DNA from: Prochlorococcus sp. AG-686-J21
GTDB taxonomy: Bacteria > Cyanobacteriota > Cyanobacteriia > PCC-6307 > Cyanobiaceae
Reading direction: 5' to 3'
Length of the DNA stretch: 64,000 nt
NCBI GenBank assembly: GCA_003210285.1
Contig: QCVS01000002.1
Coordinates: 1 to 64,000, forward strand
Part shown: positions 1 through 64,000 of the stretch, one piece after another
Layout of the letters: the number at the start of each line of letters is the position of its first letter
Numbering within the stretch: position 1 is the first letter of the stretch
The notes under the pieces: generated by a model
What the model saw: only the letters and a program-made list of their open reading frames with translations
What the model was told of the DNA's origin: nothing
The model's database searches: none
Position numbers and translations under genes: made by a program

Positions 1-40
1 ATTTCAAATAATTTTCACTAAATAAGTTAAAATAAACAAA

Positions 41-46
41 TATACT
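41..46 (+). promoter_or_regulatory. Candidate -10 box upstream of manC
   Basis: TATACT lies 19 bases upstream of the manC start codon, at a spacing giving a very short leader. No -35 element is obvious, and chance matches are common in such AT-rich DNA, so this is only a candidate. Confidence 0.3.
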
Positions 47-65
47 TCTAGAGAAATTAATAATA

Positions 66-1505
66 ATGTCTAGTAGGTTTATTTTTCCAATAATTTTATG
101 TGGAGGATCTGGCTCAAGACTTTGGCCCTTATCAAGGGAAAGTTATCCAAAGCAATTTTTATCAATAAGAAAAGAAGATGAATACAGCCTTTTTCAAAAG
201 ACGATCAAAAGGATATTAACTTTAAAGAATCTTAAAAAACCAATATTGGTTTGTAACGAAGAACATAGATTTATTGTGGCTGAACAAATGCGGCAACTAA
301 ACATTGATGAATTTATAATATTGCTTGAACCATTTGGAAGAAATACTGCACCAGCAATTACTCTTGCAGCATTAAAGTCTCTAGAACTTGAAGATGATCC
401 AACTCTTTTAGTTTTATCTTCTGACCATGACATAAAAAATGTTGAAAAATTTTTAAACGTAGTTAAGACTGGTTTAAAATTTGCAGAAAATAATAAGTTA
501 GTAACCTTTGGAGTTGTTCCAAAATCTGCTGAGATAGGTTATGGGTACATAAAAGCTACAAAACCATTTGGGGAGAACATAGAGGGTTTTAATATTGAAA
601 GTTTTATAGAAAAACCGGATAAAAAAACGGCCCAGAAATTAATTAAAGACAATCGATATACTTGGAATAGTGGAATGTTTATGTTTAAAGCTAAAGAGAT
701 AATTACAGAGATAAATAAATTTTCACCTCAAATTTTAAACTCCTGTAAAAAAGCTATTAGTAAAAGTAAGTTCGACCTTTTTTTTCAGAGATTAGATAAA
801 TCTTCTTTTGAGGAATGTGATGATATATCAATAGATTTTGCTGTAATGGAAAAAACATCTAAGGGTATAGTTATACCCTTAGATGCTGGGTGGAGTGATA
901 TCGGTAGTTGGGAAAGTTTATGGGATAACTCACAAAAAGATCCTCAGGGAAATTATACAGAAGGGAAAGTTATACTAGAAAACTCAAAAAATTCCTATCT
1001 CAGAAGTGAGCACAGATTAATAGTAGGAATAGATTTAGATGAATTAATAATAGTAGAAACTAGAGATGCAATATTAATTTCTAATAAAAAATCATCTCAA
1101 AAAGTAAAGGATATAGTTAATTATTTAAAAAAAAGTAAAATTCCAGAGGGTAATACGCATGCAAAGATTTATAGACCATGGGGACATTACCTTTCTTTGG
1201 TTGAAGATAATCGTTGGCAAGTAAAGTTAATATCAGTTAAGCCAGGAGAAAATTTATCTCTGCAAATGCATCATCACAGATCAGAGCATTGGGTTGTTGT
1301 AAACGGGACCGCAAAAGTAGAAGTAGGAGCAAAAGTAGAAATATTATCTGAGAATCAAAGTGTTTATATTCCTTTAGGATCAAAACATAAATTATCAAAT
1401 CCTGGCAAAATACCATTAACACTTATAGAAGTTCAAAGTGGTTCATATATAGCTGAAGATGATATTGTGAGATTTGACGACAAATATGGTCGGTTAGAAA
1501 AATAA
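66..1505 (+). CDS. manC: Mannose-1-phosphate guanylyltransferase / mannose-6-phosphate isomerase
   Basis: Converts mannose-1-phosphate and GTP into GDP-mannose, the precursor of mannose, fucose and related residues in surface glycans; cytoplasmic. The nucleotidyltransferase signature GGSGSRLWPLSRESYPKQFL spans residues 13-32, followed by FGRNTAPAI near 96 and FIEKP near 180. A C-terminal cupin (about 375-475, with MHHHRSEHW) is the type II phosphomannose isomerase part. At 479 aa it has the full length of the bifunctional family. ATG start 19 bases after a candidate -10 box. UDP-glucose dehydrogenase follows 15 bases downstream on the same strand. A perfect 14-bp inverted repeat lies within the gene at 856-885. 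Confidence 0.95.
   Translation: MSSRFIFPIILCGGSGSRLWPLSRESYPKQFLSIRKEDEYSLFQKTIKRILTLKNLKKPILVCNEEHRFIVAEQMRQLNIDEFIILLEPFGRNTAPAITLAALKSLELEDDPTLLVLSSDHDIKNVEKFLNVVKTGLKFAENNKLVTFGVVPKSAEIGYGYIKATKPFGENIEGFNIESFIEKPDKKTAQKLIKDNRYTWNSGMFMFKAKEIITEINKFSPQILNSCKKAISKSKFDLFFQRLDKSSFEECDDISIDFAVMEKTSKGIVIPLDAGWSDIGSWESLWDNSQKDPQGNYTEGKVILENSKNSYLRSEHRLIVGIDLDELIIVETRDAILISNKKSSQKVKDIVNYLKKSKIPEGNTHAKIYRPWGHYLSLVEDNRWQVKLISVKPGENLSLQMHHHRSEHWVVVNGTAKVEVGAKVEILSENQSVYIPLGSKHKLSNPGKIPLTLIEVQSGSYIAEDDIVRFDDKYGRLEK
856..885. repeat. Perfect 14-bp inverted repeat inside manC
   Basis: The arm CATCTAAGGGTATA (856-869) is exactly mirrored at 872-885, with only GT between. It lies in the coding region for residues about 264-273 of ManC. 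There is no T-run after it, so it is not a standard terminator. Function unknown; it could form a cruciform or RNA hairpin, or be chance. Confidence 0.7.
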
Positions 1506-1520
1506 TTAAAAATTAAAAAA

Positions 1521-2960
1521 ATGTATAAACTTTTAAAAAATATTTGTTGCATAGGAGCTGGATATGTTGGCGGCCCCACTATGTCTGTCATAGCAGACAA
1601 ATGCCCAAATATAATAGTTAATGTAGTTGATAGCAACAAAAAAAGAATTGATTTATGGAACAGTACAGATCTTAATAAATTGCCTATCTTTGAACCTGGT
1701 TTGGAGCAAATAATAAAAAGATGTAGAGGTAGGAACTTACATTTCAGCTCTAATATTAGAGAATGCATCGCAAAAGCAGATATGATATTTATTTCTGTAA
1801 ACACTCCTACAAAGAAAAAAGGCATTGGAGCTGGGAAAGCAAGTGATCTTAAATGGGTCGAAGCATGTGCTAGACAAGTAGCTGAATTTTCAAGTGGATA
1901 TACTATCGTAGTAGAAAAAAGCACCTTACCAGTAAAAACAGCCGAAGCAATTAAAAGTATTCTTGAGACCGCGCAGTTATCTTTGGGGGGGGATTCAAAA
2001 AAAAGTTTTGATGTTCTATCTAACCCAGAATTTCTCTCTGAGGGTTCAGCAATTGAAGATTTAGAGAATCCTGATAGAGTTTTAATAGGAGGAGATAATA
2101 AAAAAGCAATAAAAATATTAAGTAATATTTATCGAAATTGGGTTCCAGAAAAAAATATTATTTGTACAAATATTTGGAGTAGCGAACTTGCAAAACTTAC
2201 GGCAAACGCTTTTTTAGCTCAAAGAATAAGTTCGATAAATGCAATAAGTGCTTTATGCGAATCTACAGGTGCGGATGTGAGAGAAGTTGCAAGAGCGATT
2301 GGAACAGATAGCAGAATTGGTTCGAAATTTCTTGATTCAGGACCAGGCTTTGGGGGAAGTTGCTTTAAAAAAGATATATTAAATTTAGTTTATTTATCAA
2401 ATTATTTCGGTTTGAATGAGGTTGCAAATTTTTGGGAAGGTGTTGTTCATTTAAATAATTGGCACCAACATAGAATATCTGAATTGATAATCAAAAAGCT
2501 ATTAGGAACAATTACAGGTAAGAAAATTTTAATTCTTGGCTTTGCATTTAAGGCTAATACAAATGATACAAGAGAGTCAGCAGCAATTAGTATTTGCAGA
2601 GATTTGCTCGAAGAGGGAGCGATTTTATTTATTCATGATCCAAAAGTAGATCCTAATCAGATTTCAGAGGATTTAAAGATTAAAGAAAATATTGAATTGA
2701 AAAAATATAAAGAAATTAATTATTCGGAGGAAGGTTCCTGGTGTTCAGTTATTAATATTAAAAGCTCTTTTAAAAATGCAGACGCAGCAGTAGTACTAAC
2801 AGAGTGGGAAGAATATTCAAGAATCGACTGGGGAGATGCTGCAATAAAGATGAGACATCCAGCTTGGGTATTTGATGCTAGATCCATCATTGAGAAAGAT
2901 CAATTAAAATCTTTTGATTTAAATTTATGGAGAATAGGTGATGGCTCTATGGTCAAATAA
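1521..2960 (+). CDS. ugd: UDP-glucose 6-dehydrogenase (animal/plant-like class)
   Basis: Oxidises UDP-glucose to UDP-glucuronate with two NAD+. The N-terminal Rossmann motif GAGYVGGP starts near residue 12, and the catalytic cysteine is Cys281 in GFGGSCFKKD. The C-terminal UDP-binding domain contains LGFAFKANTNDTRES. The length (479 aa) and the GGP variant of the glycine loop resemble the longer eukaryote-like UGDH class rather than short bacterial Ugd. Its product would feed the UDP-glucuronate 4-epimerase at 4042-5097. It probably forms an operon with manC and converges with galE 12 bases away. Confidence 0.93.
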   Translation: MYKLLKNICCIGAGYVGGPTMSVIADKCPNIIVNVVDSNKKRIDLWNSTDLNKLPIFEPGLEQIIKRCRGRNLHFSSNIRECIAKADMIFISVNTPTKKKGIGAGKASDLKWVEACARQVAEFSSGYTIVVEKSTLPVKTAEAIKSILETAQLSLGGDSKKSFDVLSNPEFLSEGSAIEDLENPDRVLIGGDNKKAIKILSNIYRNWVPEKNIICTNIWSSELAKLTANAFLAQRISSINAISALCESTGADVREVARAIGTDSRIGSKFLDSGPGFGGSCFKKDILNLVYLSNYFGLNEVANFWEGVVHLNNWHQHRISELIIKKLLGTITGKKILILGFAFKANTNDTRESAAISICRDLLEEGAILFIHDPKVDPNQISEDLKIKENIELKKYKEINYSEEGSWCSVINIKSSFKNADAAVVLTEWEEYSRIDWGDAAIKMRHPAWVFDARSIIEKDQLKSFDLNLWRIGDGSMVK

Positions 2961-2972
2961 ATATTATTTTTA

Positions 2973-4016
2973 TTAACCTTTTACCTGTTGCCATCTCCAC
3001 CCATCCTTACACATTTCATTAATTGTCTTAGTTGGTTTCCAATTTAAGAGAGAGTATGCAAAACCGTTATCAGCAACAATTCTCGCGATATCTCCAACTC
3101 TTCTATCTGCATAATTAAAAGGCACCTTAACTTTATTTTCTTCCTGAAAAATATTTACAAGTTCTAAAACACTAGTACCTATTCCTGTTCCAAGATTTAA
3201 GTTTATAAATCTACATTCGTTTTCAAGTAAAAACTCTAATGATAAGATATGCCCTTCAGCAAGATCCATAACATGAATATAATCTCTGATACATGTCCCG
3301 TCGCTAGTATCCCAATCATTACCAAATATTTCTAATCTTTCAATTTTTCCGATCGCAACTTGATTAATAAATGGGAATATATTATTTGGTATACCATTTG
3401 GATTATCTCCAATAAGGCCAGTACTATGTGCACCTATAGGATTAAAGTATCTAAGACAAGCAATTCTCCATTTATCTGATTTACTATCATAAATATTTTT
3501 TAAAAAATTTTCTATAGCAGCTTTGGTATGACCATAAGGATTAATAGGATTAACAGCAGCATTTTCAGAAATTAAAAAGTCTTTTGAACAACCATATACA
3601 GTAGCGCTACTACTAAATATTAAAGTTCTACAGTCATATTTTTCCATTACTTCAATTAATCTAAATGTACCTATAAAGTTAAAATCCCAATATTTAGAGG
3701 GTTCCTTTAATGATTCGGCAACAGCTTTAAGACCTGCAAAGTGTATTACACCTACTATTCTTTTGCCCTCATTTGCTGATTTCCTAAAAATTCCTTCTAA
3801 TAGATTTTTATCCCTTATGTCACCCTCAAAGAAAATAATTCTTCTTAGTAAATTAGAATCAATTCGTTTAGCAAGAATTTTTATCCTTTCATAAAAATTT
3901 CTAGAGCTATTAATGAATGAGTCAACAATGACAACTTCATAATCTTTTTGCAATAAAACTATAGAAGTATGACTTCCAATAAAACCATTGCCACCAGTAA
4001 CTAGGATTCTTTTCAT
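2973..4016 (-). CDS. galE: UDP-glucose 4-epimerase
   Basis: Interconverts UDP-glucose and UDP-galactose (and possibly the N-acetyl forms) in the cytoplasm. An extended SDR: NAD-binding GGNGFIG at residues 8-14, SSSATVYG, and the catalytic pair Tyr161/Lys165 in PYGHTK. The GalE-typical CIRDYIHVMDLAEGH follows in the C-terminal half. Full length at 347 aa. It is the last gene of a minus-strand run starting with the aminotransferase at 9426, and is 25 bases from the next epimerase. Confidence 0.93.
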   Translation of the reverse strand: MKRILVTGGNGFIGSHTSIVLLQKDYEVVIVDSFINSSRNFYERIKILAKRIDSNLLRRIIFFEGDIRDKNLLEGIFRKSANEGKRIVGVIHFAGLKAVAESLKEPSKYWDFNFIGTFRLIEVMEKYDCRTLIFSSSATVYGCSKDFLISENAAVNPINPYGHTKAAIENFLKNIYDSKSDKWRIACLRYFNPIGAHSTGLIGDNPNGIPNNIFPFINQVAIGKIERLEIFGNDWDTSDGTCIRDYIHVMDLAEGHILSLEFLLENECRFINLNLGTGIGTSVLELVNIFQEENKVKVPFNYADRRVGDIARIVADNGFAYSLLNWKPTKTINEMCKDGWRWQQVKG

Positions 4017-4041
4017 AGATAACTTTAAATTTAAAAAAAAA

Positions 4042-5097
4042 TTAATTTAATTTTTTAGATTTATTCCAATAATAATCAAGATACCATTTAGCGAATTTAA
4101 TGATCCCCCTCTCTATGGACACTTTTGGTTTAAAGCTTATCCATTCTTCTAAAAGTTTTGTATTTGCGTAAGTTTCCTGAACATCACCTTTCTGAATAGG
4201 TTTCATTAATTTTATAGCTTTTTCTCCTAAAGCATTTTCTAATAATTCAATGAATTTCAATAATGCAATTGGATCACTATTACCAACATTAAAAATTCGA
4301 TGTGGTGAAAATGAAGTGGAAGGATTGGGTCTAGAACGGTCAAAATTTATATCTGGAAAAGCTGGTTTAATACAGCAACTAATAATAGAAGTCACAACAT
4401 CATCTATATAAGTGAAATCCCTTTTCATCTTTCCATAATTAAAGACGTCAATAGGAATCTTATTGAGAATAGAATTTGCGAAAATCATAGGGGCCATATC
4501 AGGTCTCCCCCATGGTCCATAAACTGTAAAAAACCTCAGTCCAGTTGAAGGTATTCCATAAAGATGACTATATGAATGAGCCATTAATTCATTAGATTTT
4601 TTTGTTGCAGCATAGAGACTTACAGGATGATTCACACCATCAGTTTCTGCAAAAGGTGTTGTAGAGTTTCCGCCGTAAACTGAACTACTCGAAGCATAAA
4701 TAAAATTCTTAATTTTTACTTTTCTACAACACTCCAATATATTTGAAAACCCTAAAAGGTTACTATATATGTACTCTTCAGGGTGATTAATTGAATGCCT
4801 AACTCCTGCTTGAGCCGCTAAATTAATAACAGTTGAGGGATTTGCATGATAGAAAATTTCATTAATTTGCTTTTTATTTCCAATATCACATTTAATGAAA
4901 TGCCATTTATTTTTTATACACAAGGAAGATTTTTTTATTAATTCAATACGTTTTAATTTTAGATTTACTTCATAATAATCATTTAGGTTATCTAATCCGA
5001 CAACATTAAAACCTTGATTAAGTAATTCAGTGCATAATGCTGCGCCTATAAATCCTGCTGCACCAGTGACTAAGATTTGATCATTATTTTTATTCAT
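4042..5097 (-). CDS. UDP-glucuronate 4-epimerase (CapI/LpsL/GAE type)
   Basis: Predicted to convert UDP-glucuronate to UDP-galacturonate. Extended SDR with GAAGFIGAA at residues 12-20, the DNLNDYYEVNLK segment diagnostic of UDP-uronate 4-epimerases, SSSSVYGG, and catalytic Tyr162/Lys166 in LYAATKKSNE. Full length (351 aa). Its substrate is the product of the UDP-glucose dehydrogenase at 1521-2960, so the pair gives a UDP-GlcA/UDP-GalA supply. The family assignment is firm, the exact uronate specificity a little less so. Confidence 0.88.
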   Translation of the reverse strand: MNKNNDQILVTGAAGFIGAALCTELLNQGFNVVGLDNLNDYYEVNLKLKRIELIKKSSLCIKNKWHFIKCDIGNKKQINEIFYHANPSTVINLAAQAGVRHSINHPEEYIYSNLLGFSNILECCRKVKIKNFIYASSSSVYGGNSTTPFAETDGVNHPVSLYAATKKSNELMAHSYSHLYGIPSTGLRFFTVYGPWGRPDMAPMIFANSILNKIPIDVFNYGKMKRDFTYIDDVVTSIISCCIKPAFPDINFDRSRPNPSTSFSPHRIFNVGNSDPIALLKFIELLENALGEKAIKLMKPIQKGDVQETYANTKLLEEWISFKPKVSIERGIIKFAKWYLDYYWNKSKKLN

Positions 5098-5124
5098 ATA
5101 ATTTTTTAATTTTATTAAATTAAT

Positions 5125-6243
5125 TTAAACATTTAAAAAATCACAACATGCTGAAAGAATTCTTTTACTTGACTGACCATCTCCAAATGGATTAATTGCT
5201 TTGGACATCATTTTATAATTACTTTTATTTGATAAAAGTAGATGTGCTTCATTAAAAATATTATCAGGGTCTGTTCCAACTAATTTCGCTGTTCCAGCAC
5301 TTATTGCTTCTGGTCTCTCTGTATTTTCTCTAACTACTAGAACGGGCTTACCTAATGAGGGAGCTTCTTCTTGCAATCCCCCTGAGTCAGTAATTAAAAA
5401 ATAACATTTTTTAATTACAAAAACTAATTCATCATATTGTAAAGGTTCAATCAATAATACTCTCGATGAATCTTTTAGTGTATTGATGAAAACATCTCTT
5501 ACTATTTTATTTGGATGTAATGGAAAAATCACAAAACAATCTTTATGTTTATCCAATATTTTTTTAATTGCTAATGCTATTTTGTAAAGATTCTCCCCCC
5601 AATTTTCCCTCCTGTGAACTGTAAGCAAAATGATACGATTACTTTCCCAATCAACTTTTAAAATATTTTTAAAAGATTTGGCTTTATTTGCAACAAACAA
5701 AAAAGAATCTATTACTGTATTACCAGTAAGGTATACATTTTTTGATATTCCCGATTTAAGTAAATTTTCTTTAGAGTTTTGTGTAGGACAAAAATGTAAG
5801 GTTGCTATTTGGGATATTAATCTTCTATTAGCTTCTTCAGGATAAGGATTAAATATATCGTTAGTTCTTAAACCAGCTTCCACATGACCAACAGGTATCT
5901 TTTCATAAAATGCTGCTAATGACGAAATAAAAGCTGAAGAAGTATCGCCTTGTACTAAAACAAGATCAGGCTTGAAACTAGAAAATTCTTCTTTCAAACC
6001 ATTTAGTATTGCTGATGAAATGTCTGAGAGGCCTTGATTCTCTTTCATCAAATTTAAATCATTATCAGCTTTAAGACAGAATAACTCCATAACATTAAAA
6101 ACTATTTCTTTATGTTGTCCAGTAAGAATTATTCTAGTTTTAAATTTTTTGCATTCCTTGAAAGATAAAATTAATGGTGCAAGTTTTATTGCTTCTGGTC
6201 TGGTTCCTAATATTATTGATATTAGTGGTTTATCATTTATCAA
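5125..6243 (-). CDS. wecB: UDP-N-acetylglucosamine 2-epimerase (non-hydrolysing)
   Basis: Interconverts UDP-GlcNAc and UDP-ManNAc. The family start LGTRPEAIKLAPL is at residues 12-24. HVEAGLRT and the conserved ITDSGGLQEEAPSLGKPVLV and RENTERPEA motifs follow. Length 372 aa matches WecB/MnaA. The partner dehydrogenase WecC is encoded at 13928-15136, so the locus can make UDP-ManNAcA. It lies between CapD/WbpM and the uronate epimerase on the minus strand. Confidence 0.94.
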   Translation of the reverse strand: MINDKPLISIILGTRPEAIKLAPLILSFKECKKFKTRIILTGQHKEIVFNVMELFCLKADNDLNLMKENQGLSDISSAILNGLKEEFSSFKPDLVLVQGDTSSAFISSLAAFYEKIPVGHVEAGLRTNDIFNPYPEEANRRLISQIATLHFCPTQNSKENLLKSGISKNVYLTGNTVIDSFLFVANKAKSFKNILKVDWESNRIILLTVHRRENWGENLYKIALAIKKILDKHKDCFVIFPLHPNKIVRDVFINTLKDSSRVLLIEPLQYDELVFVIKKCYFLITDSGGLQEEAPSLGKPVLVVRENTERPEAISAGTAKLVGTDPDNIFNEAHLLLSNKSNYKMMSKAINPFGDGQSSKRILSACCDFLNV

Positions 6244-6313
6244 AATATAAATCTTTCCCTTTTATTTTTTTACCTGATTATAGTTTATATCGAAATAATA
6301 AATCATAGAAAAA

Positions 6314-8218
6314 TTAATCTATATTTCTATTTGATTTTTCTTCCCAAGTTGGAACAAGCTCTTTTAATAACTTTAATGATGATTCTAAATCAAAATTTTC
6401 CAAATAACTATTTAAAATTTCTATTTTCGGCATAAATTCTTCATAAGGAATAAACTTTTCATTGGCCTTAAATATAAGAGGGTGTTCAGTTGTTTCTGAT
6501 TTTGCATCAATCAATAATTCTTCATACATTTTTTCACCAGGCCTCAACCCTATTGATAGTATTTCTATATCACCATCAGGATTATCCTTATTTTTAATTG
6601 TTAATCCACTAAGTTTAATCATTTGTTCAGCTAAGCTGAATATTCTAACTGGTTGACCCATATCTAGAAGAAATAACTCTCCACCTTTTCCTAAGCATGA
6701 TGCCTGAATAACTAGATAGGAGGCTTCAGGTATAGTCATGAAATATCTTTCTACATTTTTATGGGTAAGAGTTATGGGCCCACCTGATTTTATCTGTTCA
6801 TTAAAAAGCGGTACTACTGAACCTGATGAATTAAGTACATTCCCAAAACGTACCATAGAAAAAATTGTTTTATTTTTACTAGACTTTAAACAGCTGATTC
6901 TTTCAGCATATGCTTGAACAATTAACTCTGAAAGTCTCTTAGAAGCTCCCATTACATTTGTAGGTCTAACTGCCTTATCAGAGGAAATAAGGACAACCTG
7001 TTTTAAATTATTTTGAATAGCTGCTTCACAAACAGATCTTGTTGATATTACATTATTATATAAACCTACGACTGGATTATTTTCTACGAGAGGAACATGC
7101 TTGTAAGCAGCTGCATGAAATATTCTATCTACTTTTTCTTCCTTAAATATTTTATTAAGTAATTTCAGATTATCTACATTTGCCAAAATAGCCTTTATTT
7201 TTGTTGAAGTATTTTGCATCAAAATTTCCTTTTCAATTTTGTACAAACTTGGCTCACTATTATCTAGTAATATTAAGTTTTTTGGCCTAAATTTCAAAAT
7301 TCTTCTACTTAACTCAGATCCAATAGAGCCACCTGCTCCAGATACACAAATATTAGATTCTTTAAATTTATCTCCAATCAAGTTATTATCTAAATCCACC
7401 ATGTTGCGACCTAAAAGGTCTTCAACCATTATTGGACGTAAAGAATCAATTTTTGCTTTGCCTAAAATTAAATCATCTATTGAAGGTACTTGTAAAACTT
7501 GAATACCTTCACTTTGAATTTTATTTATTATCTTGCGCAATTCTTGACGTCCCAATGATGGAATTGCAAGAAAAATCTTATCTATATCATTAATAAATAA
7601 TTTTAAATCATTTGGAGACTTAATATCAACGCCATTGAGAGATCTTCCCGATAGATTTGGATCATCATCAAAAATAACAACTACCTTATAAGTATTATTT
7701 AGTGAAAGAGAACTTAGAAGTTGAGCACCAGCACTTCCCGCACCATATATAGCAATCTTTAGTTTTTTTTCATTTTCTTTGAATTTCAATTTATATATTA
7801 ATTCCTTTAAGAAAATCCTACTAAAAGCAATGGCTGTCGAAAAAAACATCCAAATCAAAATCACTATTGCTATTGGAGGCTTCGTTAACTTTGAAAAATA
7901 AATAAAAAAATAGAAAGAACTAATCCCAAAAAAATTAATTAAGAAATTTTTGTAAATCATATTATTATCAAAAAATCTTGAAATATTTTTGTACTGTCCT
8001 AATAGATTATTTATTAAAAAAATAACTAAATAAAGAAAAGGTATAATTTGAAAAAAATTTTTAAATTGAGGGCCTAATAATTTTTCCTCATAAACAAAAA
8101 AACTTATTAAAAAAGATAACCACAATAATATGGCGTCAATAAATAAAAGAATAATTCTTTTATTTAAATTACTTAAATTACTTACTTTTAAAAAAAATCT
8201 TAAATTATGCATTTTCAA
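6314..8218 (-). CDS. Membrane-bound UDP-GlcNAc 4,6-dehydratase (WbpM/PglF/CapD family)
   Basis: Predicted to make UDP-4-keto-6-deoxy-GlcNAc, first step to bacillosamine-, QuiNAc- or FucNAc-type sugars. Residues about 20-135 hold four hydrophobic segments. A first Rossmann domain (GAGSAGAQLL, about 159) is followed by the catalytic SDR domain (SGAGGSIGSEL, 293-303). The active site has the WbpM-type Met423-x3-Lys427 in place of the usual Tyr-x3-Lys, in SSDKAVRPTNVMGASK. Full length at 634 aa. The DegT aminotransferase next upstream is the natural next enzyme. Confidence 0.92.
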   Translation of the reverse strand: MKMHNLRFFLKVSNLSNLNKRIILLFIDAILLWLSFLISFFVYEEKLLGPQFKNFFQIIPFLYLVIFLINNLLGQYKNISRFFDNNMIYKNFLINFFGISSFYFFIYFSKLTKPPIAIVILIWMFFSTAIAFSRIFLKELIYKLKFKENEKKLKIAIYGAGSAGAQLLSSLSLNNTYKVVVIFDDDPNLSGRSLNGVDIKSPNDLKLFINDIDKIFLAIPSLGRQELRKIINKIQSEGIQVLQVPSIDDLILGKAKIDSLRPIMVEDLLGRNMVDLDNNLIGDKFKESNICVSGAGGSIGSELSRRILKFRPKNLILLDNSEPSLYKIEKEILMQNTSTKIKAILANVDNLKLLNKIFKEEKVDRIFHAAAYKHVPLVENNPVVGLYNNVISTRSVCEAAIQNNLKQVVLISSDKAVRPTNVMGASKRLSELIVQAYAERISCLKSSKNKTIFSMVRFGNVLNSSGSVVPLFNEQIKSGGPITLTHKNVERYFMTIPEASYLVIQASCLGKGGELFLLDMGQPVRIFSLAEQMIKLSGLTIKNKDNPDGDIEILSIGLRPGEKMYEELLIDAKSETTEHPLIFKANEKFIPYEEFMPKIEILNSYLENFDLESSLKLLKELVPTWEEKSNRNID

Positions 8219-8241
8219 TTTTTTTTACTATTATCTCATAA

Positions 8242-9426
8242 TTAATTTTGTAAGGTAGCTTCTAGAATGATTCTTTTTATTATCTGAGCATATTCAAACA
8301 TTTGCACCTCAGTTATAGTAGGGTGAACTAAAAACATTAAACTTCTTTCTCCCAATTCCTTGGCTACTGGAAGCCTTTTTACAGGGAAACAACCTAGATC
8401 CACGAAACATTTTTCAAGGTAAATCTCACTGCAACTACCAGAGAACGCAGGATAACCATAATCCAATATTTCATTAATAATCTTGTCTCTGCACCATCCT
8501 TCTTTAATAAATGCAGGTTTTATAAAGCAGTAAAACTTATACCATGCATGTTTAATGTTTTTATCAGGCATTGGGATTCTTAAGCTTCCCAGACTTTTTA
8601 AGTTATCGTAAAGAATTAAAGCATTTCTTGTACGTAATTCGATACTTTTCTCAAGTTTGCTAAGTTGAATTCTACCAATAGCAGATTGTAATTCTGTTAA
8701 TCGATAATTAGTACCCAAATCATCATATATCGACTTGTAAGAAGAGGAATTTACTTGTTTTGATAAAGATTCAAAATTTTTTCCGTGATCTTTAAGAGAA
8801 AATATATATTCCCACAATTTATTATTATTTGTAGCAATCATTCCCCCTTCACCTCCTGTTGTCATAATTTTATCTTGGCAAAAACTCCAAGTTGCTATAT
8901 CACCAAAACTTCCAACAGACTTTTCTTTACCATTGATTTTTATAAAAGCTCCATGGGCCTGTGAACAATCTTCAACTACATAAAGATTATATGTTTTTGC
9001 TAAATTACAAATAGAAACCATTTCTGCTGGCCAACCGCCTAAATGCACTACACTAATCGCTTTAGTTTTTTTACTAATTAAAGGTTTTATTGATTCTGCA
9101 GTAATTGCTCCTGAATTCTTATCAACATCAGCAAATATAATTTTCACTCCTAACATTGCTGCACATGAAGCCGTAGCTATAAATGTTCTAGAAGTAGTAA
9201 TTAATTCATCTCCTGCTTTTAGTCCAAGTGATTTATACGCCGCAGTAAGTGCCAAAGAGCCATTAGCTAAAGCTATTGCGTACTTTGTTCCACAATTTTC
9301 AGCAAATTCTTTCTCAAAAAAACTTGTTTCTAATCCTGTCCATCTATTTACTTTCCCTGATGTTAAAACTCTATTAACTGCTTTAATTTCATCGGAACTA
9401 AATTGAGGCCAAGAAGAAATTTTCAA
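8242..9426 (-). CDS. DegT/DnrJ/EryC1/StrS sugar aminotransferase
   Basis: PLP-dependent transfer of an amino group to a keto nucleotide sugar, probably the product of the adjacent WbpM-type dehydratase. The PLP lysine is Lys186 in WSFCQDKIMTTGGEGG. VEDCSQAHGA (about 151-160) and an N-terminal GKVNRWTG segment are typical. 394 aa is normal. First gene of the leftmost minus-strand run, with a candidate -10 box 23 bases upstream. The stereochemistry of the product cannot be read from the sequence. Confidence 0.88.
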   Translation of the reverse strand: MKISSWPQFSSDEIKAVNRVLTSGKVNRWTGLETSFFEKEFAENCGTKYAIALANGSLALTAAYKSLGLKAGDELITTSRTFIATASCAAMLGVKIIFADVDKNSGAITAESIKPLISKKTKAISVVHLGGWPAEMVSICNLAKTYNLYVVEDCSQAHGAFIKINGKEKSVGSFGDIATWSFCQDKIMTTGGEGGMIATNNNKLWEYIFSLKDHGKNFESLSKQVNSSSYKSIYDDLGTNYRLTELQSAIGRIQLSKLEKSIELRTRNALILYDNLKSLGSLRIPMPDKNIKHAWYKFYCFIKPAFIKEGWCRDKIINEILDYGYPAFSGSCSEIYLEKCFVDLGCFPVKRLPVAKELGERSLMFLVHPTITEVQMFEYAQIIKRIILEATLQN

Positions 9427-10096
9427 TTTTTAATCTAAATATAAAAGTATTATACAATTTTTTCTAAATATATAAACTTAGCTGAAAGACCTATTGCAAT
9501 TATTAAATATGGGTAACCTTGCATAAATCCTGGTCTCACACAAAGATTTTAATCAGATCCAATAATTTTTTAAAAACTAATTATCCATCACAAAAAATAT
9601 TTATAATCTTTTACTTACATAATCCCTTTAGAATGGATAGCTGATGGGAAATATGTGTTCACTTAATTTTCCAAAACTACGTTATGGCGAAATGCATATG
9701 CAGAATTCAAGATTATTTCAAATTCAGTTTTGAAATTGTCTTGATGCTACAACTCTAGCAAAAATAAATGTTCAAGAACTTACTTAAGCTTAAGGGGATA
9801 CCCATGCTAAGGGATGAACAAAAGGATGTATAAATTTATGAAATTTATTAAGTCAACTTAATCCCCGCTTATTACTGCTTATTATACGAAAAACTGTAAA
9901 GCCATAACAATAAGAGGAAATGTCTTTATCTAGCGAAAATGATATTTTTCTACAAAATTTTCAAATTATGAAATAATCTCAAAGCTTCATTTCCATTGAA
10001 ATATATGGCATCAAGGAAAGCAACTTTTAAAAATTTGCATCGCAAAACTTTCTTTTTTATTCACTATTGCCACAATCTCCTAGAACAATAAAGCTG
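9427..10096. other. 670-base gene-free stretch
   Basis: No credible gene on either strand. It holds the presumed promoter of the 9426 to 2973 gene run. A 24-codon minus-strand reading frame at 9450-9524 encodes a hydrophobic peptide starting MQGYPYLIIAIGL, but the candidate promoter overlaps its end. The remaining DNA is stop-rich in all frames and is less AT-extreme in places, as in a decayed gene, though I cannot name one. Confidence 0.5.
9449..9454 (-). promoter_or_regulatory. Candidate -10 box for the 9426-2973 gene run
   Basis: A consensus TATAAT on the minus strand ends 22 bases before the aminotransferase ATG. It is the only such hexamer near the start. No clear -35 element. Confidence 0.35.
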
Positions 10097-11983
10097 TCAT
10101 TTTTTTTGGCCCTTAAATGAAGGCATAGTATCTTGACCTCTATAACTTATTCCTTCTCTTTTCAAGACCTTAATAAATGTTTTAAACAAAATGTATAGAT
10201 CCAAAAAGAAGCTTCTATTATCAACATACCAAGTATCCATCTCTAATCTCTTTTCCCATGAGATATCATTTCTTCCATTAACTTGCGCCCACCCTGTCAA
10301 TCCAGGCTTAACTTCGTGTCTTCGACTTTGATCATGCGAATATAATGGCAAATATTTCATTAACAATGGTCTTGGGCCTACAAAACTCATTTGACCTCTA
10401 AAAATATTAACAATAGTAGGTAATTCATCCAAAGACGTACTTCTTAGCCATCTTCCAAAATCATTTAATCGCATTGAATCTTCTAATAAATTACCTCTAT
10501 GGTCATATTTATTTTTCATAGACCTAAACTTTATTAAATGTAAAGGTTTACTATTAAACCCAGGACGCTTTTGAATGAAGAAAATTGGTCTTCCTAATTT
10601 GAACCTAATTAATAAAGAAATTATCAACAAAATGGGAAATAAAAAGACTAAAGATAATAAAGAAAAAATACGATCTACCAAATTCTTTATTAAGGAATAA
10701 ATCAAATTAAGATTATATCGATTTGTTCTATTTTTATTTTGATTAAAAGCCTTTTCAATCAATTTATTAAATTTTTTAGATTGTTCATGTCTCGAAAAAC
10801 TTTCAGTACCTAATCTTCTTGAGTTTTTTGAATATTCTTTGACTAAGTAATCATTTTCAGACATAAATAATAAGGCCTGTGCTAATGCTTTTGGATCTTG
10901 TGGCTGAACACTTTTCCCGATTTTATTATCTACAACTAATTCAGATATCCAACCTGGATAATTTATTATTACTGGTAATCCTGTAGCAAGATAATCAAAA
11001 AACTTATTAGGCGATGTTCCATATTGAAAAGCAGGTATGTCCTCTAGGATCATTAATCCAACATCAATATTTTTGCTTAAAACTTCTGCAAGTTTTGTTT
11101 TTGGCATTGGATCAAGAAAATGACAATTATTAAGACTTTCATTTTTTACTCTTTCAACAAGTTTCAATTTCTTACTACCATCACCAATAAAAATAATATG
11201 TATATTTTTATTACCAATTTTTTTAAGTTCTGCTGCCGCATCAAGAACAGCATCCAATCCATTAGCCAACCCATGAGCCCCAGTAAATGCTGCAACAAAT
11301 TGCCTTGAATCTTTATTATTTAATAATTCTATTTCTTTTAGATTCTGTTTAATGTAACTTTTAGGAGGATAAAAAAAATCTAAATCGCATCCATTAGGAA
11401 TCATGTTGACTTTTTTAGGGTCAATACCTTTTTTTAAAATTCCATTACATATCCCAGGAGCTAATCCAATTAATTTATCTGCAGATTGATAACTTACTTT
11501 TTCAAAAATATTAATTATATTGAGAATAATTGGATTAACTTTTAAGCCCATTGCAAGAGGCAATTCCGGCCATAAGTCTCTTACTTCAAAAACGAATGGA
11601 GTACCTTTTATCCATCGGCAACATATTCCCGGTAAGGATACACTTAAAGGAGTTGAAGAACAAAATATTAAATCTGCTTTTGTTGTTAATGAAAAATAAA
11701 GTGATTTCAAACTAAATTGAAAAAAAACGAATAAACGCTGCATTAAATTAAGCTTATTAGAGTATTTGCAATTAAATTCAATAACATTTATGCCATCTAT
11801 AATTCCTTTCCTAAAATTATTTTTAAAAGGTTTTTTTAGGCCTGAATTACATCGATCATCAGACAAGCAAACCATATAAACCTTATGCCCCGAATTAACT
11901 AGTTGTTTTGCAAAAAAATAAGATCTGGTGCCTGCAGAACCTTTGGGAGTTGAAAAATATTGATGAAAATAGATTATTCGCAT
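10097..11983 (-). CDS. Fusion of GT4 glycosyltransferase and monotopic phosphoglycosyl transferase
   Basis: Two enzymes in one chain. Residues about 1-410 are a GT-B, family 4 (WbuB-like) glycosyltransferase with HQYFSTPKGSAGTRSY at the N-terminus, an Asn-Gly-Cys-Asp segment (IPNGCDLDFF) and YGTSPNKFFDYLATGLPVI. Residues about 430-628 are a PglC/WcaJ-type sugar-1-phosphate transferase: re-entrant hydrophobic helix, KFRSM, catalytic Asp519-Glu520 (SLDELP), VGPRP and KPGLTGWAQVNGR. The C-terminal part would start the chain on undecaprenyl phosphate and the N-terminal part add sugar two. At 628 aa both halves look complete. A 670-base empty stretch lies downstream. Confidence 0.92.
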   Translation of the reverse strand: MRIIYFHQYFSTPKGSAGTRSYFFAKQLVNSGHKVYMVCLSDDRCNSGLKKPFKNNFRKGIIDGINVIEFNCKYSNKLNLMQRLFVFFQFSLKSLYFSLTTKADLIFCSSTPLSVSLPGICCRWIKGTPFVFEVRDLWPELPLAMGLKVNPIILNIINIFEKVSYQSADKLIGLAPGICNGILKKGIDPKKVNMIPNGCDLDFFYPPKSYIKQNLKEIELLNNKDSRQFVAAFTGAHGLANGLDAVLDAAAELKKIGNKNIHIIFIGDGSKKLKLVERVKNESLNNCHFLDPMPKTKLAEVLSKNIDVGLMILEDIPAFQYGTSPNKFFDYLATGLPVIINYPGWISELVVDNKIGKSVQPQDPKALAQALLFMSENDYLVKEYSKNSRRLGTESFSRHEQSKKFNKLIEKAFNQNKNRTNRYNLNLIYSLIKNLVDRIFSLLSLVFLFPILLIISLLIRFKLGRPIFFIQKRPGFNSKPLHLIKFRSMKNKYDHRGNLLEDSMRLNDFGRWLRSTSLDELPTIVNIFRGQMSFVGPRPLLMKYLPLYSHDQSRRHEVKPGLTGWAQVNGRNDISWEKRLEMDTWYVDNRSFFLDLYILFKTFIKVLKREGISYRGQDTMPSFKGQKK

Positions 11984-11993
11984 ATAAATAAAT

Positions 11994-13928
11994 TTAATTT
12001 TTCTGAAATTCGATTACTGTTTTAACCTTAATCGGCGATGTACTAAAAGTAACCTCTAAAACTTGTATGTTATTTTTTGATTGATAATAAAGAGATTCAA
12101 GTCCATTTTTTAACTTTAAAGAGCTTATTTCTTTATCACTATTAACTCTTATATTTATACCTTCAGTAATTATTTTATCACTCTTAATTTTCCAGTTTCG
12201 ATTTAACAATCTCCATCTAAGCGTTGCGATCTTAAAAGGGCCAGATATTTCATCAAAAATTTCCCATTTTGATCCATTTTCTAATGCACTTATTGTTCTT
12301 CTATGTCTACCAAATTTACATTTATAAGAAGAAGAAACTTTTTTAAGCCCATCTTTATTGATCAAAATAGGCTCCTCTTCAGTTTTTAACCAATTCCCCC
12401 ATAAAAATCTACTTAATCTAGGCATAGGGTTAAATTCATCGAACTGTACTGTATTGTGACTCCTGATTCCACCAAAATAATCCATTAATTCGTTAGAAGT
12501 ATTATAAGAAAAACTTCCACCATCCCTCAGGATATTTTCACCATTATTCCATAAATCAAAATGTAAAGGATCACATTGAGAGGGTCGAAATTTATACCTA
12601 GGTAGTCTTAATAAAGACCAATTAATTTGATTTGATTTAATTACAACATATCCTCCTTGAGGGAAATAAAACATTTTTTTCTCTTTTTTGGAAGTAAGAT
12701 TTCCAGATGAAATTTTCTTTTTTTTATTAGAGTTTTTATATTTTAATCTAAGCATAAATAATGTTTCATCCCATGGACCAGAAGAATAAAGAAGTTTCTT
12801 TTTAAATAAGAAATAACTTAATTGTAAAGTTGGCTTAAAATTTTCATAAGGTAATGAGTGTAATTGGTAGCAAAAAGTACCGTCATTTGCGCCTAAATTT
12901 GGAGCCCTACCTGTTTTAAAATCAACAAAAACTTCAAGCCATTCAACTGCCAAATTACAGTAATTAATATATCTATCTGAAAACAAATTATCATTATAAA
13001 ATCGTCTCCAAATTTCTATTTGGCATAGTGTATCAACTAAAAAGCGATGATAATTTATAGAGTTTTGGGAAAAAGAACCATCTTCTTTTACTAATTTATA
13101 AATATCAGTTTCTAAACCTCTTCTACCAATTTTAGAAAAATAATGACCAATTTTTTCTTTTTTTGAACAGGATTTAGATAACCATTTACCCCCAATGTAA
13201 AGTGCAGCTGATTCAGAAATTGAGTGGTTATTATTTTGAGCTTCAGCGTAAAACCTAGTGGAAGATATTCTATCTAAATGAGCAAAGACAAAATCAATTC
13301 GGTTTTGAGAAAAATTATTTAAGAAATTTTCACCTTCAATTAAGTACCATCCCAACATAATATTTATTAATCTAATTGATACTTCTTGACCGCACATCCA
13401 GTTATGGCCAGAATTTATAGGATTTTCTATGCACCAATTTTTAATCCATAAATTCAAATAATCTAAATAACGTTTATCTTTAGTCAATATCCAACCTCTA
13501 GAAAAAATATTTATCCAATTAAATCTTGATATTTCCCATATATTCTTAATATCAATTTTTTCATTATCTGAGAAAGAACTCCAATGTATTTTATAAGCTT
13601 TGAATCTATAAAAGCTTAAAGGATCTTTATGCCAATCTGGTGGGGAGCCAACATTTATTGATTTATTTCCGTATAAAATTAAATTGCCTTTTATGAGATT
13701 TTCGCAATAAGTGACCAGAGTTTTAGCTGAAAATGAATGATAACTTTCTGAATTCAAATAATAAGTATTTGGATTACTAGCAATAATGTTGACCTTTGGG
13801 CAATCTTTTATTTTATTGAAGAGTTTAAAAAAACCAAATTTCTTTAAAATTCTATAACATAAAACTTTTAAGATATTTTCAAATCCTAGCGAATAAGAGG
13901 TAGTTATATAGTTATATATTCTTAGCAT
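11994..13928 (-). CDS. Heparinase II/III-family protein (putative polysaccharide lyase)
   Basis: An N-terminal alpha/alpha barrel (about 90-380) has the family's tryptophan-rich repeats (NWMCGQEVSIRLINIMLGW) and EAQNNNHSISESAALY. A beta-sandwich half carries DPLHFDLWNNGENILRDGGSFSY and GGIRSHNTVQFD, where His and Tyr could be catalytic. Such proteins often sit in uronate-containing polysaccharide clusters and may trim or edit the polymer. No signal peptide is evident, so its cell location is unclear. The start overlaps the wecC stop as TAATG, suggesting translational coupling. Confidence 0.82.
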   Translation of the reverse strand: MLRIYNYITTSYSLGFENILKVLCYRILKKFGFFKLFNKIKDCPKVNIIASNPNTYYLNSESYHSFSAKTLVTYCENLIKGNLILYGNKSINVGSPPDWHKDPLSFYRFKAYKIHWSSFSDNEKIDIKNIWEISRFNWINIFSRGWILTKDKRYLDYLNLWIKNWCIENPINSGHNWMCGQEVSIRLINIMLGWYLIEGENFLNNFSQNRIDFVFAHLDRISSTRFYAEAQNNNHSISESAALYIGGKWLSKSCSKKEKIGHYFSKIGRRGLETDIYKLVKEDGSFSQNSINYHRFLVDTLCQIEIWRRFYNDNLFSDRYINYCNLAVEWLEVFVDFKTGRAPNLGANDGTFCYQLHSLPYENFKPTLQLSYFLFKKKLLYSSGPWDETLFMLRLKYKNSNKKKKISSGNLTSKKEKKMFYFPQGGYVVIKSNQINWSLLRLPRYKFRPSQCDPLHFDLWNNGENILRDGGSFSYNTSNELMDYFGGIRSHNTVQFDEFNPMPRLSRFLWGNWLKTEEEPILINKDGLKKVSSSYKCKFGRHRRTISALENGSKWEIFDEISGPFKIATLRWRLLNRNWKIKSDKIITEGINIRVNSDKEISSLKLKNGLESLYYQSKNNIQVLEVTFSTSPIKVKTVIEFQKN

Positions 13929-15136
13929 TAAGGGCGTAGCGCTTTACAAAAATCAATTGTTTTTTTCTCTGAAAGTTTTAAATTATAAAATTCTTTATGA
14001 GGTACTAATATTGATATTAAATCTGCTTTTAAAATAACATCATCAATGCTACAGAGATCTATATTTGGATGACTTTTCAAATTCGGTTCACACACTAAAA
14101 CTTTCATACTAGAATTTATCAAATCCATTACGATATCCAGTGCTGGTGATTCTCTTAAATCATCAATATTTGGCTTGTAACTTAACCCAAGACACGCAAT
14201 AGATACTGACCTTTTTAAAACTTCTTCCATTTCTAATACAGTCTTTTTTATTTTGTTAACAACCCAATCTTTTTTCGCATTATTTACTAATCTTGCTGTT
14301 TGGATAATCTTAGTAATATCTTTATCTTGTGAGGCTAGAAACCATGGATCTACAGCTATACAATGTCCACCAACCCCGCATCCAGGGATTAAAATATTCA
14401 CCCTTGGATGTCTATTTGCTATAGATACTAACTCATGAACATCAACATCAACTTCATCACATAACATTGAAAGCTCGTTTGCAAATGCAATGTTTACATC
14501 TCTAAAGCTATTTTCTGACAATTTAACCATTTCTGCAGTTTTAGAGTCTGTAATAATTAATTCTCCAGAACAAAATTTTGCATAAAAAGATTTTGCAAAA
14601 TTAGATGATTTTTGTGAAATACCACCAATAACTCGATCGTTATTTTCAAGTTCATACAATATATTTCCAGGGAGAACTCTTTCAGGGCAGTAGGCAATAT
14701 TAATATCAGATATATCCAAGTTTGATATTTTTGAAATTAAATCCAGAATCTTTTCGGTTGATCCAATAGGACAAGTTGATTCAATAATTAACAAATTATT
14801 TTTATTTAAGTATGGTGCTACTGATTTTACAGCTTGAAAAACAAAACTTAAATCTGGTTGAGGTATTTTATCTTTTGTTTTTCTAAAAGGAGTAGGAACA
14901 GCAATTAAATAAATATCAGCTTTACATGGTTTAGATTTTGCTATAAGTTTTTCATCTCTTACTGCTTTACTAATAACCTTTTCAAGATCTTTTTCAATTA
15001 TATGTATATTACCTTTATTAATTATACTAATAATTCTCTCATTAATATCTACACCAACAACATCAAATCCTTTACTAGCAAGTAATCCAGCAGTAGGCAA
15101 ACCAATATACCCAAGGCCAATAACACAACATTTCAT
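13928..15136 (-). CDS. wecC: UDP-N-acetyl-D-mannosamine dehydrogenase
   Basis: Oxidises UDP-ManNAc to UDP-ManNAcA. The Rossmann motif GLGYIGLPTAG is at residues 7-17. Catalytic Cys259 lies in GCGVGGHCIAVDPWF, a WecC-type signature, and LGLSYKPNIDDLRESPAL is in the C-terminal domain. 402 aa is close to E. coli WecC. It completes the route begun by WecB at 5125-6243. The start overlaps the end of the two-domain oxidoreductase by four bases. Confidence 0.92.
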   Translation of the reverse strand: MKCCVIGLGYIGLPTAGLLASKGFDVVGVDINERIISIINKGNIHIIEKDLEKVISKAVRDEKLIAKSKPCKADIYLIAVPTPFRKTKDKIPQPDLSFVFQAVKSVAPYLNKNNLLIIESTCPIGSTEKILDLISKISNLDISDINIAYCPERVLPGNILYELENNDRVIGGISQKSSNFAKSFYAKFCSGELIITDSKTAEMVKLSENSFRDVNIAFANELSMLCDEVDVDVHELVSIANRHPRVNILIPGCGVGGHCIAVDPWFLASQDKDITKIIQTARLVNNAKKDWVVNKIKKTVLEMEEVLKRSVSIACLGLSYKPNIDDLRESPALDIVMDLINSSMKVLVCEPNLKSHPNIDLCSIDDVILKADLISILVPHKEFYNLKLSEKKTIDFCKALRP

Positions 15137-17238
15137 CTTTTATCTAATGCCTCCAGAAGAATTTTTTGAACCTCAAATATTTCCTCAATATCAATTAAAT
15201 CGCTTCCTCCAAATTCTATTAGATCAACAAACTTTGAAATACACTCGAATTGTCCTTTTGAGTTAAATTTTCTTGTGCTCCGTAAATTTCCTTCCCCCCA
15301 GGATTCCAACTTTTTAAAGTTATCTATTCTAAAAATATTGCCGCTTGCAAATACATCAATGCTCTCCTTAGGAAAACTTTTATGGCCATTTGTAAAATAA
15401 TGTATTGTCCCTATTGAACCATCAAGAAAGCTAATAGTAAAAGTAAAGGAGTCAGAATTAATAAAATTATCTGGGACTTTGGTAAGTTTAAAATCAACAA
15501 TTTGAGATCCAGCCAAAAATCTTATTAAATCCAAAAAATGACAGCATTCACCTATTAGTCTTCCTCCTCCTATTTCAAGATCCTGTGTCCAATGATCTTT
15601 TGAAATATATCCTGCATTACAAGTATAAATAAAGGTTTTGGGTCCCTTCTTAAAATCAAGTTTCTTCTTTAAGATTTTTATTAAGGGTGAGAATCTTCTG
15701 TTATAACCAACTGTCAATATATTTTTGCCATTATATAAATTTTTAATATTAATTAGTTCATCTAAAGTCAGACAAAGAGGTTTCTCCACAAAAATATTTT
15801 TGCCTGCTTTTAAACCTTTAATGACTAATTCAGCGTGACTATCATGTCTGGTCGCGATAACAAGAGTATTACATGAAGGATCATTTATCAAAGAGTCTAA
15901 ATCTGTTGTTACCTTTTTTATGCCAAACTTTTTTGCTAAAAAAATCGAATTTTGTCCACTAAGAGCTCCTATTACATTTACATTAGCTTTTGCACTTTTC
16001 AAAGCTGGTAACAAAACTCTTGATGAGTAATTACCTGCTCCTATTAAAGCAATTACAGGTTTTGTATTTAACTTTTTATGAGAGTCTTTTTTAAAAGATA
16101 ATGTAAGTGTTTTTGATAGATCAACCTTTTCAGGGTTAAATCTAAGTATTATTCCTAAAGTTTTTTTATCATTTAATAAAATTTCATAGGCCTTGTGGGC
16201 TTTAATAAAATCAAAATAATGCGATACTAAATTTTTTGTCTCAATTTTACCTCTTTCAAAAATGTTCAAAATCGCTTGGAAGTTCCTTTGCTCAGTCCAC
16301 CTTATAAAGCCAATCGGATAATCTATACCATTCTCTTCATATGACTTATCATATCTGCCTGGACCATATGAACAGCTTACTTGGAAAGTTAATTCTTTTT
16401 TATAAAAAAGATCACGTTTCAAATCAAGACCAGTAGAGCCAACTAAAATAATTCTTCCTCTTTTTCTACAAACTCTTGCTGATAAATCAATAGGCTGATT
16501 ACTTTTTGTAGACGCAGTAATAATTACAGCATCCACATTATTACCTGAAGTTTTGTTCTTACACCAAGAAATAGGATCTGCCGAAGAGGTTAGTTGTAAA
16601 ACTTCTACTCCAAAACTTTTAGCCAATTCACATCTTTCTTTATCAGGGTCAATTCCCAAAACTCTTAAACCATTTTGTAACAGTAATTGTGAAGTAAGAA
16701 GTCCGATTAACCCTAATCCATTTACCAAAAAAACCTCACCCAATGTTGGATTTGCCAACCTTATACCTTGTAATCCAATTGAAGCAATTACAGTAAATAC
16801 TGCCTCTTGATCATCTACTTGATCGGGAATCTTAGAAACTAAATTATGTGGAACTGAAACAATTTCTGAATGTGGGCCATTTGATAAAACTCTATCTCCT
16901 ACTTTAAAACCTAAAACTTTTTCACCAACCTCAATAATTTCTCCTACATTTGAATACCCTAGAGGAATAGGTTTTTCAAGTTTATTTTTAACCGCATTGA
17001 ACGTCTCTATAGGCCCTTCACTTTTTACTTTATTAATGACTTCACTTACTTTATCAGGTTGCTGTTTAACTTTATCAATAAGGCTTGATTTGCCAAAATC
17101 AACAATCATTCTCTCCGTACCAGAAGAAATCAAACTTAATCGAGTTCGAATAAGTATATTTCTAGGCTTTAATTCAGGTATAGGTAAATCTAAAATTTCA
17201 GTATTACCAGTTTTTAATGATTGAAAAAGTTGTTTCAC
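15133..17238 (-). CDS. Two-domain oxidoreductase: MDR dehydrogenase fused to Gfo/Idh/MocA domain
   Basis: Residues about 1-370 form a zinc-alcohol-dehydrogenase-like (MDR) domain with SSGTERMIVDFGK and a Rossmann core VNGLGLIGLLTSQ. Residues about 395-701 form a Gfo/Idh/MocA domain with IGAGNYSSRVLLPAL and EKPLCLTLDEL. This arrangement recurs in polysaccharide clusters beside heparinase-like genes and AsnB. It probably oxidises or rearranges a sugar nucleotide or glycoside; the substrate is unknown. It is 17 bases downstream of asnB and overlaps wecC by four bases. Confidence 0.85.
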   Translation of the reverse strand: MKQLFQSLKTGNTEILDLPIPELKPRNILIRTRLSLISSGTERMIVDFGKSSLIDKVKQQPDKVSEVINKVKSEGPIETFNAVKNKLEKPIPLGYSNVGEIIEVGEKVLGFKVGDRVLSNGPHSEIVSVPHNLVSKIPDQVDDQEAVFTVIASIGLQGIRLANPTLGEVFLVNGLGLIGLLTSQLLLQNGLRVLGIDPDKERCELAKSFGVEVLQLTSSADPISWCKNKTSGNNVDAVIITASTKSNQPIDLSARVCRKRGRIILVGSTGLDLKRDLFYKKELTFQVSCSYGPGRYDKSYEENGIDYPIGFIRWTEQRNFQAILNIFERGKIETKNLVSHYFDFIKAHKAYEILLNDKKTLGIILRFNPEKVDLSKTLTLSFKKDSHKKLNTKPVIALIGAGNYSSRVLLPALKSAKANVNVIGALSGQNSIFLAKKFGIKKVTTDLDSLINDPSCNTLVIATRHDSHAELVIKGLKAGKNIFVEKPLCLTLDELINIKNLYNGKNILTVGYNRRFSPLIKILKKKLDFKKGPKTFIYTCNAGYISKDHWTQDLEIGGGRLIGECCHFLDLIRFLAGSQIVDFKLTKVPDNFINSDSFTFTISFLDGSIGTIHYFTNGHKSFPKESIDVFASGNIFRIDNFKKLESWGEGNLRSTRKFNSKGQFECISKFVDLIEFGGSDLIDIEEIFEVQKILLEALDKR

Positions 17239-17254
17239 AATTCTCCTTTATATA

Positions 17255-19228
17255 TTATGTTTTTAAAGACAAATATGATGAACACCATAGCTCGATGGAT
17301 AGTAATGAAAGAATAGTGTAACTGGCATCAATTTGACCGGACTCACTTTTAAAGATTAAATCATGAACTGCATTATGATCAAATATTCCTCTACTTGATA
17401 ATCTTTCTTTAGATAAAATTTCAAATAACCAATCTCTTAAATCATTTTTTAATAAATACCTCATAGGAGCCCCGAATCCACTTTTTGGTCTATAAATAAC
17501 ATTATGAGGTAAGTAAGGCTCCATTGCTTTTTTTAAAATCCATTTCCCCACTCTGCCTTTTTGTTTCCATTTCAATGGAATTGATCTGGAAAAACTTACT
17601 AAATCATTATCAAGAAAGGGCACTCGTGTTTCAATGCCTAGAGCCATAGACATTTTATCTGTATAGATTAAGTTATGATCCGATAGAAAAAACCTTTGCT
17701 CTAAGCACAACATTTTTGTTAATGAATTCATATCTTCTGGCATTCTTAATACGAATTCTCGAATAGGAGCATCTATTTCTTGAAAATTAATTAACTTTCT
17801 AAAATTATTGCAATACAACTTTTCTAAATCTTTTCTTTTTGTCCATCTAAAATAATTAATTAGTCTTTCCTCCTTTGATAAACTTGCTGCTGAAAAAAGC
17901 TTGTTTAATCTTCTGAAAAATGGATTTGAACTTGGTAAAGTTGCAGTTCCTTTTTCTAGTTTTAATTTTATTTTTTTTGGTAACCAATCCCAATATTTCT
18001 CTAGATTCAAAGCTAAATGTCTCCTATAACCGGTAAATAAATCATCGCCACCAGCGCCAGATAATAAAACCTTTATTCCTAATTGTGAAGCAATCTCACT
18101 AATCCAAAAGACATTGAGAGGGGCAGGATCAGCTAAGGGTTCATCCAACTGAGAAATCATATTTTCAAACCCTTTAGCCAACTTAGTATGATCAATCTCT
18201 ACAATCTCTAAAGGTACATTTAAATATTTAGATACTTTTTTTGCATAATCTATATCTCCTAAAATCCCCTCATTATCTTTATACTTGGATCCATCAATAG
18301 TAAAACATTGAACATTTTGATCAATTTCTCTTGCGAAATTTACAATACTACTCGAATCTAATCCACCTGATAAGAAAGCTCCCACTGGAACATCAGAGAG
18401 CATTTGCCTATGTACAGCTTGCCTAAGTAAATATCTAGTTTGTTTGATATTTTCTTCAAGACTTAAATTATTAATACTCGATGATAAGGCAATAATGTCA
18501 TACCATTTATGAAAAGTTACTTCATGATCTTTATTAATTTTTATATATTCACCTGGATTTACTTTTTTAATAAAAGAAAATGGAGTCCCTTCTCCTGGGC
18601 ACCATAAATAAGTCAAATATCTATTAATAGAATTCAAATCTAACAACTTTTTTTGATCTTTATTTTTAATTAGTTCCTCTTTGTCTTTATTTATTATTAA
18701 AGGAAGTAAACCTTTAATTTCGCTCGCAAAATAAAATCCATTATGAGAATTAAAATAATAAATAGGCTTAACTCCGAAAGAGTCTCTTGCAATAATTAAT
18801 TCAGCTTTCTTCTTGTTCCAATAGGCAAATGCAAAAATTCCGTTTAATTGATTTAATAAGCTAGTTATAGAAAAACTATTTTCAGAAAAATAATTTAATA
18901 AATTTATTAATACTTCACTATCTGAACTACCTTTCCACTCTATAGAGTCATCATTGAGGAATTTCTCTTTTAAATCTTTATGGTTATATATTTCTCCATT
19001 ATAAGATAAAAAAGTTTCACTATTATTAGATACCATTGGCTGATGACCCGCAGAACTTAAATCAATTATTGATAATCTGGTATGCCCAAAAGCAACTTTT
19101 TTAGAATCATCATAAACAATGCCCTCATCATCGGGTCCTCTATGATGTAAATTCTTTAAAGAAGAACTTAAATTTTTAAATAAATCATCATTAGATTTTT
19201 TTAAATAAAAGCCTGAAATTCCACACAT
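17255..19228 (-). CDS. asnB: Glutamine-hydrolysing asparagine synthase-like amidotransferase
   Basis: N-terminal class II glutamine amidotransferase with nucleophile Cys2 (MCGISGF). C-terminal ATP-pyrophosphatase domain with the SGGLDSS motif (LSGGLDSSSIVNF, about 286-298). 657 aa is typical of exopolysaccharide-cluster AsnB paralogues. In this setting the more likely role is amidation of a uronic acid carboxyl group (a uronamide) rather than making asparagine; that is inference from context. One base separates it from the beta-propeller-like gene upstream. Confidence 0.88.
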   Translation of the reverse strand: MCGISGFYLKKSNDDLFKNLSSSLKNLHHRGPDDEGIVYDDSKKVAFGHTRLSIIDLSSAGHQPMVSNNSETFLSYNGEIYNHKDLKEKFLNDDSIEWKGSSDSEVLINLLNYFSENSFSITSLLNQLNGIFAFAYWNKKKAELIIARDSFGVKPIYYFNSHNGFYFASEIKGLLPLIINKDKEELIKNKDQKKLLDLNSINRYLTYLWCPGEGTPFSFIKKVNPGEYIKINKDHEVTFHKWYDIIALSSSINNLSLEENIKQTRYLLRQAVHRQMLSDVPVGAFLSGGLDSSSIVNFAREIDQNVQCFTIDGSKYKDNEGILGDIDYAKKVSKYLNVPLEIVEIDHTKLAKGFENMISQLDEPLADPAPLNVFWISEIASQLGIKVLLSGAGGDDLFTGYRRHLALNLEKYWDWLPKKIKLKLEKGTATLPSSNPFFRRLNKLFSAASLSKEERLINYFRWTKRKDLEKLYCNNFRKLINFQEIDAPIREFVLRMPEDMNSLTKMLCLEQRFFLSDHNLIYTDKMSMALGIETRVPFLDNDLVSFSRSIPLKWKQKGRVGKWILKKAMEPYLPHNVIYRPKSGFGAPMRYLLKNDLRDWLFEILSKERLSSRGIFDHNAVHDLIFKSESGQIDASYTILSLLSIELWCSSYLSLKT

Positions 19229-19229
19229 A

Positions 19230-20333
19230 TTAGTTATCGTAATTTGTTAAATTTAAAGCAACTGTTGATGTTCCATTTAATTCTGAAGCTTGTTCATAGA
19301 AATGGAGATAATTTGATTTATTTAAACCTGTTGGGAAATAAATATCTCCGAATTGGAACAATCTTGGAGGTAGAAAATCCTTTTTAGAAATATGAATAAC
19401 TTTAAACCCTTTTTCAGGACTTCCATAATAAATAAACATATTATTTGACAATACTCCTGGCGGCAATCTTGAGTCCCAAAGAGCAAAAAAACTATTTTTT
19501 TTAATTGATATTGGTTCTACAACAGTAGAAAAAACGAATTTAGAATTATTACATTTAAAAAAATTAATAGATGGTCCATTAATAGGAAATAATGGTTCAG
19601 GAAAAGGATTGGATTTGAAATCTTTTGCTAATCGATAAAAATAATTTATTTCATCTTGGCGATCAGAAGCATAATACAAATAATTTTCATCTTGAGTCAT
19701 CCAACATGCCCTCGTCGATTGTCCATGATGAGAAATTATGTATACATTTTTAAAATTAAGGTCTGCTTTCCAAATTGAGGATGCTCTTCCAAAATCTCCA
19801 GTAAGTATATAAAAGCAGTTATTTCTTAAATCCTCATGAATAGAATGAATGTGATTAACATCTCCTTCTTGGAAAGAGAATAATATAGACCATAAACCAT
19901 TTGAATTTCTTTCATAAATTGAGCATTTCTTTTTGAAAATGTTAAATGTGTAATCTCCTATTAATACTGATTTCCTCAACTTAGATTCTAGTAAATAAAA
20001 AGGATTACCTTTAATAGATACATTTTCTTTTATATATTTTCTTTTCATCAAATCGCATAAAAAAATGCCTCCCTTTGAAATTAATAATAATTTTTTACTT
20101 TTGAGAACTATACCAATACTTGAATTTAATCTAAATAAACGTGAAAAGATATTTAATCTTCCAATTAATCTTTTTAAATTTGAATATATAGGTAATCTTA
20201 AAATATGATTTATATCTTTTAATTCAAGATCTGATAAAAACAAGTCTGGTCCCTTTATCAAGATTAATTTATCTTCAAAATAAGATAAGGGTCTATAACC
20301 TTTTCTTCTTTTTAATTTATAAGTTTCAGACAT
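19230..20333 (-). CDS. Hypothetical protein, beta-propeller-like
   Basis: Not assigned to a named family. 367 aa with many short beta-strand-like blocks and turns, and a segment VNHIHSIHEDLRNN then ILTGDFGR (about 160-185) that resembles the His/Asp and Gly-Asp repeats of sialidase-like propellers. No signal peptide or membrane segment. It lies between the AAC(3)-like enzyme (2-base gap) and asnB (1-base gap), so it is probably co-translated and acts on the same sugar. Function unknown. Confidence 0.65.
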   Translation of the reverse strand: MSETYKLKRRKGYRPLSYFEDKLILIKGPDLFLSDLELKDINHILRLPIYSNLKRLIGRLNIFSRLFRLNSSIGIVLKSKKLLLISKGGIFLCDLMKRKYIKENVSIKGNPFYLLESKLRKSVLIGDYTFNIFKKKCSIYERNSNGLWSILFSFQEGDVNHIHSIHEDLRNNCFYILTGDFGRASSIWKADLNFKNVYIISHHGQSTRACWMTQDENYLYYASDRQDEINYFYRLAKDFKSNPFPEPLFPINGPSINFFKCNNSKFVFSTVVEPISIKKNSFFALWDSRLPPGVLSNNMFIYYGSPEKGFKVIHISKKDFLPPRLFQFGDIYFPTGLNKSNYLHFYEQASELNGTSTVALNLTNYDN

Positions 20334-20335
20334 TT

Positions 20336-21322
20336 TTATATTCCAGAAATAAATGGCAGATAATAAGGATAATGATTATTTAGATTGCTATTTTTTGTTT
20401 TTAAAAAATTAAAAAATTTTTTACTTTTACACTTATAGACTTTTATTCCATCAATATTGTGAATTTCTAAAATATTTTCAGTAATTAAATCTTTCAAAAG
20501 CTTATTTTCACAATAACTCATGCTCCATTTAGGATGCCTTTCAAAAGTGTTGAAAATTTCAATTTTTTTTCCTTTGAAAACTTTAAAAATTCTTTCTCTA
20601 TACCAATTCTTAATTGGCCATTTATGAGGATCATAATCTTCCAAATAATGAATAAATGTACAAGAATGTGAAGGATTTAAATCTAAGAATATAATTAATG
20701 AATCTAAATTATAGAGCTCTTGCCATGGAGAATAAATTCCACATGGATAAGGAGAATCACCATAAAGATGTTCTTTTTCAAAAAGTTTGTAAGCTAACGG
20801 GCCGATCGCTGATAAATTATTAATCGGAATTTTACTTCTAAAGGAATTTTGTTTCTTTAGTAATTCTTTTCCCAACAATCCAGTAGATATTCTTTTTGAT
20901 TGCAAGTCAAAGGGAAATTCTTCTGGATCTAATGATGGATCTTTAAATCTATCTAATGATTTAAATTCATTTTTAAATATAGGAAATGTTGGGGTTGCAA
21001 TAGTTATTGAATTATTGAGAGAAAGTTGTAGCAAATTTTCAACAAATAAATTTTTATCAACACCAATTTTTAGTAAATTAGAAAGTGAACTATGGATGAG
21101 TATTACTTCTTCATTTTGGATAACTTCTTGGATAAATTTTTCGAAAAATGAAAAAGAAGACTTGTTGCTTACCTTATAATTATTTATAGGGATTTTCTTT
21201 TTATTCTTTTGAGTTAAGAGTGAAATTAATTTATTTGTTAGTTTAAAACGCCAATAAAGATTCCTAATAATTGATTCTAGATATGGAAATTTAATAAGCA
21301 TTATTTTTAATAATCTATTCAT
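20336..21322 (-). CDS. AAC(3)-like N-acetyltransferase
   Basis: Aminoglycoside 3-N-acetyltransferase fold: ILIHSSLSNLLKIG (about 74-87), ATPTFPIFKN, ISTGLLGKELLK, and HSCTFIHYLEDYDPHKWP carrying the conserved histidines. 328 aa including a roughly 60-aa N-terminal extension. In glycan clusters this family probably acylates amino sugars, and there is no reason to read it as drug resistance. Shares one base with the GT2 gene upstream. Donor and acceptor unknown. Confidence 0.82.
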   Translation of the reverse strand: MNRLLKIMLIKFPYLESIIRNLYWRFKLTNKLISLLTQKNKKKIPINNYKVSNKSSFSFFEKFIQEVIQNEEVILIHSSLSNLLKIGVDKNLFVENLLQLSLNNSITIATPTFPIFKNEFKSLDRFKDPSLDPEEFPFDLQSKRISTGLLGKELLKKQNSFRSKIPINNLSAIGPLAYKLFEKEHLYGDSPYPCGIYSPWQELYNLDSLIIFLDLNPSHSCTFIHYLEDYDPHKWPIKNWYRERIFKVFKGKKIEIFNTFERHPKWSMSYCENKLLKDLITENILEIHNIDGIKVYKCKSKKFFNFLKTKNSNLNNHYPYYLPFISGI

Positions 21323-22350
21323 TAATCTACTCCCTTAATTTTTTTAAATATTTGTGCAGGACTTTTTGAAAATAAAATTTTTGAGAATCTCTCAATAAAT
21401 CTTCCGAAAATCAAAATAATAAAAAAATATATAAATATAAATATATAATTCTGCTTTAAAGGAAATTTCTCATTTAAAAAAGATTTAAAAAAAAGATAGA
21501 CTCCTTTTCTTTTACCAATCACATAAGCTCTTATAAATAATTGATAGCTTCTTATTGAATATTCATAAATAAATCTCTGAAAAAATTTTAATTTTACATT
21601 TTCCTGAGTCCTTAATATAGTTTTAAACAAGGCCTTATGATAAAAAATAGGAGAAAAAATATTTTTTCTATCAGCAAGAAATTCATTAGAAGGTTCCCCA
21701 GAATTTTTACCCCAACCCACTTCGCCATCGGCAAAAATAGTAATTAGAGGATATTTGATATATGCAATTCCATGCTTAGAAGCAATTAAACTTGACCAAA
21801 AAACTTGGGAATAAATCATGCCTTTAACTTCTTTTATATTTAATTTGAGAATTTCACTTCTCGATATGATAATTCCACTTAGTAAAATACAATTATAAAT
21901 GCACTTTACATAATCTTTTGAAGAGCATAATATAGAATCAAAAGATGATTTAAATACTCTATTAATATTGTTTGAATTTGAAGAGGTATAAGCTGTAACA
22001 GCTAATTTAGCATTTGAATTAGAAATATAAGAAATAGTTTTTTCAAGATATTCTGAATTTATAATATCGTCATCAGTAACAAATAATAAAAATTCTCCTT
22101 CAGCATGGTTTATTAAATTTAAAGCATTTTCATCGAATCCAACATTTTGTTTTAGCGGTATGTAAGTAATAAACTGTGAAAGTTCTTTAAATTCTTCTAT
22201 ACAGGCAGTTATTTCTCTTTGTTTTGGAGAACAATCATCAATTATTAAAATTTGGCATGTAAAACTATTATTTATTTCGATTGAATTAAGCAATCTCCTT
22301 AATTGAACAGGGCGATTATAAGAAGGTATACATATAGTTAATTTAGTCAT
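21322..22350 (-). CDS. Family 2 glycosyltransferase
   Basis: GT-A enzyme starting LTICIPSYNRPVQLRRLLNS. IIDDCSP (about 36-42) and a DDD metal site in LLFVTDDDIIN (about 88-98) are present. The C-terminal part has one or two hydrophobic segments (IFIFIYFFIILIFG, about 300-315), so it is probably membrane associated at the cytoplasmic face. 342 aa. Donor sugar not predictable. Fourteen bases downstream of the polymerase gene. Confidence 0.87.
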   Translation of the reverse strand: MTKLTICIPSYNRPVQLRRLLNSIEINNSFTCQILIIDDCSPKQREITACIEEFKELSQFITYIPLKQNVGFDENALNLINHAEGEFLLFVTDDDIINSEYLEKTISYISNSNAKLAVTAYTSSNSNNINRVFKSSFDSILCSSKDYVKCIYNCILLSGIIISRSEILKLNIKEVKGMIYSQVFWSSLIASKHGIAYIKYPLITIFADGEVGWGKNSGEPSNEFLADRKNIFSPIFYHKALFKTILRTQENVKLKFFQRFIYEYSIRSYQLFIRAYVIGKRKGVYLFFKSFLNEKFPLKQNYIFIFIYFFIILIFGRFIERFSKILFSKSPAQIFKKIKGVD

Positions 22351-22364
22351 GAGGATAATTAAAC

Positions 22365-23678
22365 TTAAGAATTGCTTTTTGATCTAAGGAAATTAATTTC
22401 CTGCTCAAAAAACAAAAGATTTGCAATAACGAATGTTGTCCAAAGTATTGGTTGACAAGAGGGGTCATAGATTACAAATCCAAATATCAATAATACCGAT
22501 ACTATTGCTGAAGTATCTGAAAAAGATTGATTGAAAATATTTTCTTTAGAAAATTTAATTAATTTAATTTTTTTCAATACATTATTTATAAATAAAGTAA
22601 TTAATGAAACTGAAAATATTAATCCAAAAATTCCACCCTCCCTAAATTGAGTTATGAAAAATCTATGGCTACTTGGATGAATACCAAGTCCATCTCCAAA
22701 AATCAATTTAAAGAAATTAGATTCCAATGATGAATTAATAGAATAAAAAAGTAAATCGAGGTGACCTGAATCAGCAGTTAATCTCGTAAAAATAGCTGAT
22801 ATAAAAGAATTGTTTAGAATTATAGAAGCTAATATGATAATTAAAAATAGCAAAATAAAACTTATATTTCTTAAAGAAACTTTATAGGTAGAAAAAATTT
22901 TAATCAAAGGTAAAGTAAATTTAATAATTGCGAATAATATCAATAGAATAATTGATGTTTTCGACATAGATAATATGCATGGTACTAAAGCAAATAGGGT
23001 CCTTAAAAATTTAGGAATTTTGTGAACAAAAAAAGGTAAATACTTATCTGGAATTTGATAAATAATTACAAACATTAAGGCTGCATAAATACCAAATATA
23101 CTTGGCTCTCCTATTAAACCAAATGATCTAAAAAAGCTTTTAATTGCATCACCAGTAATAGAGGTACTGTATCCAAAAGTTCTATCACCGCTAATTGTTA
23201 AATTAGGGTATTTATCAGCATCAACGAAGAAACTACCAATGACTGGATTTGAAACCAAGTTAAAAGTATAAAAAGCTATATTAAATGATTGAATTACATT
23301 AAGAATCCAGCCTAATATAAATGCTCTAACTATAAGTATCAATTGATTCCACTTTGTATAAATGCCAACTAACAAAATCAATAGAATTTCTAATCTTGGG
23401 CCTAAATCTTGAATTATATTATTTACGTATTCAGTATTAGATTTATCAAAAATTATATAAATTGTTGTTATTAAAAATAAGTAACTCGTATATAAAGATA
23501 AATATAAAAAATTCTTTCTTAAAAAATTTTTACTGTAAGTTAGCTCTTCAGCATTATTATTATTTTTGAATATTATATTCCATAAAAGACTGCTTACTAA
23601 AAATAAACGGGATAGTCTAATTCCATAAAACGAGTAAATTACTAAAGGAGAAGTTAAAAAAAATAATACAAGAATCAT
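22365..23678 (-). CDS. Wzy-like O-antigen polymerase
   Basis: 437 aa with about ten or eleven hydrophobic segments and a larger loop around residues 290-340 containing GDGLGIHPSSHRFFITQFREGG, the pattern of Wzy/O-antigen ligase family proteins. It would polymerise lipid-linked repeat units on the periplasmic side. Wzy proteins share little sequence, so the call rests on topology, the loop and its place among GT genes. Two bases from the GT2 gene downstream. Confidence 0.8.
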   Translation of the reverse strand: MILVLFFLTSPLVIYSFYGIRLSRLFLVSSLLWNIIFKNNNNAEELTYSKNFLRKNFLYLSLYTSYLFLITTIYIIFDKSNTEYVNNIIQDLGPRLEILLILLVGIYTKWNQLILIVRAFILGWILNVIQSFNIAFYTFNLVSNPVIGSFFVDADKYPNLTISGDRTFGYSTSITGDAIKSFFRSFGLIGEPSIFGIYAALMFVIIYQIPDKYLPFFVHKIPKFLRTLFALVPCILSMSKTSIILLILFAIIKFTLPLIKIFSTYKVSLRNISFILLFLIIILASIILNNSFISAIFTRLTADSGHLDLLFYSINSSLESNFFKLIFGDGLGIHPSSHRFFITQFREGGIFGLIFSVSLITLFINNVLKKIKLIKFSKENIFNQSFSDTSAIVSVLLIFGFVIYDPSCQPILWTTFVIANLLFFEQEINFLRSKSNS

Positions 23679-23680
23679 TT

Positions 23681-24520
23681 CTATTTTTTTAATTTACGTA
23701 TCAAGTTAGTATTTCTTATGAAAGGCAAATTTCTAAAAGAAAAAATAATTAAAGTTAAGAGTTGAGAAATAAATAATTTAATATCATAATTCAACAAAAC
23801 TAATATGAAATTTAAATCTCTTAAACATAAAGCTTTGTTTATAAGAAAGAGTGACTTGGAAAATATTTCAAATAACCTTTTAAAAGAATAAATCCTAAAG
23901 TAATATTTTTTTCTAAAAACCAAACTGAAAGTCATAGAATCCATATTTGAATGATCAAATATAGATTCCATACAAATATAGTTAGCTTTCAATTTGAATT
24001 TTCTTAAATATAAACAAATATAGAAATCAATCATTTCTACGAAAAAATTTTTAGGCAAAACATCATATTGCTTAAAGTATTTTAAATTAAAAAAAGTACC
24101 TGAATTTGGCCCAATTATCACATTATATTGTGGGGTCAGCTTGAAAGGCAATAAATATTGAACAGCATAATTATCTTTATAAAAATTATTATTTATTTTA
24201 ATTAATTTCTTTCTAAAAGATATTTCATTCACTCTTAATAATGTATCTTGATCCAAGTATAATAGTGATCCAAAACCTTTTTGAAATGCTTTATCTAAAA
24301 GTTGTTTAATAGCAAAAGAAAGGCCTATATTCTTTTGATTATTAATTAATTCAAAATTATTCTTTAACTTTAAAGAATTAAATATTATTTTATTTGAATT
24401 AGGAGTATTATCCACAATAATAAGATCAATATTAGATTTCAAAAGTTTGGTTAAATTATCAATTGTTGATTCATTTGGGAAAAATGTAACAACTCCTATA
24501 CAAAAATTATTAGTATGCAT
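23681..24520 (-). CDS. Family 2 glycosyltransferase (rhamnosyltransferase-like)
   Basis: Starts NNFCIGVVTFFPNESTIDNL and has the VDNTPNS segment (about 36-42) and a metal site in LYLDQDTLL (about 88-96), as in rhamnosyl-type GT2 enzymes. The later GPNSGTFFNLKYFKQ and FFVEMIDFYICLYLRK also match that group. 279 aa. dTDP-rhamnose can be made by the rfb genes at 41785-45265. It abuts the sialyltransferase-like gene. Confidence 0.83.
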   Translation of the reverse strand: MHTNNFCIGVVTFFPNESTIDNLTKLLKSNIDLIIVDNTPNSNKIIFNSLKLKNNFELINNQKNIGLSFAIKQLLDKAFQKGFGSLLYLDQDTLLRVNEISFRKKLIKINNNFYKDNYAVQYLLPFKLTPQYNVIIGPNSGTFFNLKYFKQYDVLPKNFFVEMIDFYICLYLRKFKLKANYICMESIFDHSNMDSMTFSLVFRKKYYFRIYSFKRLFEIFSKSLFLINKALCLRDLNFILVLLNYDIKLFISQLLTLIIFSFRNLPFIRNTNLIRKLKK

Positions 24521-25498
24521 TTAATTTATAGAAAAGCTAATTCTTGGATGAATAAAAAATTTATTAATCAACGGTCTAAGATTTTCTGAGGAATTTTTTT
24601 TTAAACCAATCTTCAGATTTCTACATGGATGTTTATCAATAGTTTTTAGTAAATATACCAATATCATTGTTTCTCCAACAAAAATATTTTGTCGATATTC
24701 ACTCATACTAGAAATAAAATAAGAAGCCTCATAAGGATTTAAAGTTAAATGAGTAGAGTCTATAGACAGGAAGTTTTTTGCTTTTCCAGGATGTGGTAAA
24801 AATAAGTTTGATTTTTCATGTCCAAAGCAATTATCTACCCCAGGGCTTTCTATAGTTAAACTATTTTTTTTTTCAAAAAATTTTTTTTTCACTTTGTAGG
24901 ATTGACTTTCTCCTTCAAATATAGGCAATACAATTGAGGGGTTGATATCTATATATTCTTTTTTTAATGAATTAACCCAGAAAGCATTGTATTCCTTGAA
25001 CTGCGCAGGCATTATTATTCTCTGATTACTAACTAAAGATGAGATTTTTATATTATTTGGAGATTCTCTATAACTATCTAAACCATCTTCAAGTATAGAA
25101 ACATTAAAATTTCTTGCTATAAATTTTTGTATAAAACCTCCATTAGTATGAGGTAAAAAAATATTTTCATGATTTACTCTGAAGCAAATCAATAAAAGTA
25201 TAATTCTATAAAAAATTGATCTATAATTACAAAAAATTATATTTGAAAACTTTTTATAAATTTTAGTTCTTTCTTGATCATAGAAAATTAAGTTAAAAGA
25301 TCTTTGATTTTTATTAACATAACTTTTAGCTAAGTAATAAGAATAATTATTTAAACAAATAAATAAATTAATTGACTTTTTATTGAACAAAAAATGTTTC
25401 AAGAAATTTGAAAGCTTCAATAAAATCTCATAAATGTCTTTCATTCCAATTGTTATTAAATTTTCCTTTTTTGAACTATAGTAGTTATGTTTTTCCAT
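24521..25498 (-). CDS. Putative glycosyltransferase with bacterial sialyltransferase (GT38/52/97) motifs
   Basis: Overall similarity is faint, but three motifs occur in the order and spacing of bacterial GT-B sialyl- and polysialyltransferases: acidic-Asp-Gly at 137-139 (ILEDGLDSY), His-Pro at 236-237 (FLPHPGKA) and Ser-Ser at 263-264 (FISSMSE). In those enzymes the acidic motif is catalytic and the other two bind CMP. No NeuB or NeuA gene is present, whereas the CMP-Kdo pathway is next door, so CMP-Kdo is a plausible donor (inference). 325 aa. Its ATG lies only 10 bases from the opposing start at 25509. Confidence 0.6.
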   Translation of the reverse strand: MEKHNYYSSKKENLITIGMKDIYEILLKLSNFLKHFLFNKKSINLFICLNNYSYYLAKSYVNKNQRSFNLIFYDQERTKIYKKFSNIIFCNYRSIFYRIILLLICFRVNHENIFLPHTNGGFIQKFIARNFNVSILEDGLDSYRESPNNIKISSLVSNQRIIMPAQFKEYNAFWVNSLKKEYIDINPSIVLPIFEGESQSYKVKKKFFEKKNSLTIESPGVDNCFGHEKSNLFLPHPGKAKNFLSIDSTHLTLNPYEASYFISSMSEYRQNIFVGETMILVYLLKTIDKHPCRNLKIGLKKNSSENLRPLINKFFIHPRISFSIN

Positions 25499-25508
25499 AG
25501 GAAAAGAA

Positions 25509-26645
25509 TTGCCCTTAAAGAATTTCTTTTACTCCCTTAAAAATAAAGTATATGGTACTCCAATTTACCATTTATATACAAGCTTTTTTCTATTAAGATT
25601 TTTTAAAGCCAGATTAAATTTTAATTTCTATAAATATAAATATGAGCTAAACGAAAGTTCGAATGCTCAGCCATTAAGCAGAAAAATATTACTTGAATTA
25701 ATTAATAGTGTAAAAAATGATATTGAAAAGCCATCATCAATATGGAAAGGAATATTTGAAAAATACCATTCAGAATTTCTCTTTTTGATTAAAAACAAAG
25801 ATATAAAAAAGATTAGCGATATTCTAATAAATCCTACAGAAAATAATTTAATGTATGGATTCGATAATATGTCTAAGGCACTCCAATCAAAGTTAAGACT
25901 TGAAACTCTTCAAGAAAATATTATTTTATCTGATCATTTTTTAGCTTTAAGTGAATATCTAGAAATAAATAGAGTGAACAATCCAGAATCATTATCTACA
26001 ATTTTTAAAAAAAAATTAAATATTACTCCCTTAATAGAAGAAATTGCTGAAACATTATTTCATAATAATAAAAATATTTTCCAGAATCCTTTAAATGGAG
26101 AAAAAGGTATCAACACAAAATACGGTATTGTTTCACTGAGGGTTCCTAATTCAATCTATCAATCTATTATTGCATTGTCATTTGGGAAAAATATATGTGA
26201 GATAGGACCTGGTCTTGGAAGAGCTGCTTATTTCTCAACATTATTAGGAGCTACTAAATATACTCTAGTTGATATCCCTATTTCATCTATTGTGCAAGGT
26301 CATTATCTCATTCAATGCTTTAATCGCTCTGATGTATGCCTAAATAATGAAAAATATAAAGATCAGAAATTTCAATTAATGCTGCCTAGTAGTTTCTTTT
26401 CTTCAGAAAATATTTATGATCTAGTAATTAATGTAGATTCTTTAACTGAAATCGACAAAGGTACTGCAAAAAAATATTTAAACAAAATAACTAAAAATTC
26501 AAAATATTTCTTATCGATCAATCATGAGGCGAATGCATTTACAATTTCATCATTAACCAAAGAAGTAACAAATCTAAAAAGGATTTACAGGAAAAGATCA
26601 TGGATAAGGAAAGGCTATATAGAAGAACTATTTGAAGTGATTTGA
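25509..26645 (+). CDS. Putative sugar O-methyltransferase (NanM-like)
   Basis: The C-terminal half has a SAM-binding core, ICEIGPGLGRAAYFSTLLGA (about 232-251), then YTLVDIPIS and DLVINVDSLTEID, as in the putative sugar O-methyltransferase family TIGR04371. The first 200 residues are helical and of unknown role. The start is TTG, supported by AGGA six bases before it; no in-frame ATG exists until about residue 114. It is a lone plus-strand gene, ending 8 bases from kdsA. Confidence 0.78.
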   Translation: MPLKNFFYSLKNKVYGTPIYHLYTSFFLLRFFKARLNFNFYKYKYELNESSNAQPLSRKILLELINSVKNDIEKPSSIWKGIFEKYHSEFLFLIKNKDIKKISDILINPTENNLMYGFDNMSKALQSKLRLETLQENIILSDHFLALSEYLEINRVNNPESLSTIFKKKLNITPLIEEIAETLFHNNKNIFQNPLNGEKGINTKYGIVSLRVPNSIYQSIIALSFGKNICEIGPGLGRAAYFSTLLGATKYTLVDIPISSIVQGHYLIQCFNRSDVCLNNEKYKDQKFQLMLPSSFFSSENIYDLVINVDSLTEIDKGTAKKYLNKITKNSKYFLSINHEANAFTISSLTKEVTNLKRIYRKRSWIRKGYIEELFEVI

Positions 26646-26653
26646 GAAAATCT

Positions 26654-27481
26654 TTAATAAGTAGATGAAGATTCACCCAATTTCTTTGTATTTCTAATTC
26701 TCATCAATTCTTCCAATAGATCTCTTAATCTATGTAATGGCACCATATTAGGCCCATCACTGAGGGCCTTATCAGGATCAGGGTGAACTTCCATAAACAA
26801 ACCGTCAACGCCCACAGCTACTGCTGCTCTTGAGAGAGTAGCAACATGTTCTCTTTGCCCTCCAGAAGATGATCCTTTACCTCCAGGTTGTTGTACAGAA
26901 TGTGTAGCATCAAAAATCACAGGGCATTTTAGTTTTCTTAATTCTGGTAGACTGCGATAATCAACAACAAGAGTATTATATCCAAAGCAAGTTCCCCTCT
27001 CTGTAAGCCATATTCTATTTGAATCACATGTTATGCCTGCTTGATTAATCTTATTTAAAACTTGTTTCATGTCCCATGGAGCTAAAAATTGACCTTTTTT
27101 AATATTTATGGATTTTTGAGTCTCTTCAATAGCTTTAACAGCTGCTAATAATAAATCAGTTTGTCTGCACAAATATGCTGGAATTTGTAAAGTATCAACA
27201 ATATCCGATACCGGTTTAGCTTGCCAAGATTCATGTATATCAGTTAACAACTTTACTCCATATTTTTGTTTTATTTCAGAGAGAACGTCTAAACCTTTAT
27301 CTATTCCAGGACCTCTGAATGAATTTATAGAACTTCTATTAGCCTTATCAAAACTCGCTTTGAATATAAATTTTATTTTCAAATCATCACAGATTTCAGA
27401 TACTTCTTCAGCTATTTCAAATAGAATAGACTTTTCTTCTATTACGCAAGGGCCTGCTATAAGAGTGAAAGGAAAACTCAT
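26654..27481 (-). CDS. kdsA: 3-deoxy-D-manno-octulosonate 8-phosphate synthase
   Basis: Condenses arabinose-5-phosphate and phosphoenolpyruvate into Kdo-8-phosphate. IAGPCVIE is at residues 8-15, where Cys12 is the metal ligand that marks the metal-dependent class (E. coli has Asn). KASFDKANRSS, FRGPG, LLTDIHE, and C-terminal MEVHPDPDKALSDG supply the other metal and substrate residues. 275 aa, full length. Follows kdsC after 53 bases. Confidence 0.95.
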   Translation of the reverse strand: MSFPFTLIAGPCVIEEKSILFEIAEEVSEICDDLKIKFIFKASFDKANRSSINSFRGPGIDKGLDVLSEIKQKYGVKLLTDIHESWQAKPVSDIVDTLQIPAYLCRQTDLLLAAVKAIEETQKSINIKKGQFLAPWDMKQVLNKINQAGITCDSNRIWLTERGTCFGYNTLVVDYRSLPELRKLKCPVIFDATHSVQQPGGKGSSSGGQREHVATLSRAAVAVGVDGLFMEVHPDPDKALSDGPNMVPLHRLRDLLEELMRIRNTKKLGESSSTY

Positions 27482-27534
27482 TTTAATACTTTACATTAAT
27501 AATCCATAAGTTTAATTATTTTTACCTGGAGATA

Positions 27535-28128
27535 TTAATCATTCTTATTAAAGAATCCTTCATGACAATAATTATTCCAAAGTTCTTTTGATTTTAAAAT
27601 TATTTCACTTATTTCCCTAACAGCACCATCCCCTCCTTTGTTTTCTAAAACTAAATCAGATTTTCTTTTTATTTCTTTCGCAGCATCATTTGTACTTACA
27701 AATAGACTTACATGACCTCTAATTGGAAGGTCATTTAAATCATCCCCAACATAAGCAACGTTATTAGAATTAAATTTCAATAATTTCTGAATTTCAAAAA
27801 AACATTTTCTTTTGTCTTTGATGTCAAAATAGCGATATTTTATTCCTAATTGCTCAGCTCTTGAATTAGTAGATAACATGCTACCTCCACTAATTATAAT
27901 AATTTCGATTCCATTTTCTTGAAGCATTTTGATACCTAAACCATCTTTAACAGAGTACTTTTTATGAATTATATTTTCACTATCAATGTATATGCATCCA
28001 TCAGTCAAAACCCCATCGACATCTAAAATTAAGAATTCTATCTTTGCAAATTTTGATTTAAGTAAATGTAACTTTAATTTCTTATTAAATAAAAAATTTT
28101 TTATGATCGAAATTTTTATTTTTCTCAT
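27535..28128 (-). CDS. kdsC: 3-deoxy-D-manno-octulosonate 8-phosphate phosphatase
   Basis: HAD-family phosphatase releasing Kdo from Kdo-8-phosphate. The nucleophile motif is Asp36-x-Asp38 in LDVDGVLTDG. IISGG follows near residue 79 and YVGDDLNDLPI is the third acidic motif. 197 aa, slightly longer at the N-terminus than E. coli KdsC. The start overlaps the kdsD stop by four bases, so the two are coupled. Confidence 0.93.
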   Translation of the reverse strand: MRKIKISIIKNFLFNKKLKLHLLKSKFAKIEFLILDVDGVLTDGCIYIDSENIIHKKYSVKDGLGIKMLQENGIEIIIISGGSMLSTNSRAEQLGIKYRYFDIKDKRKCFFEIQKLLKFNSNNVAYVGDDLNDLPIRGHVSLFVSTNDAAKEIKRKSDLVLENKGGDGAVREISEIILKSKELWNNYCHEGFFNKND

Positions 28129-29111
28129 CCGAATCCTGCCTGAACTAAATCATGTAAACGCAATAAACCACAAATTTTACTTTCATCATTAATTACTGGT
28201 AAAACTGAAATAGGTTTCTTAAAGTTTTTTTCCATTTTTTTTACAGCATTAGCCGCTAATTCTTGTTTATTAATACATATAGGATCTACGGTCATGATAT
28301 CCTTTGCTTTCAAACTAATCCAATCACTTGGATTATTTTTTTCAAGGGCTCTTCTCAAGTCACCATCTGTAATTAAACCTATAATTTTACCTCTTTCATA
28401 TTGATCTTCTATCCATGCACTCCCAATACCATTTTGTGTCATAGAAGTTATTAAATCTACTAATGGATATGAAGGACTTAGTCCTGTAATTTTTTTTATT
28501 GGAATCATAAGATTTTCAACAATAAGTGTTAATTTTTTGCCCAATGATCCTGAAGGATGATTTATAGCAAAGTCTGCTTGAGATATTCCGCATCTTTCCA
28601 TCCAAACAACAGCTAACGCATCTCCAATAGCCATTGCAACCGCAGTGCTCGCAGTGGGTGCTAAATTTAGAGGACAGATTTCTTTATTTACATTACCTTC
28701 TAATACCACTTTACATTTCTGTCCCAGTTCAGATTTGATATTTCCAAGTATACCAATGCAGGATATTTGTCTATTACTTAAATGCGGTAATAAGTTTATT
28801 AATTCTTGTGTATTACCACTATTTGAAATTAGAAGACATATGTCATTCTTAGCAACAATTCCTAAATCCCCATGAAGAGCATCTAGAGGATTTAAGTATA
28901 AAGACATTAAACCTATAGATGAGAATGTGGCGGCAATTTTCCTCGCTACAATACCACTTTTACCTACTCCAGTTATTATTACTTTAGATTTATTTTCGAA
29001 ACATGATACAAGTAAATCTATTGCTTTATCAACTTGAATAATGTCAAGCTTATCCGCTGCCGATTTTATAGCTGAGGATTCTTCAATTAAACATCGAGAT
29101 AAAGCTGACAC
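28125..29111 (-). CDS. kdsD: D-arabinose 5-phosphate isomerase
   Basis: Makes arabinose-5-phosphate from ribulose-5-phosphate for KdsA. An SIS domain (about 40-170) contains ITGVGKSGIVARKIAATFSS and SNSGNTQEL. Two CBS domains follow (about 205-328), with LITDGDLRR and the ending LRLHDLVQAG typical of KdsD/KpsF. 328 aa, full length. Downstream of kdsB by 60 bases. Confidence 0.94.
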   Translation of the reverse strand: MSALSRCLIEESSAIKSAADKLDIIQVDKAIDLLVSCFENKSKVIITGVGKSGIVARKIAATFSSIGLMSLYLNPLDALHGDLGIVAKNDICLLISNSGNTQELINLLPHLSNRQISCIGILGNIKSELGQKCKVVLEGNVNKEICPLNLAPTASTAVAMAIGDALAVVWMERCGISQADFAINHPSGSLGKKLTLIVENLMIPIKKITGLSPSYPLVDLITSMTQNGIGSAWIEDQYERGKIIGLITDGDLRRALEKNNPSDWISLKAKDIMTVDPICINKQELAANAVKKMEKNFKKPISVLPVINDESKICGLLRLHDLVQAGFG

Positions 29112-29171
29112 AATTTTCTAGTAGCCTATATCATTTAAACACTTTTTTTGCATTTTTCTAAATAAATAATG

Positions 29172-30005
29172 TCAGTCCATATTTTTGGCAATCTTTCTCG
29201 CCTCTTCCAGTTGTTCTAATGTATCTATAGAAATAGAGTTACCTTGAATTTTAAAAGTTGAAATTTTATATCCCGCTTCTAATATTTTCAATTGTTCCAG
29301 TTTTTCTGCTTTTTCAAGTTTAGAATCTGGCATATCAAACCACATTCTTAATATTTCAGCCCTAAAACCATAAATACCAACATGTCCCCAAAAAGTTGAA
29401 TGTTCGTGCCAATCACATGCTTCAACTCCTCTAATGTGTGGTAAGGCTGATCTTGAAAAATATATAGCATTTCCTCCAGAAGATAATATGGTTTTTACAA
29501 CAGCTGGATTATGTATATCCTTTCTTCCAAGAGCATATATAGGAGTGATAACATCAAATCTATCTATATCATTAAGTAATTTATTTGACATCAACGTAAG
29601 AACATTGGGGTCTATGAAAGGTTGATCTCCCTGAACATTAACTATCGCAGTTTTAGCAACAAGTTCAGAAATATTTTTTCTTTCTTGAGAATCACAATCT
29701 TGATCCCATGCCTTTGAAACAATTTGATCAACAACTGTTGCAATTCTCTCACTTCCTGATTTACATTCTGAAGATGTCATTATGGTTTGAAAACCCCATT
29801 TTTCAGATAGTTCTTTTAATTTTGAATTATCAGTACATAAAACCAAGCCGTCATAACCTTTTGCTTTAGCACAGTTTTCTAAAACCCTTCTTATCATTGG
29901 TTTTCCACAGATATCTGCCATTATTTTCCCAGGTAATCTCTTTGAATCCAATCTTGCCGGTATAGCTAAAATAGTTTTCTGAACTAAATTACTTTCTAAT
30001 CCCAA
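29172..30005 (-). CDS. kdsB: CMP-Kdo synthetase (3-deoxy-manno-octulosonate cytidylyltransferase)
   Basis: Activates Kdo with CTP to CMP-Kdo. AIPARLDSKRLPGK (about 14-27) is the nucleotide-binding loop; NVQGDQPFIDP and the later HVGIYGFR and LEQLKILEAGY are KdsB signatures. 277 aa, a little longer than the E. coli enzyme because of a short insert near residues 90-115. The start overlaps the downstream end of the glycosyltransferase gene by ten bases. Confidence 0.94.
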   Translation of the reverse strand: MGLESNLVQKTILAIPARLDSKRLPGKIMADICGKPMIRRVLENCAKAKGYDGLVLCTDNSKLKELSEKWGFQTIMTSSECKSGSERIATVVDQIVSKAWDQDCDSQERKNISELVAKTAIVNVQGDQPFIDPNVLTLMSNKLLNDIDRFDVITPIYALGRKDIHNPAVVKTILSSGGNAIYFSRSALPHIRGVEACDWHEHSTFWGHVGIYGFRAEILRMWFDMPDSKLEKAEKLEQLKILEAGYKISTFKIQGNSISIDTLEQLEEARKIAKNMD

Positions 30006-30715
30006 AGTTTCATAGCTCCTTCTCTAGCAGAAAACCATTTAGCTGCTAAGCTGCCACCCATTGTCCTTTGATCTTTAAACCAAGGACCTCCTAAAGTCCA
30101 GTGTACCAACTTTAATGAATCTTCTTCAAGAATTTCATTTTCTAAATTTGTTTCTCCAACTAAATAATTCCATTTACTATCTAATGAGCCAATTAGATGA
30201 TCTCCTTTAAGCCATTTAAACCTGTGTAAATCTAATCCTGAAGCTGAGTTAACATATTCAGGTGTTAATGCTTTACAATTTTCACAATTAAAAATCATTA
30301 AAGAACTCCAATTCTTTTTTGGATAAGCATTCTGCGGTTCTCCTAAGAACTTTTTCTTTTGAGTAGTAATATAATTATGTTTGACACATTGAACTACAAA
30401 TTTAGGATCTTTTTGATCCCATAAATCTGCAATATCTGAGAAGCTTAAAAAATCACAATCTAGAAAAATTGCATGGCCCTCAAAATTCATTAAGTAAGGT
30501 ACAAGAAATCTAGTGAAAGAAAAATCGGTACTTTGTTTAGGATCTTTTTTTCTCCAAAAAATATTTAATTTCCTGAGCTGTTCAGTAACTAGTGGGGTGA
30601 TTGATACGGGTCTAGAAGAATTTTGATAAATACTATCTATTAAAACATTTGTTGCAGCTCTTTCTCTATAATCGTATCCAATAAATATTGGAATTTGCTG
30701 CTTAATCCTAATCAT
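29996..30715 (-). CDS. Putative GT-A glycosyltransferase (GT8-like)
   Basis: 239 aa. Starts IPIFIGYDYRERAATNVLIDS and has a likely metal-binding Asp-x-Asp in AIFLDCDFLSF (about 82-92), followed by ALTPEYVNS and VHWTLGGPWF. This fits small GT8-like transferases. It overlaps kdsB by ten bases, so its expression is tied to CMP-Kdo supply, but the GT-A fold suggests a UDP-sugar donor. Donor unknown. Confidence 0.72.
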   Translation of the reverse strand: MIRIKQQIPIFIGYDYRERAATNVLIDSIYQNSSRPVSITPLVTEQLRKLNIFWRKKDPKQSTDFSFTRFLVPYLMNFEGHAIFLDCDFLSFSDIADLWDQKDPKFVVQCVKHNYITTQKKKFLGEPQNAYPKKNWSSLMIFNCENCKALTPEYVNSASGLDLHRFKWLKGDHLIGSLDSKWNYLVGETNLENEILEEDSLKLVHWTLGGPWFKDQRTMGGSLAAKWFSAREGAMKLWD

Positions 30716-30742
30716 AGAAAATTATTTTGAAATTTTTCTAGG

Positions 30743-31606
30743 TTAATTATTAAAGAAAATTTTTAATTTATTAATTAACCTTACAATTAAAAGTCGCATT
30801 TGTAATGAAACAATAGGATTAGCGATAAAACTTATTAATAAAGGAGTTGAAAAATCTTTAAGCCTTAATCTTAATTTTTTTCTTTTATTGTTTTTAACTA
30901 ATAAAGTCTCATTTTTAAATTGATTACTAAATAAAATGTCATACTTTTCCTGAATAAAGTTGAAATTTATTCTTTGAGAATTAATTTTCCTAAATATACC
31001 CTGCACGCCTGTTTTATAGTATGTATTAAAAATAGCTAGTAAACAAAGCTCCGACGAATTAAGCAAATCAAAACTTTGAGAAATAGATGTTAATTCTAGA
31101 GAAAACTTTTGCAATTTTATTGAAGAATTATATTTATCAAGATCTTTAAAAAAGGTTGGAGAAAATTGAAAAAATCCATGATTCACCCAATTATTACAAG
31201 GTGATCCAAAATAAAAAATGCCATCATTTTTTAATAAGTCAAAAATGTTTTGTAATGCAATTGGAGTATTACTTAGATGTTCAATTGTGCCTGCATCAAG
31301 AACGACATCATAAGAATCTTTGAATTTATCCTCTAACTTTATATTTAAATTTGCGATTAATTCTGCACCTTGATAATTAGATATATCAAGAGTATGAAAG
31401 TCTTTGGCACCTAAAATATCTTTAAAAAAATGACTTGCGAATTTTTCCTTGGAGATATTCTTATCTATTCCTAAAATGCTTAGTTTTTCTCTTTCTATAT
31501 TTGATAAGAAAGGATAAAGAACTCCTAATGATATTATTTTTTTATTTTTAAAAAATTCACTTTCGTTATTAAATATTCTTAATAATGATTTATAGTTTAA
31601 TCCCAT
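30743..31606 (-). CDS. Class I SAM-dependent methyltransferase-like protein
   Basis: 287 aa. The core DVVLDAGTIEHLSNTPIALQ (about 100-119) followed by LLKNDGIFYFGSPCNNW resembles methyltransferase motifs II and III of the family 23/11 type. Residue 60-75 has HTLDISNYQGAELI. The glycine-rich motif I is not obvious, so activity is uncertain. First gene of the kds run, with a divergent WecF-like gene 100 bases away. Confidence 0.65.
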   Translation of the reverse strand: MGLNYKSLLRIFNNESEFFKNKKIISLGVLYPFLSNIEREKLSILGIDKNISKEKFASHFFKDILGAKDFHTLDISNYQGAELIANLNIKLEDKFKDSYDVVLDAGTIEHLSNTPIALQNIFDLLKNDGIFYFGSPCNNWVNHGFFQFSPTFFKDLDKYNSSIKLQKFSLELTSISQSFDLLNSSELCLLAIFNTYYKTGVQGIFRKINSQRINFNFIQEKYDILFSNQFKNETLLVKNNKRKKLRLRLKDFSTPLLISFIANPIVSLQMRLLIVRLINKLKIFFNN

Positions 31607-31706
31607 AATATAAATTTTTAATCTATTTTATCATTAAAAATAATTAATTTAAGATTACAATAAACAAACTATTCTTTAAAATAATTTTTGAAATGAATTT
31701 TAGAAA

Positions 31707-32831
31707 TTGCGTAATAAGATAGTCCATATTTGCTCTTTAAACTCAAATTTTCATGAAATAGTAGCATCAAAAAGTAGAAAATCTAATCAAGAAATAATTT
31801 CCTTTAAAAAAGGTAATTTAAATTCATTTTTATTGATTTTAAAAATAATTTATAAAAACTGGAAATATAAAAAAACATTATTTGTTTTCCATAGAGTGGA
31901 TAACATAAAAATTTTTTTTATAAAACTATTTACTCTTAATGAATTTAATTATTGTTTAATTTATTGGGGACATGATTTTTATTTTTCATTTATTGATGAA
32001 AGAATATTAGATGAACATTGCCTTAAAAAAATATCCATTTATGATCAAATTTCAAAATTCATTAATATATCAAAGAATAAAAATCATGAGGTAATTAACA
32101 ATATAAAAAAATTAGTTAAAATTTTTTATTCTTATTTAGCATTAAAAAATGTAGAGGATTCAGTTGCTCTTGTTGGGATGCCTCCAAAACAAAGGAAAAT
32201 TTTAAATAAGATTTATTATAGATTCTTTAAAAAAGAATTAATAAAAAAAAGTTTATTTCTAAGACCTTACATTGAAATTAAGAATAATTCTAATAAGAAT
32301 TTTTTAAATAATGAAACCAATGACCTAAACTTCTTAATAAGTCATAGTGCTTCACCAAATGTTCACCATGAAGCAGCTATTGAGATTATAAAAATTTATT
32401 TTAATAAGTGGAAATGCAAAGTAAATATTTATGGTTTTATTTCTTATTCAGGCGGTGATATAAATTATCGAAAAGAATTATTTGAAAAGCTTAATAAAGC
32501 GGCATCTTTTGCAGAATCAGCCCATTTTGAATTGAATTTTCTTGAAAAAAGGTTTTTAAAAGAAAAGTTAAAAAATTTTGATATTGCCATAAATTTATCT
32601 TCAAGAGATGAAGGTTGTACATTATTAGGTGAATTTGCACTAATGGGAGGCATCCTATGTTTTAACAAATTCTCAATGAATTACGATGTTCTTAAGTTAA
32701 GTTTTAAAGAAAATATCCTTTCTATTAAGGAATTTTTAAATACATCTCCAAAAAAACTAAAATTAAAGAGATCGCAAATTAAAATTAATAAAACGAATAA
32801 AATTGATTACCAAGATTTATTTTACTTATAA
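31707..32831 (+). CDS. WecF-like glycosyltransferase (GT56-like)
   Basis: 374 aa. KIVHICSLNSNF at the start, FNYCLIYWGHDFYFSF (about 89-104) and GCTLLGEFALMGGILCF (about 302-318) resemble TDP-Fuc4NAc:lipid II transferase WecF, whose tryptophan-glycine-acidic motif sits in the same region. The convergent neighbour is WecE, which makes the amine precursor of that donor, supporting the call. The start is TTG directly after an in-frame TAG; an ATG at 31693 is out of frame. Specificity is inferred. Confidence 0.62.
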   Translation: MRNKIVHICSLNSNFHEIVASKSRKSNQEIISFKKGNLNSFLLILKIIYKNWKYKKTLFVFHRVDNIKIFFIKLFTLNEFNYCLIYWGHDFYFSFIDERILDEHCLKKISIYDQISKFINISKNKNHEVINNIKKLVKIFYSYLALKNVEDSVALVGMPPKQRKILNKIYYRFFKKELIKKSLFLRPYIEIKNNSNKNFLNNETNDLNFLISHSASPNVHHEAAIEIIKIYFNKWKCKVNIYGFISYSGGDINYRKELFEKLNKAASFAESAHFELNFLEKRFLKEKLKNFDIAINLSSRDEGCTLLGEFALMGGILCFNKFSMNYDVLKLSFKENILSIKEFLNTSPKKLKLKRSQIKINKTNKIDYQDLFYL

Positions 32832-32854
32832 GATTCACATGAAAATTAAAAAAA

Positions 32855-33982
32855 TCATTGAAAAAAGTTTTTAATTTTATGGATTATTTCATCTTGATAT
32901 TTTTCTATCCCAAGCCAAATTGGTAATCTTACCAATCTACTAGAAATATCTGTAGATATTTCGCAAGACAAATTAGTTTTTCCAAATTTTGAACCGAAAG
33001 GAGAATCATGAAGAGGAATATAATGAAATAAACATTTTATTCCTTCATTTTTCATATAATTGATAAATTCATCTCTAACTTTAGATGAAGACAAGATTAT
33101 GTAATATAAATGGGCATTATGAATACAATCCTGAGGAATAAATGGTCTATTTATTAATTTAGATTTCTGATAAATCGATAGCTCTTGATGATATTTCTCC
33201 CAAATCTTAATTCTTCTATTAGTTATATATTCAAGAGATTCAAGTTGAGCATAAAGATATGCTGCAACCATATCACCACAAAGGTATGAGGAACCTATAT
33301 CAACCCATGTATACTTATTAATTTCCTCGCGAAAAAACTTTGCTCTATTAGTTCCTTTTTCTCTTATTATTTCTGCTCTTTCAAAGAATTCATTATTATT
33401 AATCAAAAGAGCTCCCCCCTCTCCAGAAGTAATATTTTTAGTTTCATGAAAGCTCAATGTACCAAGGTCGCCAATACTACCAAGACTTTTGCCTTTATAA
33501 GAAGAATTTATCGCTTGGGCAGCATCTTCGACTACGAAGAGTTTGTATTTATTGGCTAAACTAATTATCTCATCCATTTCACATGACACACCTCCATAAT
33601 GAACTGGCACAATTGCTTTAGTATTTTCAGTTATGGCGCTTTCTATTTTTTTTTCATCTATATTTAACGTGTCAGATCTAATATCCACGAAAACAGGAGT
33701 GGCTCCCCTAAGAACGAATGCATTTGCTGTTGAGACGAATGTGTAAGAAGGCATTATAACTTCGTCCCCAGGCTTTATATCTAATAAAATTGCAGCCATT
33801 TCTAAAGCAGCAGTACAAGAATGAGTTAATAAAGTTTTAGAAGTGCCTGTTTTTTGGCAGAGGAAATCTTGGCATTTTCTTGTAAAATCGCCATCACCTG
33901 AAAGTTGGTAATTTGATTGTGCAATGACAATATTTTCAATTTCTTTACCAGTTTGATAAGGTCGATTAAATCCAATATTCAT
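32855..33982 (-). CDS. wecE: dTDP-4-amino-4,6-dideoxygalactose transaminase
   Basis: Transaminates dTDP-4-keto-6-deoxyglucose to dTDP-Fuc4N. Very close to E. coli WecE along its length: GDGDFTRKCQDFL, SCTAALEMAAILLDIKPGDE, MPSYTFVSTANAFVLRGA, VEDAAQ, and PLP lysine Lys182 in LSFHETKNITSGEGGA. 375 aa, full length. Its substrate comes from RfbA/RfbB at 42339-45265. It follows the adenylation gene after 89 bases and converges with the WecF-like gene. Confidence 0.93.
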   Translation of the reverse strand: MNIGFNRPYQTGKEIENIVIAQSNYQLSGDGDFTRKCQDFLCQKTGTSKTLLTHSCTAALEMAAILLDIKPGDEVIMPSYTFVSTANAFVLRGATPVFVDIRSDTLNIDEKKIESAITENTKAIVPVHYGGVSCEMDEIISLANKYKLFVVEDAAQAINSSYKGKSLGSIGDLGTLSFHETKNITSGEGGALLINNNEFFERAEIIREKGTNRAKFFREEINKYTWVDIGSSYLCGDMVAAYLYAQLESLEYITNRRIKIWEKYHQELSIYQKSKLINRPFIPQDCIHNAHLYYIILSSSKVRDEFINYMKNEGIKCLFHYIPLHDSPFGSKFGKTNLSCEISTDISSRLVRLPIWLGIEKYQDEIIHKIKNFFQ

Positions 33983-34071
33983 TAATTAAAACAAAACAAT
34001 CACTTACTAAAAATTACTATAAATCCAAACAGTTAAATAATCCATTAAATAGAAGCAAGATAAAAATATTA

Positions 34072-35592
34072 TTAATTTTTCATAGAAAGATAGATATTTT
34101 TACAAGATTTCCTATCTATTTTTCCAGATCTATTTGTAGGTAAAGAACTTGTTAATACAAAATCAGCTGGAACCATAAAATTAGGTAAATTATTTCTTAA
34201 GTATTTTCCTAATGAATCTTCTCTTGATTGAAATGAATTAACAAAATCATTTTCTTCAATTACAGCCGCTAAAAATCTAAATCTATCATCAATAACAAAG
34301 AGACATGACTTAGTTTCTTTTAAAAGAGAATTTATTCTATACTCAACCTCCTCTATTTCTAACCTAATTCCATTAATCTTTATTTGATTATCTTTTCGAC
34401 CATTTATGAAAATTTGACCAGATTTATATTTACAAATATCACCTGTTTTATATTTATCAATACTTTCTTTTATTTCATAAGACAAATCTGGCTTTGTTGT
34501 TGGTTTTATATAACCTCTCATAAGCGCATCCCCAAATATAATTAATTCATCATCAATTATTTCAAAATTAAAATATTTAAAAATTTCTCCCAAGGGTGGA
34601 CATTTTGAATATTGGGAATATAAATCTTTTAATGAAGAAATATCACCTGAATTAAAGGAAAAACAAGAACACATACATGTACCTTCTGTAGGACCATAAT
34701 AATTATGAAATAAAATATTATTCTTTAACTCTTTTGATAAATATTCTAATTCTTCCCAAGAATATCCTTCCCCACCAAAACCAATGAATCTAAGATTTTG
34801 CTTTAAAGAAATCTTTTTAATAAGTCCTGATAATTTAAGTTTTTTTATTAATGATGGAGTTCCATAAATTGAATTAACCATAAGATTATTTTCATATCTT
34901 CCTAATAAATTTTTAAACTCATAAACATCATTAATGGTAATTAGGGAATTCAAACATAAAAACATTGCTAAATCATGAATTGAATTATCAAAATGAATCG
35001 GACTAATAGATAAGTGAAAATGAGGGAGAGGATTATGCATATATTTTGATTGAATCCAATTAATATATAAGGCAAATGATTCTCTTTTAATACAAACGCC
35101 TTTAGGTTCTCCAGTACTTCCAGAAGTAAACATAATATAGGCATCTTGAGTAATATTAGTTTTATTATTTTCATATATAAGAGACCTCAAAAGATCAGTA
35201 ACTTTTAAATTAATTGAATTTATTTCTGAGATCTTTTTGCTATCCATAAAAAAAGTATTTCTTAAATTATTTATAGAATTTTTAAGTCTTAAAGAAGAAT
35301 TTTCATCTTTATCATCTATGGAAACAAAGGGTATCCCTATAATTAAGGAGGATAAAATCAAAGGATAAGTATATTTATTTTTTCTTGAGTCAATTACAAG
35401 TAATTTTGAAGATCCTAAGTTTAATCTTAAAAAATTTACTATTCTAAAAGTATATTCTAAGAATTCGTTATAAGTTAATTCACATTTTAAATTATTTTCT
35501 GAATAAATAATTGATACCTTATCTCTTATCTCCCAAGAGTCCAACAGAAAGTTTTCAATAATCTTTTTTATGCTTAAATTATTCTGACTCAT
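34072..35592 (-). CDS. Free-standing amino acid adenylation enzyme (NRPS A domain-like)
   Basis: A single A domain with no fused carrier. Core motifs: MFTSGSTGEPKG at 154-165, FDNS at 201-204, NYYGPTEGT (about 297-305), YKTGDI, GRKDNQIKINGIRLE and catalytic Lys491 in SGKIDRK. Asp202 in FDNS is the residue that binds the substrate amino group in amino-acid-activating domains and in DltA, suggesting an alpha-amino acid substrate. 506 aa. It overlaps the formyltransferase-like gene by four bases, and a lone carrier protein is three genes upstream. Substrate unknown. Confidence 0.88.
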   Translation of the reverse strand: MSQNNLSIKKIIENFLLDSWEIRDKVSIIYSENNLKCELTYNEFLEYTFRIVNFLRLNLGSSKLLVIDSRKNKYTYPLILSSLIIGIPFVSIDDKDENSSLRLKNSINNLRNTFFMDSKKISEINSINLKVTDLLRSLIYENNKTNITQDAYIMFTSGSTGEPKGVCIKRESFALYINWIQSKYMHNPLPHFHLSISPIHFDNSIHDLAMFLCLNSLITINDVYEFKNLLGRYENNLMVNSIYGTPSLIKKLKLSGLIKKISLKQNLRFIGFGGEGYSWEELEYLSKELKNNILFHNYYGPTEGTCMCSCFSFNSGDISSLKDLYSQYSKCPPLGEIFKYFNFEIIDDELIIFGDALMRGYIKPTTKPDLSYEIKESIDKYKTGDICKYKSGQIFINGRKDNQIKINGIRLEIEEVEYRINSLLKETKSCLFVIDDRFRFLAAVIEENDFVNSFQSREDSLGKYLRNNLPNFMVPADFVLTSSLPTNRSGKIDRKSCKNIYLSMKN

Positions 35593-36533
35593 TTAATAGA
35601 ATATCTTAAATTTTTTGAACCTTGTATTAAATAAAAAGGTAATTTTTCCCTAATATCCAAGATCAATAATTCACTATTCCTTATCCATAATATTCTACGT
35701 TCTATGAAATAAATAATCTGATTACTTTTGTCAAGATTTATATCTTTAAATAAATAACTAAAATTTGAAGCAATGCCTATATTTTTGATATTTTCAATTT
35801 TTATTTCTTTAAAAAAACCTTTATTTATTTCATATAGAGCAGCTTTTAGTCCATAATTATCTAAATTAGATGCTCTAACTGCTTTCTCGAGATAGGAATT
35901 TGAAAATTCAGAATCATATAATCCATAGTTTTCAGATCTTTTAAAATAATCATTTTCTCCATTTTTAACAATTTTTCTTTCTATATTTAATTTTTTGAAA
36001 TTGTATTTTTCTGAATTTATTATATTTTTCTTAACAAACAAACCTGCATAATATTCACCTATTGCAGAAATCGCATAAACATCTTTAATATCTAAAACAT
36101 CCAATAAAGGAAACTTTTCCCATTGCCAAATTAATTCTCCTTCATCGAAATTTTGATTCATTTTATGTATTGATACGTTTAAGGGAATTTTTTTCATTAA
36201 AGCCCCTATTCCTGGATCTTTTCCTTTTAATTGAGGCAAATCAGAGGGATGAATATTTATTAAGAGACTATTTTTATATAAATCAATTTGAATTTTATAT
36301 GGGCATCCACAAGAAATTAAAACATCAAATCTAATTTTATTAAGTTCAAAATGAAGTTCTTTTTTCGATTTAAAAGTAGTTAATAATATTTTGTTTGGAT
36401 TATCTTTAAGTAATTCTCTATGTAAATATGAGTTTTCCAAAGCCAAAATTTGTGTAGGTAATGGACCCTCGGATATTTCTAAAATCCCCTTTAAAGTGGA
36501 TGATCTATTTCCTACGTAAATATATGAGTTCAA
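35589..36533 (-). CDS. Formyltransferase-like protein (Met-tRNA/sugar formyltransferase family)
   Basis: The formyl-THF transferase catalytic core is present: Asn93 and His95 in INIHPSDLPQLKGKDPGIGA and Asp130 in FDEGELI. N-terminal residues 1-75 are a less conserved Rossmann-like part, and the C-terminal region (about 200-314) matches nothing I recognise. Candidates for the acceptor are an aminoacyl group on the adjacent carrier protein, as in the formylating module of linear gramicidin synthetase, or an amino sugar such as dTDP-Fuc4N. Four-base overlaps on both sides. 314 aa. Confidence 0.82.
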   Translation of the reverse strand: MNSYIYVGNRSSTLKGILEISEGPLPTQILALENSYLHRELLKDNPNKILLTTFKSKKELHFELNKIRFDVLISCGCPYKIQIDLYKNSLLINIHPSDLPQLKGKDPGIGALMKKIPLNVSIHKMNQNFDEGELIWQWEKFPLLDVLDIKDVYAISAIGEYYAGLFVKKNIINSEKYNFKKLNIERKIVKNGENDYFKRSENYGLYDSEFSNSYLEKAVRASNLDNYGLKAALYEINKGFFKEIKIENIKNIGIASNFSYLFKDINLDKSNQIIYFIERRILWIRNSELLILDIREKLPFYLIQGSKNLRYSIK

Positions 36534-37252
36534 ATAACTAATCCTCCATCAACGCTATAAATAGAGCCGTTACAGAATTGATTTGAAATTAGAGTTTCAA
36601 TAATATGAGAAACTGATTCTGGTTGACCCAATTTCCCTGTAGGTGTCCTTTCGGAAATTTCTTTTAAGTTGGTGGTAGTCACATTATTTAAAGTTGAATT
36701 TACTTCAATAAAGCCAGGCGAAACACAATTAAATCTTATTCCGGTTTTAGCATATTCTTTACAAAGTGTTTTAGTGGCAGACTCAACTGCAGCTTTTGAA
36801 GCAGCATAATTAATTTGTCCAGGATTACCTTTAGCAACTACTGAGCTGAAATTTATAATTGATCCAGATAACCTTTTTGATAATAATTTATTTGCAAACT
36901 GAATTGACAAAGCAATTGGTAAAGCATAATTTTCTATTAATTGAATTTTTGAGTTTTCAATAAAATCTTGCATATTAGAGTTATCCCATTTTTTTAGACT
37001 TATAACTCTTTCAGAGGTAATTCTTCCTATGGCATTGACTAAATGTACACAAGAGTTTGATTCATTAGGAAATTCTTTTTCAAGTATTTCAAATATGCCC
37101 TCATTAAGATCAATTTTATGAATTTTAGAATTTAAATCTATGTGTTTATCAAAACCTGATATTTGATATTTGTCTTTCTCATTTAAATATTTAAAAAGAT
37201 TACTCCCTAAACTCCCAGATGCTCCTAAGATTATAACCTTGTCTTTATTCAT
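36530..37252 (-). CDS. SDR oxidoreductase (FabG-like)
   Basis: Classical short-chain dehydrogenase: cofactor motif GASGSLGSN at residues 10-18, NAIGR near 93, catalytic Ser-Tyr-Lys in NFSSVVAKGNPGQINYAASK (about 147-166) and SPGFIEV. 240 aa, full length. It sits between the carrier protein gene (1-base gap) and the formyltransferase-like gene (4-base overlap), so it probably reduces a carrier-bound keto group or a sugar intermediate. The FabG-like fold fits either. Confidence 0.87.
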   Translation of the reverse strand: MNKDKVIILGASGSLGSNLFKYLNEKDKYQISGFDKHIDLNSKIHKIDLNEGIFEILEKEFPNESNSCVHLVNAIGRITSERVISLKKWDNSNMQDFIENSKIQLIENYALPIALSIQFANKLLSKRLSGSIINFSSVVAKGNPGQINYAASKAAVESATKTLCKEYAKTGIRFNCVSPGFIEVNSTLNNVTTTNLKEISERTPTGKLGQPESVSHIIETLISNQFCNGSIYSVDGGLVI

Positions 37253-37253
37253 A

Positions 37254-37496
37254 TTAAATACTTTGCAGTTGCAATTTAAGTGCTTGCTCTAAATCATTAA
37301 AACAATTCATATTTTCAATTTGTTCCTTAGTAAATCTTATTTTATATTTATTTTCAACGTATAAAACAAACTGAATGACTGAAAAAGAATCAAAATTTTC
37401 ATGTTCTTCTAATGGCCTATCTTTAAGAATTATTTGATCAATCTTAAACCCTAAAAATTCAGAGGCATCTTCTGTAAGGTTAATCTTCTGACTCAT
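37254..37496 (-). CDS. Acyl/peptidyl carrier protein
   Basis: 80 aa, acidic, four-helix carrier protein pattern. The phosphopantetheine serine is Ser37 in FDSFSVIQF, in place of the usual DSL. Helix III region KEQIENMNCFNDLEQAL follows. It overlaps the acyltransferase gene upstream by four bases and precedes the SDR by one base. Likely loaded by the A domain at 34072-35592 and primed by the phosphopantetheinyl transferase at 46717-47331 (inference). Confidence 0.85.
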   Translation of the reverse strand: MSQKINLTEDASEFLGFKIDQIILKDRPLEEHENFDSFSVIQFVLYVENKYKIRFTKEQIENMNCFNDLEQALKLQLQSI

Positions 37497-38194
37497 AAGA
37501 ATCTAATATAATCTAAAGATTTTATCATCTTATTATCTTTTCCCCCAACAAAACCTCCTGGCATAGTTAATGAATTATTTTGAATAACTTTATTTTTTTT
37601 TACTCTTGTACTGGATATTGCTCCAGAAGTTAAAAGTACGTATTCTTCTAGAATACTTCCTGTAGGCACAATACTAGATATCCCGAAAAAGCAATTTTTA
37701 CCAATCACACAATTCGCACCTATAGTTGTACCTGCTGCAATCCAACAATTACTAAATATCTTTGAATTATGAGCGACATGTGATCTAAACCATAAGACTA
37801 TTCCATTACCTAATTCTACTGATGGTTCGATTATAGCTAATGGTAAGATGATATTCGCATTACCTATTTTTAAATCACTTGATATATAGGCTTTTTTGCT
37901 AATCCAATTAACATTAACTAACTTGGGGTTATTCATAACAAAACTTATAGTTTCCTCTCTATAGTTATTCATATTTGAATATCCAATACAAACCAAAACC
38001 TGTATTAATTCATTACTTTCAATTTCTTCAGGAAGATTTATTTTCTGATTTTTTAAATCAACTTCATGAAGGCCTAGAAAACTTCCAATTGAATGATTTT
38101 CATCTTTAATACTTAATAATGTAGTTTGAGCAAACGATCCCTTTCCTATAATAATCCACGGCTTTTTAAGATCAAGATTAAAATCTCCCATCAT
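37493..38194 (-). CDS. Left-handed beta-helix acyltransferase (PglD/NeuD-like)
   Basis: An N-terminal Rossmann-like part (WIIIGKGSFAQTTLLSI, about 13-29) is followed by hexapeptide repeats from about 120 (IGNANIILPLAIIEPSVELG, then IAAGTTIGANCVIGKNCFFG). A histidine in RSHVAHNSK is the likely base. In PglD/NeuD enzymes this fold moves an acyl group from CoA or ACP to a sugar amine. The adjacent carrier protein makes a carrier-bound donor plausible. 233 aa. Confidence 0.82.
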   Translation of the reverse strand: MMGDFNLDLKKPWIIIGKGSFAQTTLLSIKDENHSIGSFLGLHEVDLKNQKINLPEEIESNELIQVLVCIGYSNMNNYREETISFVMNNPKLVNVNWISKKAYISSDLKIGNANIILPLAIIEPSVELGNGIVLWFRSHVAHNSKIFSNCWIAAGTTIGANCVIGKNCFFGISSIVPTGSILEEYVLLTSGAISSTRVKKNKVIQNNSLTMPGGFVGGKDNKMIKSLDYIRFL

Positions 38195-38196
38195 AA

Positions 38197-39219
38197 CTAT
38201 AACTTACTAACAAAATCTATTATATGATCAAAAGCATCCAATTCAATTGATGTCATCCATATACCAAGTTCTCCATAATTATTACCATTGAATAACAGAT
38301 TAAGTTTTTTTTGATAAATAAATGGAAATGGGTAACAGGCGACCTCAGGATAAAGTGATTCATTTGTAAATATAGGCAGAGTAATATCATCGCATCTTTG
38401 CCAACTTAGATAATCTCGTGAAAAAGCGAATCCTATCTTATAAAAATCGCCTTTTTCATTAGCTCTATAAGAATAAAACATAAAAAATAAATTTCTAATT
38501 TTGATTACTCTAGGAGTACTTATTGCATATTCAATTTTATTTTTAAATTTAATAGTAAAATTTTCGTTTGTATTCCAATTTATACCATCTTTTGAAGAAG
38601 CATACTTAATAGAGTATTTATGTTTTAAAGAATATTTCGAATTTTTATCATTTAACCATTCTTGACAAGATAAGTACCAAGTATGGAAATTGCCATCAAA
38701 AAAACAAACGTCATTAACTGCGACAAAAATGGGGTCAAATTTGTTTCTTTCAAGAATTGGACCTTTATATAGTTTTTTAAAGATTTCATTTTTGAATTGT
38801 CTTTCAGATACACCAATTGCACAAGAAAAAGGGGTTTTCTTACTTAGATTCCAACCACAATAATATAATCTACTTTTATCATTAATTTCGAGAATACAAC
38901 ATGGACAGACTCCATTATCATCAAAGAACCCTAAATCTTGACTATAATCAAGGACCAATTTTAATGACCCATAGTCAACCTCAAAATTATCTATATTAAA
39001 ATCTAATTGATAAATTCTTTCAATTTTATTGATATCTCTACTAGCAAAATATATTTGAGTTTGTTGTTCTTTTGGAAATTTTTTTATAACAGGCAGACGG
39101 GTATGACTAAAAATAGCTGGATGATTTAAACCTGATGGATCAACAACTAATTTTGGATTTTCCCAACTAACATGTTCTTCAATTAATTTATTTAATTCCA
39201 TTAATAGTTTATTGTTCAA
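38197..39219 (-). CDS. Putative five-bladed beta-propeller protein (GH32/43-like)
   Basis: 340 aa without signal peptide. Repeated blade patterns such as FFDGNFHTWYLSCQEW, IKYASSKDGINWN, RNLFFMFYSYRA, IGFAFSRDYLSWQRCDD and KLNLLFNGN resemble glycoside hydrolase families 32/43/62. A catalytic acidic triad cannot be assigned with confidence. A cytoplasmic propeller between a WbqC gene (11-base overlap) and a carrier-protein operon (2-base gap) suggests a transferase or scaffold rather than a secreted hydrolase; that is inference. Confidence 0.65.
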   Translation of the reverse strand: MNNKLLMELNKLIEEHVSWENPKLVVDPSGLNHPAIFSHTRLPVIKKFPKEQQTQIYFASRDINKIERIYQLDFNIDNFEVDYGSLKLVLDYSQDLGFFDDNGVCPCCILEINDKSRLYYCGWNLSKKTPFSCAIGVSERQFKNEIFKKLYKGPILERNKFDPIFVAVNDVCFFDGNFHTWYLSCQEWLNDKNSKYSLKHKYSIKYASSKDGINWNTNENFTIKFKNKIEYAISTPRVIKIRNLFFMFYSYRANEKGDFYKIGFAFSRDYLSWQRCDDITLPIFTNESLYPEVACYPFPFIYQKKLNLLFNGNNYGELGIWMTSIELDAFDHIIDFVSKL

Positions 39220-39913
39220 TAGATTGTTGCATGTAGTTTAAGGACTTTTTCCCGCAATTAAATAATAAGTCAATTATGGAAACTTGATGAATGAAACCAT
39301 CCCATAATTGATCGTAAACCGGATAATTAGAATAATTAAACCATTCAACTTTAATTCCCATTTCATTAAAAATATCTTCATCTAAATAGTTCTTAGCTGA
39401 CATGCCAGAGACATATATTGACCCTCCTATATCAGAAGTGAGATTTGCCAAACGATTAGTTTTCCCATCTTTCAAAAGATAATCTTTAGATAAAGATATT
39501 TTTGTTTTAATACCTAGATAATTACAAATTATTTTAATTAAAGCTAAATTGATACTTGAAAGATGTGAATATTCATTTTGTAAATAAATAGGTCTTAAAA
39601 AAGAAGAAACTTCAGAAAAATAATTTGCTTTTTTATAATTAACTTCTATTGATTTCCAATGTTTCACTTGCCATTCTTTACCATTCACTTCAGTATCAAA
39701 TATTTTTTGGTTATATTTATTTTTAACTTTTACAGGAATTGTAAGCCAAATCAAACCTTGTGGGGTTTTAATTTTATTTCTATTTCGCCAGTCTCTTCTT
39801 GTATATTGCATATCATCAAAAATCACAAATTCGTCAACATTTTTAATAATGTCAAAATAGCCTTTCCATGGAATATAGTTTGATTGTATTATTGCAACTT
39901 TTTTATTATTCAT
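39209..39913 (-). CDS. WbqC family protein
   Basis: 234 aa. The family start KVAIIQSNYIPWKGYFDII, then FDDMQYTRRDWRNRNKIK and SGMSAKNYLDEDIF are all present. WbqC proteins occur in O-antigen and flagellin-glycan loci near aminotransferases and acyl-modifying enzymes; the reaction is not established to my knowledge. First gene of the carrier-protein operon, 53 bases after the flippase gene, overlapping the propeller gene by 11 bases. Confidence 0.85.
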   Translation of the reverse strand: MNNKKVAIIQSNYIPWKGYFDIIKNVDEFVIFDDMQYTRRDWRNRNKIKTPQGLIWLTIPVKVKNKYNQKIFDTEVNGKEWQVKHWKSIEVNYKKANYFSEVSSFLRPIYLQNEYSHLSSINLALIKIICNYLGIKTKISLSKDYLLKDGKTNRLANLTSDIGGSIYVSGMSAKNYLDEDIFNEMGIKVEWFNYSNYPVYDQLWDGFIHQVSIIDLLFNCGKKSLNYMQQSIEQ

Positions 39914-39966
39914 GTTTAATTTTTTTTATTAAATGATTAACAATTAATAATTTTTAGATTAAGCTT

Positions 39967-41757
39967 TTATTCAATTTGGTTGGGCAAACCATCAAATATT
40001 ACTTTACCATTTTCTAATTTAATCACTCTATCAAAATTTTTAATTGTCGAATAACGATGAGCTACTGAAATAATTGTATACCTTCTTGAAAGTTTATTAA
40101 TTTCCAGCATTAATTCTTTTTCAGTTTTATTATCTAGGGCACTTGTGGCTTCATCTAATATTAGGACATCTGAGCCTTTATACAAAGCTCTTGCTATAGC
40201 TATCCTTTGACATTGTCCACCACTAAGTTGAATCCCTCTTTCTCCAACATACGTGGAATATCCTTCTTCAGTTGAATCTATGAAGTCTGAAATCTTTGCA
40301 GAATTTGCAGCTTTTTTGACTTTTCTAAAATCGATATCTTTTTGTTTGATTCCAAATGCAATATTATCTGCAATTGAACCATCTATTAAATAAATATTTT
40401 GTGGAACATGAGAAATATTAAGCCTCCAACTGTTCAAGAAATCTTTTTCGGAGGAATTATAAATTCTTTTGCCATCAATTAATACGTACCCTTTATTTGG
40501 AGGTAGAATACCCATTAAAATATCAATAAAGGTGGTTTTACCACTTCCAGTAGATCCTATAATTCCAATATGCTGTCCTTTTTTAATTTGCAAATTAAAA
40601 TTCTTTAATATATGTGGTGTACGTTCACTATATGCAAAATCTACATTTTTGAATTCGATTGAATTCTTAAAATTATATTTTTTTAATTTGTAGTTTATTT
40701 TTGGGGTATCAAACTTCTCATCTAATATTTTTATAATTTGACCTGCTCCTGAAGACCATTGTTTCATTCCTACCCAAGATGCATATATTTGTTGCATTGA
40801 TGGAATAATTTTCTGTGCAGAAAGCGCAAAGGTCCCTACTAGTGGAATTACTCCTATTTTATTAGTCTCTGAAATAGAAATGAAGAATGCTAAAAAAGCA
40901 ATCAAAATCAAACTAAGAGACTCAATACAATATTTAGGAAAAACAGCATAAATTTGACTTTTAGCTGCTCCGTCTCTTATTGGCCAATCTATTTGTTTAT
41001 ATAGATTTAAATAATATGGCTGTCTCAAATTTAAAATAATATCTCTTATGCCAGAAAAGCTCTCTTGTAATACAGAAACCTGTCTTTGACTCTGGACTGC
41101 AATAACCTTACTTAATTTAGTTAATTTACTTTTAACAAATAATGAAAGTCTCAAATAGATCAACCCAAAAAGAAGAAATAAACTAATGGCAATTTTCCAA
41201 TCAATAAAAAACAAAAGAAAAATAATGCTAGTTCCAATAGTAAAAGCAGTTAGAATTTGCAAAAAAGCATAAAGAATTTCAACACAACATAAAATATAGT
41301 TCGTAAAACTCGTAATCAATTGACTACTATTGGATTTTAAGTGTTGTTCATAAGACTTATAAATGGATCTTTTAAAAACATCACAACTTAATTCATGCGA
41401 AATTTTAGCTATTAATCTAGTCCCGATAAAAATATTTAGTCCTCTTAATGTGGCAGAAAAAACTACAAATAAACAGAAGATAATTAAAACAAAGGTTAAT
41501 AATTTCTCATCAGAATTAATATTCAATTGATTCAAAAGTTTTGCTAAAAAAGAAAAACTATAAATTTTTCCAGGTTCTGCAATAACAGTTAGAAATGGTA
41601 ATAATGCGCTGACAGATAATAACTCTGCTATTCCTCCAAGAATCATCAAAAAAAGTAATATTAGACTTTGATATCTTCTTCTAGGTCCAATATTATTCCA
41701 AATTCCTTCAATGATATATGACAAGCTCTCATTATTTTGAAGTTCTACTTTTCTCAT
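39967..41757 (-). CDS. ABC flippase, fused permease and ATPase (PglK/MsbA-like)
   Basis: Half-transporter forming a homodimer in the inner membrane. About six membrane helices in residues 35-320. The nucleotide-binding domain follows: Walker A GSTGSGKTT, signature LSGGQ, Walker B LILDEATSALD and the H-loop in VAHR. 596 aa. No Wzx is found in the window, so this PglK-like protein is the best candidate for flipping the lipid-linked repeat unit made by the GT4/PGT fusion. Drug export is less likely given the setting. Confidence 0.85.
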   Translation of the reverse strand: MRKVELQNNESLSYIIEGIWNNIGPRRRYQSLILLFLMILGGIAELLSVSALLPFLTVIAEPGKIYSFSFLAKLLNQLNINSDEKLLTFVLIIFCLFVVFSATLRGLNIFIGTRLIAKISHELSCDVFKRSIYKSYEQHLKSNSSQLITSFTNYILCCVEILYAFLQILTAFTIGTSIIFLLFFIDWKIAISLFLLFGLIYLRLSLFVKSKLTKLSKVIAVQSQRQVSVLQESFSGIRDIILNLRQPYYLNLYKQIDWPIRDGAAKSQIYAVFPKYCIESLSLILIAFLAFFISISETNKIGVIPLVGTFALSAQKIIPSMQQIYASWVGMKQWSSGAGQIIKILDEKFDTPKINYKLKKYNFKNSIEFKNVDFAYSERTPHILKNFNLQIKKGQHIGIIGSTGSGKTTFIDILMGILPPNKGYVLIDGKRIYNSSEKDFLNSWRLNISHVPQNIYLIDGSIADNIAFGIKQKDIDFRKVKKAANSAKISDFIDSTEEGYSTYVGERGIQLSGGQCQRIAIARALYKGSDVLILDEATSALDNKTEKELMLEINKLSRRYTIISVAHRYSTIKNFDRVIKLENGKVIFDGLPNQIE

Positions 41758-41784
41758 CTTAAATAACTAAATTTCAAATATAAT

Positions 41785-42360
41785 CTATTGAGGAAGTTCA
41801 TCTTTTTTCTTATCTTTCAGAAACTTATTATTACTATCTTTTTTAGAAATAGTTATTTCATGATTTAATTCTAAAGGCCAATTAATTCCTAAATCAGGAT
41901 CGTCCCATAAAATACCTTGTTCAGATTTAGGATTATAGTAATCACTTGATTGGTAACATACATCAGCATATTCACTAATTACATAGAAACCATGAGCAAA
42001 TCCAGGTGGGATCCAAATTTGTTCATGAGATACATCATCTAAATATCTATAGAAAGACTTTCCAAAAGTTGGTGAGCTTATTCGAACGTCAACTGCTACA
42101 TCAAAAATCTTTCCATTTGAACATCTAACTAATTTCCCTTGCAGTGGGTTTAATTGATAATGCAATCCTCTTAAAACACCTCTAATACTTCTTGAATGAT
42201 TCTGTTGAATAAGAGGAGGTATTTTATATTCATTAAGATAAGATTCACGACAAGTCTCTACAAAGAATCCTCTTTGATCTTTATAAATAATTGGTTTAAA
42301 AACTATTATACCTAAATCTCTAAATTTTATGAATTCCATTAAATTAAGTCCTCCCACCAT
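41785..42360 (-). CDS. rfbC: dTDP-4-dehydrorhamnose 3,5-epimerase
   Basis: Epimerises dTDP-4-keto-6-deoxyglucose on the way to dTDP-L-rhamnose. RmlC cupin with DQRGFFVETCRES, QNHSRSIRGVLRGLHYQ (catalytic His), GKLVRCSNGKIFDVAVDVR and WIPPGFAHGF. 191 aa. The start overlaps the end of rfbB by 22 bases. Confidence 0.95.
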   Translation of the reverse strand: MVGGLNLMEFIKFRDLGIIVFKPIIYKDQRGFFVETCRESYLNEYKIPPLIQQNHSRSIRGVLRGLHYQLNPLQGKLVRCSNGKIFDVAVDVRISSPTFGKSFYRYLDDVSHEQIWIPPGFAHGFYVISEYADVCYQSSDYYNPKSEQGILWDDPDLGINWPLELNHEITISKKDSNNKFLKDKKKDELPQ

Positions 42361-43373
42361 TCTTTATTACTTAAGAACCATACTATAGTTTTTCTAATTC
42401 CATCTTGAAAATTAACTTTTGGTTCCCATTGTAATTCTCTTTTCAATTTCGACGAATTAATTGCATACCTTTTATCATGTCCAAGTCTATCTTCTACAAA
42501 TTTAATTAATTTTTTACTTGGAATTACAGGCAATTTAACATCATACTTTGGAGCAATTTCGTCTAATAAATCACATATAGTATTCACAATTTCAATATTT
42601 GTAATTTCATTATTACCCCCAATACAGTAGGTTTCGAGTGATTTTCCCTCTAGTAAAATCTTTCCAAGAGCGATGCAGTGATCTTGAACATATAACCAAT
42701 CTCTTATATTCATTCCATTACCGTAAACAGGTATATTTTTGCCAAGAATGATATTTAAAATAGTCAATGGAATTAATTTTTCTGGATAATGGTAAGGACC
42801 ATAATTATTTGAACAATTAGTTATCGTAATAGGCAAATCAAAAGTTTTCCCCCATGCTTTAACTAAATGATCACTCGCAGCTTTACTAGCAGAGTATGGT
42901 GAACTTGGATCATATCTTGTTTCTTCTGAAAATGGGTTTTCTTCTAAATCTAAACTTCCAAAAACCTCATCAGTACTAACATGCAGAAATCTCCAATTAT
43001 TTTTTGATATAGCTTTTCCATAGAGTTCTCTAAAGACTTCAACTAAGTTAAAAGTTCCAATAATATTTGTTTGAATAAATGAATCAGGTCCTCTAATTGA
43101 TCTATCAACGTGACTCTCTGCAGCAAAATGAATAACGTTATTTATTTTATTTTGAACAAACGCATTTAAAACAAGAGATTTGTCAGATACGTCACCTTTT
43201 AGAAAAGATATTTTTTTAGTATTTATTAGTTTTTGTATATTCTTTTTATTTCCTGCATAAGTCAAAGAATCCAATACTATTATTCTATCCATGGGATAAT
43301 TTTGTGCCCAATAATGAACAAAATTACTTCCAATAAATCCTGCTCCTCCAGTAACTAATAGATTTCTATTCAT
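42339..43373 (-). CDS. rfbB: dTDP-glucose 4,6-dehydratase
   Basis: Makes dTDP-4-keto-6-deoxyglucose, which is used for rhamnose and as the substrate of WecE. GGAGFIGSNFVHYW at residues 8-21, HFAAESHVDRSI, STDEVFG (the catalytic Asp-Glu) and YSASKAASDHL. 344 aa. It overlaps rfbC by 22 bases and is separated from rfbD by 23 bases. The gene order when transcribed is A, D, B, C. Confidence 0.96.
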   Translation of the reverse strand: MNRNLLVTGGAGFIGSNFVHYWAQNYPMDRIIVLDSLTYAGNKKNIQKLINTKKISFLKGDVSDKSLVLNAFVQNKINNVIHFAAESHVDRSIRGPDSFIQTNIIGTFNLVEVFRELYGKAISKNNWRFLHVSTDEVFGSLDLEENPFSEETRYDPSSPYSASKAASDHLVKAWGKTFDLPITITNCSNNYGPYHYPEKLIPLTILNIILGKNIPVYGNGMNIRDWLYVQDHCIALGKILLEGKSLETYCIGGNNEITNIEIVNTICDLLDEIAPKYDVKLPVIPSKKLIKFVEDRLGHDKRYAINSSKLKRELQWEPKVNFQDGIRKTIVWFLSNKEWWEDLI

Positions 43374-43396
43374 AATTCATAATTTATAAAATAAAA

Positions 43397-44341
43397 TCAA
43401 CTCAAAAGGAAAGGATCATTTATTATAAATTTTAAATCCTCTTGCCATAATGGCATATTAAGACCAAGATTTGAATAAGTACTTTCGCAATTTAAACATG
43501 AATTTAAGGGCCTTTTACAGGGAGTAGGGTATTTATCGGTTGAAATTGGAATTGTTTTTACACTTTTATTTATTAATCCTGAAATCATAGCTTGATATAT
43601 AATTTCTTCACCAAATTCGAACCAACTTACTTTCGGTTTCCCTTGAAAATGATATATTCCCCAAGGAAATCCTTCTGAATCTCCATATAGCGGGTGAGAA
43701 TTTTTTACGGCATGATCAGTAATGTCAAGCAAGCATTTTGCTATAGATTTTGCACTTGTAGGGCCCCCAATTTGATCATTAACTATTTTTATTTCTTGGT
43801 TTTTTTGAGAAACTTTTAATATTGTTTTTACAAAATTTTTCCCTTTATTGCTGAAAATCCAACTTACTCTAAGAATAAGTGCTTTAGTATTAAATTTTAA
43901 TACATTTGATTTAATTAATTCTTCTCCAAATAATTTACTTAATCCGTAAATCCCAAGAGGATTGAGATTATCAGATGGAAGCCACTCATCAGATTTAACG
44001 CCATCAAAAACATAATCCGTTGACAAGTGAAAAAGGGGTATTTTTTTTATCCCGCACACATAAGAAATATAGTGCATGGAATATCCATTCACCTGCATTG
44101 CTATTTTCTTTTCATCTTCAGCTTTATCTACTTGGGTATAAGCCATCGTATTTATAACGAGGCAAGGTTTGTATTGATCAGTAATACTATTAAATTTATC
44201 TTTTATATTAAAAGATAAATCCAATTCATTTCTAGATAAGAAAATAAATTCTTTAGTATTTTTTATTTTATGATCTAAATCTTGTAGGGCATTACTAACT
44301 TGTCCGCTACTTCCCAAAACCAGTACATTGTTGTTTTTCAA
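43397..44341 (-). CDS. rfbD: dTDP-4-dehydrorhamnose reductase
   Basis: Final step to dTDP-L-rhamnose. RmlD pattern: VLGSSGQVSNAL at residues 8-19, NTMAYTQVDKAED, LSTDYVFDG, GIYGLSKLFGEE with catalytic Tyr/Lys, and LRVSWIFSNKGKNFVKTIL. 314 aa; slightly long because of an insert around residues 205-225. Between rfbA (12 bases) and rfbB. Confidence 0.94.
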   Translation of the reverse strand: MKNNNVLVLGSSGQVSNALQDLDHKIKNTKEFIFLSRNELDLSFNIKDKFNSITDQYKPCLVINTMAYTQVDKAEDEKKIAMQVNGYSMHYISYVCGIKKIPLFHLSTDYVFDGVKSDEWLPSDNLNPLGIYGLSKLFGEELIKSNVLKFNTKALILRVSWIFSNKGKNFVKTILKVSQKNQEIKIVNDQIGGPTSAKSIAKCLLDITDHAVKNSHPLYGDSEGFPWGIYHFQGKPKVSWFEFGEEIIYQAMISGLINKSVKTIPISTDKYPTPCKRPLNSCLNCESTYSNLGLNMPLWQEDLKFIINDPFLLS

Positions 44342-44353
44342 AACTCTATATAT

Positions 44354-45265
44354 TTAGATCAAATTTAATAAATATTCACCATATCCGCTCTTCATTTGTA
44401 ATTTTGCAACTTTTAATAATTGATCATCATCAATCCAACCATTTCTCCAGGCTATCTCTTCAGGACAAGAAATCTTTACACCCTGCCTTTTTTCTAAAGT
44501 ACGTATAAAATTTCCCGCTTCAATAAGGGAATCAAAAGTACCAGTATCTAGCCACGCAATGCCTCTACCCATCAAGTTTACATATAGTTTTTTATCCTTA
44601 AGATATAAATTATTGATATCTGTTATTTCAAGTTCCCCTCTATGGGAGGGTTTAAGGCTCTTTGCATACCCTATAACATCAGAATCATAAAAATATAATC
44701 CTGTTATAGCGTAATTTGATTTAGGAATCTTTGGTTTTTCATCAATACTTACAACCCTTTTTGTCCCATTTGCATCTTCATGCCAAGTCACTACTCCATA
44801 TCTTTCTGGGTCAGAAACTCTATAAGCAAAAACTATTGCTCCTGATTTATTTTGATCAACCTTTTGTAAAAGAAAGGATAAATCATGTCCATAAAAAAGA
44901 TTATCTCCTAATATGAGCGCAATAGAACTATCACCTATAAACTTTTCACCAAGAATAAAAGCTTGCGCAATTCCCTCGGGTTTGTTTTGTACACAATATT
45001 TTAAAGATATTCCCAAATCAGCCCCATCTCCTAATAATTCTCTGAAAGTTGAAATATCTTCAGGTGTGCAAATTATTAAAATCTCTCTAATTCCTGCGAG
45101 CATAAGTGTAGACAAAGGATAATAAATTAATGGTTTATCATAAACAGGTAAAAGTTGTTTACAAACTGATTTTGTCAATGGATATAAACGAGTTCCAGTC
45201 CCTCCAGATAGTATTATGCCTTTTCTACTAGAATTTAATGAGTTAATTGTTTTAGAATTTTCCAA
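44354..45265 (-). CDS. rfbA: Glucose-1-phosphate thymidylyltransferase
   Basis: Makes dTDP-glucose from glucose-1-phosphate and dTTP. LSGGTGTRLYPLTKSVCKQL (about 19-38), YDKPLIYYPLS, LGDNLFYG, EKPKIPKSNYAITGLYFYD and WLDTGTFDSL are RmlA signatures. 303 aa with a roughly 12-residue N-terminal extension. Follows the sugar C-methyltransferase gene after 28 bases. Confidence 0.96.
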   Translation of the reverse strand: MENSKTINSLNSSRKGIILSGGTGTRLYPLTKSVCKQLLPVYDKPLIYYPLSTLMLAGIREILIICTPEDISTFRELLGDGADLGISLKYCVQNKPEGIAQAFILGEKFIGDSSIALILGDNLFYGHDLSFLLQKVDQNKSGAIVFAYRVSDPERYGVVTWHEDANGTKRVVSIDEKPKIPKSNYAITGLYFYDSDVIGYAKSLKPSHRGELEITDINNLYLKDKKLYVNLMGRGIAWLDTGTFDSLIEAGNFIRTLEKRQGVKISCPEEIAWRNGWIDDDQLLKVAKLQMKSGYGEYLLNLI

Positions 45266-45293
45266 ATTTTAATAGATATATTTACTTAAGTTT

Positions 45294-46499
45294 TTATATT
45301 ACATGAAGTTTTGGGAAGGGGACAATAAAAGTTGAATCAACATTACCCATATCACGAACTTTTGTAATAATTTCATCTTTATAATTCCAAGCAGTTAATA
45401 AAAAACAATCTGGAGGATTATCAAATGCAAAATTTTCATTTAAAATTTTTATCTTTGAGCCAGGAAGATATTTTCCCTGTTTAATATTTGTACTATCTAT
45501 ACAAGTCGCAATATTTTTATAGTCTAAACCAACAAAATTCAGCAAGGTATTTCCCTTAGCAGTAGCTCCGTAAGTATAAATTTTGTTATTTTTTTTATTT
45601 GAAATATTGATCATATTTTTTAAATCTTTTTTTAACTTAAAGGCATTATTTGAGAAATTACTAATCGAATACTCATTTAATCTTGATTTTTCGTACTCTA
45701 AATGAGTCTCCACAGAATTTGAGACCAAATTTTTTTCTTTAATATGCTCTGCAATGAAAACGATTGATCCTCCATGAACTAAAGATATTAAAATATCAAC
45801 TAACTTTAGTCCATTCATTTCTAGGGCTACGGAAATAGACTGTATGGAATAATAAAACATATGTTCATGGTATATCTGATCAAACTCATTATTTTCTATT
45901 GTATTGAGTGCATAAGCATTCTCAATTATTACAAACCCATCCTTAGATAAAACTTCCTTCGCTCCTTTTAATAAATCATGAGGAGAAGAGTTATGTGCAA
46001 AACAATGTCTTGCTATTATAGAATCATATTCACCATTAGACTTTTTCAAATTTTGAGCAAAGTCAAAGCTAAAGAAATCACAAATTGTTTTTATTCCTTT
46101 TGCATTTGCTAATTTAGCAATGTTTTCTGCTGGATCAACACCTATTGTTTCTTTAACAAATTTTCTTATATGTGATAAGTAGTTGCCAACATTGCTACCA
46201 ATCTCAAGAACTTTAGAATCCTTAGATATGTATTTTTTTGAAATTAAAAAATTAGTCAAATATTCGTAATGTTCATTCAGCGTTGTGGAGTTTGGTGTTA
46301 GGTAAAAATAGTGTTTATAAAGTTCATTACTTTCCAAACAATCTTTTAATTGAAGATTAGAACAAGATTTACAATATTGTAGTACAAGTGGAAAGGAAGC
46401 TATTTTTTGTTCTTGAAAATCAAGAAGAGAGTTTGCAGGAGGGCTATACCCAAGATCTAATACTTCTACTACTTCTCTTGAGCAAATTCGACAAACCAA
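45294..46499 (-). CDS. Sugar C-methyltransferase (TylC3/NovU-like)
   Basis: Three-part C-methyltransferase. A zinc-binding head carries Cys3, Cys6, Cys43 and Cys46 (CRICS and CKSC). The SAM domain has VLEIGSNVGNYLSHI (about 99-113) and IARHCFAHN. The C-terminal domain contains YGATAKGNTLLNF and KYLPGSKIKI. Related enzymes methylate C3 of TDP-4-keto-6-deoxy sugars, which RfbA/RfbB just downstream can supply. 401 aa. A consensus TATAAT 30 bases upstream suggests that the rfb run is transcribed from here. Confidence 0.87.
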   Translation of the reverse strand: MVCRICSREVVEVLDLGYSPPANSLLDFQEQKIASFPLVLQYCKSCSNLQLKDCLESNELYKHYFYLTPNSTTLNEHYEYLTNFLISKKYISKDSKVLEIGSNVGNYLSHIRKFVKETIGVDPAENIAKLANAKGIKTICDFFSFDFAQNLKKSNGEYDSIIARHCFAHNSSPHDLLKGAKEVLSKDGFVIIENAYALNTIENNEFDQIYHEHMFYYSIQSISVALEMNGLKLVDILISLVHGGSIVFIAEHIKEKNLVSNSVETHLEYEKSRLNEYSISNFSNNAFKLKKDLKNMINISNKKNNKIYTYGATAKGNTLLNFVGLDYKNIATCIDSTNIKQGKYLPGSKIKILNENFAFDNPPDCFLLTAWNYKDEIITKVRDMGNVDSTFIVPFPKLHVI

Positions 46500-46529
46500 G
46501 TTTTTAAATTAGATTTTTGAACAATCTAA

Positions 46530-46535
46530 ATTATA
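46530..46535 (-). promoter_or_regulatory. Candidate -10 box for the C-methyltransferase/rfb run
   Basis: Minus-strand TATAAT, 30 bases before the ATG of the methyltransferase gene and followed by a short leader. It lies in the 217-base divergent region between this gene and the phosphopantetheinyl transferase gene, which otherwise shows only AT-rich DNA. Confidence 0.35.
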
Positions 46536-46716
46536 CTTTAAAATATATATAATCCACATTATTACAATCTTTCTGGTTTTAAATGTAAAAAAAATTTTTG
46601 AAAAAGATAAGATTTTGAGATGAATTTTAATATAAAGATTACTATATTTCAATTTTTTAAAATTATCGATTTATTTTTTACATAAAATTATTATTAAAAT
46701 CCATGAAGTATTTTTT

Positions 46717-47331
46717 TTGAGATTAAAATTAAATTTCCCTGAAGAGACCTATATTTGGCTTTTTTTAAATAGTGTTCCAGTTAAAGAAATTTCTAAAGAA
46801 GAGGAAAGCTGGACTAATAAACTTAGTCCTTCAAATTTCAATCGATATAAACATTCTAGAAGCCTAATTAGAGATGTATTATCTAAAAAATTTAATATTA
46901 AACCTCTTGATATACCATTAAATGCTCCTCCCAATAGAGAACCATTACTAGAAAATGGTTTAGGATACTTAAGTTTAAGTCATTGCAAGACTCATACTAT
47001 TATTGCTTGGGCGCCATCACCAATAGGAATTGATATTGAATGTAAAGAGAGAAATTTCCAAGCATCAAAGTTGTATAAACGTTTTTTTTCTTCAGAAGAA
47101 AAAAGATATTTATCAAATATTGAAACTAAAGATCTCAAAGATGAAGTACTAAAGTATTGGGTAATAAAAGAATCAGCCTTTAAGTGGCAAACAAATAATG
47201 AATCTAATGATTTTATTAATTGGGAATGGAATAGACTAGGAAATTTTGCAATTAATAAAAAAAAGGGATTTAAAGTGAATACTTACATCGAAACTTTAAA
47301 CCTTTTATATATAGGATTAGCATATAATTGA
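46717..47331 (+). CDS. 4'-phosphopantetheinyl transferase (Sfp type)
   Basis: Converts apo carrier proteins to holo form using CoA. LSLSHC (about 85-90), Asp106 and Glu108 in GIDIECKER (magnesium ligands) and YWVIKESAFKW (148-158) are the three Sfp motifs. 204 aa, somewhat short of Sfp. Lone plus-strand gene among two carrier-protein systems. The ORF begins at TTG; an ATG at 46703 is out of frame by one base across a run of eight T's, and one extra T would fuse it as MKYFF followed by this frame. Confidence 0.85.
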   Translation: MRLKLNFPEETYIWLFLNSVPVKEISKEEESWTNKLSPSNFNRYKHSRSLIRDVLSKKFNIKPLDIPLNAPPNREPLLENGLGYLSLSHCKTHTIIAWAPSPIGIDIECKERNFQASKLYKRFFSSEEKRYLSNIETKDLKDEVLKYWVIKESAFKWQTNNESNDFINWEWNRLGNFAINKKKGFKVNTYIETLNLLYIGLAYN

Positions 47332-47375
47332 AAAATTATTAATTCAATTAAATAGATACTTTTAAATTTTATTAA

Positions 47376-47408
47376 TTTATTATATTTCTTTATTATATTT
47401 CTTTATTA
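47376..47408. repeat. 13-bp tandem repeat, 2.5 copies
   Basis: TTTATTATATTTC occurs twice in a row (47376-47388 and 47389-47401), followed by seven more bases of a third copy. It fills the space between the convergent phosphopantetheinyl transferase and acyltransferase genes. Probably slippage in AT-rich DNA. Confidence 0.8.
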
Positions 47409-47409
47409 C

Positions 47410-48051
47410 TCAAATAATCTTTGACGGATTGGCATAAGCAGTTTTACCTCTTGGAACAGACTTATAAACAATTGCTCCCAAACCAACTAAAGAATCCTCT
47501 CCTATCTTTACCTTTGGCAAAAATCTTGCACCTGATCCTACCAAAACCCTTTTACCTAAATGTACATTTCCTGTTAAGTCAACAAATGAACTTATAGTAC
47601 AAAAAGATTCAATTAAAACATCATGACCAATTGCAGAGTGCGTATTTACAGTAATAAAATCATTTAATTTTGAATTATTTGAGCATACTGAATAAGGGAA
47701 TATAATGCATCCTTTACCATGTTCTGAAGAAGGTGAAATAATAACTGATGGGTGTATAAAACTTTGAAAATTAGCTTTTCGTTTAATTAATTGATTAACA
47801 ATTTTAAATTTTATTTTAGGATCTGAAATGCCTAAATAAAGCTTATCTTTATTAGTAGGAAAAAATTCAGAAATCTTTCCAAGACAAATAACTTTAATAT
47901 TATTAATACAAAAATTTTTATTTTCTTTATCATCAATAAAAAATAATCTTTCTTCAATTTTATTAAATAATCTTGATTCAATCATCCAACTTATTAATTC
48001 CTTCGCAAGTTCACCAAAACCAACTATTACTATTCTTTCATTATTAATCAT
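47410..48051 (-). CDS. NeuD/PglD-like sugar acyltransferase
   Basis: 213 aa. Rossmann-like N-terminus IVIVGFGELAKELISWM (about 7-23), then a left-handed beta-helix from about 100 with IISPSSEHGKGCIIFPYSVC, and the likely catalytic His in VNTHSAIGHDVLIE. It probably acylates a sugar amine. Being last in the KAS III/ACP/SDR run (35 bases after the SDR), it may use an acyl-ACP made there (inference). Confidence 0.82.
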   Translation of the reverse strand: MINNERIVIVGFGELAKELISWMIESRLFNKIEERLFFIDDKENKNFCINNIKVICLGKISEFFPTNKDKLYLGISDPKIKFKIVNQLIKRKANFQSFIHPSVIISPSSEHGKGCIIFPYSVCSNNSKLNDFITVNTHSAIGHDVLIESFCTISSFVDLTGNVHLGKRVLVGSGARFLPKVKIGEDSLVGLGAIVYKSVPRGKTAYANPSKII

Positions 48052-48085
48052 CTGATTTTGATATCCCTATTTAATCTTTATTATT

Positions 48086-48853
48086 TTAACTCGCACTATA
48101 CCCTCCATCAATAACGATTGATGTTCCAGTAATCCATTCACTGGCTTCACTCATAAGAAAAGTAGCCATATTTGATATATCAGATTTCTTACCGAATCCA
48201 AGTGGATGTTTTGCTTCATACTCTTCTATAGACTTAAGAGATAAATTTTTTAAAAGTCTCTCATGCATGGGTGTTTCAACTGCTCCAGATAAAATAGAAT
48301 TAAATCTAATTCTTCTATGAGAAAACTCCAAAGCCAAAGATTTAGTAAGGCCAATAAGGGCAGATTTACTAGCTGCATACGCTGCTAATCCTGATGTTCC
48401 TGAAATAGCTGCTATTGATGACATGAAAACAACTGAAGAATTATCAGAAATAATATTCTTTTTAGCCAATGCTCTGCTCATACTTAATGCGGATTGAACT
48501 GTTGTTGATATTAAGTCTTTAAAGTCAGCACTTTTTGTAAGTAATGTTGGTTTAATCAATTCTTTACCAGCTGAATGAAATATTCCATTTAATGGGAGAA
48601 AGTTTTTAGGTAAATTTGTTATTAATCTAAAAGCTTCATCATCTATTGATAAGTCAGTTTTCACAGTAATATGTAAGTGACTATTTCTTAAATTTGATTT
48701 AATTTTTTTGAGTTTATCTTCGCTCCTACCTATCAAAATCAATTCAGCTCCATAATCAGCGAAAAGTTTTGTAGTATTAGCACCAATACCAGAACTTGCT
48801 CCAGAAATCAAAATCTTTTTACCCAAAAGTAAATCTTTGTTAAAAAATTTCAT
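48086..48853 (-). CDS. 3-oxoacyl-ACP reductase-like SDR
   Basis: Classical SDR: GASSGIGANTTKLF at residues 19-32, the NAG position as HSAGKE, catalytic Ser-Tyr-Lys in FMSSIAAISGTSGLAAYAASK and the C-terminal IVIDGGYSAS typical of FabG. 255 aa. One base separates it from the KAS III gene upstream. The natural role is reducing a beta-ketoacyl-ACP to the 3-hydroxyacyl form. Confidence 0.87.
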   Translation of the reverse strand: MKFFNKDLLLGKKILISGASSGIGANTTKLFADYGAELILIGRSEDKLKKIKSNLRNSHLHITVKTDLSIDDEAFRLITNLPKNFLPLNGIFHSAGKELIKPTLLTKSADFKDLISTTVQSALSMSRALAKKNIISDNSSVVFMSSIAAISGTSGLAAYAASKSALIGLTKSLALEFSHRRIRFNSILSGAVETPMHERLLKNLSLKSIEEYEAKHPLGFGKKSDISNMATFLMSEASEWITGTSIVIDGGYSAS

Positions 48854-48854
48854 C

Positions 48855-49841
48855 TTATTTTGTATTAATAAATATTTTATCCATAAATATATTTGGCTTT
48901 AAATCTAAAGATGCGGCAGACCATGAAAATCCAACACCAAAACCAATAAGAGCAATATTAATAGCTTCTTTAAATTTTTTATTTTTAAAATAATCAGTAA
49001 TTAGTAAAGGAATTGAAGCACTACTTGTATTACCATAATTTTCTATATTTAAAGGAAAGGATTCATTATTAATCTGACATTTCTTCTTTAAATAATTGAG
49101 CATGAACTTATTAGCCTGGTGAAAAAAATATAAATCATGCTTACCTCCATTTGATAAATCTATTTGCTTGAGTAATTCTGGTACTCTTGATATAGAAAAT
49201 TCAAATACTTTAGAGCCATTCATTTCTAATTTCTCTTTATATTCTGCTTTGATGTTTTCTGATCCCTGACCATCTGAACCAAGAATAAATTTCATAGAGC
49301 TATCACTTTTTAAACTTAATGCTGTAGCACTTCCAGCATCTCCAAATAAAAAAGCTGTTGCTCTATCCTCCTTTTTAATCAATTTACTGATAGTATCTCC
49401 TACCAAAATTAATACTCTTTTTGCTCCAGTTTGCAAAAGTGAACTTGCTACCCATAATCCATAAGGATAAGCAGAACAACCTAAATTAATATCAAAAGCG
49501 AATGATTGCGAAGAGAGTCCTAGTAAGAATTGAAGCTTATTTGAAGTGGCTGGAATAAGTTTATCAGGCGTTTGTGTTATAAAAATTAAACCATCAATAC
49601 TTTCTTTTTCCCAATTTAATTTGTTTATTAAATGTTTTGCAGCTTCTAAACATAGATCAGAAGTTTTTTGTTGAGGAGATGTGTAATATCTTAATTTTAC
49701 GCCTGTCGATGCAGCTATTTGTGAAATCTCTTTTTTAGAAAATTTGTCCTCAAAAAGATTATTATCAACTTTATTTAATGGCAGGCAAGTTACAATTCCC
49801 TCAAGATTTACATTATCTACTTTCTTAAGTAATTCAGGCAT
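48855..49841 (-). CDS. 3-oxoacyl-ACP synthase III-like enzyme, copy 1
   Basis: KAS III (FabH) fold with the full triad Cys122 (NLGCSAYPYG), His241 (FFHQANKF) and Asn271 (YGNTSS). 328 aa. It would condense an acyl-CoA with malonyl-ACP, or act as an acyl transferase like some FabH relatives. It is clearly a paralogue of the gene at 50118-51077, with the ACP gene between them, so this is a dedicated accessory pathway rather than housekeeping FabH. Confidence 0.9.
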   Translation of the reverse strand: MPELLKKVDNVNLEGIVTCLPLNKVDNNLFEDKFSKKEISQIAASTGVKLRYYTSPQQKTSDLCLEAAKHLINKLNWEKESIDGLIFITQTPDKLIPATSNKLQFLLGLSSQSFAFDINLGCSAYPYGLWVASSLLQTGAKRVLILVGDTISKLIKKEDRATAFLFGDAGSATALSLKSDSSMKFILGSDGQGSENIKAEYKEKLEMNGSKVFEFSISRVPELLKQIDLSNGGKHDLYFFHQANKFMLNYLKKKCQINNESFPLNIENYGNTSSASIPLLITDYFKNKKFKEAINIALIGFGVGFSWSAASLDLKPNIFMDKIFINTK

Positions 49842-49858
49842 GATTTAAGAGAGAAAGA

Positions 49859-50095
49859 TTATTGTTTTTTAGATATTAATTGAAAAATATCTCCAATGGT
49901 AATTATCTTTGCAAGCTCATCTCCAGATAACATTATATTAAACTTTTCATCTGCTAGAGCTATACAGCTAATAACAGCAAGTGAATCCCACTCAATATTT
50001 TCTATTTTTGTATCCAAATTTAATGTGCCATCTGGTAATTCAATACTTTCAGTTAGTTCTGTAAGGAAATCTTGAATTTGTTCTTTTTCAAACAT
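49859..50095 (-). CDS. Acyl carrier protein (accessory)
   Basis: 78 aa, acidic. The phosphopantetheine site is Ser38 in EWDSLAVIS; helix III region LSGDELAKIITIGDIFQLI follows. It lies between the two KAS III genes (17 and 22 bases). Distinct from the carrier at 37254-37496, which has DSF. Presumably the scaffold for the acyl group built by these KAS III enzymes and the SDR. Confidence 0.9.
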   Translation of the reverse strand: MFEKEQIQDFLTELTESIELPDGTLNLDTKIENIEWDSLAVISCIALADEKFNIMLSGDELAKIITIGDIFQLISKKQ

Positions 50096-50117
50096 TATTT
50101 ATTAATCAGTAATAGAT

Positions 50118-51077
50118 TTATAGCACAATATTTGTGAATCCCCAAGATAAACCCACTCCAAAACCAGCGAGCAGAATAGATCTTTTTTTATCATAATCAT
50201 CATTTATTAATTCTTCAAGGACTAGGGGTATTGAGCTTGAAACTGTATTACCACTATTAGCTAATGAAATAATACCTTTATTTCCAGCATTTATTTTTTT
50301 ATAAAGCTTTTCAAGAATAAATTTATTAGCTTGATGAAAAACAATGTGATCATAATCTTCAATTCTTTTATTATTTTCTTCTAAATAATTTAAAAGAGAT
50401 TTTGGAATTTTATCAAGGGTAAAATTTAAAATACCTGGACCATCCATAAATAAGGATTTTTGTTTATTAATAGGAGTCTTTAAGCCTAGATAATCACAAT
50501 TCAAAAGATCTTTTTTAGAACTATCTGTACCAAAAGAAAAATTTCCTATCCCTTGTTCATTACCCTCCTCATTTACTATCAATGTAGCGGTTGCACCATC
50601 ACCAAATAAGGTTGCAAGAGAACTGTCTTGTGGATTTATAAATTTTGAATATGTATCAGCAGTAAGCATTAAAATATTTTCACATTCTTTACATTTAATG
50701 AGACTTTTTGCAAGTGATAATCCATATATATAACCAGTACAACCATGATTTATATCGAAACAACCACAATTTTCCTTTAAATTTAGTTCCTTATGAATAT
50801 GAAATGCAGTTGAGGGAATACTTTGATCTTGAGATTGGGTTATCAAAAAAATCATATCAATTTTATCTTTATCAAAAGATGTTTTATCAAAAAGATTTTT
50901 AGCGGCTGCTATCGCAATATCAGATGAAGTTTGATCATTTTCAGCAATATGTCTAAATTTTATTCCGGTTTTATTAAAGATTTTTTCTGAATTCCAATTT
51001 TTAAATCTTTCTGCGAGCTCATCATTTGTTAAAACCCTTTCAGGCAAAAATGAAGCAATATCAAAAATTCTAGCCAT
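50118..51077 (-). CDS. 3-oxoacyl-ACP synthase III-like enzyme, copy 2
   Basis: KAS III fold with Cys113 (NHGCTGYIYG), His248 (VFHQANKF) and Asn277 (SGNTVSSS). 319 aa. First gene of the minus-strand run; a TATGAT hexamer 17 bases upstream of the ATG might be the -10 element. The two copies differ enough to suggest different acyl substrates or successive steps. Confidence 0.9.
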   Translation of the reverse strand: MARIFDIASFLPERVLTNDELAERFKNWNSEKIFNKTGIKFRHIAENDQTSSDIAIAAAKNLFDKTSFDKDKIDMIFLITQSQDQSIPSTAFHIHKELNLKENCGCFDINHGCTGYIYGLSLAKSLIKCKECENILMLTADTYSKFINPQDSSLATLFGDGATATLIVNEEGNEQGIGNFSFGTDSSKKDLLNCDYLGLKTPINKQKSLFMDGPGILNFTLDKIPKSLLNYLEENNKRIEDYDHIVFHQANKFILEKLYKKINAGNKGIISLANSGNTVSSSIPLVLEELINDDYDKKRSILLAGFGVGLSWGFTNIVL

Positions 51078-51285
51078 TAATAAAAATCAAAAAATCATAG
51101 CTCTAGAAGATAAAAAATTAATACTTTCACATTATTTTGAGAAAGCTTAACTTAATCTAACTTTACTTTATAAGATAATTTCAATATTTTTTTATATTTC
51201 ATAATTATTGTAAATTAATATAAAACAAAAAATCTTGATTCTTTACTCTTTAGATATTGCAAAATAATGAAATTTACTTTAGCAT

Positions 51286-51340
51286 GGTTCTACCATAGGT
51301 TCTACCAAGATGAGCAGGATTATTCAAAGGAATGGTAGAA
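51286..51340. repeat. 12-bp-spaced direct repeats plus inverted copy around the chimera start
   Basis: GGTTCTACCA occurs at 51286-51295 and 51298-51307, exactly 12 bases apart and ending two bases before the ATG at 51310. An inverted copy, TGGTAGAA, is at 51333-51340 inside the ORF, so TTCTACCA and TGGTAGAA could form an 8-bp stem around the start codon. Candidate binding site for the integrase or a repressor. Confidence 0.6.
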
Positions 51341-52635
51341 AAGGCTTTTATTTGCAAGTTGTTGTTCCTAGAGAATTAAGGGAGATAATACGAACATCAA
51401 CAATTGTAAGGAAATTAAGTAATGATAAAGCTGAATCATTAAAAATAAAGAGACAAGTTGAAGAGCAAATAATAAATAAATTTGATGAAATAAAATTTAA
51501 ATATAACTTTAAAAAGAATGAATCAAATAATTTGATTGATGAAAGTTTAAAGAAAGAGTTATATGAAAAACTTCGTCACCATTTTTTTGAACCTAGCAAT
51601 GAATTAAATGAAAAAGGTATTGTATTATCTTATTGGCATTGTATAGGTCATGATGTTGATTTTAAAGAAATAAATTCTTATCAGATAATAAAATTTTTCA
51701 ATGCAGAAGTAATAATTCATAATTACAGAGGTAAATTATGGGCTTTTGAAAATTGCTGTCCCCATAGAGGTGCAAAATTTCTTAAAAAAAATTTTTCTAC
51801 CTCGCAAATAACCTGCCCATATCATGGCTGGACTTTTACTCCTTACTCCTCTTATATTCCTAGAAAAGATAAATTCCCTGAAATAAATTCAACTTCAGAA
51901 GTTAGACCAAAGTTATGGAAGATAGAAAAAATTAATGGTTTTATATTTATCTCATACAAACCTTTCTTTACTTTACATGATCAATTAGGAAAAGAAGTAG
52001 TTGATATAATCTCAAAAATTGGACAATCAATTAATAAAAATTACTCCTCACAAGAAATAATTTTTAATTGCGACTGGAAAATAGCTATAGAAAATGCGCT
52101 TGAGCCTTATCATGTATCTTGCGTTCATAAAGATACATTATCTCCTTTAGGGATAAGCGATGGAGAAAATATCCTTTATGATTGGGTATCAATTTTTAAA
52201 GATAAGATTAAATCAAAAAAGGTCAGAAATTCAAAAAAAATTTTTGAGAAAATGTTGCAAATAAAATATGATTTTGATGGATATTGGTCTCTTTATCTAT
52301 ATCCTTTTAGTATGATTTCTTCAACAGAAGCTACTACTTTTGCTCATCAATTTTATCAACCCTACGATGATGGAAATACAACTTCTTGCTTAACCAAACT
52401 TTGGTGTTTAGAAACTTCCAAAGAGCAATATGAAGAAACACTTAATAATTTCTATAAGAGTGTATCAGAAACAAATTTGCAGATTTTTCAAGAAGATGCA
52501 GAAATATGCTCTTACGTAAACAAGGGCATATGGAATAAAAAACCTTTATTTTTCAAATCAGACCTTGAAGTAAAAGTGGATCATTTTAGAAAATGTATAA
52601 GAAATTTTGAAAGTATTATGAGCAGCAAATATTAA
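51310..52635 (+). CDS. Integrase N-terminal arm fused to Rieske non-haem iron oxygenase
   Basis: Residues about 1-65 (MSRIIQRNGRKGFYLQVVVP, then RELREII and IVRKLS) look like the DUF6538 N-terminal arm of tyrosine integrases. From about residue 80 the protein is a ring-hydroxylating-type oxygenase: Rieske cluster Cys150-x-His152 and Cys169-x2-His172, then mononuclear iron ligands His268 and His273 (EPYHVSCVH) and an Asp in FQEDAEIC. The oxygenase half appears intact. A TTG at 51532 could be its original start. No reductase gene is nearby. Substrate unknown; hydroxylation of the polysaccharide's acyl or sugar groups is a guess. Confidence 0.8.
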   Translation: MSRIIQRNGRKGFYLQVVVPRELREIIRTSTIVRKLSNDKAESLKIKRQVEEQIINKFDEIKFKYNFKKNESNNLIDESLKKELYEKLRHHFFEPSNELNEKGIVLSYWHCIGHDVDFKEINSYQIIKFFNAEVIIHNYRGKLWAFENCCPHRGAKFLKKNFSTSQITCPYHGWTFTPYSSYIPRKDKFPEINSTSEVRPKLWKIEKINGFIFISYKPFFTLHDQLGKEVVDIISKIGQSINKNYSSQEIIFNCDWKIAIENALEPYHVSCVHKDTLSPLGISDGENILYDWVSIFKDKIKSKKVRNSKKIFEKMLQIKYDFDGYWSLYLYPFSMISSTEATTFAHQFYQPYDDGNTTSCLTKLWCLETSKEQYEETLNNFYKSVSETNLQIFQEDAEICSYVNKGIWNKKPLFFKSDLEVKVDHFRKCIRNFESIMSSKY

Positions 52636-52660
52636 AACTTAAAATTTTTTTTCTCTCAAT

Positions 52661-54400
52661 TTAATTAATAAGAATAACTCCCATGAATTTTTTATTATTT
52701 AAATTCATGATTCTATTGATTTTATAGACATCTTCAAATTTGATTTTTGAGATATAACCAAAGTATATAAAAGAATTTTTATCTAAATGATTTTTTATTA
52801 GATTAGAGAAGAAATATTTTTTATTGTTTTTCTTGATTAATTTTTCAAAAAGATTTTTATCAGAATCATCTATTCCACATTCAATAAAAACAATTTCATT
52901 ATCTAAATTTACGTTTAAAAATTCGTTTATAAATAAATCATCTTGTGTTAGTTGTGATAATTTCTTTTTTGATATTTTTTCTATAATTTTTGATTGCAAG
53001 ATTTTCTCAATTTTGACTTCATCATAAATAATATCTGATCTTTTTTCCCTTATAAATGAATAAATTAATCCTAGAAATAATCCCCCAATTAAACCAAAAA
53101 AACCTATGTTTTTTCTAGAAGGTGCGACAGGACTTTTATTAATAGTTGGTTTGGTAATTAATTCCCAAGGATCTTGTAATTTTGATTTCTCAAGATCCAA
53201 ACTAATTAATTGATCTTCTAAACCAATAAGTGTTTCTTCGTTTCTTCCAGCTTCTCTAATAAGTTCTTTATACTTAATAATTATTCCTTTTGGTCTTTTC
53301 GCAGCTTCCATCTGCGATTCAGCAACTAACCTTTCTGCTTTCAAGAAACTAATTGCTTTTTTTTGAAGAAGTTTTATTAAAACTTCTCTTTTTTGTTTAA
53401 GTCTTTTTACAGATATATCTTTATCTGTATACTTTGATTGTTTTTCAAGCAAAAATGCATCAAGTTTTTGTAATTCCTGGGGTAATCCTTTTGCAACTGC
53501 CTCTGGTAAAGTTAAAACAATAAATTCAATTTTCTCATCATCTTGATTTAAATCTTCAATCTTTGATATTTGCAAATTAATTTTTCTTATTTTATTTGAT
53601 GCTTCTACCCTAGCTCTTTCTATATCAACATTAGCAATAAGTGAATTTTGAGAAACTTTATTATTAGTTTGCATATTATTTAAAATATTTGGCAAAGCTA
53701 AATTTGAACTACCAATACTATTTTGAGGACGTATATCAAGGATTGTTAGGTCTTGATCAATAGCAAATGACTGTGCTTTTTTTAAGGAATTAATTGCACT
53801 GACTTTATAAAGAGATATTTGTTCTTTCAAATAAGTTTTTGATAACTCTAAATTTCTTCTTTTATTTCTTCCTGAATAAGATTGATATGCTGAAGAAATT
53901 TTATTTAATACAGGAAGAATTAACTCTTTTTTTGTATCTTTGTAAGTAATATTTAAAACAGAAGTTCCTTTCTTTAAATTTATATTTAGATTCTTTTTTT
54001 TCCAGTTTAAAAATGTCAAGTCTTTATTTATGTAATCTTCATTCTCAATTTTTACGAAATCAAAAATAGGCATTAAGACTGATGGACTTTGCAAAACCTC
54101 AACTTCTGTGTTCAAAGAATTTGAATTGGTATCTAAAAAATTCCCCAAAGGAAGGTTCTTAAAAAAACTTGATTGAATATTATTACTTTGATCTTTATTT
54201 GAATTAACTACAATTTGGAATTCTCCTTCCCAAACTCTTTTAAGTGTTAATGAATATAAGCAAGCCAAAATAAATGTAACCAAAGAATAAATGCTTATTA
54301 TTTTTTTATTTCTTAGAGTAAAATTTAAAAATGACTTTAAATCTAAATAATTATCTAATTCAGGTAATTTATTGTTTTGATTATTTATAAGATTATCCAT
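52661..54400 (-). CDS. Polysaccharide co-polymerase/chain-length protein (GumC/Wzc-like)
   Basis: 579 aa inner-membrane protein. First membrane segment about residues 37-52, a long coiled-coil periplasmic region (about 60-420), and a second segment near 433-450 (NIGFFGLIGGLFLGLIYSF) preceded by the proline-rich NKSPVAPSRK. The cytoplasmic tail (about 460-579) resembles the BY-kinase position but has no Walker A loop or tyrosine cluster, so kinase activity is not expected. It controls chain length and export with the Wza-like protein six bases upstream. Confidence 0.88.
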   Translation of the reverse strand: MDNLINNQNNKLPELDNYLDLKSFLNFTLRNKKIISIYSLVTFILACLYSLTLKRVWEGEFQIVVNSNKDQSNNIQSSFFKNLPLGNFLDTNSNSLNTEVEVLQSPSVLMPIFDFVKIENEDYINKDLTFLNWKKKNLNINLKKGTSVLNITYKDTKKELILPVLNKISSAYQSYSGRNKRRNLELSKTYLKEQISLYKVSAINSLKKAQSFAIDQDLTILDIRPQNSIGSSNLALPNILNNMQTNNKVSQNSLIANVDIERARVEASNKIRKINLQISKIEDLNQDDEKIEFIVLTLPEAVAKGLPQELQKLDAFLLEKQSKYTDKDISVKRLKQKREVLIKLLQKKAISFLKAERLVAESQMEAAKRPKGIIIKYKELIREAGRNEETLIGLEDQLISLDLEKSKLQDPWELITKPTINKSPVAPSRKNIGFFGLIGGLFLGLIYSFIREKRSDIIYDEVKIEKILQSKIIEKISKKKLSQLTQDDLFINEFLNVNLDNEIVFIECGIDDSDKNLFEKLIKKNNKKYFFSNLIKNHLDKNSFIYFGYISKIKFEDVYKINRIMNLNNKKFMGVILIN

Positions 54401-54406
54401 AAAGAA

Positions 54407-55606
54407 CTAATTTGAAAGGGCTTCTATAAGGCTATAAGTAGAATACAAACCTTGAAAAGGAGCTGTAATTTCCTTCAAAAATTCAGTACTATTACTTAAA
54501 AAACTTTCTCCAACAATTATCATATCTCCTTCAGCAAGATAAGGATTTTTAAATGAGCCTCTTTTACTTCTTTTAGAATATTTTATTTTTCTTTTCTCAA
54601 TAGTGCCGTCATTATTATAACTTAAAAAACTAACTGGTCCTTTTATTACGCTTGTTCCTCCAGATATATCGATTGCATCATTTAAGGTACTTAATTTTCC
54701 TATTATCTTTGTTCCAGGAGCTTTTACTCTTCCTGCGACAAAAACTCTTATGTATTTCGGATTCAGATTCGACCTAATCGCTTTTGAAATTACGGATTGA
54801 TCACCATTAACCAAACTACCTATTTTTATAACATCACCATCATAAATTCTAAAATTACTTAATCCATTTTTATCAGTAAATGATTTATTTCCATCAATAA
54901 TAGCTTCAATTTTGCCGCCTCCTCTGCTTATACTGTTTTTTCTTATTACTTTAATATTAGACAAGTCAGAAAGATCATTAATACCACCACTAGACCTTAT
55001 AGCGTCAAACAAAGTGGGGTAATAATAAGAAATTGATTTATTATCAACATTATTATTATTAAAAGAAGCAGGAAAATCGGGGGTATTTGATTCAAAGAAA
55101 GTTGAATCAGGGTTACTAAAGATTTCAAAAACATTGGCATTTTGAGATGAATTAAGAGATCCTCTTAAAGTATGAAGGCCAGGATCATTAACTTCTCCAT
55201 CAACAAAAAATTTCACTGGCCTGTAAGATAAAACTTTAGTAGAAACGTCAGGGTATTTAACTATTTCAATATAAACCTCATTTAAAAGTATATTTAGTTC
55301 TTCTAAAGTTAAACCTCTTACGAATAATCTTTCAATTTTTGGAAGGATTAAATATCCTTCCCCATCAATAAATGCTCTAGCGTTGAGTTCAGGATAATCT
55401 CTTGAAATTGAAACATCTATTTGATCTCCAGAATCAATTATGTAAAATTCTTGAGGTGAATTGTTTATATAATCATTTTTCAATATTTGTATTATTTCTT
55501 CTTTTGATAATTTTTCCAAATCTGCCTTAACTTCAATTTGAGAAATTAAAGTTGATATAAAAGCGGAAGATATTATAAGATTTTTAAAAAATTTAACAAA
55601 TTTCAC
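54407..55606 (-). CDS. Outer-membrane polysaccharide export protein (Wza/GumB-like)
   Basis: 399 aa. Signal peptide of about 28 residues ending KADLEK. The export domain follows (YIIDSGDQIDVSISRDYPEL to VSTKVLSYRPVKFFVDGEV), then two SLBB domains (ALRS/FDAIRSSGGIN, and VFVAGRVKAPGTK with DAIDISGGTS). No lipobox cysteine is seen, unlike E. coli Wza. It would form the outer-membrane channel for the polymer. A TATAAT box sits 36 bases upstream. Confidence 0.9.
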   Translation of the reverse strand: MKFVKFFKNLIISSAFISTLISQIEVKADLEKLSKEEIIQILKNDYINNSPQEFYIIDSGDQIDVSISRDYPELNARAFIDGEGYLILPKIERLFVRGLTLEELNILLNEVYIEIVKYPDVSTKVLSYRPVKFFVDGEVNDPGLHTLRGSLNSSQNANVFEIFSNPDSTFFESNTPDFPASFNNNNVDNKSISYYYPTLFDAIRSSGGINDLSDLSNIKVIRKNSISRGGGKIEAIIDGNKSFTDKNGLSNFRIYDGDVIKIGSLVNGDQSVISKAIRSNLNPKYIRVFVAGRVKAPGTKIIGKLSTLNDAIDISGGTSVIKGPVSFLSYNNDGTIEKRKIKYSKRSKRGSFKNPYLAEGDMIIVGESFLSNSTEFLKEITAPFQGLYSTYSLIEALSN

Positions 55607-55641
55607 GAATTCAATTTTTATTTTAGGTACATAATTTTCGA

Positions 55642-55647
55642 ATTATA
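55642..55647 (-). promoter_or_regulatory. Candidate -10 box for the export genes
   Basis: Minus-strand consensus TATAAT 36 bases upstream of the Wza-like start codon. The rest of 55607-55886 is AT-rich without a reading frame. Confidence 0.35.
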
Positions 55648-55886
55648 TAATTCTAACTTAATATGGAGAAATTATAAAAAAAATTTTCAAAAGGTAAAAA
55701 AACATTTATTTTCGTTTAAGTCGGTTTCAAACTTTCTAAGCTCAATATATAGTTCTATTTTAATTAAAAAAAATTTGTTTTAAATCCTCTTTAGATCAAA
55801 TGAATTATCTTGAATGGGGAAATTTTTGTTTTTAATTAAAATTTTTTATAAACAATTTTAAATGATATTACAATCTAAAATCCTGA

Positions 55887-55932
55887 TGGAGCCAAGCGGA
55901 CTCGAACCGCTGACCCCCTGCATGCCATGCAG
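55887..55932 (-). tRNA. 3' fragment of tRNA-Ala(GGC), candidate att site
   Basis: Minus strand reads the anticodon arm CTGCATGGCATGCAG, the variable loop, the T arm AGCGGTTCGAGTCCGCT and acceptor TGGCTCC plus discriminator A. The anticodon is GGC. The D arm and 5' acceptor strand are missing; sequence identity stops in the anticodon stem, and no GGAGCCA partner lies upstream. This is the pattern left when a tRNA-targeting integrase duplicates the 3' end of a tRNA gene. Not a functional tRNA. Confidence 0.85.
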
Positions 55933-55994
55933 TAGCCAAAAGCCTTGTAAATACTGGCAATTACTTGATTTATGACAGTTTTTTAATAAAGCTG

Positions 55995-56013
55995 AGTGCA
56001 GAAATAAGTGCAG
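55995..56013 (+). repeat. 12-bp-spaced direct repeat pair beside the tRNA fragment
   Basis: AGTGCAG occurs at 55995-56001 and 56007-56013, a 12-base period identical to that of the repeat pair before the integrase chimera at 51310. Possibly the arm or promoter site of a lost integrase. The surrounding 55933-56192 contains no gene. Confidence 0.5.
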
Positions 56014-56192
56014 TTTTGTCTAAGCGAAAATAAGTAAGAAGATCAATAAGCATATCTAGCTTTTACCTACTTTATTAACTATATTTTGAAACAAAAAAAG
56101 GAAAAAATAGTACGCTTAATTATCAGAGAATATGAGTAACAACAATGGTTCTTATGTAATCAAATCGTAGAAATTGAGTATATATTGAAGTT

Positions 56193-56462
56193 ATGTCAAA
56201 GAGAGCAACTAAACAAGAAACTGAATTAAGAGTTGCACATGCTGCTGAATTAGTTGCTGAAGGACAAGCTTATTCTTTTATAACTTCCCTTGTTGCCGCA
56301 AAATATGGAATATCAAGAAGAAGAGCTAGGCAGATTACTTCTAATGCTTATCTTTTACTGAAAGATGATATTGAAAAAGGGGATCTAAATCGTCCAGAAA
56401 TGACAGCCAAATTATTATGTACGTTAGAAACTGCAATGTATAGAGCAATGCAAGAAAAATAA
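56193..56462 (+). CDS. Small HTH-like protein, possibly interrupted by a stop
   Basis: 89 aa. Residues about 30-55 (ITSLVAAKYGISRRRARQIT) look like a helix-turn-helix and recall small terminase or phage regulatory proteins, but I do not recognise a named family. The frame continues past the TAA (56460-56462) for 20 codons (YSAVASNAKVLMKLVGLDAK) to a second stop at 56523-56525, and that extension looks like real coding sequence. The gene may have lost its tail through one nonsense change. It sits among mobile-element scars. Confidence 0.6.
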   Translation: MSKRATKQETELRVAHAAELVAEGQAYSFITSLVAAKYGISRRRARQITSNAYLLLKDDIEKGDLNRPEMTAKLLCTLETAMYRAMQEK

Positions 56463-56530
56463 TATTCTGCAGTTGCTAGTAATGCAAAAGTTCTTATGAA
56501 ATTAGTTGGATTAGACGCAAAATAAAAAGT

Positions 56531-56570
56531 TAGAGCGGGTGCTTTGGAAGCTTTAGGTCGGAGGTTCGAA
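56531..56570 (+). pseudogene. tRNA-Pro-like relic
   Basis: AGAGCGGGTGCTTTGGAAGC followed by TTTAGGTCGGAGGTTCGAA resembles the D-stem end, an anticodon arm with UGG, the variable loop and the first half of the T arm of a tRNA-Pro. The anticodon stem is degenerate and the acceptor stem is missing. Weak but suggestive beside the tRNA-Ala fragment. Confidence 0.35.
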
Positions 56571-56696
56571 AAACTTTGATGTCATTAAAAAGATATCTTA
56601 CTTTCAAAAAATATATAGAATTTTACTTTAATTTCCTCTGAAGTCAAAATCTGAATTTTTATAGAAATATTAAAAAAAAATGCTAAGATTATTTCA

Positions 56697-56978
56697 TTGA
56701 ATAGACAAATGATTTTTTTATTTAAATTTGGTATTGCTTTATCAACATTTTTTATTTTTCCAGTAAATGTAAAAGCTGACTTTGGTTTACTAGATTCTGC
56801 TCCTTCCTTTGATTCTATTACGGGTTCTAATTCTATTAATTCAGGAATAGATAAATATCGGACCTCTGATAATAATTGGGGTGATATCGGTAAAGATGCT
56901 GAAGTTGACTTAAGTGAATGGGGAGGTAAGGCACCTACTTGTGCAGAAGCTCCAGGATGTCCTGTTTGTATAAAATAA
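56697..56978 (+). CDS. Small secreted cysteine-containing protein
   Basis: 93 aa by the TTG start, or 89 aa from the ATG at 56709, which is the more natural choice. Signal peptide MIFLFKFGIALSTFFIF with likely cleavage after VKA. The mature part is acidic and ends with CAEAPGCPVC, three cysteines that could bind metal or form disulfides. It converges with exbD (6 bases). Family unknown; iron-related function is only a neighbourhood guess. Confidence 0.6.
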   Translation: MNRQMIFLFKFGIALSTFFIFPVNVKADFGLLDSAPSFDSITGSNSINSGIDKYRTSDNNWGDIGKDAEVDLSEWGGKAPTCAEAPGCPVCIK

Positions 56979-56984
56979 TTTAAC

Positions 56985-57395
56985 TTAAGATTCAGTTGAA
57001 ACGCCTATTTTTATACCATCTAATTTTCTTAAAATATCTAGTATTGATATAACTTCTCCATATTTAACATCTTTATCTGCTCTAATAATTACTTTTCTAT
57101 TTTTATTGTTTTTTATCTTTGATAATATTTCATTCTTTATTAAACTAATATCTAATAATTTTTCATCAATAAATATTCTGTTTCCCAAATCTAAAGTAAT
57201 AACAATCACTGAATTTTTTTCTTGATTGGACGTTTCAGCATTTGGTAAATTTACTGGAATAGTTTCTAATCTCACTAAATATAAACTCGAAATTATAAAA
57301 AAAGATAAAATCACAAAGATAATATCAATCATAGGTAAAATATTTATCTGAGGAATATCCTCTTCAAAATCAAAAAAATCTTTCATAAAATTCAC
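56985..57395 (-). CDS. exbD: ExbD/TolR family biopolymer transport protein
   Basis: 136 aa. Short cytoplasmic N-terminus, one membrane helix (about 16-38, INILPMIDIIFVILSFFIIS with the conserved membrane Asp), then a periplasmic domain with IRADKDVKYGEVISILD. Works with ExbB as the proton-driven motor for TonB. Starts at GTG overlapping the exbB TGA (GTGA); an ATG three codons on is an alternative. Confidence 0.93.
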   Translation of the reverse strand: MNFMKDFFDFEEDIPQINILPMIDIIFVILSFFIISSLYLVRLETIPVNLPNAETSNQEKNSVIVITLDLGNRIFIDEKLLDISLIKNEILSKIKNNKNRKVIIRADKDVKYGEVISILDILRKLDGIKIGVSTES

Positions 57396-58012
57396 TTTGA
57401 TTTTGATAAATTATTAAAATATTGAATTTGAAATCTTGTTCCAAAATCTCTTAAGGAAATAATTTCATTTTTTCTACATGAATTAAAGTAGCTTAAAAAG
57501 ACTATAGTAAAAATTGCTATTATCAAACCATAAGCGGTTGATACTAATGCTTCACTAATCCCCCCTGTTACCTCTTTAGAGTTAATTCCAACATTTCCTA
57601 AGTCTATAAAAGAAAAACTATTCATAAGACCTAATACCGTTCCTAAAAGACCCAAAAGAGGTGATATGCCAACAGTTAAATTAAAAATATTTCCATATTT
57701 ATTAAGTTTATTATTCTGGTTTACTAAATTAATTTCGAGTGCTTTTTCAAAATCTTTTTCTTTCATAAAATTCGAATTGAAAACATCAATTAGAATTTGA
57801 GAATAAGGATTATTATTTTTTTTATTTAGAAATTTAATAAATTCATCATTATTAACGTTATAAGTTTCTAAAATTAATTTAGGGATTTTATGATTTTTAT
57901 TTCTTAAATTAAACCAAAATAAAATTCTTTCAAAAATACAGGCTAAAGTGATAATTGATATAAAAAGTAAGGGCCACATGACAACCCCACCCGAAAAAAA
58001 TAACTTGATCAA
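57392..58012 (-). CDS. exbB: ExbB/TolQ family proton channel protein
   Basis: 206 aa with three membrane helices (about 10-30, 105-130, 145-170). GGVVMWPLLFISIITLACIFER at the start and VGISPLLGLLGTVLGLMNSF plus GGISEALVSTAYGLIIAI are family signatures. TTG start at 58012 keeps the conserved GG-VMWPL segment; an ATG at 57979 would remove it. Divergent from tonB across a 90-base promoter region. Confidence 0.94.
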   Translation of the reverse strand: MIKLFFSGGVVMWPLLFISIITLACIFERILFWFNLRNKNHKIPKLILETYNVNNDEFIKFLNKKNNNPYSQILIDVFNSNFMKEKDFEKALEINLVNQNNKLNKYGNIFNLTVGISPLLGLLGTVLGLMNSFSFIDLGNVGINSKEVTGGISEALVSTAYGLIIAIFTIVFLSYFNSCRKNEIISLRDFGTRFQIQYFNNLSKSK

Positions 58013-58023
58013 TAGTTGGAATA

Positions 58024-58041
58024 TATAATATAAATATTATA
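58024..58041. promoter_or_regulatory. Palindromic divergent promoter between exbB and tonB
   Basis: TATAATA, then TAAA, then TATTATA: a perfect 7-bp inverted repeat that puts a consensus TATAAT on each strand. On the minus strand the -10 box is 24 bases from the exbB start. The shape also fits an AT-rich Fur operator, expected for iron-uptake genes, but that is inference. Confidence 0.45.
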
Positions 58042-58102
58042 AGCAAAAACAAGAAAATAAATTTTTTGATAAAGGATTATTAGATATTTCTAAATACGAA
58101 TT

Positions 58103-58822
58103 ATGAAATTAAAATTATATCTATTAATCTCATTAATAATACACTTATCATTTTTATTTTTTTCTCCTGAATACCAAAATAAAGAAAGATTAAAAGGTAA
58201 AAAAATTGTTCCAATTGAATTAATAAATAATAAATCTTTTAATTCCGCAAAAGGAAATTCAAATCAAAATTCTTTAAATAAACAAGAAAAAAAAATTATA
58301 GATAAAAATAATGAATTGATAAAAAATGAAAAAAAATCCGAACCAAATAAGGCTTTAAAATCAAATGATATGAAAAAAATTATTACAGGAGATCTTAATA
58401 TAAAGAATAAGCAAATAGATAAAAAGAATAAAAAGATATCAGATAAAAAACCTGAACTTAAACAGAAAAAATTAGATGATACAAAATTTTCTAATCCTAA
58501 AAAAAAGGGATTTGCTACTAAAGCTGATAAAAAAGATTTAGAAAAGGGGAGTGTTAAAGGAAAAGGGAAATTAAAAATTACTTGTTTAAATTGTGTATCA
58601 CCAAAATATCCAAGGAAAGCATTAAAAAAAGGACTAGAAGGAAAGCCTACTGTTAAAGTTTGGATTTTAATGAATGGAAATGTAGAAAAAGCTGAAATAA
58701 TTATTTCAAGCGGTATAAGTTTAATAGATAAAGCAGCATTAGAGGCTGCCCAAAAATCAAAGTTCTATCCTATACCTTATAAATCATTTATTAATATTGA
58801 ATATGATTTGAAATTAAAATAA
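58103..58822 (+). CDS. tonB: TonB-like energy transducer
   Basis: 239 aa. N-terminal membrane anchor (about 5-20, LYLLISLIIHLSFLFF with the conserved His), then a long lysine/asparagine-rich periplasmic spacer (about 40-150) instead of the usual proline-rich one, and a TonB C-terminal domain (about 160-239, with SPKYPRKALKKGLEGKPTV and GISLIDKAALEAAQKSKFYP). It would couple the ExbBD motor to the receptor at 59694-62078. Converges with the binding-protein gene 6 bases away. Confidence 0.9.
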   Translation: MKLKLYLLISLIIHLSFLFFSPEYQNKERLKGKKIVPIELINNKSFNSAKGNSNQNSLNKQEKKIIDKNNELIKNEKKSEPNKALKSNDMKKIITGDLNIKNKQIDKKNKKISDKKPELKQKKLDDTKFSNPKKKGFATKADKKDLEKGSVKGKGKLKITCLNCVSPKYPRKALKKGLEGKPTVKVWILMNGNVEKAEIIISSGISLIDKAALEAAQKSKFYPIPYKSFINIEYDLKLK

Positions 58823-58828
58823 GTGAAC

Positions 58829-59671
58829 TTATATATTTGACAATTTCATACAAGCACTATTTATAGTTTTTAAGCTTCCGGGATTTATTAGACCGTAATA
58901 ATTAAAAGTAACTATTTCATTATTATTAGAATCTATAATTTTTTTTAACATGGGATTAGCCAATAGAGAGTTTTGATTCATTCCTGGAAATGAAATAACA
59001 ATTATTTTTGAAGGTTTCTTTTTTAAAATTATTTCAGGAGATAAATTGACATAACCTTTAAATTCTGTTTTTGATTCTAAGTCTTTCGATATATTATCAA
59101 AATTAAATCTATCAAGTAATTTACCTGCCCAACTATTTGAATTAGGAGATAGAAGTGGTTTTGTGCTGGCTAATATAACTGCAGAACCACGATCTTTTGA
59201 TGTATTAAAATAACAACTCTTTATATTTTCATTTACTGATGATGGATTCTTGTTCAAATAAAATGCTAAATCTTTAATAAGTATTTCTAGTTGATTAATA
59301 GACTTAGTATTGGTTTTTAAAGTTTCAATATTAAGGTCAGCAAGTTTATCCAAAATTTTGTCATGAAATCCCTCAGAACCAATAACTAAAGAAGGTTTTA
59401 ATTTTATAATTTTTTCTAAAGAAGGAGGCATTCTTCCCTCACTAACAATTACCTTGCCAGCAAATTTATCATCTTTTTTTAAAAGAGATGAACCAGGAAT
59501 CCCTACTAGAGAATCATTATCTAATTTTGAAACTATATCTGCCCCAAGAGAATTTAAGCTAATAACTCTTTTATCAACTCTATCAAATTCTGTAGTTAAT
59601 CCTCTATTTGGATAAATACAAAGAGATAAGGTCGCTAGGAGAAAAAAGAATCTAAATTTAGAAAGTAACAT
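58829..59671 (-). CDS. Periplasmic siderophore/haem/B12-type binding protein
   Basis: 280 aa, BtuF/FecB fold. Signal peptide of about 25 residues (FFFLLATLSLCIYPNRG). RVISLNSLGADIVSKL, a Gly-Ile-Pro-Gly segment, the long linking helix after IKLKPSLVIGSEGFHDKIL, and LNLSPEIILKKKPSKIIV-type strands are present. It would hand the ligand to the FecCD/FecE-type importer. Next to the receptor gene (22 bases). Confidence 0.87.
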   Translation of the reverse strand: MLLSKFRFFFLLATLSLCIYPNRGLTTEFDRVDKRVISLNSLGADIVSKLDNDSLVGIPGSSLLKKDDKFAGKVIVSEGRMPPSLEKIIKLKPSLVIGSEGFHDKILDKLADLNIETLKTNTKSINQLEILIKDLAFYLNKNPSSVNENIKSCYFNTSKDRGSAVILASTKPLLSPNSNSWAGKLLDRFNFDNISKDLESKTEFKGYVNLSPEIILKKKPSKIIVISFPGMNQNSLLANPMLKKIIDSNNNEIVTFNYYGLINPGSLKTINSACMKLSNI

Positions 59672-59693
59672 AATTAAATTTTAAAACTTTTTA

Positions 59694-62078
59694 TTAAAAC
59701 CTCCACTTAAATCCTACTTTTAAACTTGTGCCAGGCTGAGCATATCTTTGATAGGCTTTGTCATCATTCCCCGAAATTCCATTAGATCTAATATCAGACC
59801 ATAGATAATAGGTCGTATCAAGAAGATTATAAACACCAAGGTCAGCTATTAATCTTTCTGATGCTTTATATTTAAGTATTAAATCTGTTGTTACAAATGA
59901 ATCTGGAATATAATTATTAGTTTCGCTTTCTGCTTTATAAGATTTGGAAGGGTCTGGAGTTCCAACATAAGTATTAACTAAAGATGCGCTTAATTTATTA
60001 TTGGGAAATAGATAATTAAATGTTGTAATTGCTGTAAAAGGATTTACTGAATCTAAATTTTCGTCATCCGTTTCATTTTCTCCTTTAACTAAAGAAGCAG
60101 AGGCAGTAAAGCTAAGACCTTTATTTCTTTCTGAGAAATGATATTTATAATCAGCTTCAATACCATAGATTTTGACATCAAAAATATTCCTAGTTTGATA
60201 TTCATTAGCGTTTATAGAACCCCCAACCACATTAAAAGGATTAGCAGAGTTTAAAGCTCCAAAGGGATCTGTAACCTGATAACTAACTGTATTTCCAGTT
60301 GCATTAGTTTTATCAAGGAAATTTTTGTAATCATTTAAGAATGTCGCAATCCCAAAATCTGAATTACCTGTTCTACCTTTCATACCTAATTCATAGTTAT
60401 TACTGGTCTCCTCCTTAAGATCAGGGTTGCCTACAGTTGTATAACTAAAGAAAGGGGAAAGTGATATATAACTGCTATTAAGATCTTCCCAGCTTGGAGC
60501 TCTAAAGCCTCTCGAATACTTTCCATAAAAATTAAAATTATCATTTACTTTATAAATTGCAGCGATACTAGGACTCCAATTACTATAATCCTTACTTATT
60601 GGTTTCCCTACGGAAGTTTCTCTGTCTGTGAGAAAACTACTTCCAGAGGCATACCATTTGTCATCTGCAAATGCTTTTATATTATTGGCATCATATCTGA
60701 CGCCTGCAATTATATCCCAATTATTAATCTTAATCTCATCCTGAACGTATAAACCCATTTTAAGAATATCTGAATCAGGATTAGATTTATAAGAGCCATC
60801 TAATGCACCATCTTCATATGCATCCCTCGATCTAGAAGCATCATTATGATTAATCTCAAAGCCATAAGTTAATTTCTGATCAATTCCTTTTATTTTCAAA
60901 TCATTTGTAATTTGAAGATTTCCTCCTAACATTTCTTGGCTTAAATTTATTTTTGTATTTGCAGTAGCAGAGGAGGTAACTGTTTCATAATCGCTTTTAT
61001 TCTCCATAGAGTTAGAATAAATTTTTCCTGATAATTTATCTATAAATTTATCTTTATCAGATTCATAATTAATTCCAAGACTTATTCTTGTCCGTTCACT
61101 TTCTCTAATATCTTTTTGGCTAAGTAAGGAATTTTCTGTATTGTAATAACTCGATCCAATGGAGGTAGAATCTTTATTAAGATTTTCAAAAGTTAAATCA
61201 TAATCTGTATTTCCATTAGATTTTATAAATTTTAAATAATAAGAATTTAAATCTCCATCAAAATCATTAATATACTTGCTATCAGTTTTTCTATTTAATT
61301 CTCCTTGGCTTCCTGCACTAATAGCAAAAATTCCTGATATATCTTTATCTCTAAAAGCATATTTTATTGAGGGCTGATAAGAAGAATTTTGTGAATTGTA
61401 AGGGGATGATATCTCAAAAGAATTAGATTGATCTTCTTCCAAAATATCATCTGGCTCCAAAGATCTCAATGAAACTACTCCTCCCATTGCATCACTTCCA
61501 TAAAGTGAAGATCCTGGACCTTTTAGAACCTCAACATTACCTAAATTATTAAAATCTATATAGTTAAGCCTACTTGCAGCAAAAGTTCCGCTCCTTCCAT
61601 AACTAAATCTAGGAATAGGAATACCATCTATTAAAGTTAATACCCTATTTCCTTCAACTCCTCTAATATTAATGTTGCCCTTATCTCCAGTGACATAAGT
61701 TCTACTACCATCTGATCTAGAAAAATCTTGTGAAGATATAGAAGCATCATATTTAAATAAATCTCTCCATGATAAGGGTGCTAAGGAATTTACTTCATCA
61801 TAATCATATGAAGTAATTGCACTTGGAACATCTTTAATTGCTCTCTCGGTTCTAGTTCCTGTTACAGTGATTTTCAAAGTATCAAAACCAACATAACTTA
61901 CTGGATTATCTTCAATATTTTCTGCTATTAATAGTGGTTTCTCAAAAATAGATTTAGAGTCGTTTTTATTTTTTCTTTGAATGAATGATTCACTTGCTCC
62001 TGCAAATGTTGTAGATGCAAATGCAAATAGAGATGAGGTTAATAAAACCCTTTTGAATATATTCAAGTGTGTCCTCAC
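59694..62078 (-). CDS. TonB-dependent outer-membrane receptor
   Basis: 794 aa. Signal peptide (LLTSSLFAFASTTFAGA, about 11-27), a TonB box near DTLKITV (about 67-73), the plug domain (about 80-200, TVTGTRTERAIKDVPSAI, LIDGIPIPRF, VEVLKGPGSSLYGSDAMGG) and a beta-barrel ending YAQPGTSLKVGFKWRF with terminal Phe. Ligand likely a ferric siderophore, judging from the ABC partners; B12 or haem cannot be excluded. Starts at GTG inside a small hairpin (GTGTG, AGGA, CACAC). Confidence 0.92.
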   Translation of the reverse strand: MRTHLNIFKRVLLTSSLFAFASTTFAGASESFIQRKNKNDSKSIFEKPLLIAENIEDNPVSYVGFDTLKITVTGTRTERAIKDVPSAITSYDYDEVNSLAPLSWRDLFKYDASISSQDFSRSDGSRTYVTGDKGNINIRGVEGNRVLTLIDGIPIPRFSYGRSGTFAASRLNYIDFNNLGNVEVLKGPGSSLYGSDAMGGVVSLRSLEPDDILEEDQSNSFEISSPYNSQNSSYQPSIKYAFRDKDISGIFAISAGSQGELNRKTDSKYINDFDGDLNSYYLKFIKSNGNTDYDLTFENLNKDSTSIGSSYYNTENSLLSQKDIRESERTRISLGINYESDKDKFIDKLSGKIYSNSMENKSDYETVTSSATANTKINLSQEMLGGNLQITNDLKIKGIDQKLTYGFEINHNDASRSRDAYEDGALDGSYKSNPDSDILKMGLYVQDEIKINNWDIIAGVRYDANNIKAFADDKWYASGSSFLTDRETSVGKPISKDYSNWSPSIAAIYKVNDNFNFYGKYSRGFRAPSWEDLNSSYISLSPFFSYTTVGNPDLKEETSNNYELGMKGRTGNSDFGIATFLNDYKNFLDKTNATGNTVSYQVTDPFGALNSANPFNVVGGSINANEYQTRNIFDVKIYGIEADYKYHFSERNKGLSFTASASLVKGENETDDENLDSVNPFTAITTFNYLFPNNKLSASLVNTYVGTPDPSKSYKAESETNNYIPDSFVTTDLILKYKASERLIADLGVYNLLDTTYYLWSDIRSNGISGNDDKAYQRYAQPGTSLKVGFKWRF

Positions 62079-62092
62079 ACAATAGATTCCTA

Positions 62093-62107
62093 AATATTAT
62101 TAATATC
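62093..62107. promoter_or_regulatory. Candidate Fur-like palindrome upstream of the receptor
   Basis: AATATTATTAATATC is a near-perfect inverted repeat (6 of 7 pairs) about 15 bases upstream of the receptor start and shares AATATTAT with the exbB/tonB palindrome. The rest of the 188-base spacer to the ABC gene shows no riboswitch pattern. In such AT-rich DNA chance is a real alternative. Confidence 0.3.
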
Positions 62108-62266
62108 AACAAAAAATTAAATCTTAATTATTCTGAAATAAGCTTGTTTTTGGTAACAAATAGTACCTTTAAAAATTTGGAATACCATAGTGTATATTCC
62201 TTTCAAATAATATGTAACTTTTAAAAATAATAAAGGATAATATTTTACATCTAATTTTTTGCAAAA

Positions 62267-63040
62267 TTAATTTATTGCATAAACTTGCTTGCCATATGGA
62301 GTATCTGAAACTAAAACATTTACATCAAAAATATCTTTAATTTTTTTCTCACTAATTATTTCATGACAGGGTCCATAACCTAAACTTCTTCCATTTTTTA
62401 AAGCTAAAATTTTTTCTGCATATCTAGCAGTAAGATTTAAATCATGAAGAATCGTGATAATAGAAATATCTTTTTTTTCTTTAAGCTTTTTTATTATCTC
62501 TAGAAATTTTATTTGGTATTTTAAATCTAAGGCATTTGTGGGCTCGTCCAGAATAAGAATTTCAGGGTCTTGAGCTAAAGCTAAAGCTAAATATGCTCTC
62601 TGCCGCTGGCCTCCAGATATTTGAGTTATGAGAGTATCTTTGAAATCATACATATCTACTAAATTTAGTGCTTCATTAATTTTTTTTTTATCAGTTTTAT
62701 TTAAATCAAATTCCCAAAAATTTTTATAGGGTGATCTACCTAGAGCAACTAACTCCTTAACAGTAACGTTCATGTTGGAATTAAATTGTTGAGGTAAAAA
62801 GGAAATAGTTTGCGAAATTATTTTGTTTGTAAATCTTTTAATATCTTTTCCTTTTAAATAAAGACTTCCTTGGAAAGGTTTTATAATCCTACATATCCCT
62901 TTAATTAGAGTTGATTTTCCTGCTCCGTTGGGACCTATTACTCCTAACCATTCACCAGATTTTACTGATAAATCAATTGACTTAATAATAAAATCATTTG
63001 TATAACCTGTAGAGAAATTTTCTAGTTTGAGATTTTCCAT
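62267..63040 (-). CDS. Siderophore ABC transporter ATPase (FecE/FepC-like)
   Basis: 257 aa. Walker A GPNGAGKST (about 36-44), signature ISGGQRQRAYLALALAQ, Walker B ILILDEPTNALD and the H-loop in ILHDLNLTARYAEKILAL. SFLPQQFNSNMNVTVKELVALGRSPY is typical of iron-complex importers. The start codon overlaps the permease stop (TAATG), showing translational coupling. Confidence 0.93.
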   Translation of the reverse strand: MENLKLENFSTGYTNDFIIKSIDLSVKSGEWLGVIGPNGAGKSTLIKGICRIIKPFQGSLYLKGKDIKRFTNKIISQTISFLPQQFNSNMNVTVKELVALGRSPYKNFWEFDLNKTDKKKINEALNLVDMYDFKDTLITQISGGQRQRAYLALALAQDPEILILDEPTNALDLKYQIKFLEIIKKLKEKKDISIITILHDLNLTARYAEKILALKNGRSLGYGPCHEIISEKKIKDIFDVNVLVSDTPYGKQVYAIN

Positions 63041-64000
63041 TACTTCTTATAATTTGTATTGTTGTAAAGAATAATCATAAATACTGGTGCACCCAATAGT
63101 GCGGTGACAATACCTACTGGAATTTCAATTGGCCCCAATCTTGAAATTAGGTCCGCACTACTTAAGGTTAATGCTCCTATAAGAGCGGAGAAAGGAAGTA
63201 TATATTTAAAGTCATTACCAATTAATAATCTTGAGAAATGAGGCACAATTAAACCTATAAAACCAATCAATCCTCCAATACTTACAGCGCAAGCCGCTAA
63301 TAAAGTAGCAATAGCTCCTATTAAACATCTTGATCGAAAAAGAGACGTTCCAAGACTTACAGACAATTCATCACCTAAACTTAATAAATTTAATTGTCGA
63401 TATAAAAATAGGCCAATAAATAATGCTAGCAAAATAGGCAAAGCCGTAAATTTAATTTCTTGCCAACCTCTCGCATTCAAACTACCAATAAGCCAATTCA
63501 AGGCTGCTTGAATTCTTCCATCCTCAGCTTGCAATAATAAAGTCGCCTGTATGGCTCCAAATAAACTGCTTATAGCAACCCCGCCTAAGACTAATCTCTC
63601 AACAATAATTTTATTGCCATCTTTAGATAAAACAAAAACTATTAATGTTGTCAAGATTGCTCCTATCCAAGCGGCAAAAGGTATAAAGGTTTGGATTAAA
63701 CCAAAACTAATAAAAAAAACTATTACTAATCCTGATCCTGCAGATATTCCTAATAAATATGGACTTGCCAAACCATTCCTAAGCATTCCCTGTAAAAGAG
63801 CACCTGACATACCCAGAGAAGAACCAACTAATAAAGAAGCAATTAATCTAGGTAATCTAAGTTCCCAAATAATAGTTTGATTAATTTGATCCCCTTTTTG
63901 AAAAATTGCAAGCCATATATCTTTATTGGGAATAAAAACTGAACCTTTAGCTAATGAAAATATAGAAATAATTATTAAAAGGGCAATAACTATTGATAAA
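63040..64000 (-). CDS. FecCD-family iron-complex permease, 5' end outside the window
   Basis: The reading frame stays open to the window edge, giving about 320 residues. The part beyond 63810 reads GDQINQTIIWELRLPRLIAS then LLVGSSLGMSGALLQ, the classic FecCD signature, so the internal ATG at 63810 is not the real start. About eight or nine membrane helices follow, with GLIGFIGLIVPHFSRLLIG and LPFSALIGALTL near the C-terminus. Inner-membrane channel of the importer encoded with the ATPase. Confidence 0.93.
   Translation of the reverse strand, partial: LSIVIALLIIISIFSLAKGSVFIPNKDIWLAIFQKGDQINQTIIWELRLPRLIASLLVGSSLGMSGALLQGMLRNGLASPYLLGISAGSGLVIVFFISFGLIQTFIPFAAWIGAILTTLIVFVLSKDGNKIIVERLVLGGVAISSLFGAIQATLLLQAEDGRIQAALNWLIGSLNARGWQEIKFTALPILLALFIGLFLYRQLNLLSLGDELSVSLGTSLFRSRCLIGAIATLLAACAVSIGGLIGFIGLIVPHFSRLLIGNDFKYILPFSALIGALTLSSADLISRLGPIEIPVGIVTALLGAPVFMIILYNNTNYKK

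Follow-up and report, generated by a model that had tools for sequence, protein, structure and literature searches.

Organization of the Operon and Sugar Supply

We identified in Prochlorococcus sp. AG-686-J21 (Cyanobiaceae) an operon which may encode a dissociated NRPS-type initiation unit that has been recruited to glycan synthesis, with formyltransferase (FT), adenylation enzyme (A) and carrier protein (CP) as three proteins, and which may acylate dTDP-4-amino-4,6-dideoxygalactose (dTDP-Fuc4N) or a derivative of it. We hold this explanation tentatively, with slightly less than even confidence. The operon is located in the 64,000-nucleotide stretch that was analyzed as a whole (GCA_003210285.1, contig QCVS01000002.1, positions 1-64,000; hereafter the window). 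Five intact core ORFs, all on the minus strand, overlap or abut in the order acyltransferase (AcT), CP, SDR, FT, and A. The AcT and CP genes, the SDR and FT genes, and the FT and A genes overlap by 4 bases each, the CP and SDR genes are separated by a 1-base gap, and a GH130-like gene precedes the AcT gene after a 2-base gap. An earlier sequence-only reading had described these five tightly packed genes and named Ser37 of the carrier, Asn93, His95, and Asp130 of FT, and Asp202 of A; the positions, the integrity of the ORFs and, by alignment, the residues were all confirmed. The operon extends past the five genes, with a WbqC family protein and the GH130-like protein encoded upstream and a WecE-type aminotransferase downstream. 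WbqC was missing from that reading, as was a second acyl-carrier cassette of the window, a KAS III/carrier cassette with a second beta-helix protein. The window also encodes a TonB receptor, a binding protein and a FecCD-type transporter.

The WecE-type aminotransferase (32855..33982, minus strand), which makes dTDP-Fuc4N according to family models, scored 589.6 bits against NF008687 (cut-off 375) and 575 bits against TIGR02379 (cut-off 434.85). RmlB (dTDP-glucose 4,6-dehydratase; 42339..43373, minus strand) is 51% identical to rfbB of the plasmid locus L090, and RmlA (glucose-1-phosphate thymidylyltransferase; 44354..45265, minus strand) is 48% identical to rfbA of the plasmid locus L088. By family assignment, RmlA, RmlB, and WecE together constitute a dTDP-Fuc4N supply.

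Adenylation Enzyme and Carrier Protein

The free-standing adenylation enzyme (506 aa; 34072..35592, minus strand) matches the AMP-binding family above the Pfam gathering score (PF00501, 73.2 bits). Its nearest solved chains are LgrA, which is the best match, a DltA-type ligase and ApnA A1. In NCBIfam the DltA models rank first, with scores far below the curated cut-offs (TIGR01734, 162.6 vs. 559.85 bits; NF003417, 169.4 vs. 476 bits), and the AA-adenyl-dom models are also below cut-off. Asp202 and an A10-type Lys491 are kept in all six free-standing adenylation enzymes aligned, and A would charge the carrier with an alpha-amino acid. Read by eye from alignments at what we take to be the pocket positions, the code is D-N-H-S-G-G-Y-C-M-K in the window and D-N-F-S-G-G-F-C-M-K in two related genomes, Prochlorococcus sp. 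AG-418-G18 (G100) and a member of another genus of the family (G812). To our knowledge this code fits no specificity code and therefore no amino acid is claimed for A; the specificity prediction that had been proposed from the sequence thus yielded no assignment. No relatives of the A domain were found in a scan of viral contigs.

The carrier protein (80 aa; 37254..37496, minus strand) has Ser37 as its putative phosphopantetheine site and resembles acyl carrier protein models weakly. The gathering score of PF00550 (20.8) was missed by the carriers of G100 (20.3) and G812 (20.0), and the window protein gave no match. The attachment motif DS(L/F) is present in all seven carriers aligned, which are about 80 aa long and resemble ACPs more than PCPs. 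A second, accessory phosphopantetheinyl transferase (PF01648; 46717..47331, plus strand), encoded in addition to the core-type gene, is a candidate activator of the carriers of the locus.

Formyltransferase, SDR, and Acyltransferase

The formyltransferase-like protein (314 aa; 35589..36533, minus strand) consists of an N-terminal formyltransferase core and a C-terminal part of uncertain kind, and Asn93, His95, and Asp130 are invariant in the three members. The window protein scored just under the gathering score of Formyl_trans_N (24.2 vs. 26.1) and its two orthologs above it (35.6 and 29.5), and the FT profile matched 25 relatives of Fmt-like length across 280 columns. In the core region, to which these comparisons apply, the best solved relatives of the three-member profile are a dTDP-4-amino-4,6-dideoxyglucose formyltransferase (42.0 bits) and VioF (41.4 bits), compared to 34.4 bits for the gramicidin synthetase LgrA; the VioF-type equivalog NF005755 was missed (29.1 bits, cut-off 238). 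Full-length FT homologs occur in two of 266 genomes of the genus, both within the module. Scans of viral contigs, plasmids and phages with single sequences and with the alignment found no FT relatives, and in scans of genome contigs one query sequence brought up none and two brought up Prochlorococcus sp. AG-418-G18 alone. Elsewhere, the FT matches are for the most part short, and the proteins examined resemble PurN, PurU, Fmt, or sugar formyltransferases by eye; these were not counted. An AlphaFold model of FT made with two sequences was discarded (pLDDT 35.6).

The SDR (240 aa; 36530..37252, minus strand) is FabG-like and has kept the Asn-Ser-Tyr-Lys residues: Asn108, Ser136-Ser137, Tyr149, and Lys153, which we take to be catalytic, are present in all three members.

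AcT (233 aa; 37493..38194, minus strand) is a left-handed beta-helix N-acyltransferase of the NeuD/PglD type, which matches the hexapeptide family above the Pfam gathering score and has PglD as its best solved match. TIGR03570, the NeuD/PglD/VioB subfamily model and the best among the models listed, was matched below its cut-off (83.7 vs. 160.8 bits). The catalytic-type His142, at the position of PglD His125, lies in a motif that aligns with that of PglD and is present in 3/3 module members and 15/15 relatives; two cyanobacterial entries with wrong ORFs are excluded from these counts. At V156 and G160, AcT differs from residues that are invariant in the 15 relatives. These changes could fit an altered donor, an argument that is weak because one of the 15, the other beta-helix protein encoded in the window as part of the KAS III/carrier cassette, keeps both residues. 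AcT relatives occur in glycan loci that lack homologs of the carrier and the adenylation enzyme; a scan of viral contigs gave no AcT match.

WbqC Is Predicted to Share the Fold of BshC

The WbqC protein (39209..39913, minus strand) scored 267.4 bits against PF08889 (gathering score 21.3), and that of G812 scored 248.5 bits. The adjoining GH130-like protein (38197..39219, minus strand; PF04041, 28.5 vs. 26) is a frequent neighbor of WbqC. BshC is the bacillithiol enzyme which joins an amino acid to an amino sugar. The predicted model of WbqC (pLDDT 93.1) aligned to BshC (PDB 4wbd) over 222 of 234 residues with a VIA-align Z of 14.2 and an rmsd of 3.3, the next match having a Z of 8.3. A Foldseek ranking of the model gave no match at E ≤ 0.001 (best E 0.02), and BshC was absent among the 50 matches listed. 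At sequence level no similarity between WbqC and BshC was found by PDB sequence search, and Pfam assigns the protein to WbqC only. PF10079 (BshC) had no match in the genome of the window nor in 244 genomes of the phylum. Of 49 viral loci with WbqC, 30 were used for the WbqC set, together with the window and L033; BshC was absent from the NCBIfam matches of 32 WbqC proteins. Q10, P15, G18, Y19, D33, and N44-N46 do not vary among 32 WbqC sequences. BshC, with 540 residues, differs from WbqC in length, WbqC being less than half as long. From the model we predict, newly here, that WbqC shares the core (HUP) fold of BshC and may be a second amide-forming enzyme which joins an amino acid to an amino sugar; the operon may therefore hold two amide-forming systems. 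Among the WbqC papers listed, none had a title on the function of the protein.

Recurrence of the Module in Other Genomes

Co-occurrence of the families, which the sequence-only reading had set as a test, was found: the set recurs in three genomes of two genera. These three modules are all that were found, and their catalytic-type residues are intact. The five core proteins are 31-41% identical in G100 and G812, and this conservation in two other genomes speaks against a chance neighborhood. The order GH130-AcT-CP-SDR-FT-A is common to the window and G812, whereas in G100 the FT gene is at a different place inside the block. WecE-type genes are present in all three module genomes, the relatives in the other two being 47 and 54% identical (G100, NF008687, 481.4 bits). 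Among the six loci examined for free-standing A, a carrier is encoded in the same gene block in six, an acyltransferase in six (three beta-helix, three AAC(3)-like) and a formyltransferase in four. A fourth A/CP locus, G027, has an FT of another subfamily next to the acyltransferase.

Related plasmid and viral-contig loci have WbqC, many of them with AcT-type and GH130-like genes, and AcT and WbqC relatives are mostly found in loci with glycan genes. In Rhizobiaceae and Azospirillum plasmids, L090 resembles the operon in having RmlA, RmlB, WecE, WbqC, a beta-helix AcT and a GH130-like gene, L092 and L093 in having WecE, WbqC, AcT and GH130-like genes, and L089 in having WbqC, AcT and GH130-like genes. 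Unlike the operon, the plasmid loci L088-L093 lack, at E 1e-4, any homolog of A, carrier, SDR, or FT, with methyltransferases annotated instead. The viral-contig loci likewise have no A or CP homolog at E 1e-4, and the quartet therefore looks like an added unit. In the viral-contig locus L110 a formyltransferase-like gene directly adjoins a WecE-like aminotransferase gene.

Proposed Pathway and Alternative Explanations

In the pathway that we favor, RmlA, RmlB, and WecE supply dTDP-Fuc4N, as their families show, and A would activate an alpha-amino acid and load it on the phosphopantetheinylated carrier. Using 10-formyl-tetrahydrofolate as donor, FT would formylate the amino group, either while it is carrier-bound or once it has been transferred, which is the least certain step, and SDR might reduce a precursor, carrier-bound or free. 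AcT would take the acyl group off the carrier and pass it to the 4-amine of dTDP-Fuc4N or, alternatively, to the amine of an amino acid joined to the sugar beforehand by WbqC as a predicted BshC-like ligase, and the decorated sugar would enter a surface polysaccharide. This pathway is supported by the tight operon, the conserved set, the full-length FT homologs within the module, the carrier and acyltransferase accompanying each free-standing A examined, the WecE-type genes, the added-unit look of the quartet, the accessory phosphopantetheinyl transferase, the BshC-like model of WbqC, and the known N-acylated aminoacyl groups on 4-amino-4,6-dideoxyglucose. Counting against it are the FT scores, the ACP-like carriers under the Pfam gathering score, an SDR without a clear task, the recurrence in three modules only, the ambiguity of V156 and G160 of AcT as signs of a carrier donor, the unmatched code of A, and the displaced FT gene in G100; FT and AcT could, moreover, compete for the single amine of Fuc4N. 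A formyl-capped, peptide-like group, in which WbqC joins an amino acid to dTDP-Fuc4N and AcT adds a carrier-made N-formyl-aminoacyl group, is rather unlikely. The sequence-only reading had proposed that an aminoacyl or N-formyl-aminoacyl group is delivered to an amino sugar by the beta-helix acyltransferase. The parts, the catalytic-type residues, the polysaccharide setting with RmlA/RmlB/WecE and the co-occurrence favor that proposal; as to its formyl part, the sequence of FT is a little closer to those of sugar formyltransferases (41-42 bits) than to that of the gramicidin F domain (33-34 bits). As a whole, that interpretation is partly supported.

The same scores are in line with FT being a sugar N-formyltransferase on dTDP-Fuc4N, analogous to VioF with dTDP-Qui4N; a separate acyl decoration would then be made by A, carrier, SDR, and AcT. 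A formyl group occurs on 4-amino-4,6-dideoxyglucose in O-antigens (PMC3210612), and the gene pair in L110 also fits. We regard this alternative as doubtful but serious: all three modules have FT within the A/CP/SDR/AcT block and not next to WecE, the A/CP locus G027 has its other-subfamily FT next to the acyltransferase, and formylation of the sole amine would block AcT. An improbable alternative is that the acyl group is non-amino or O-linked, or that the unit D-alanylates the polymer in the manner of Dlt, with no formyl-aminoacyl product. DltA models do top the NCBIfam matches of A (169.4 and 162.6 bits), but their cut-offs (476 and 559.85) are far from reached; an SDR with a carrier is also reminiscent of how the viosamine island makes its 3-hydroxyacyl group (PMC3927599). 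Asp202 is kept in 6/6 A enzymes, and no ketosynthase, MBOAT, or DltD family was present among the operon proteins scanned. Very improbable, finally, is that the product of the operon is a small peptide-like molecule for secretion, such as a chelator, and the polysaccharide setting incidental. The TonB receptor, binding protein and FecCD-type transporter would suit it; however, no condensation or thioesterase domain was found among the operon proteins scanned, the module accompanies WbqC and WecE in three genomes, and AcT and WbqC relatives are mostly in glycan-gene loci.

Comparison With Known Systems

The favored initiation unit resembles the F-A-PCP initiation module of the linear gramicidin synthetase LgrA, in which formyltransferase, adenylation and carrier functions act together and with which FT shares the catalytic core. 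In LgrA, however, a single polypeptide carries all three, with a condensation domain after them, whereas here they are separate ORFs, no condensation family was detected among the operon proteins scanned, and the glycan neighborhood includes a beta-helix acyltransferase as the putative off-loading enzyme. The Dlt system (DltA/DltC) is a free-standing A and a small carrier acting on a surface polymer; the operon has this pair of parts in common with it and differs in that its scan gave no MBOAT or DltD.

The lincosamide synthetase (LmbC and LmbN-CP) likewise uses a free-standing A and a carrier to link an amino acid to an amino sugar by an amide, but its product is a soluble antibiotic, the amide is proposed to be formed via LmbD, E, F, and V, and no formyltransferase is named there (PMC4351081). 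The viosamine island of Pseudomonas syringae (vioA, vioB, vioS, vioR, acp), as outlined in its report, relies on a VioB-type transferase and an SDR-containing acyl-carrier pathway to acylate a dTDP-4-amino-4,6-dideoxy sugar; it has a ketosynthase and a 3-hydroxybutyryl-type group where the operon has A and a formyltransferase, and it fits the second cassette of the window better than the operon (PMC3927599). Known structures include 4-amino-4,6-dideoxyglucose bearing N-acetylglycyl, N-acetyl-alanyl, or N-(3-hydroxybutyryl)-alanyl groups, and N-acylated aminoacyl groups on 4-amino-4,6-dideoxy sugars occur in marine and other bacteria (PMC3210612). The sole gene found to be named for amino acid addition to such glycans is alt of Acinetobacter baumannii K loci, predicted to add alanine to a capsule sugar; unlike the operon it is named as a single transferase gene, and the passages on it mention no carrier, A, or formyltransferase (PMC9676051). 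No gene set like that of the operon was found in the titles and abstract openings of the papers listed.

These loci offer two testable candidate routes, one carrier-based with A, carrier, and acyltransferase, and one via WbqC with its BshC-like fold. If two amide systems are indeed present, WbqC proteins at large would ligate amino acids to amino sugars in glycan synthesis, and the WbqC Pfam family, whose function is absent from the literature titles found, would gain a mechanism to test. Enzymes of the A/carrier/formyltransferase kind are usually known from peptide antibiotics, the E. coli O121/Shigella dysenteriae 7 locus is associated with an N-acetylglycyl sugar, Prochlorococcus is a highly abundant marine phototroph, and the surface layer is what phages recognize. 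If the favored explanation is true, peptide-synthetase logic would serve this phototroph in varying its cell surface.

Organization of the gene run and its polysaccharide setting

Five abutting or overlapping genes had been proposed in the sequence-only reading, encoding an acyltransferase (AcT), a carrier protein (CP), an SDR, a formyltransferase (FT) and a free-standing adenylation enzyme (A). All five open reading frames are indeed intact and run in the same direction between positions 34072 and 38194, with 4-base overlaps and one 1-base gap. The minus-strand run exceeds these five genes: it starts with WbqC (39209-39913) and a GH130-like gene (38197-39219, overlapping WbqC by 11 bases), continues through AcT, CP, SDR, FT and A, and is followed 89 bases after A by a WecE-type aminotransferase (32855-33982, minus strand; score 589.6, curated cut-off 375). 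Because the WecE score far exceeds its cut-off and RmlA and RmlB genes are located upstream of the run, the sugar served by the locus is likely dTDP-4-amino-4,6-dideoxygalactose (dTDP-Fuc4N). The module is embedded in a surface-polysaccharide locus in which Wzz, polysaccharide export and Bac_transf families were found. The genome (1.58 Mb, 99% complete) shares its genus with Prochlorococcus sp. AG-418-G18.

Positions 26654-30005 hold a DAHP_synth_1-family gene within a run of genes whose translations, judged by eye, are KdsC-, KdsD- and KdsB-like; a genome of Prochlorococcus type would thus presumably contain a Kdo set. A Rieske/ring-hydroxylating oxygenase gene (51310-52635) lies between a second acyl cassette and a Wzz-like gene. 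Adjoining the polysaccharide locus, ExbB, TonB, periplasmic binding protein, TonB-dependent receptor, ABC ATPase and FecCD permease families (57392-63810) represent an iron-complex or cobalamin uptake set.

Conservation of the module

The supposed co-occurrence of the five families was borne out: the complete set recurs in Prochlorococcus sp. AG-418-G18 and in G812, a genome of another genus of the same family. In AG-418-G18, A, SDR, CP, FT, AcT and WbqC are packed into about 5.5 kb, with WecE, RmlB and RmlA nearby and FT at a different place inside the gene block than in the window; the five core proteins are 31-36% identical to those of the window, and WbqC is 53% identical. G812, found by an A-enzyme search over 300 genomes of the family, has the gene order GH130-AcT-CP-SDR-FT-A on its contig, as in the window, with WbqC about 4 kb off and identities of 33% (AcT), 41% (CP), 36% (SDR), 36% (FT) and 33% (A); a WecE-type gene (54%) lies elsewhere in the genome. 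Full-length FT homologues are present in 2 of 266 genus genomes, namely the window's own and AG-418-G18. No FT member besides the window's was found in 386 phylum genomes (no other match >47 bits) or, at E 1e-15, in 281 class genomes, two samples that overlap each other. From these identities and counts, the module is therefore conserved, diverged to about 35% identity, and rare.

Six loci with a free-standing A enzyme were opened (the window, AG-418-G18, G812 and the further genomes G027, G244 and G562); three other matches of the A search, whose open frames are 1520-2247 codons long, are outside this count. A carrier and an acyltransferase share the gene block with A in all six, the acyltransferase being a beta-helix AcT in three and AAC(3)-like (PF02522) in three, and FT is present in four. 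The FT of G027 is of another subfamily, matching 25 relatives of Fmt-like length and the module FT over only 51 columns. No FT was found among the ORFs of the 14-kb contig of G244, where the window FT query had no match, or in G562 by BLAST with three FTs as queries. Since all six loci hold the other three components and four hold FT, the A enzyme, carrier and acyltransferase are a recurring unit with FT as a frequent, inconstant addition in this small set (n = 6).

AAC(3)-like proteins (aminoglycoside acetyltransferase family) adjoin free-standing A/carrier pairs in three genomes (loci L068, L069 and L154), and one more is encoded at 20336-21322, inside the window's polysaccharide locus. They are possibly another route from carrier to amino sugar.

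Predicted formyl and acyl transfer

Asn93, His95 and Asp130 of FT, residues already singled out in the sequence-only reading, are invariant in the three module members. In our main reading, A would load an amino acid on CP and AcT would transfer the acyl group to an amino sugar; that FT formylates the aminoacyl group, on the carrier or after its transfer, is tentatively proposed. Alternatively, FT may act on the sugar amine, a reading that we keep as somewhat less likely. Among solved proteins, sugar formyltransferases come nearest to FT (42.0 and 41.4 bits), and because these outscore the gramicidin F domain (34.4 bits), in each case over the catalytic core only, similarity leans slightly toward a sugar substrate; two points lean to the aminoacyl group, the location of the FT gene within the A/CP block and the presence of just one amine on Fuc4N.

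AcT (ACYLTRANSFERASE) is a beta-helix protein of NeuD/PglD type. Its relatives co-occur with WbqC and GH130-like genes in 4 of 6 Rhizobiaceae/Azospirillum plasmid loci, and also on viral contigs; on the plasmids no homologue of the window's A, CP, SDR or FT was detected at E 1e-4. The 49 viral WbqC loci contain GH130-like genes (30), AcT-like genes (11), SDR matches (3) and FT-like matches (3; L106, L110 and L111), and none contains an A or CP homologue. Five columns are invariant in 15 AcT relatives; the module members (n = 3) retain G17, H142 and G171, and have V156 replaced by T, T and S and G160 by A in all three. These changes may hint, weakly, at a carrier-bound donor; the hint is weak because the window's second beta-helix protein (47410-48051), itself one of the 15 relatives and part of a KAS III/carrier cassette, retains both residues.

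A predicted BshC-like fold for WbqC

An AlphaFold model of WbqC built from 32 sequences was confident (pLDDT 93.1, pTM 0.90). With this model, plain Foldseek found nothing in the PDB at E 0.001 or better (best 0.02), and the 50 matches it listed did not include BshC. VIA-align, run on Foldseek's top 1000 chains, ranked Bacillus subtilis BshC first (Z 14.2, rmsd 3.3, 222/234 residues); after it, from Z 8.3 downward, come mostly nucleotidyl and adenylyl transferases of HUP type, among them aminoacyl-tRNA synthetases and pantoate-beta-alanine ligase. Sequence searches gave no sign of a relation between WbqC and BshC. BshC couples cysteine to an amino sugar and has the deacetylase BshB as its counterpart in the bacillithiol system; likewise, a PIG-L deacetylase adjoins WbqC in Mycobacterium branderi. 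A DegT/WecE-type aminotransferase is present in 10 of 11 opened plasmid WbqC loci (none is annotated in L089), and acetyltransferases in several. By analogy, these neighbours fit a BshC-like role. Fold and context lead us to hypothesize that WbqC is an amino acid:amino sugar joining enzyme, which would activate the amino acid and link it to the sugar amine. WbqC is not specific to the module: of 121 genus genomes four carry it, and just two of these have the module. At the WbqC loci of the remaining pair (L084-L086), none of the window's A, CP, SDR and FT proteins has a homologue.

In 24 of 25 viral-contig loci (L118-L142) a GH130-like gene follows WbqC, overlapping it in 22 and lying about 0.5 kb away in the other 2. 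Some of these contigs are >100 kb, and aminotransferase-, epimerase- and GNAT-like genes were recognized by eye in L119. A conserved gene set for amino-sugar decoration thus seems to be present on the viral contigs.

Candidate carrier activation and related acyl-carrier routes

The window contains an extra phosphopantetheinyl transferase gene (46717-47331), in addition to a core-type copy that the genome has at another site. The core copy is split over two reading frames in the assembly (contig 1, about 133,400-134,000; L083), which may be either a sequencing or assembly error or a sign that the core gene has been replaced. In G027, too, a phosphopantetheinyl transferase gene lies next to the A/CP locus, and the rest of the genome shows just a short match with a stop; one copy was found in each of AG-418-G18, G812 and G562, and none in the incomplete genome G244. 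The presence of these genes supports use of the carriers, short of proving it.

The second acyl-carrier cassette (47410-51077) resembles the Pseudomonas viosamine island. It comprises the beta-helix acyltransferase, an SDR (48086-48853), a KAS III (48855-49841), a small carrier in a gap (49859-50095, minus strand; DSL motif; PF00550 21.2, gathering score 20.8) and a second KAS III (50118-51077).

Published work describes a free-standing A enzyme and carrier by which an amino sugar can be provided with an amino acid in lincosamide synthetase (PMC4351081), an acyl-carrier route to N-acyl-4-amino sugars in the viosamine island (PMC3927599), 4-amino-4,6-dideoxyglucose with N-acetylglycyl, N-acetyl-D-alanyl and N-(3-hydroxybutyryl)-L-alanyl groups (PMC3210612), and an alanine transferase gene named alt in Acinetobacter K loci (PMC9676051). 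No glycan pathway with the present gene set was found in open-access literature listings. A conserved, dissociated peptide-synthetase-type unit sits within a Fuc4N glycan locus, for which a formyl-aminoacyl step and a WbqC step are predicted.
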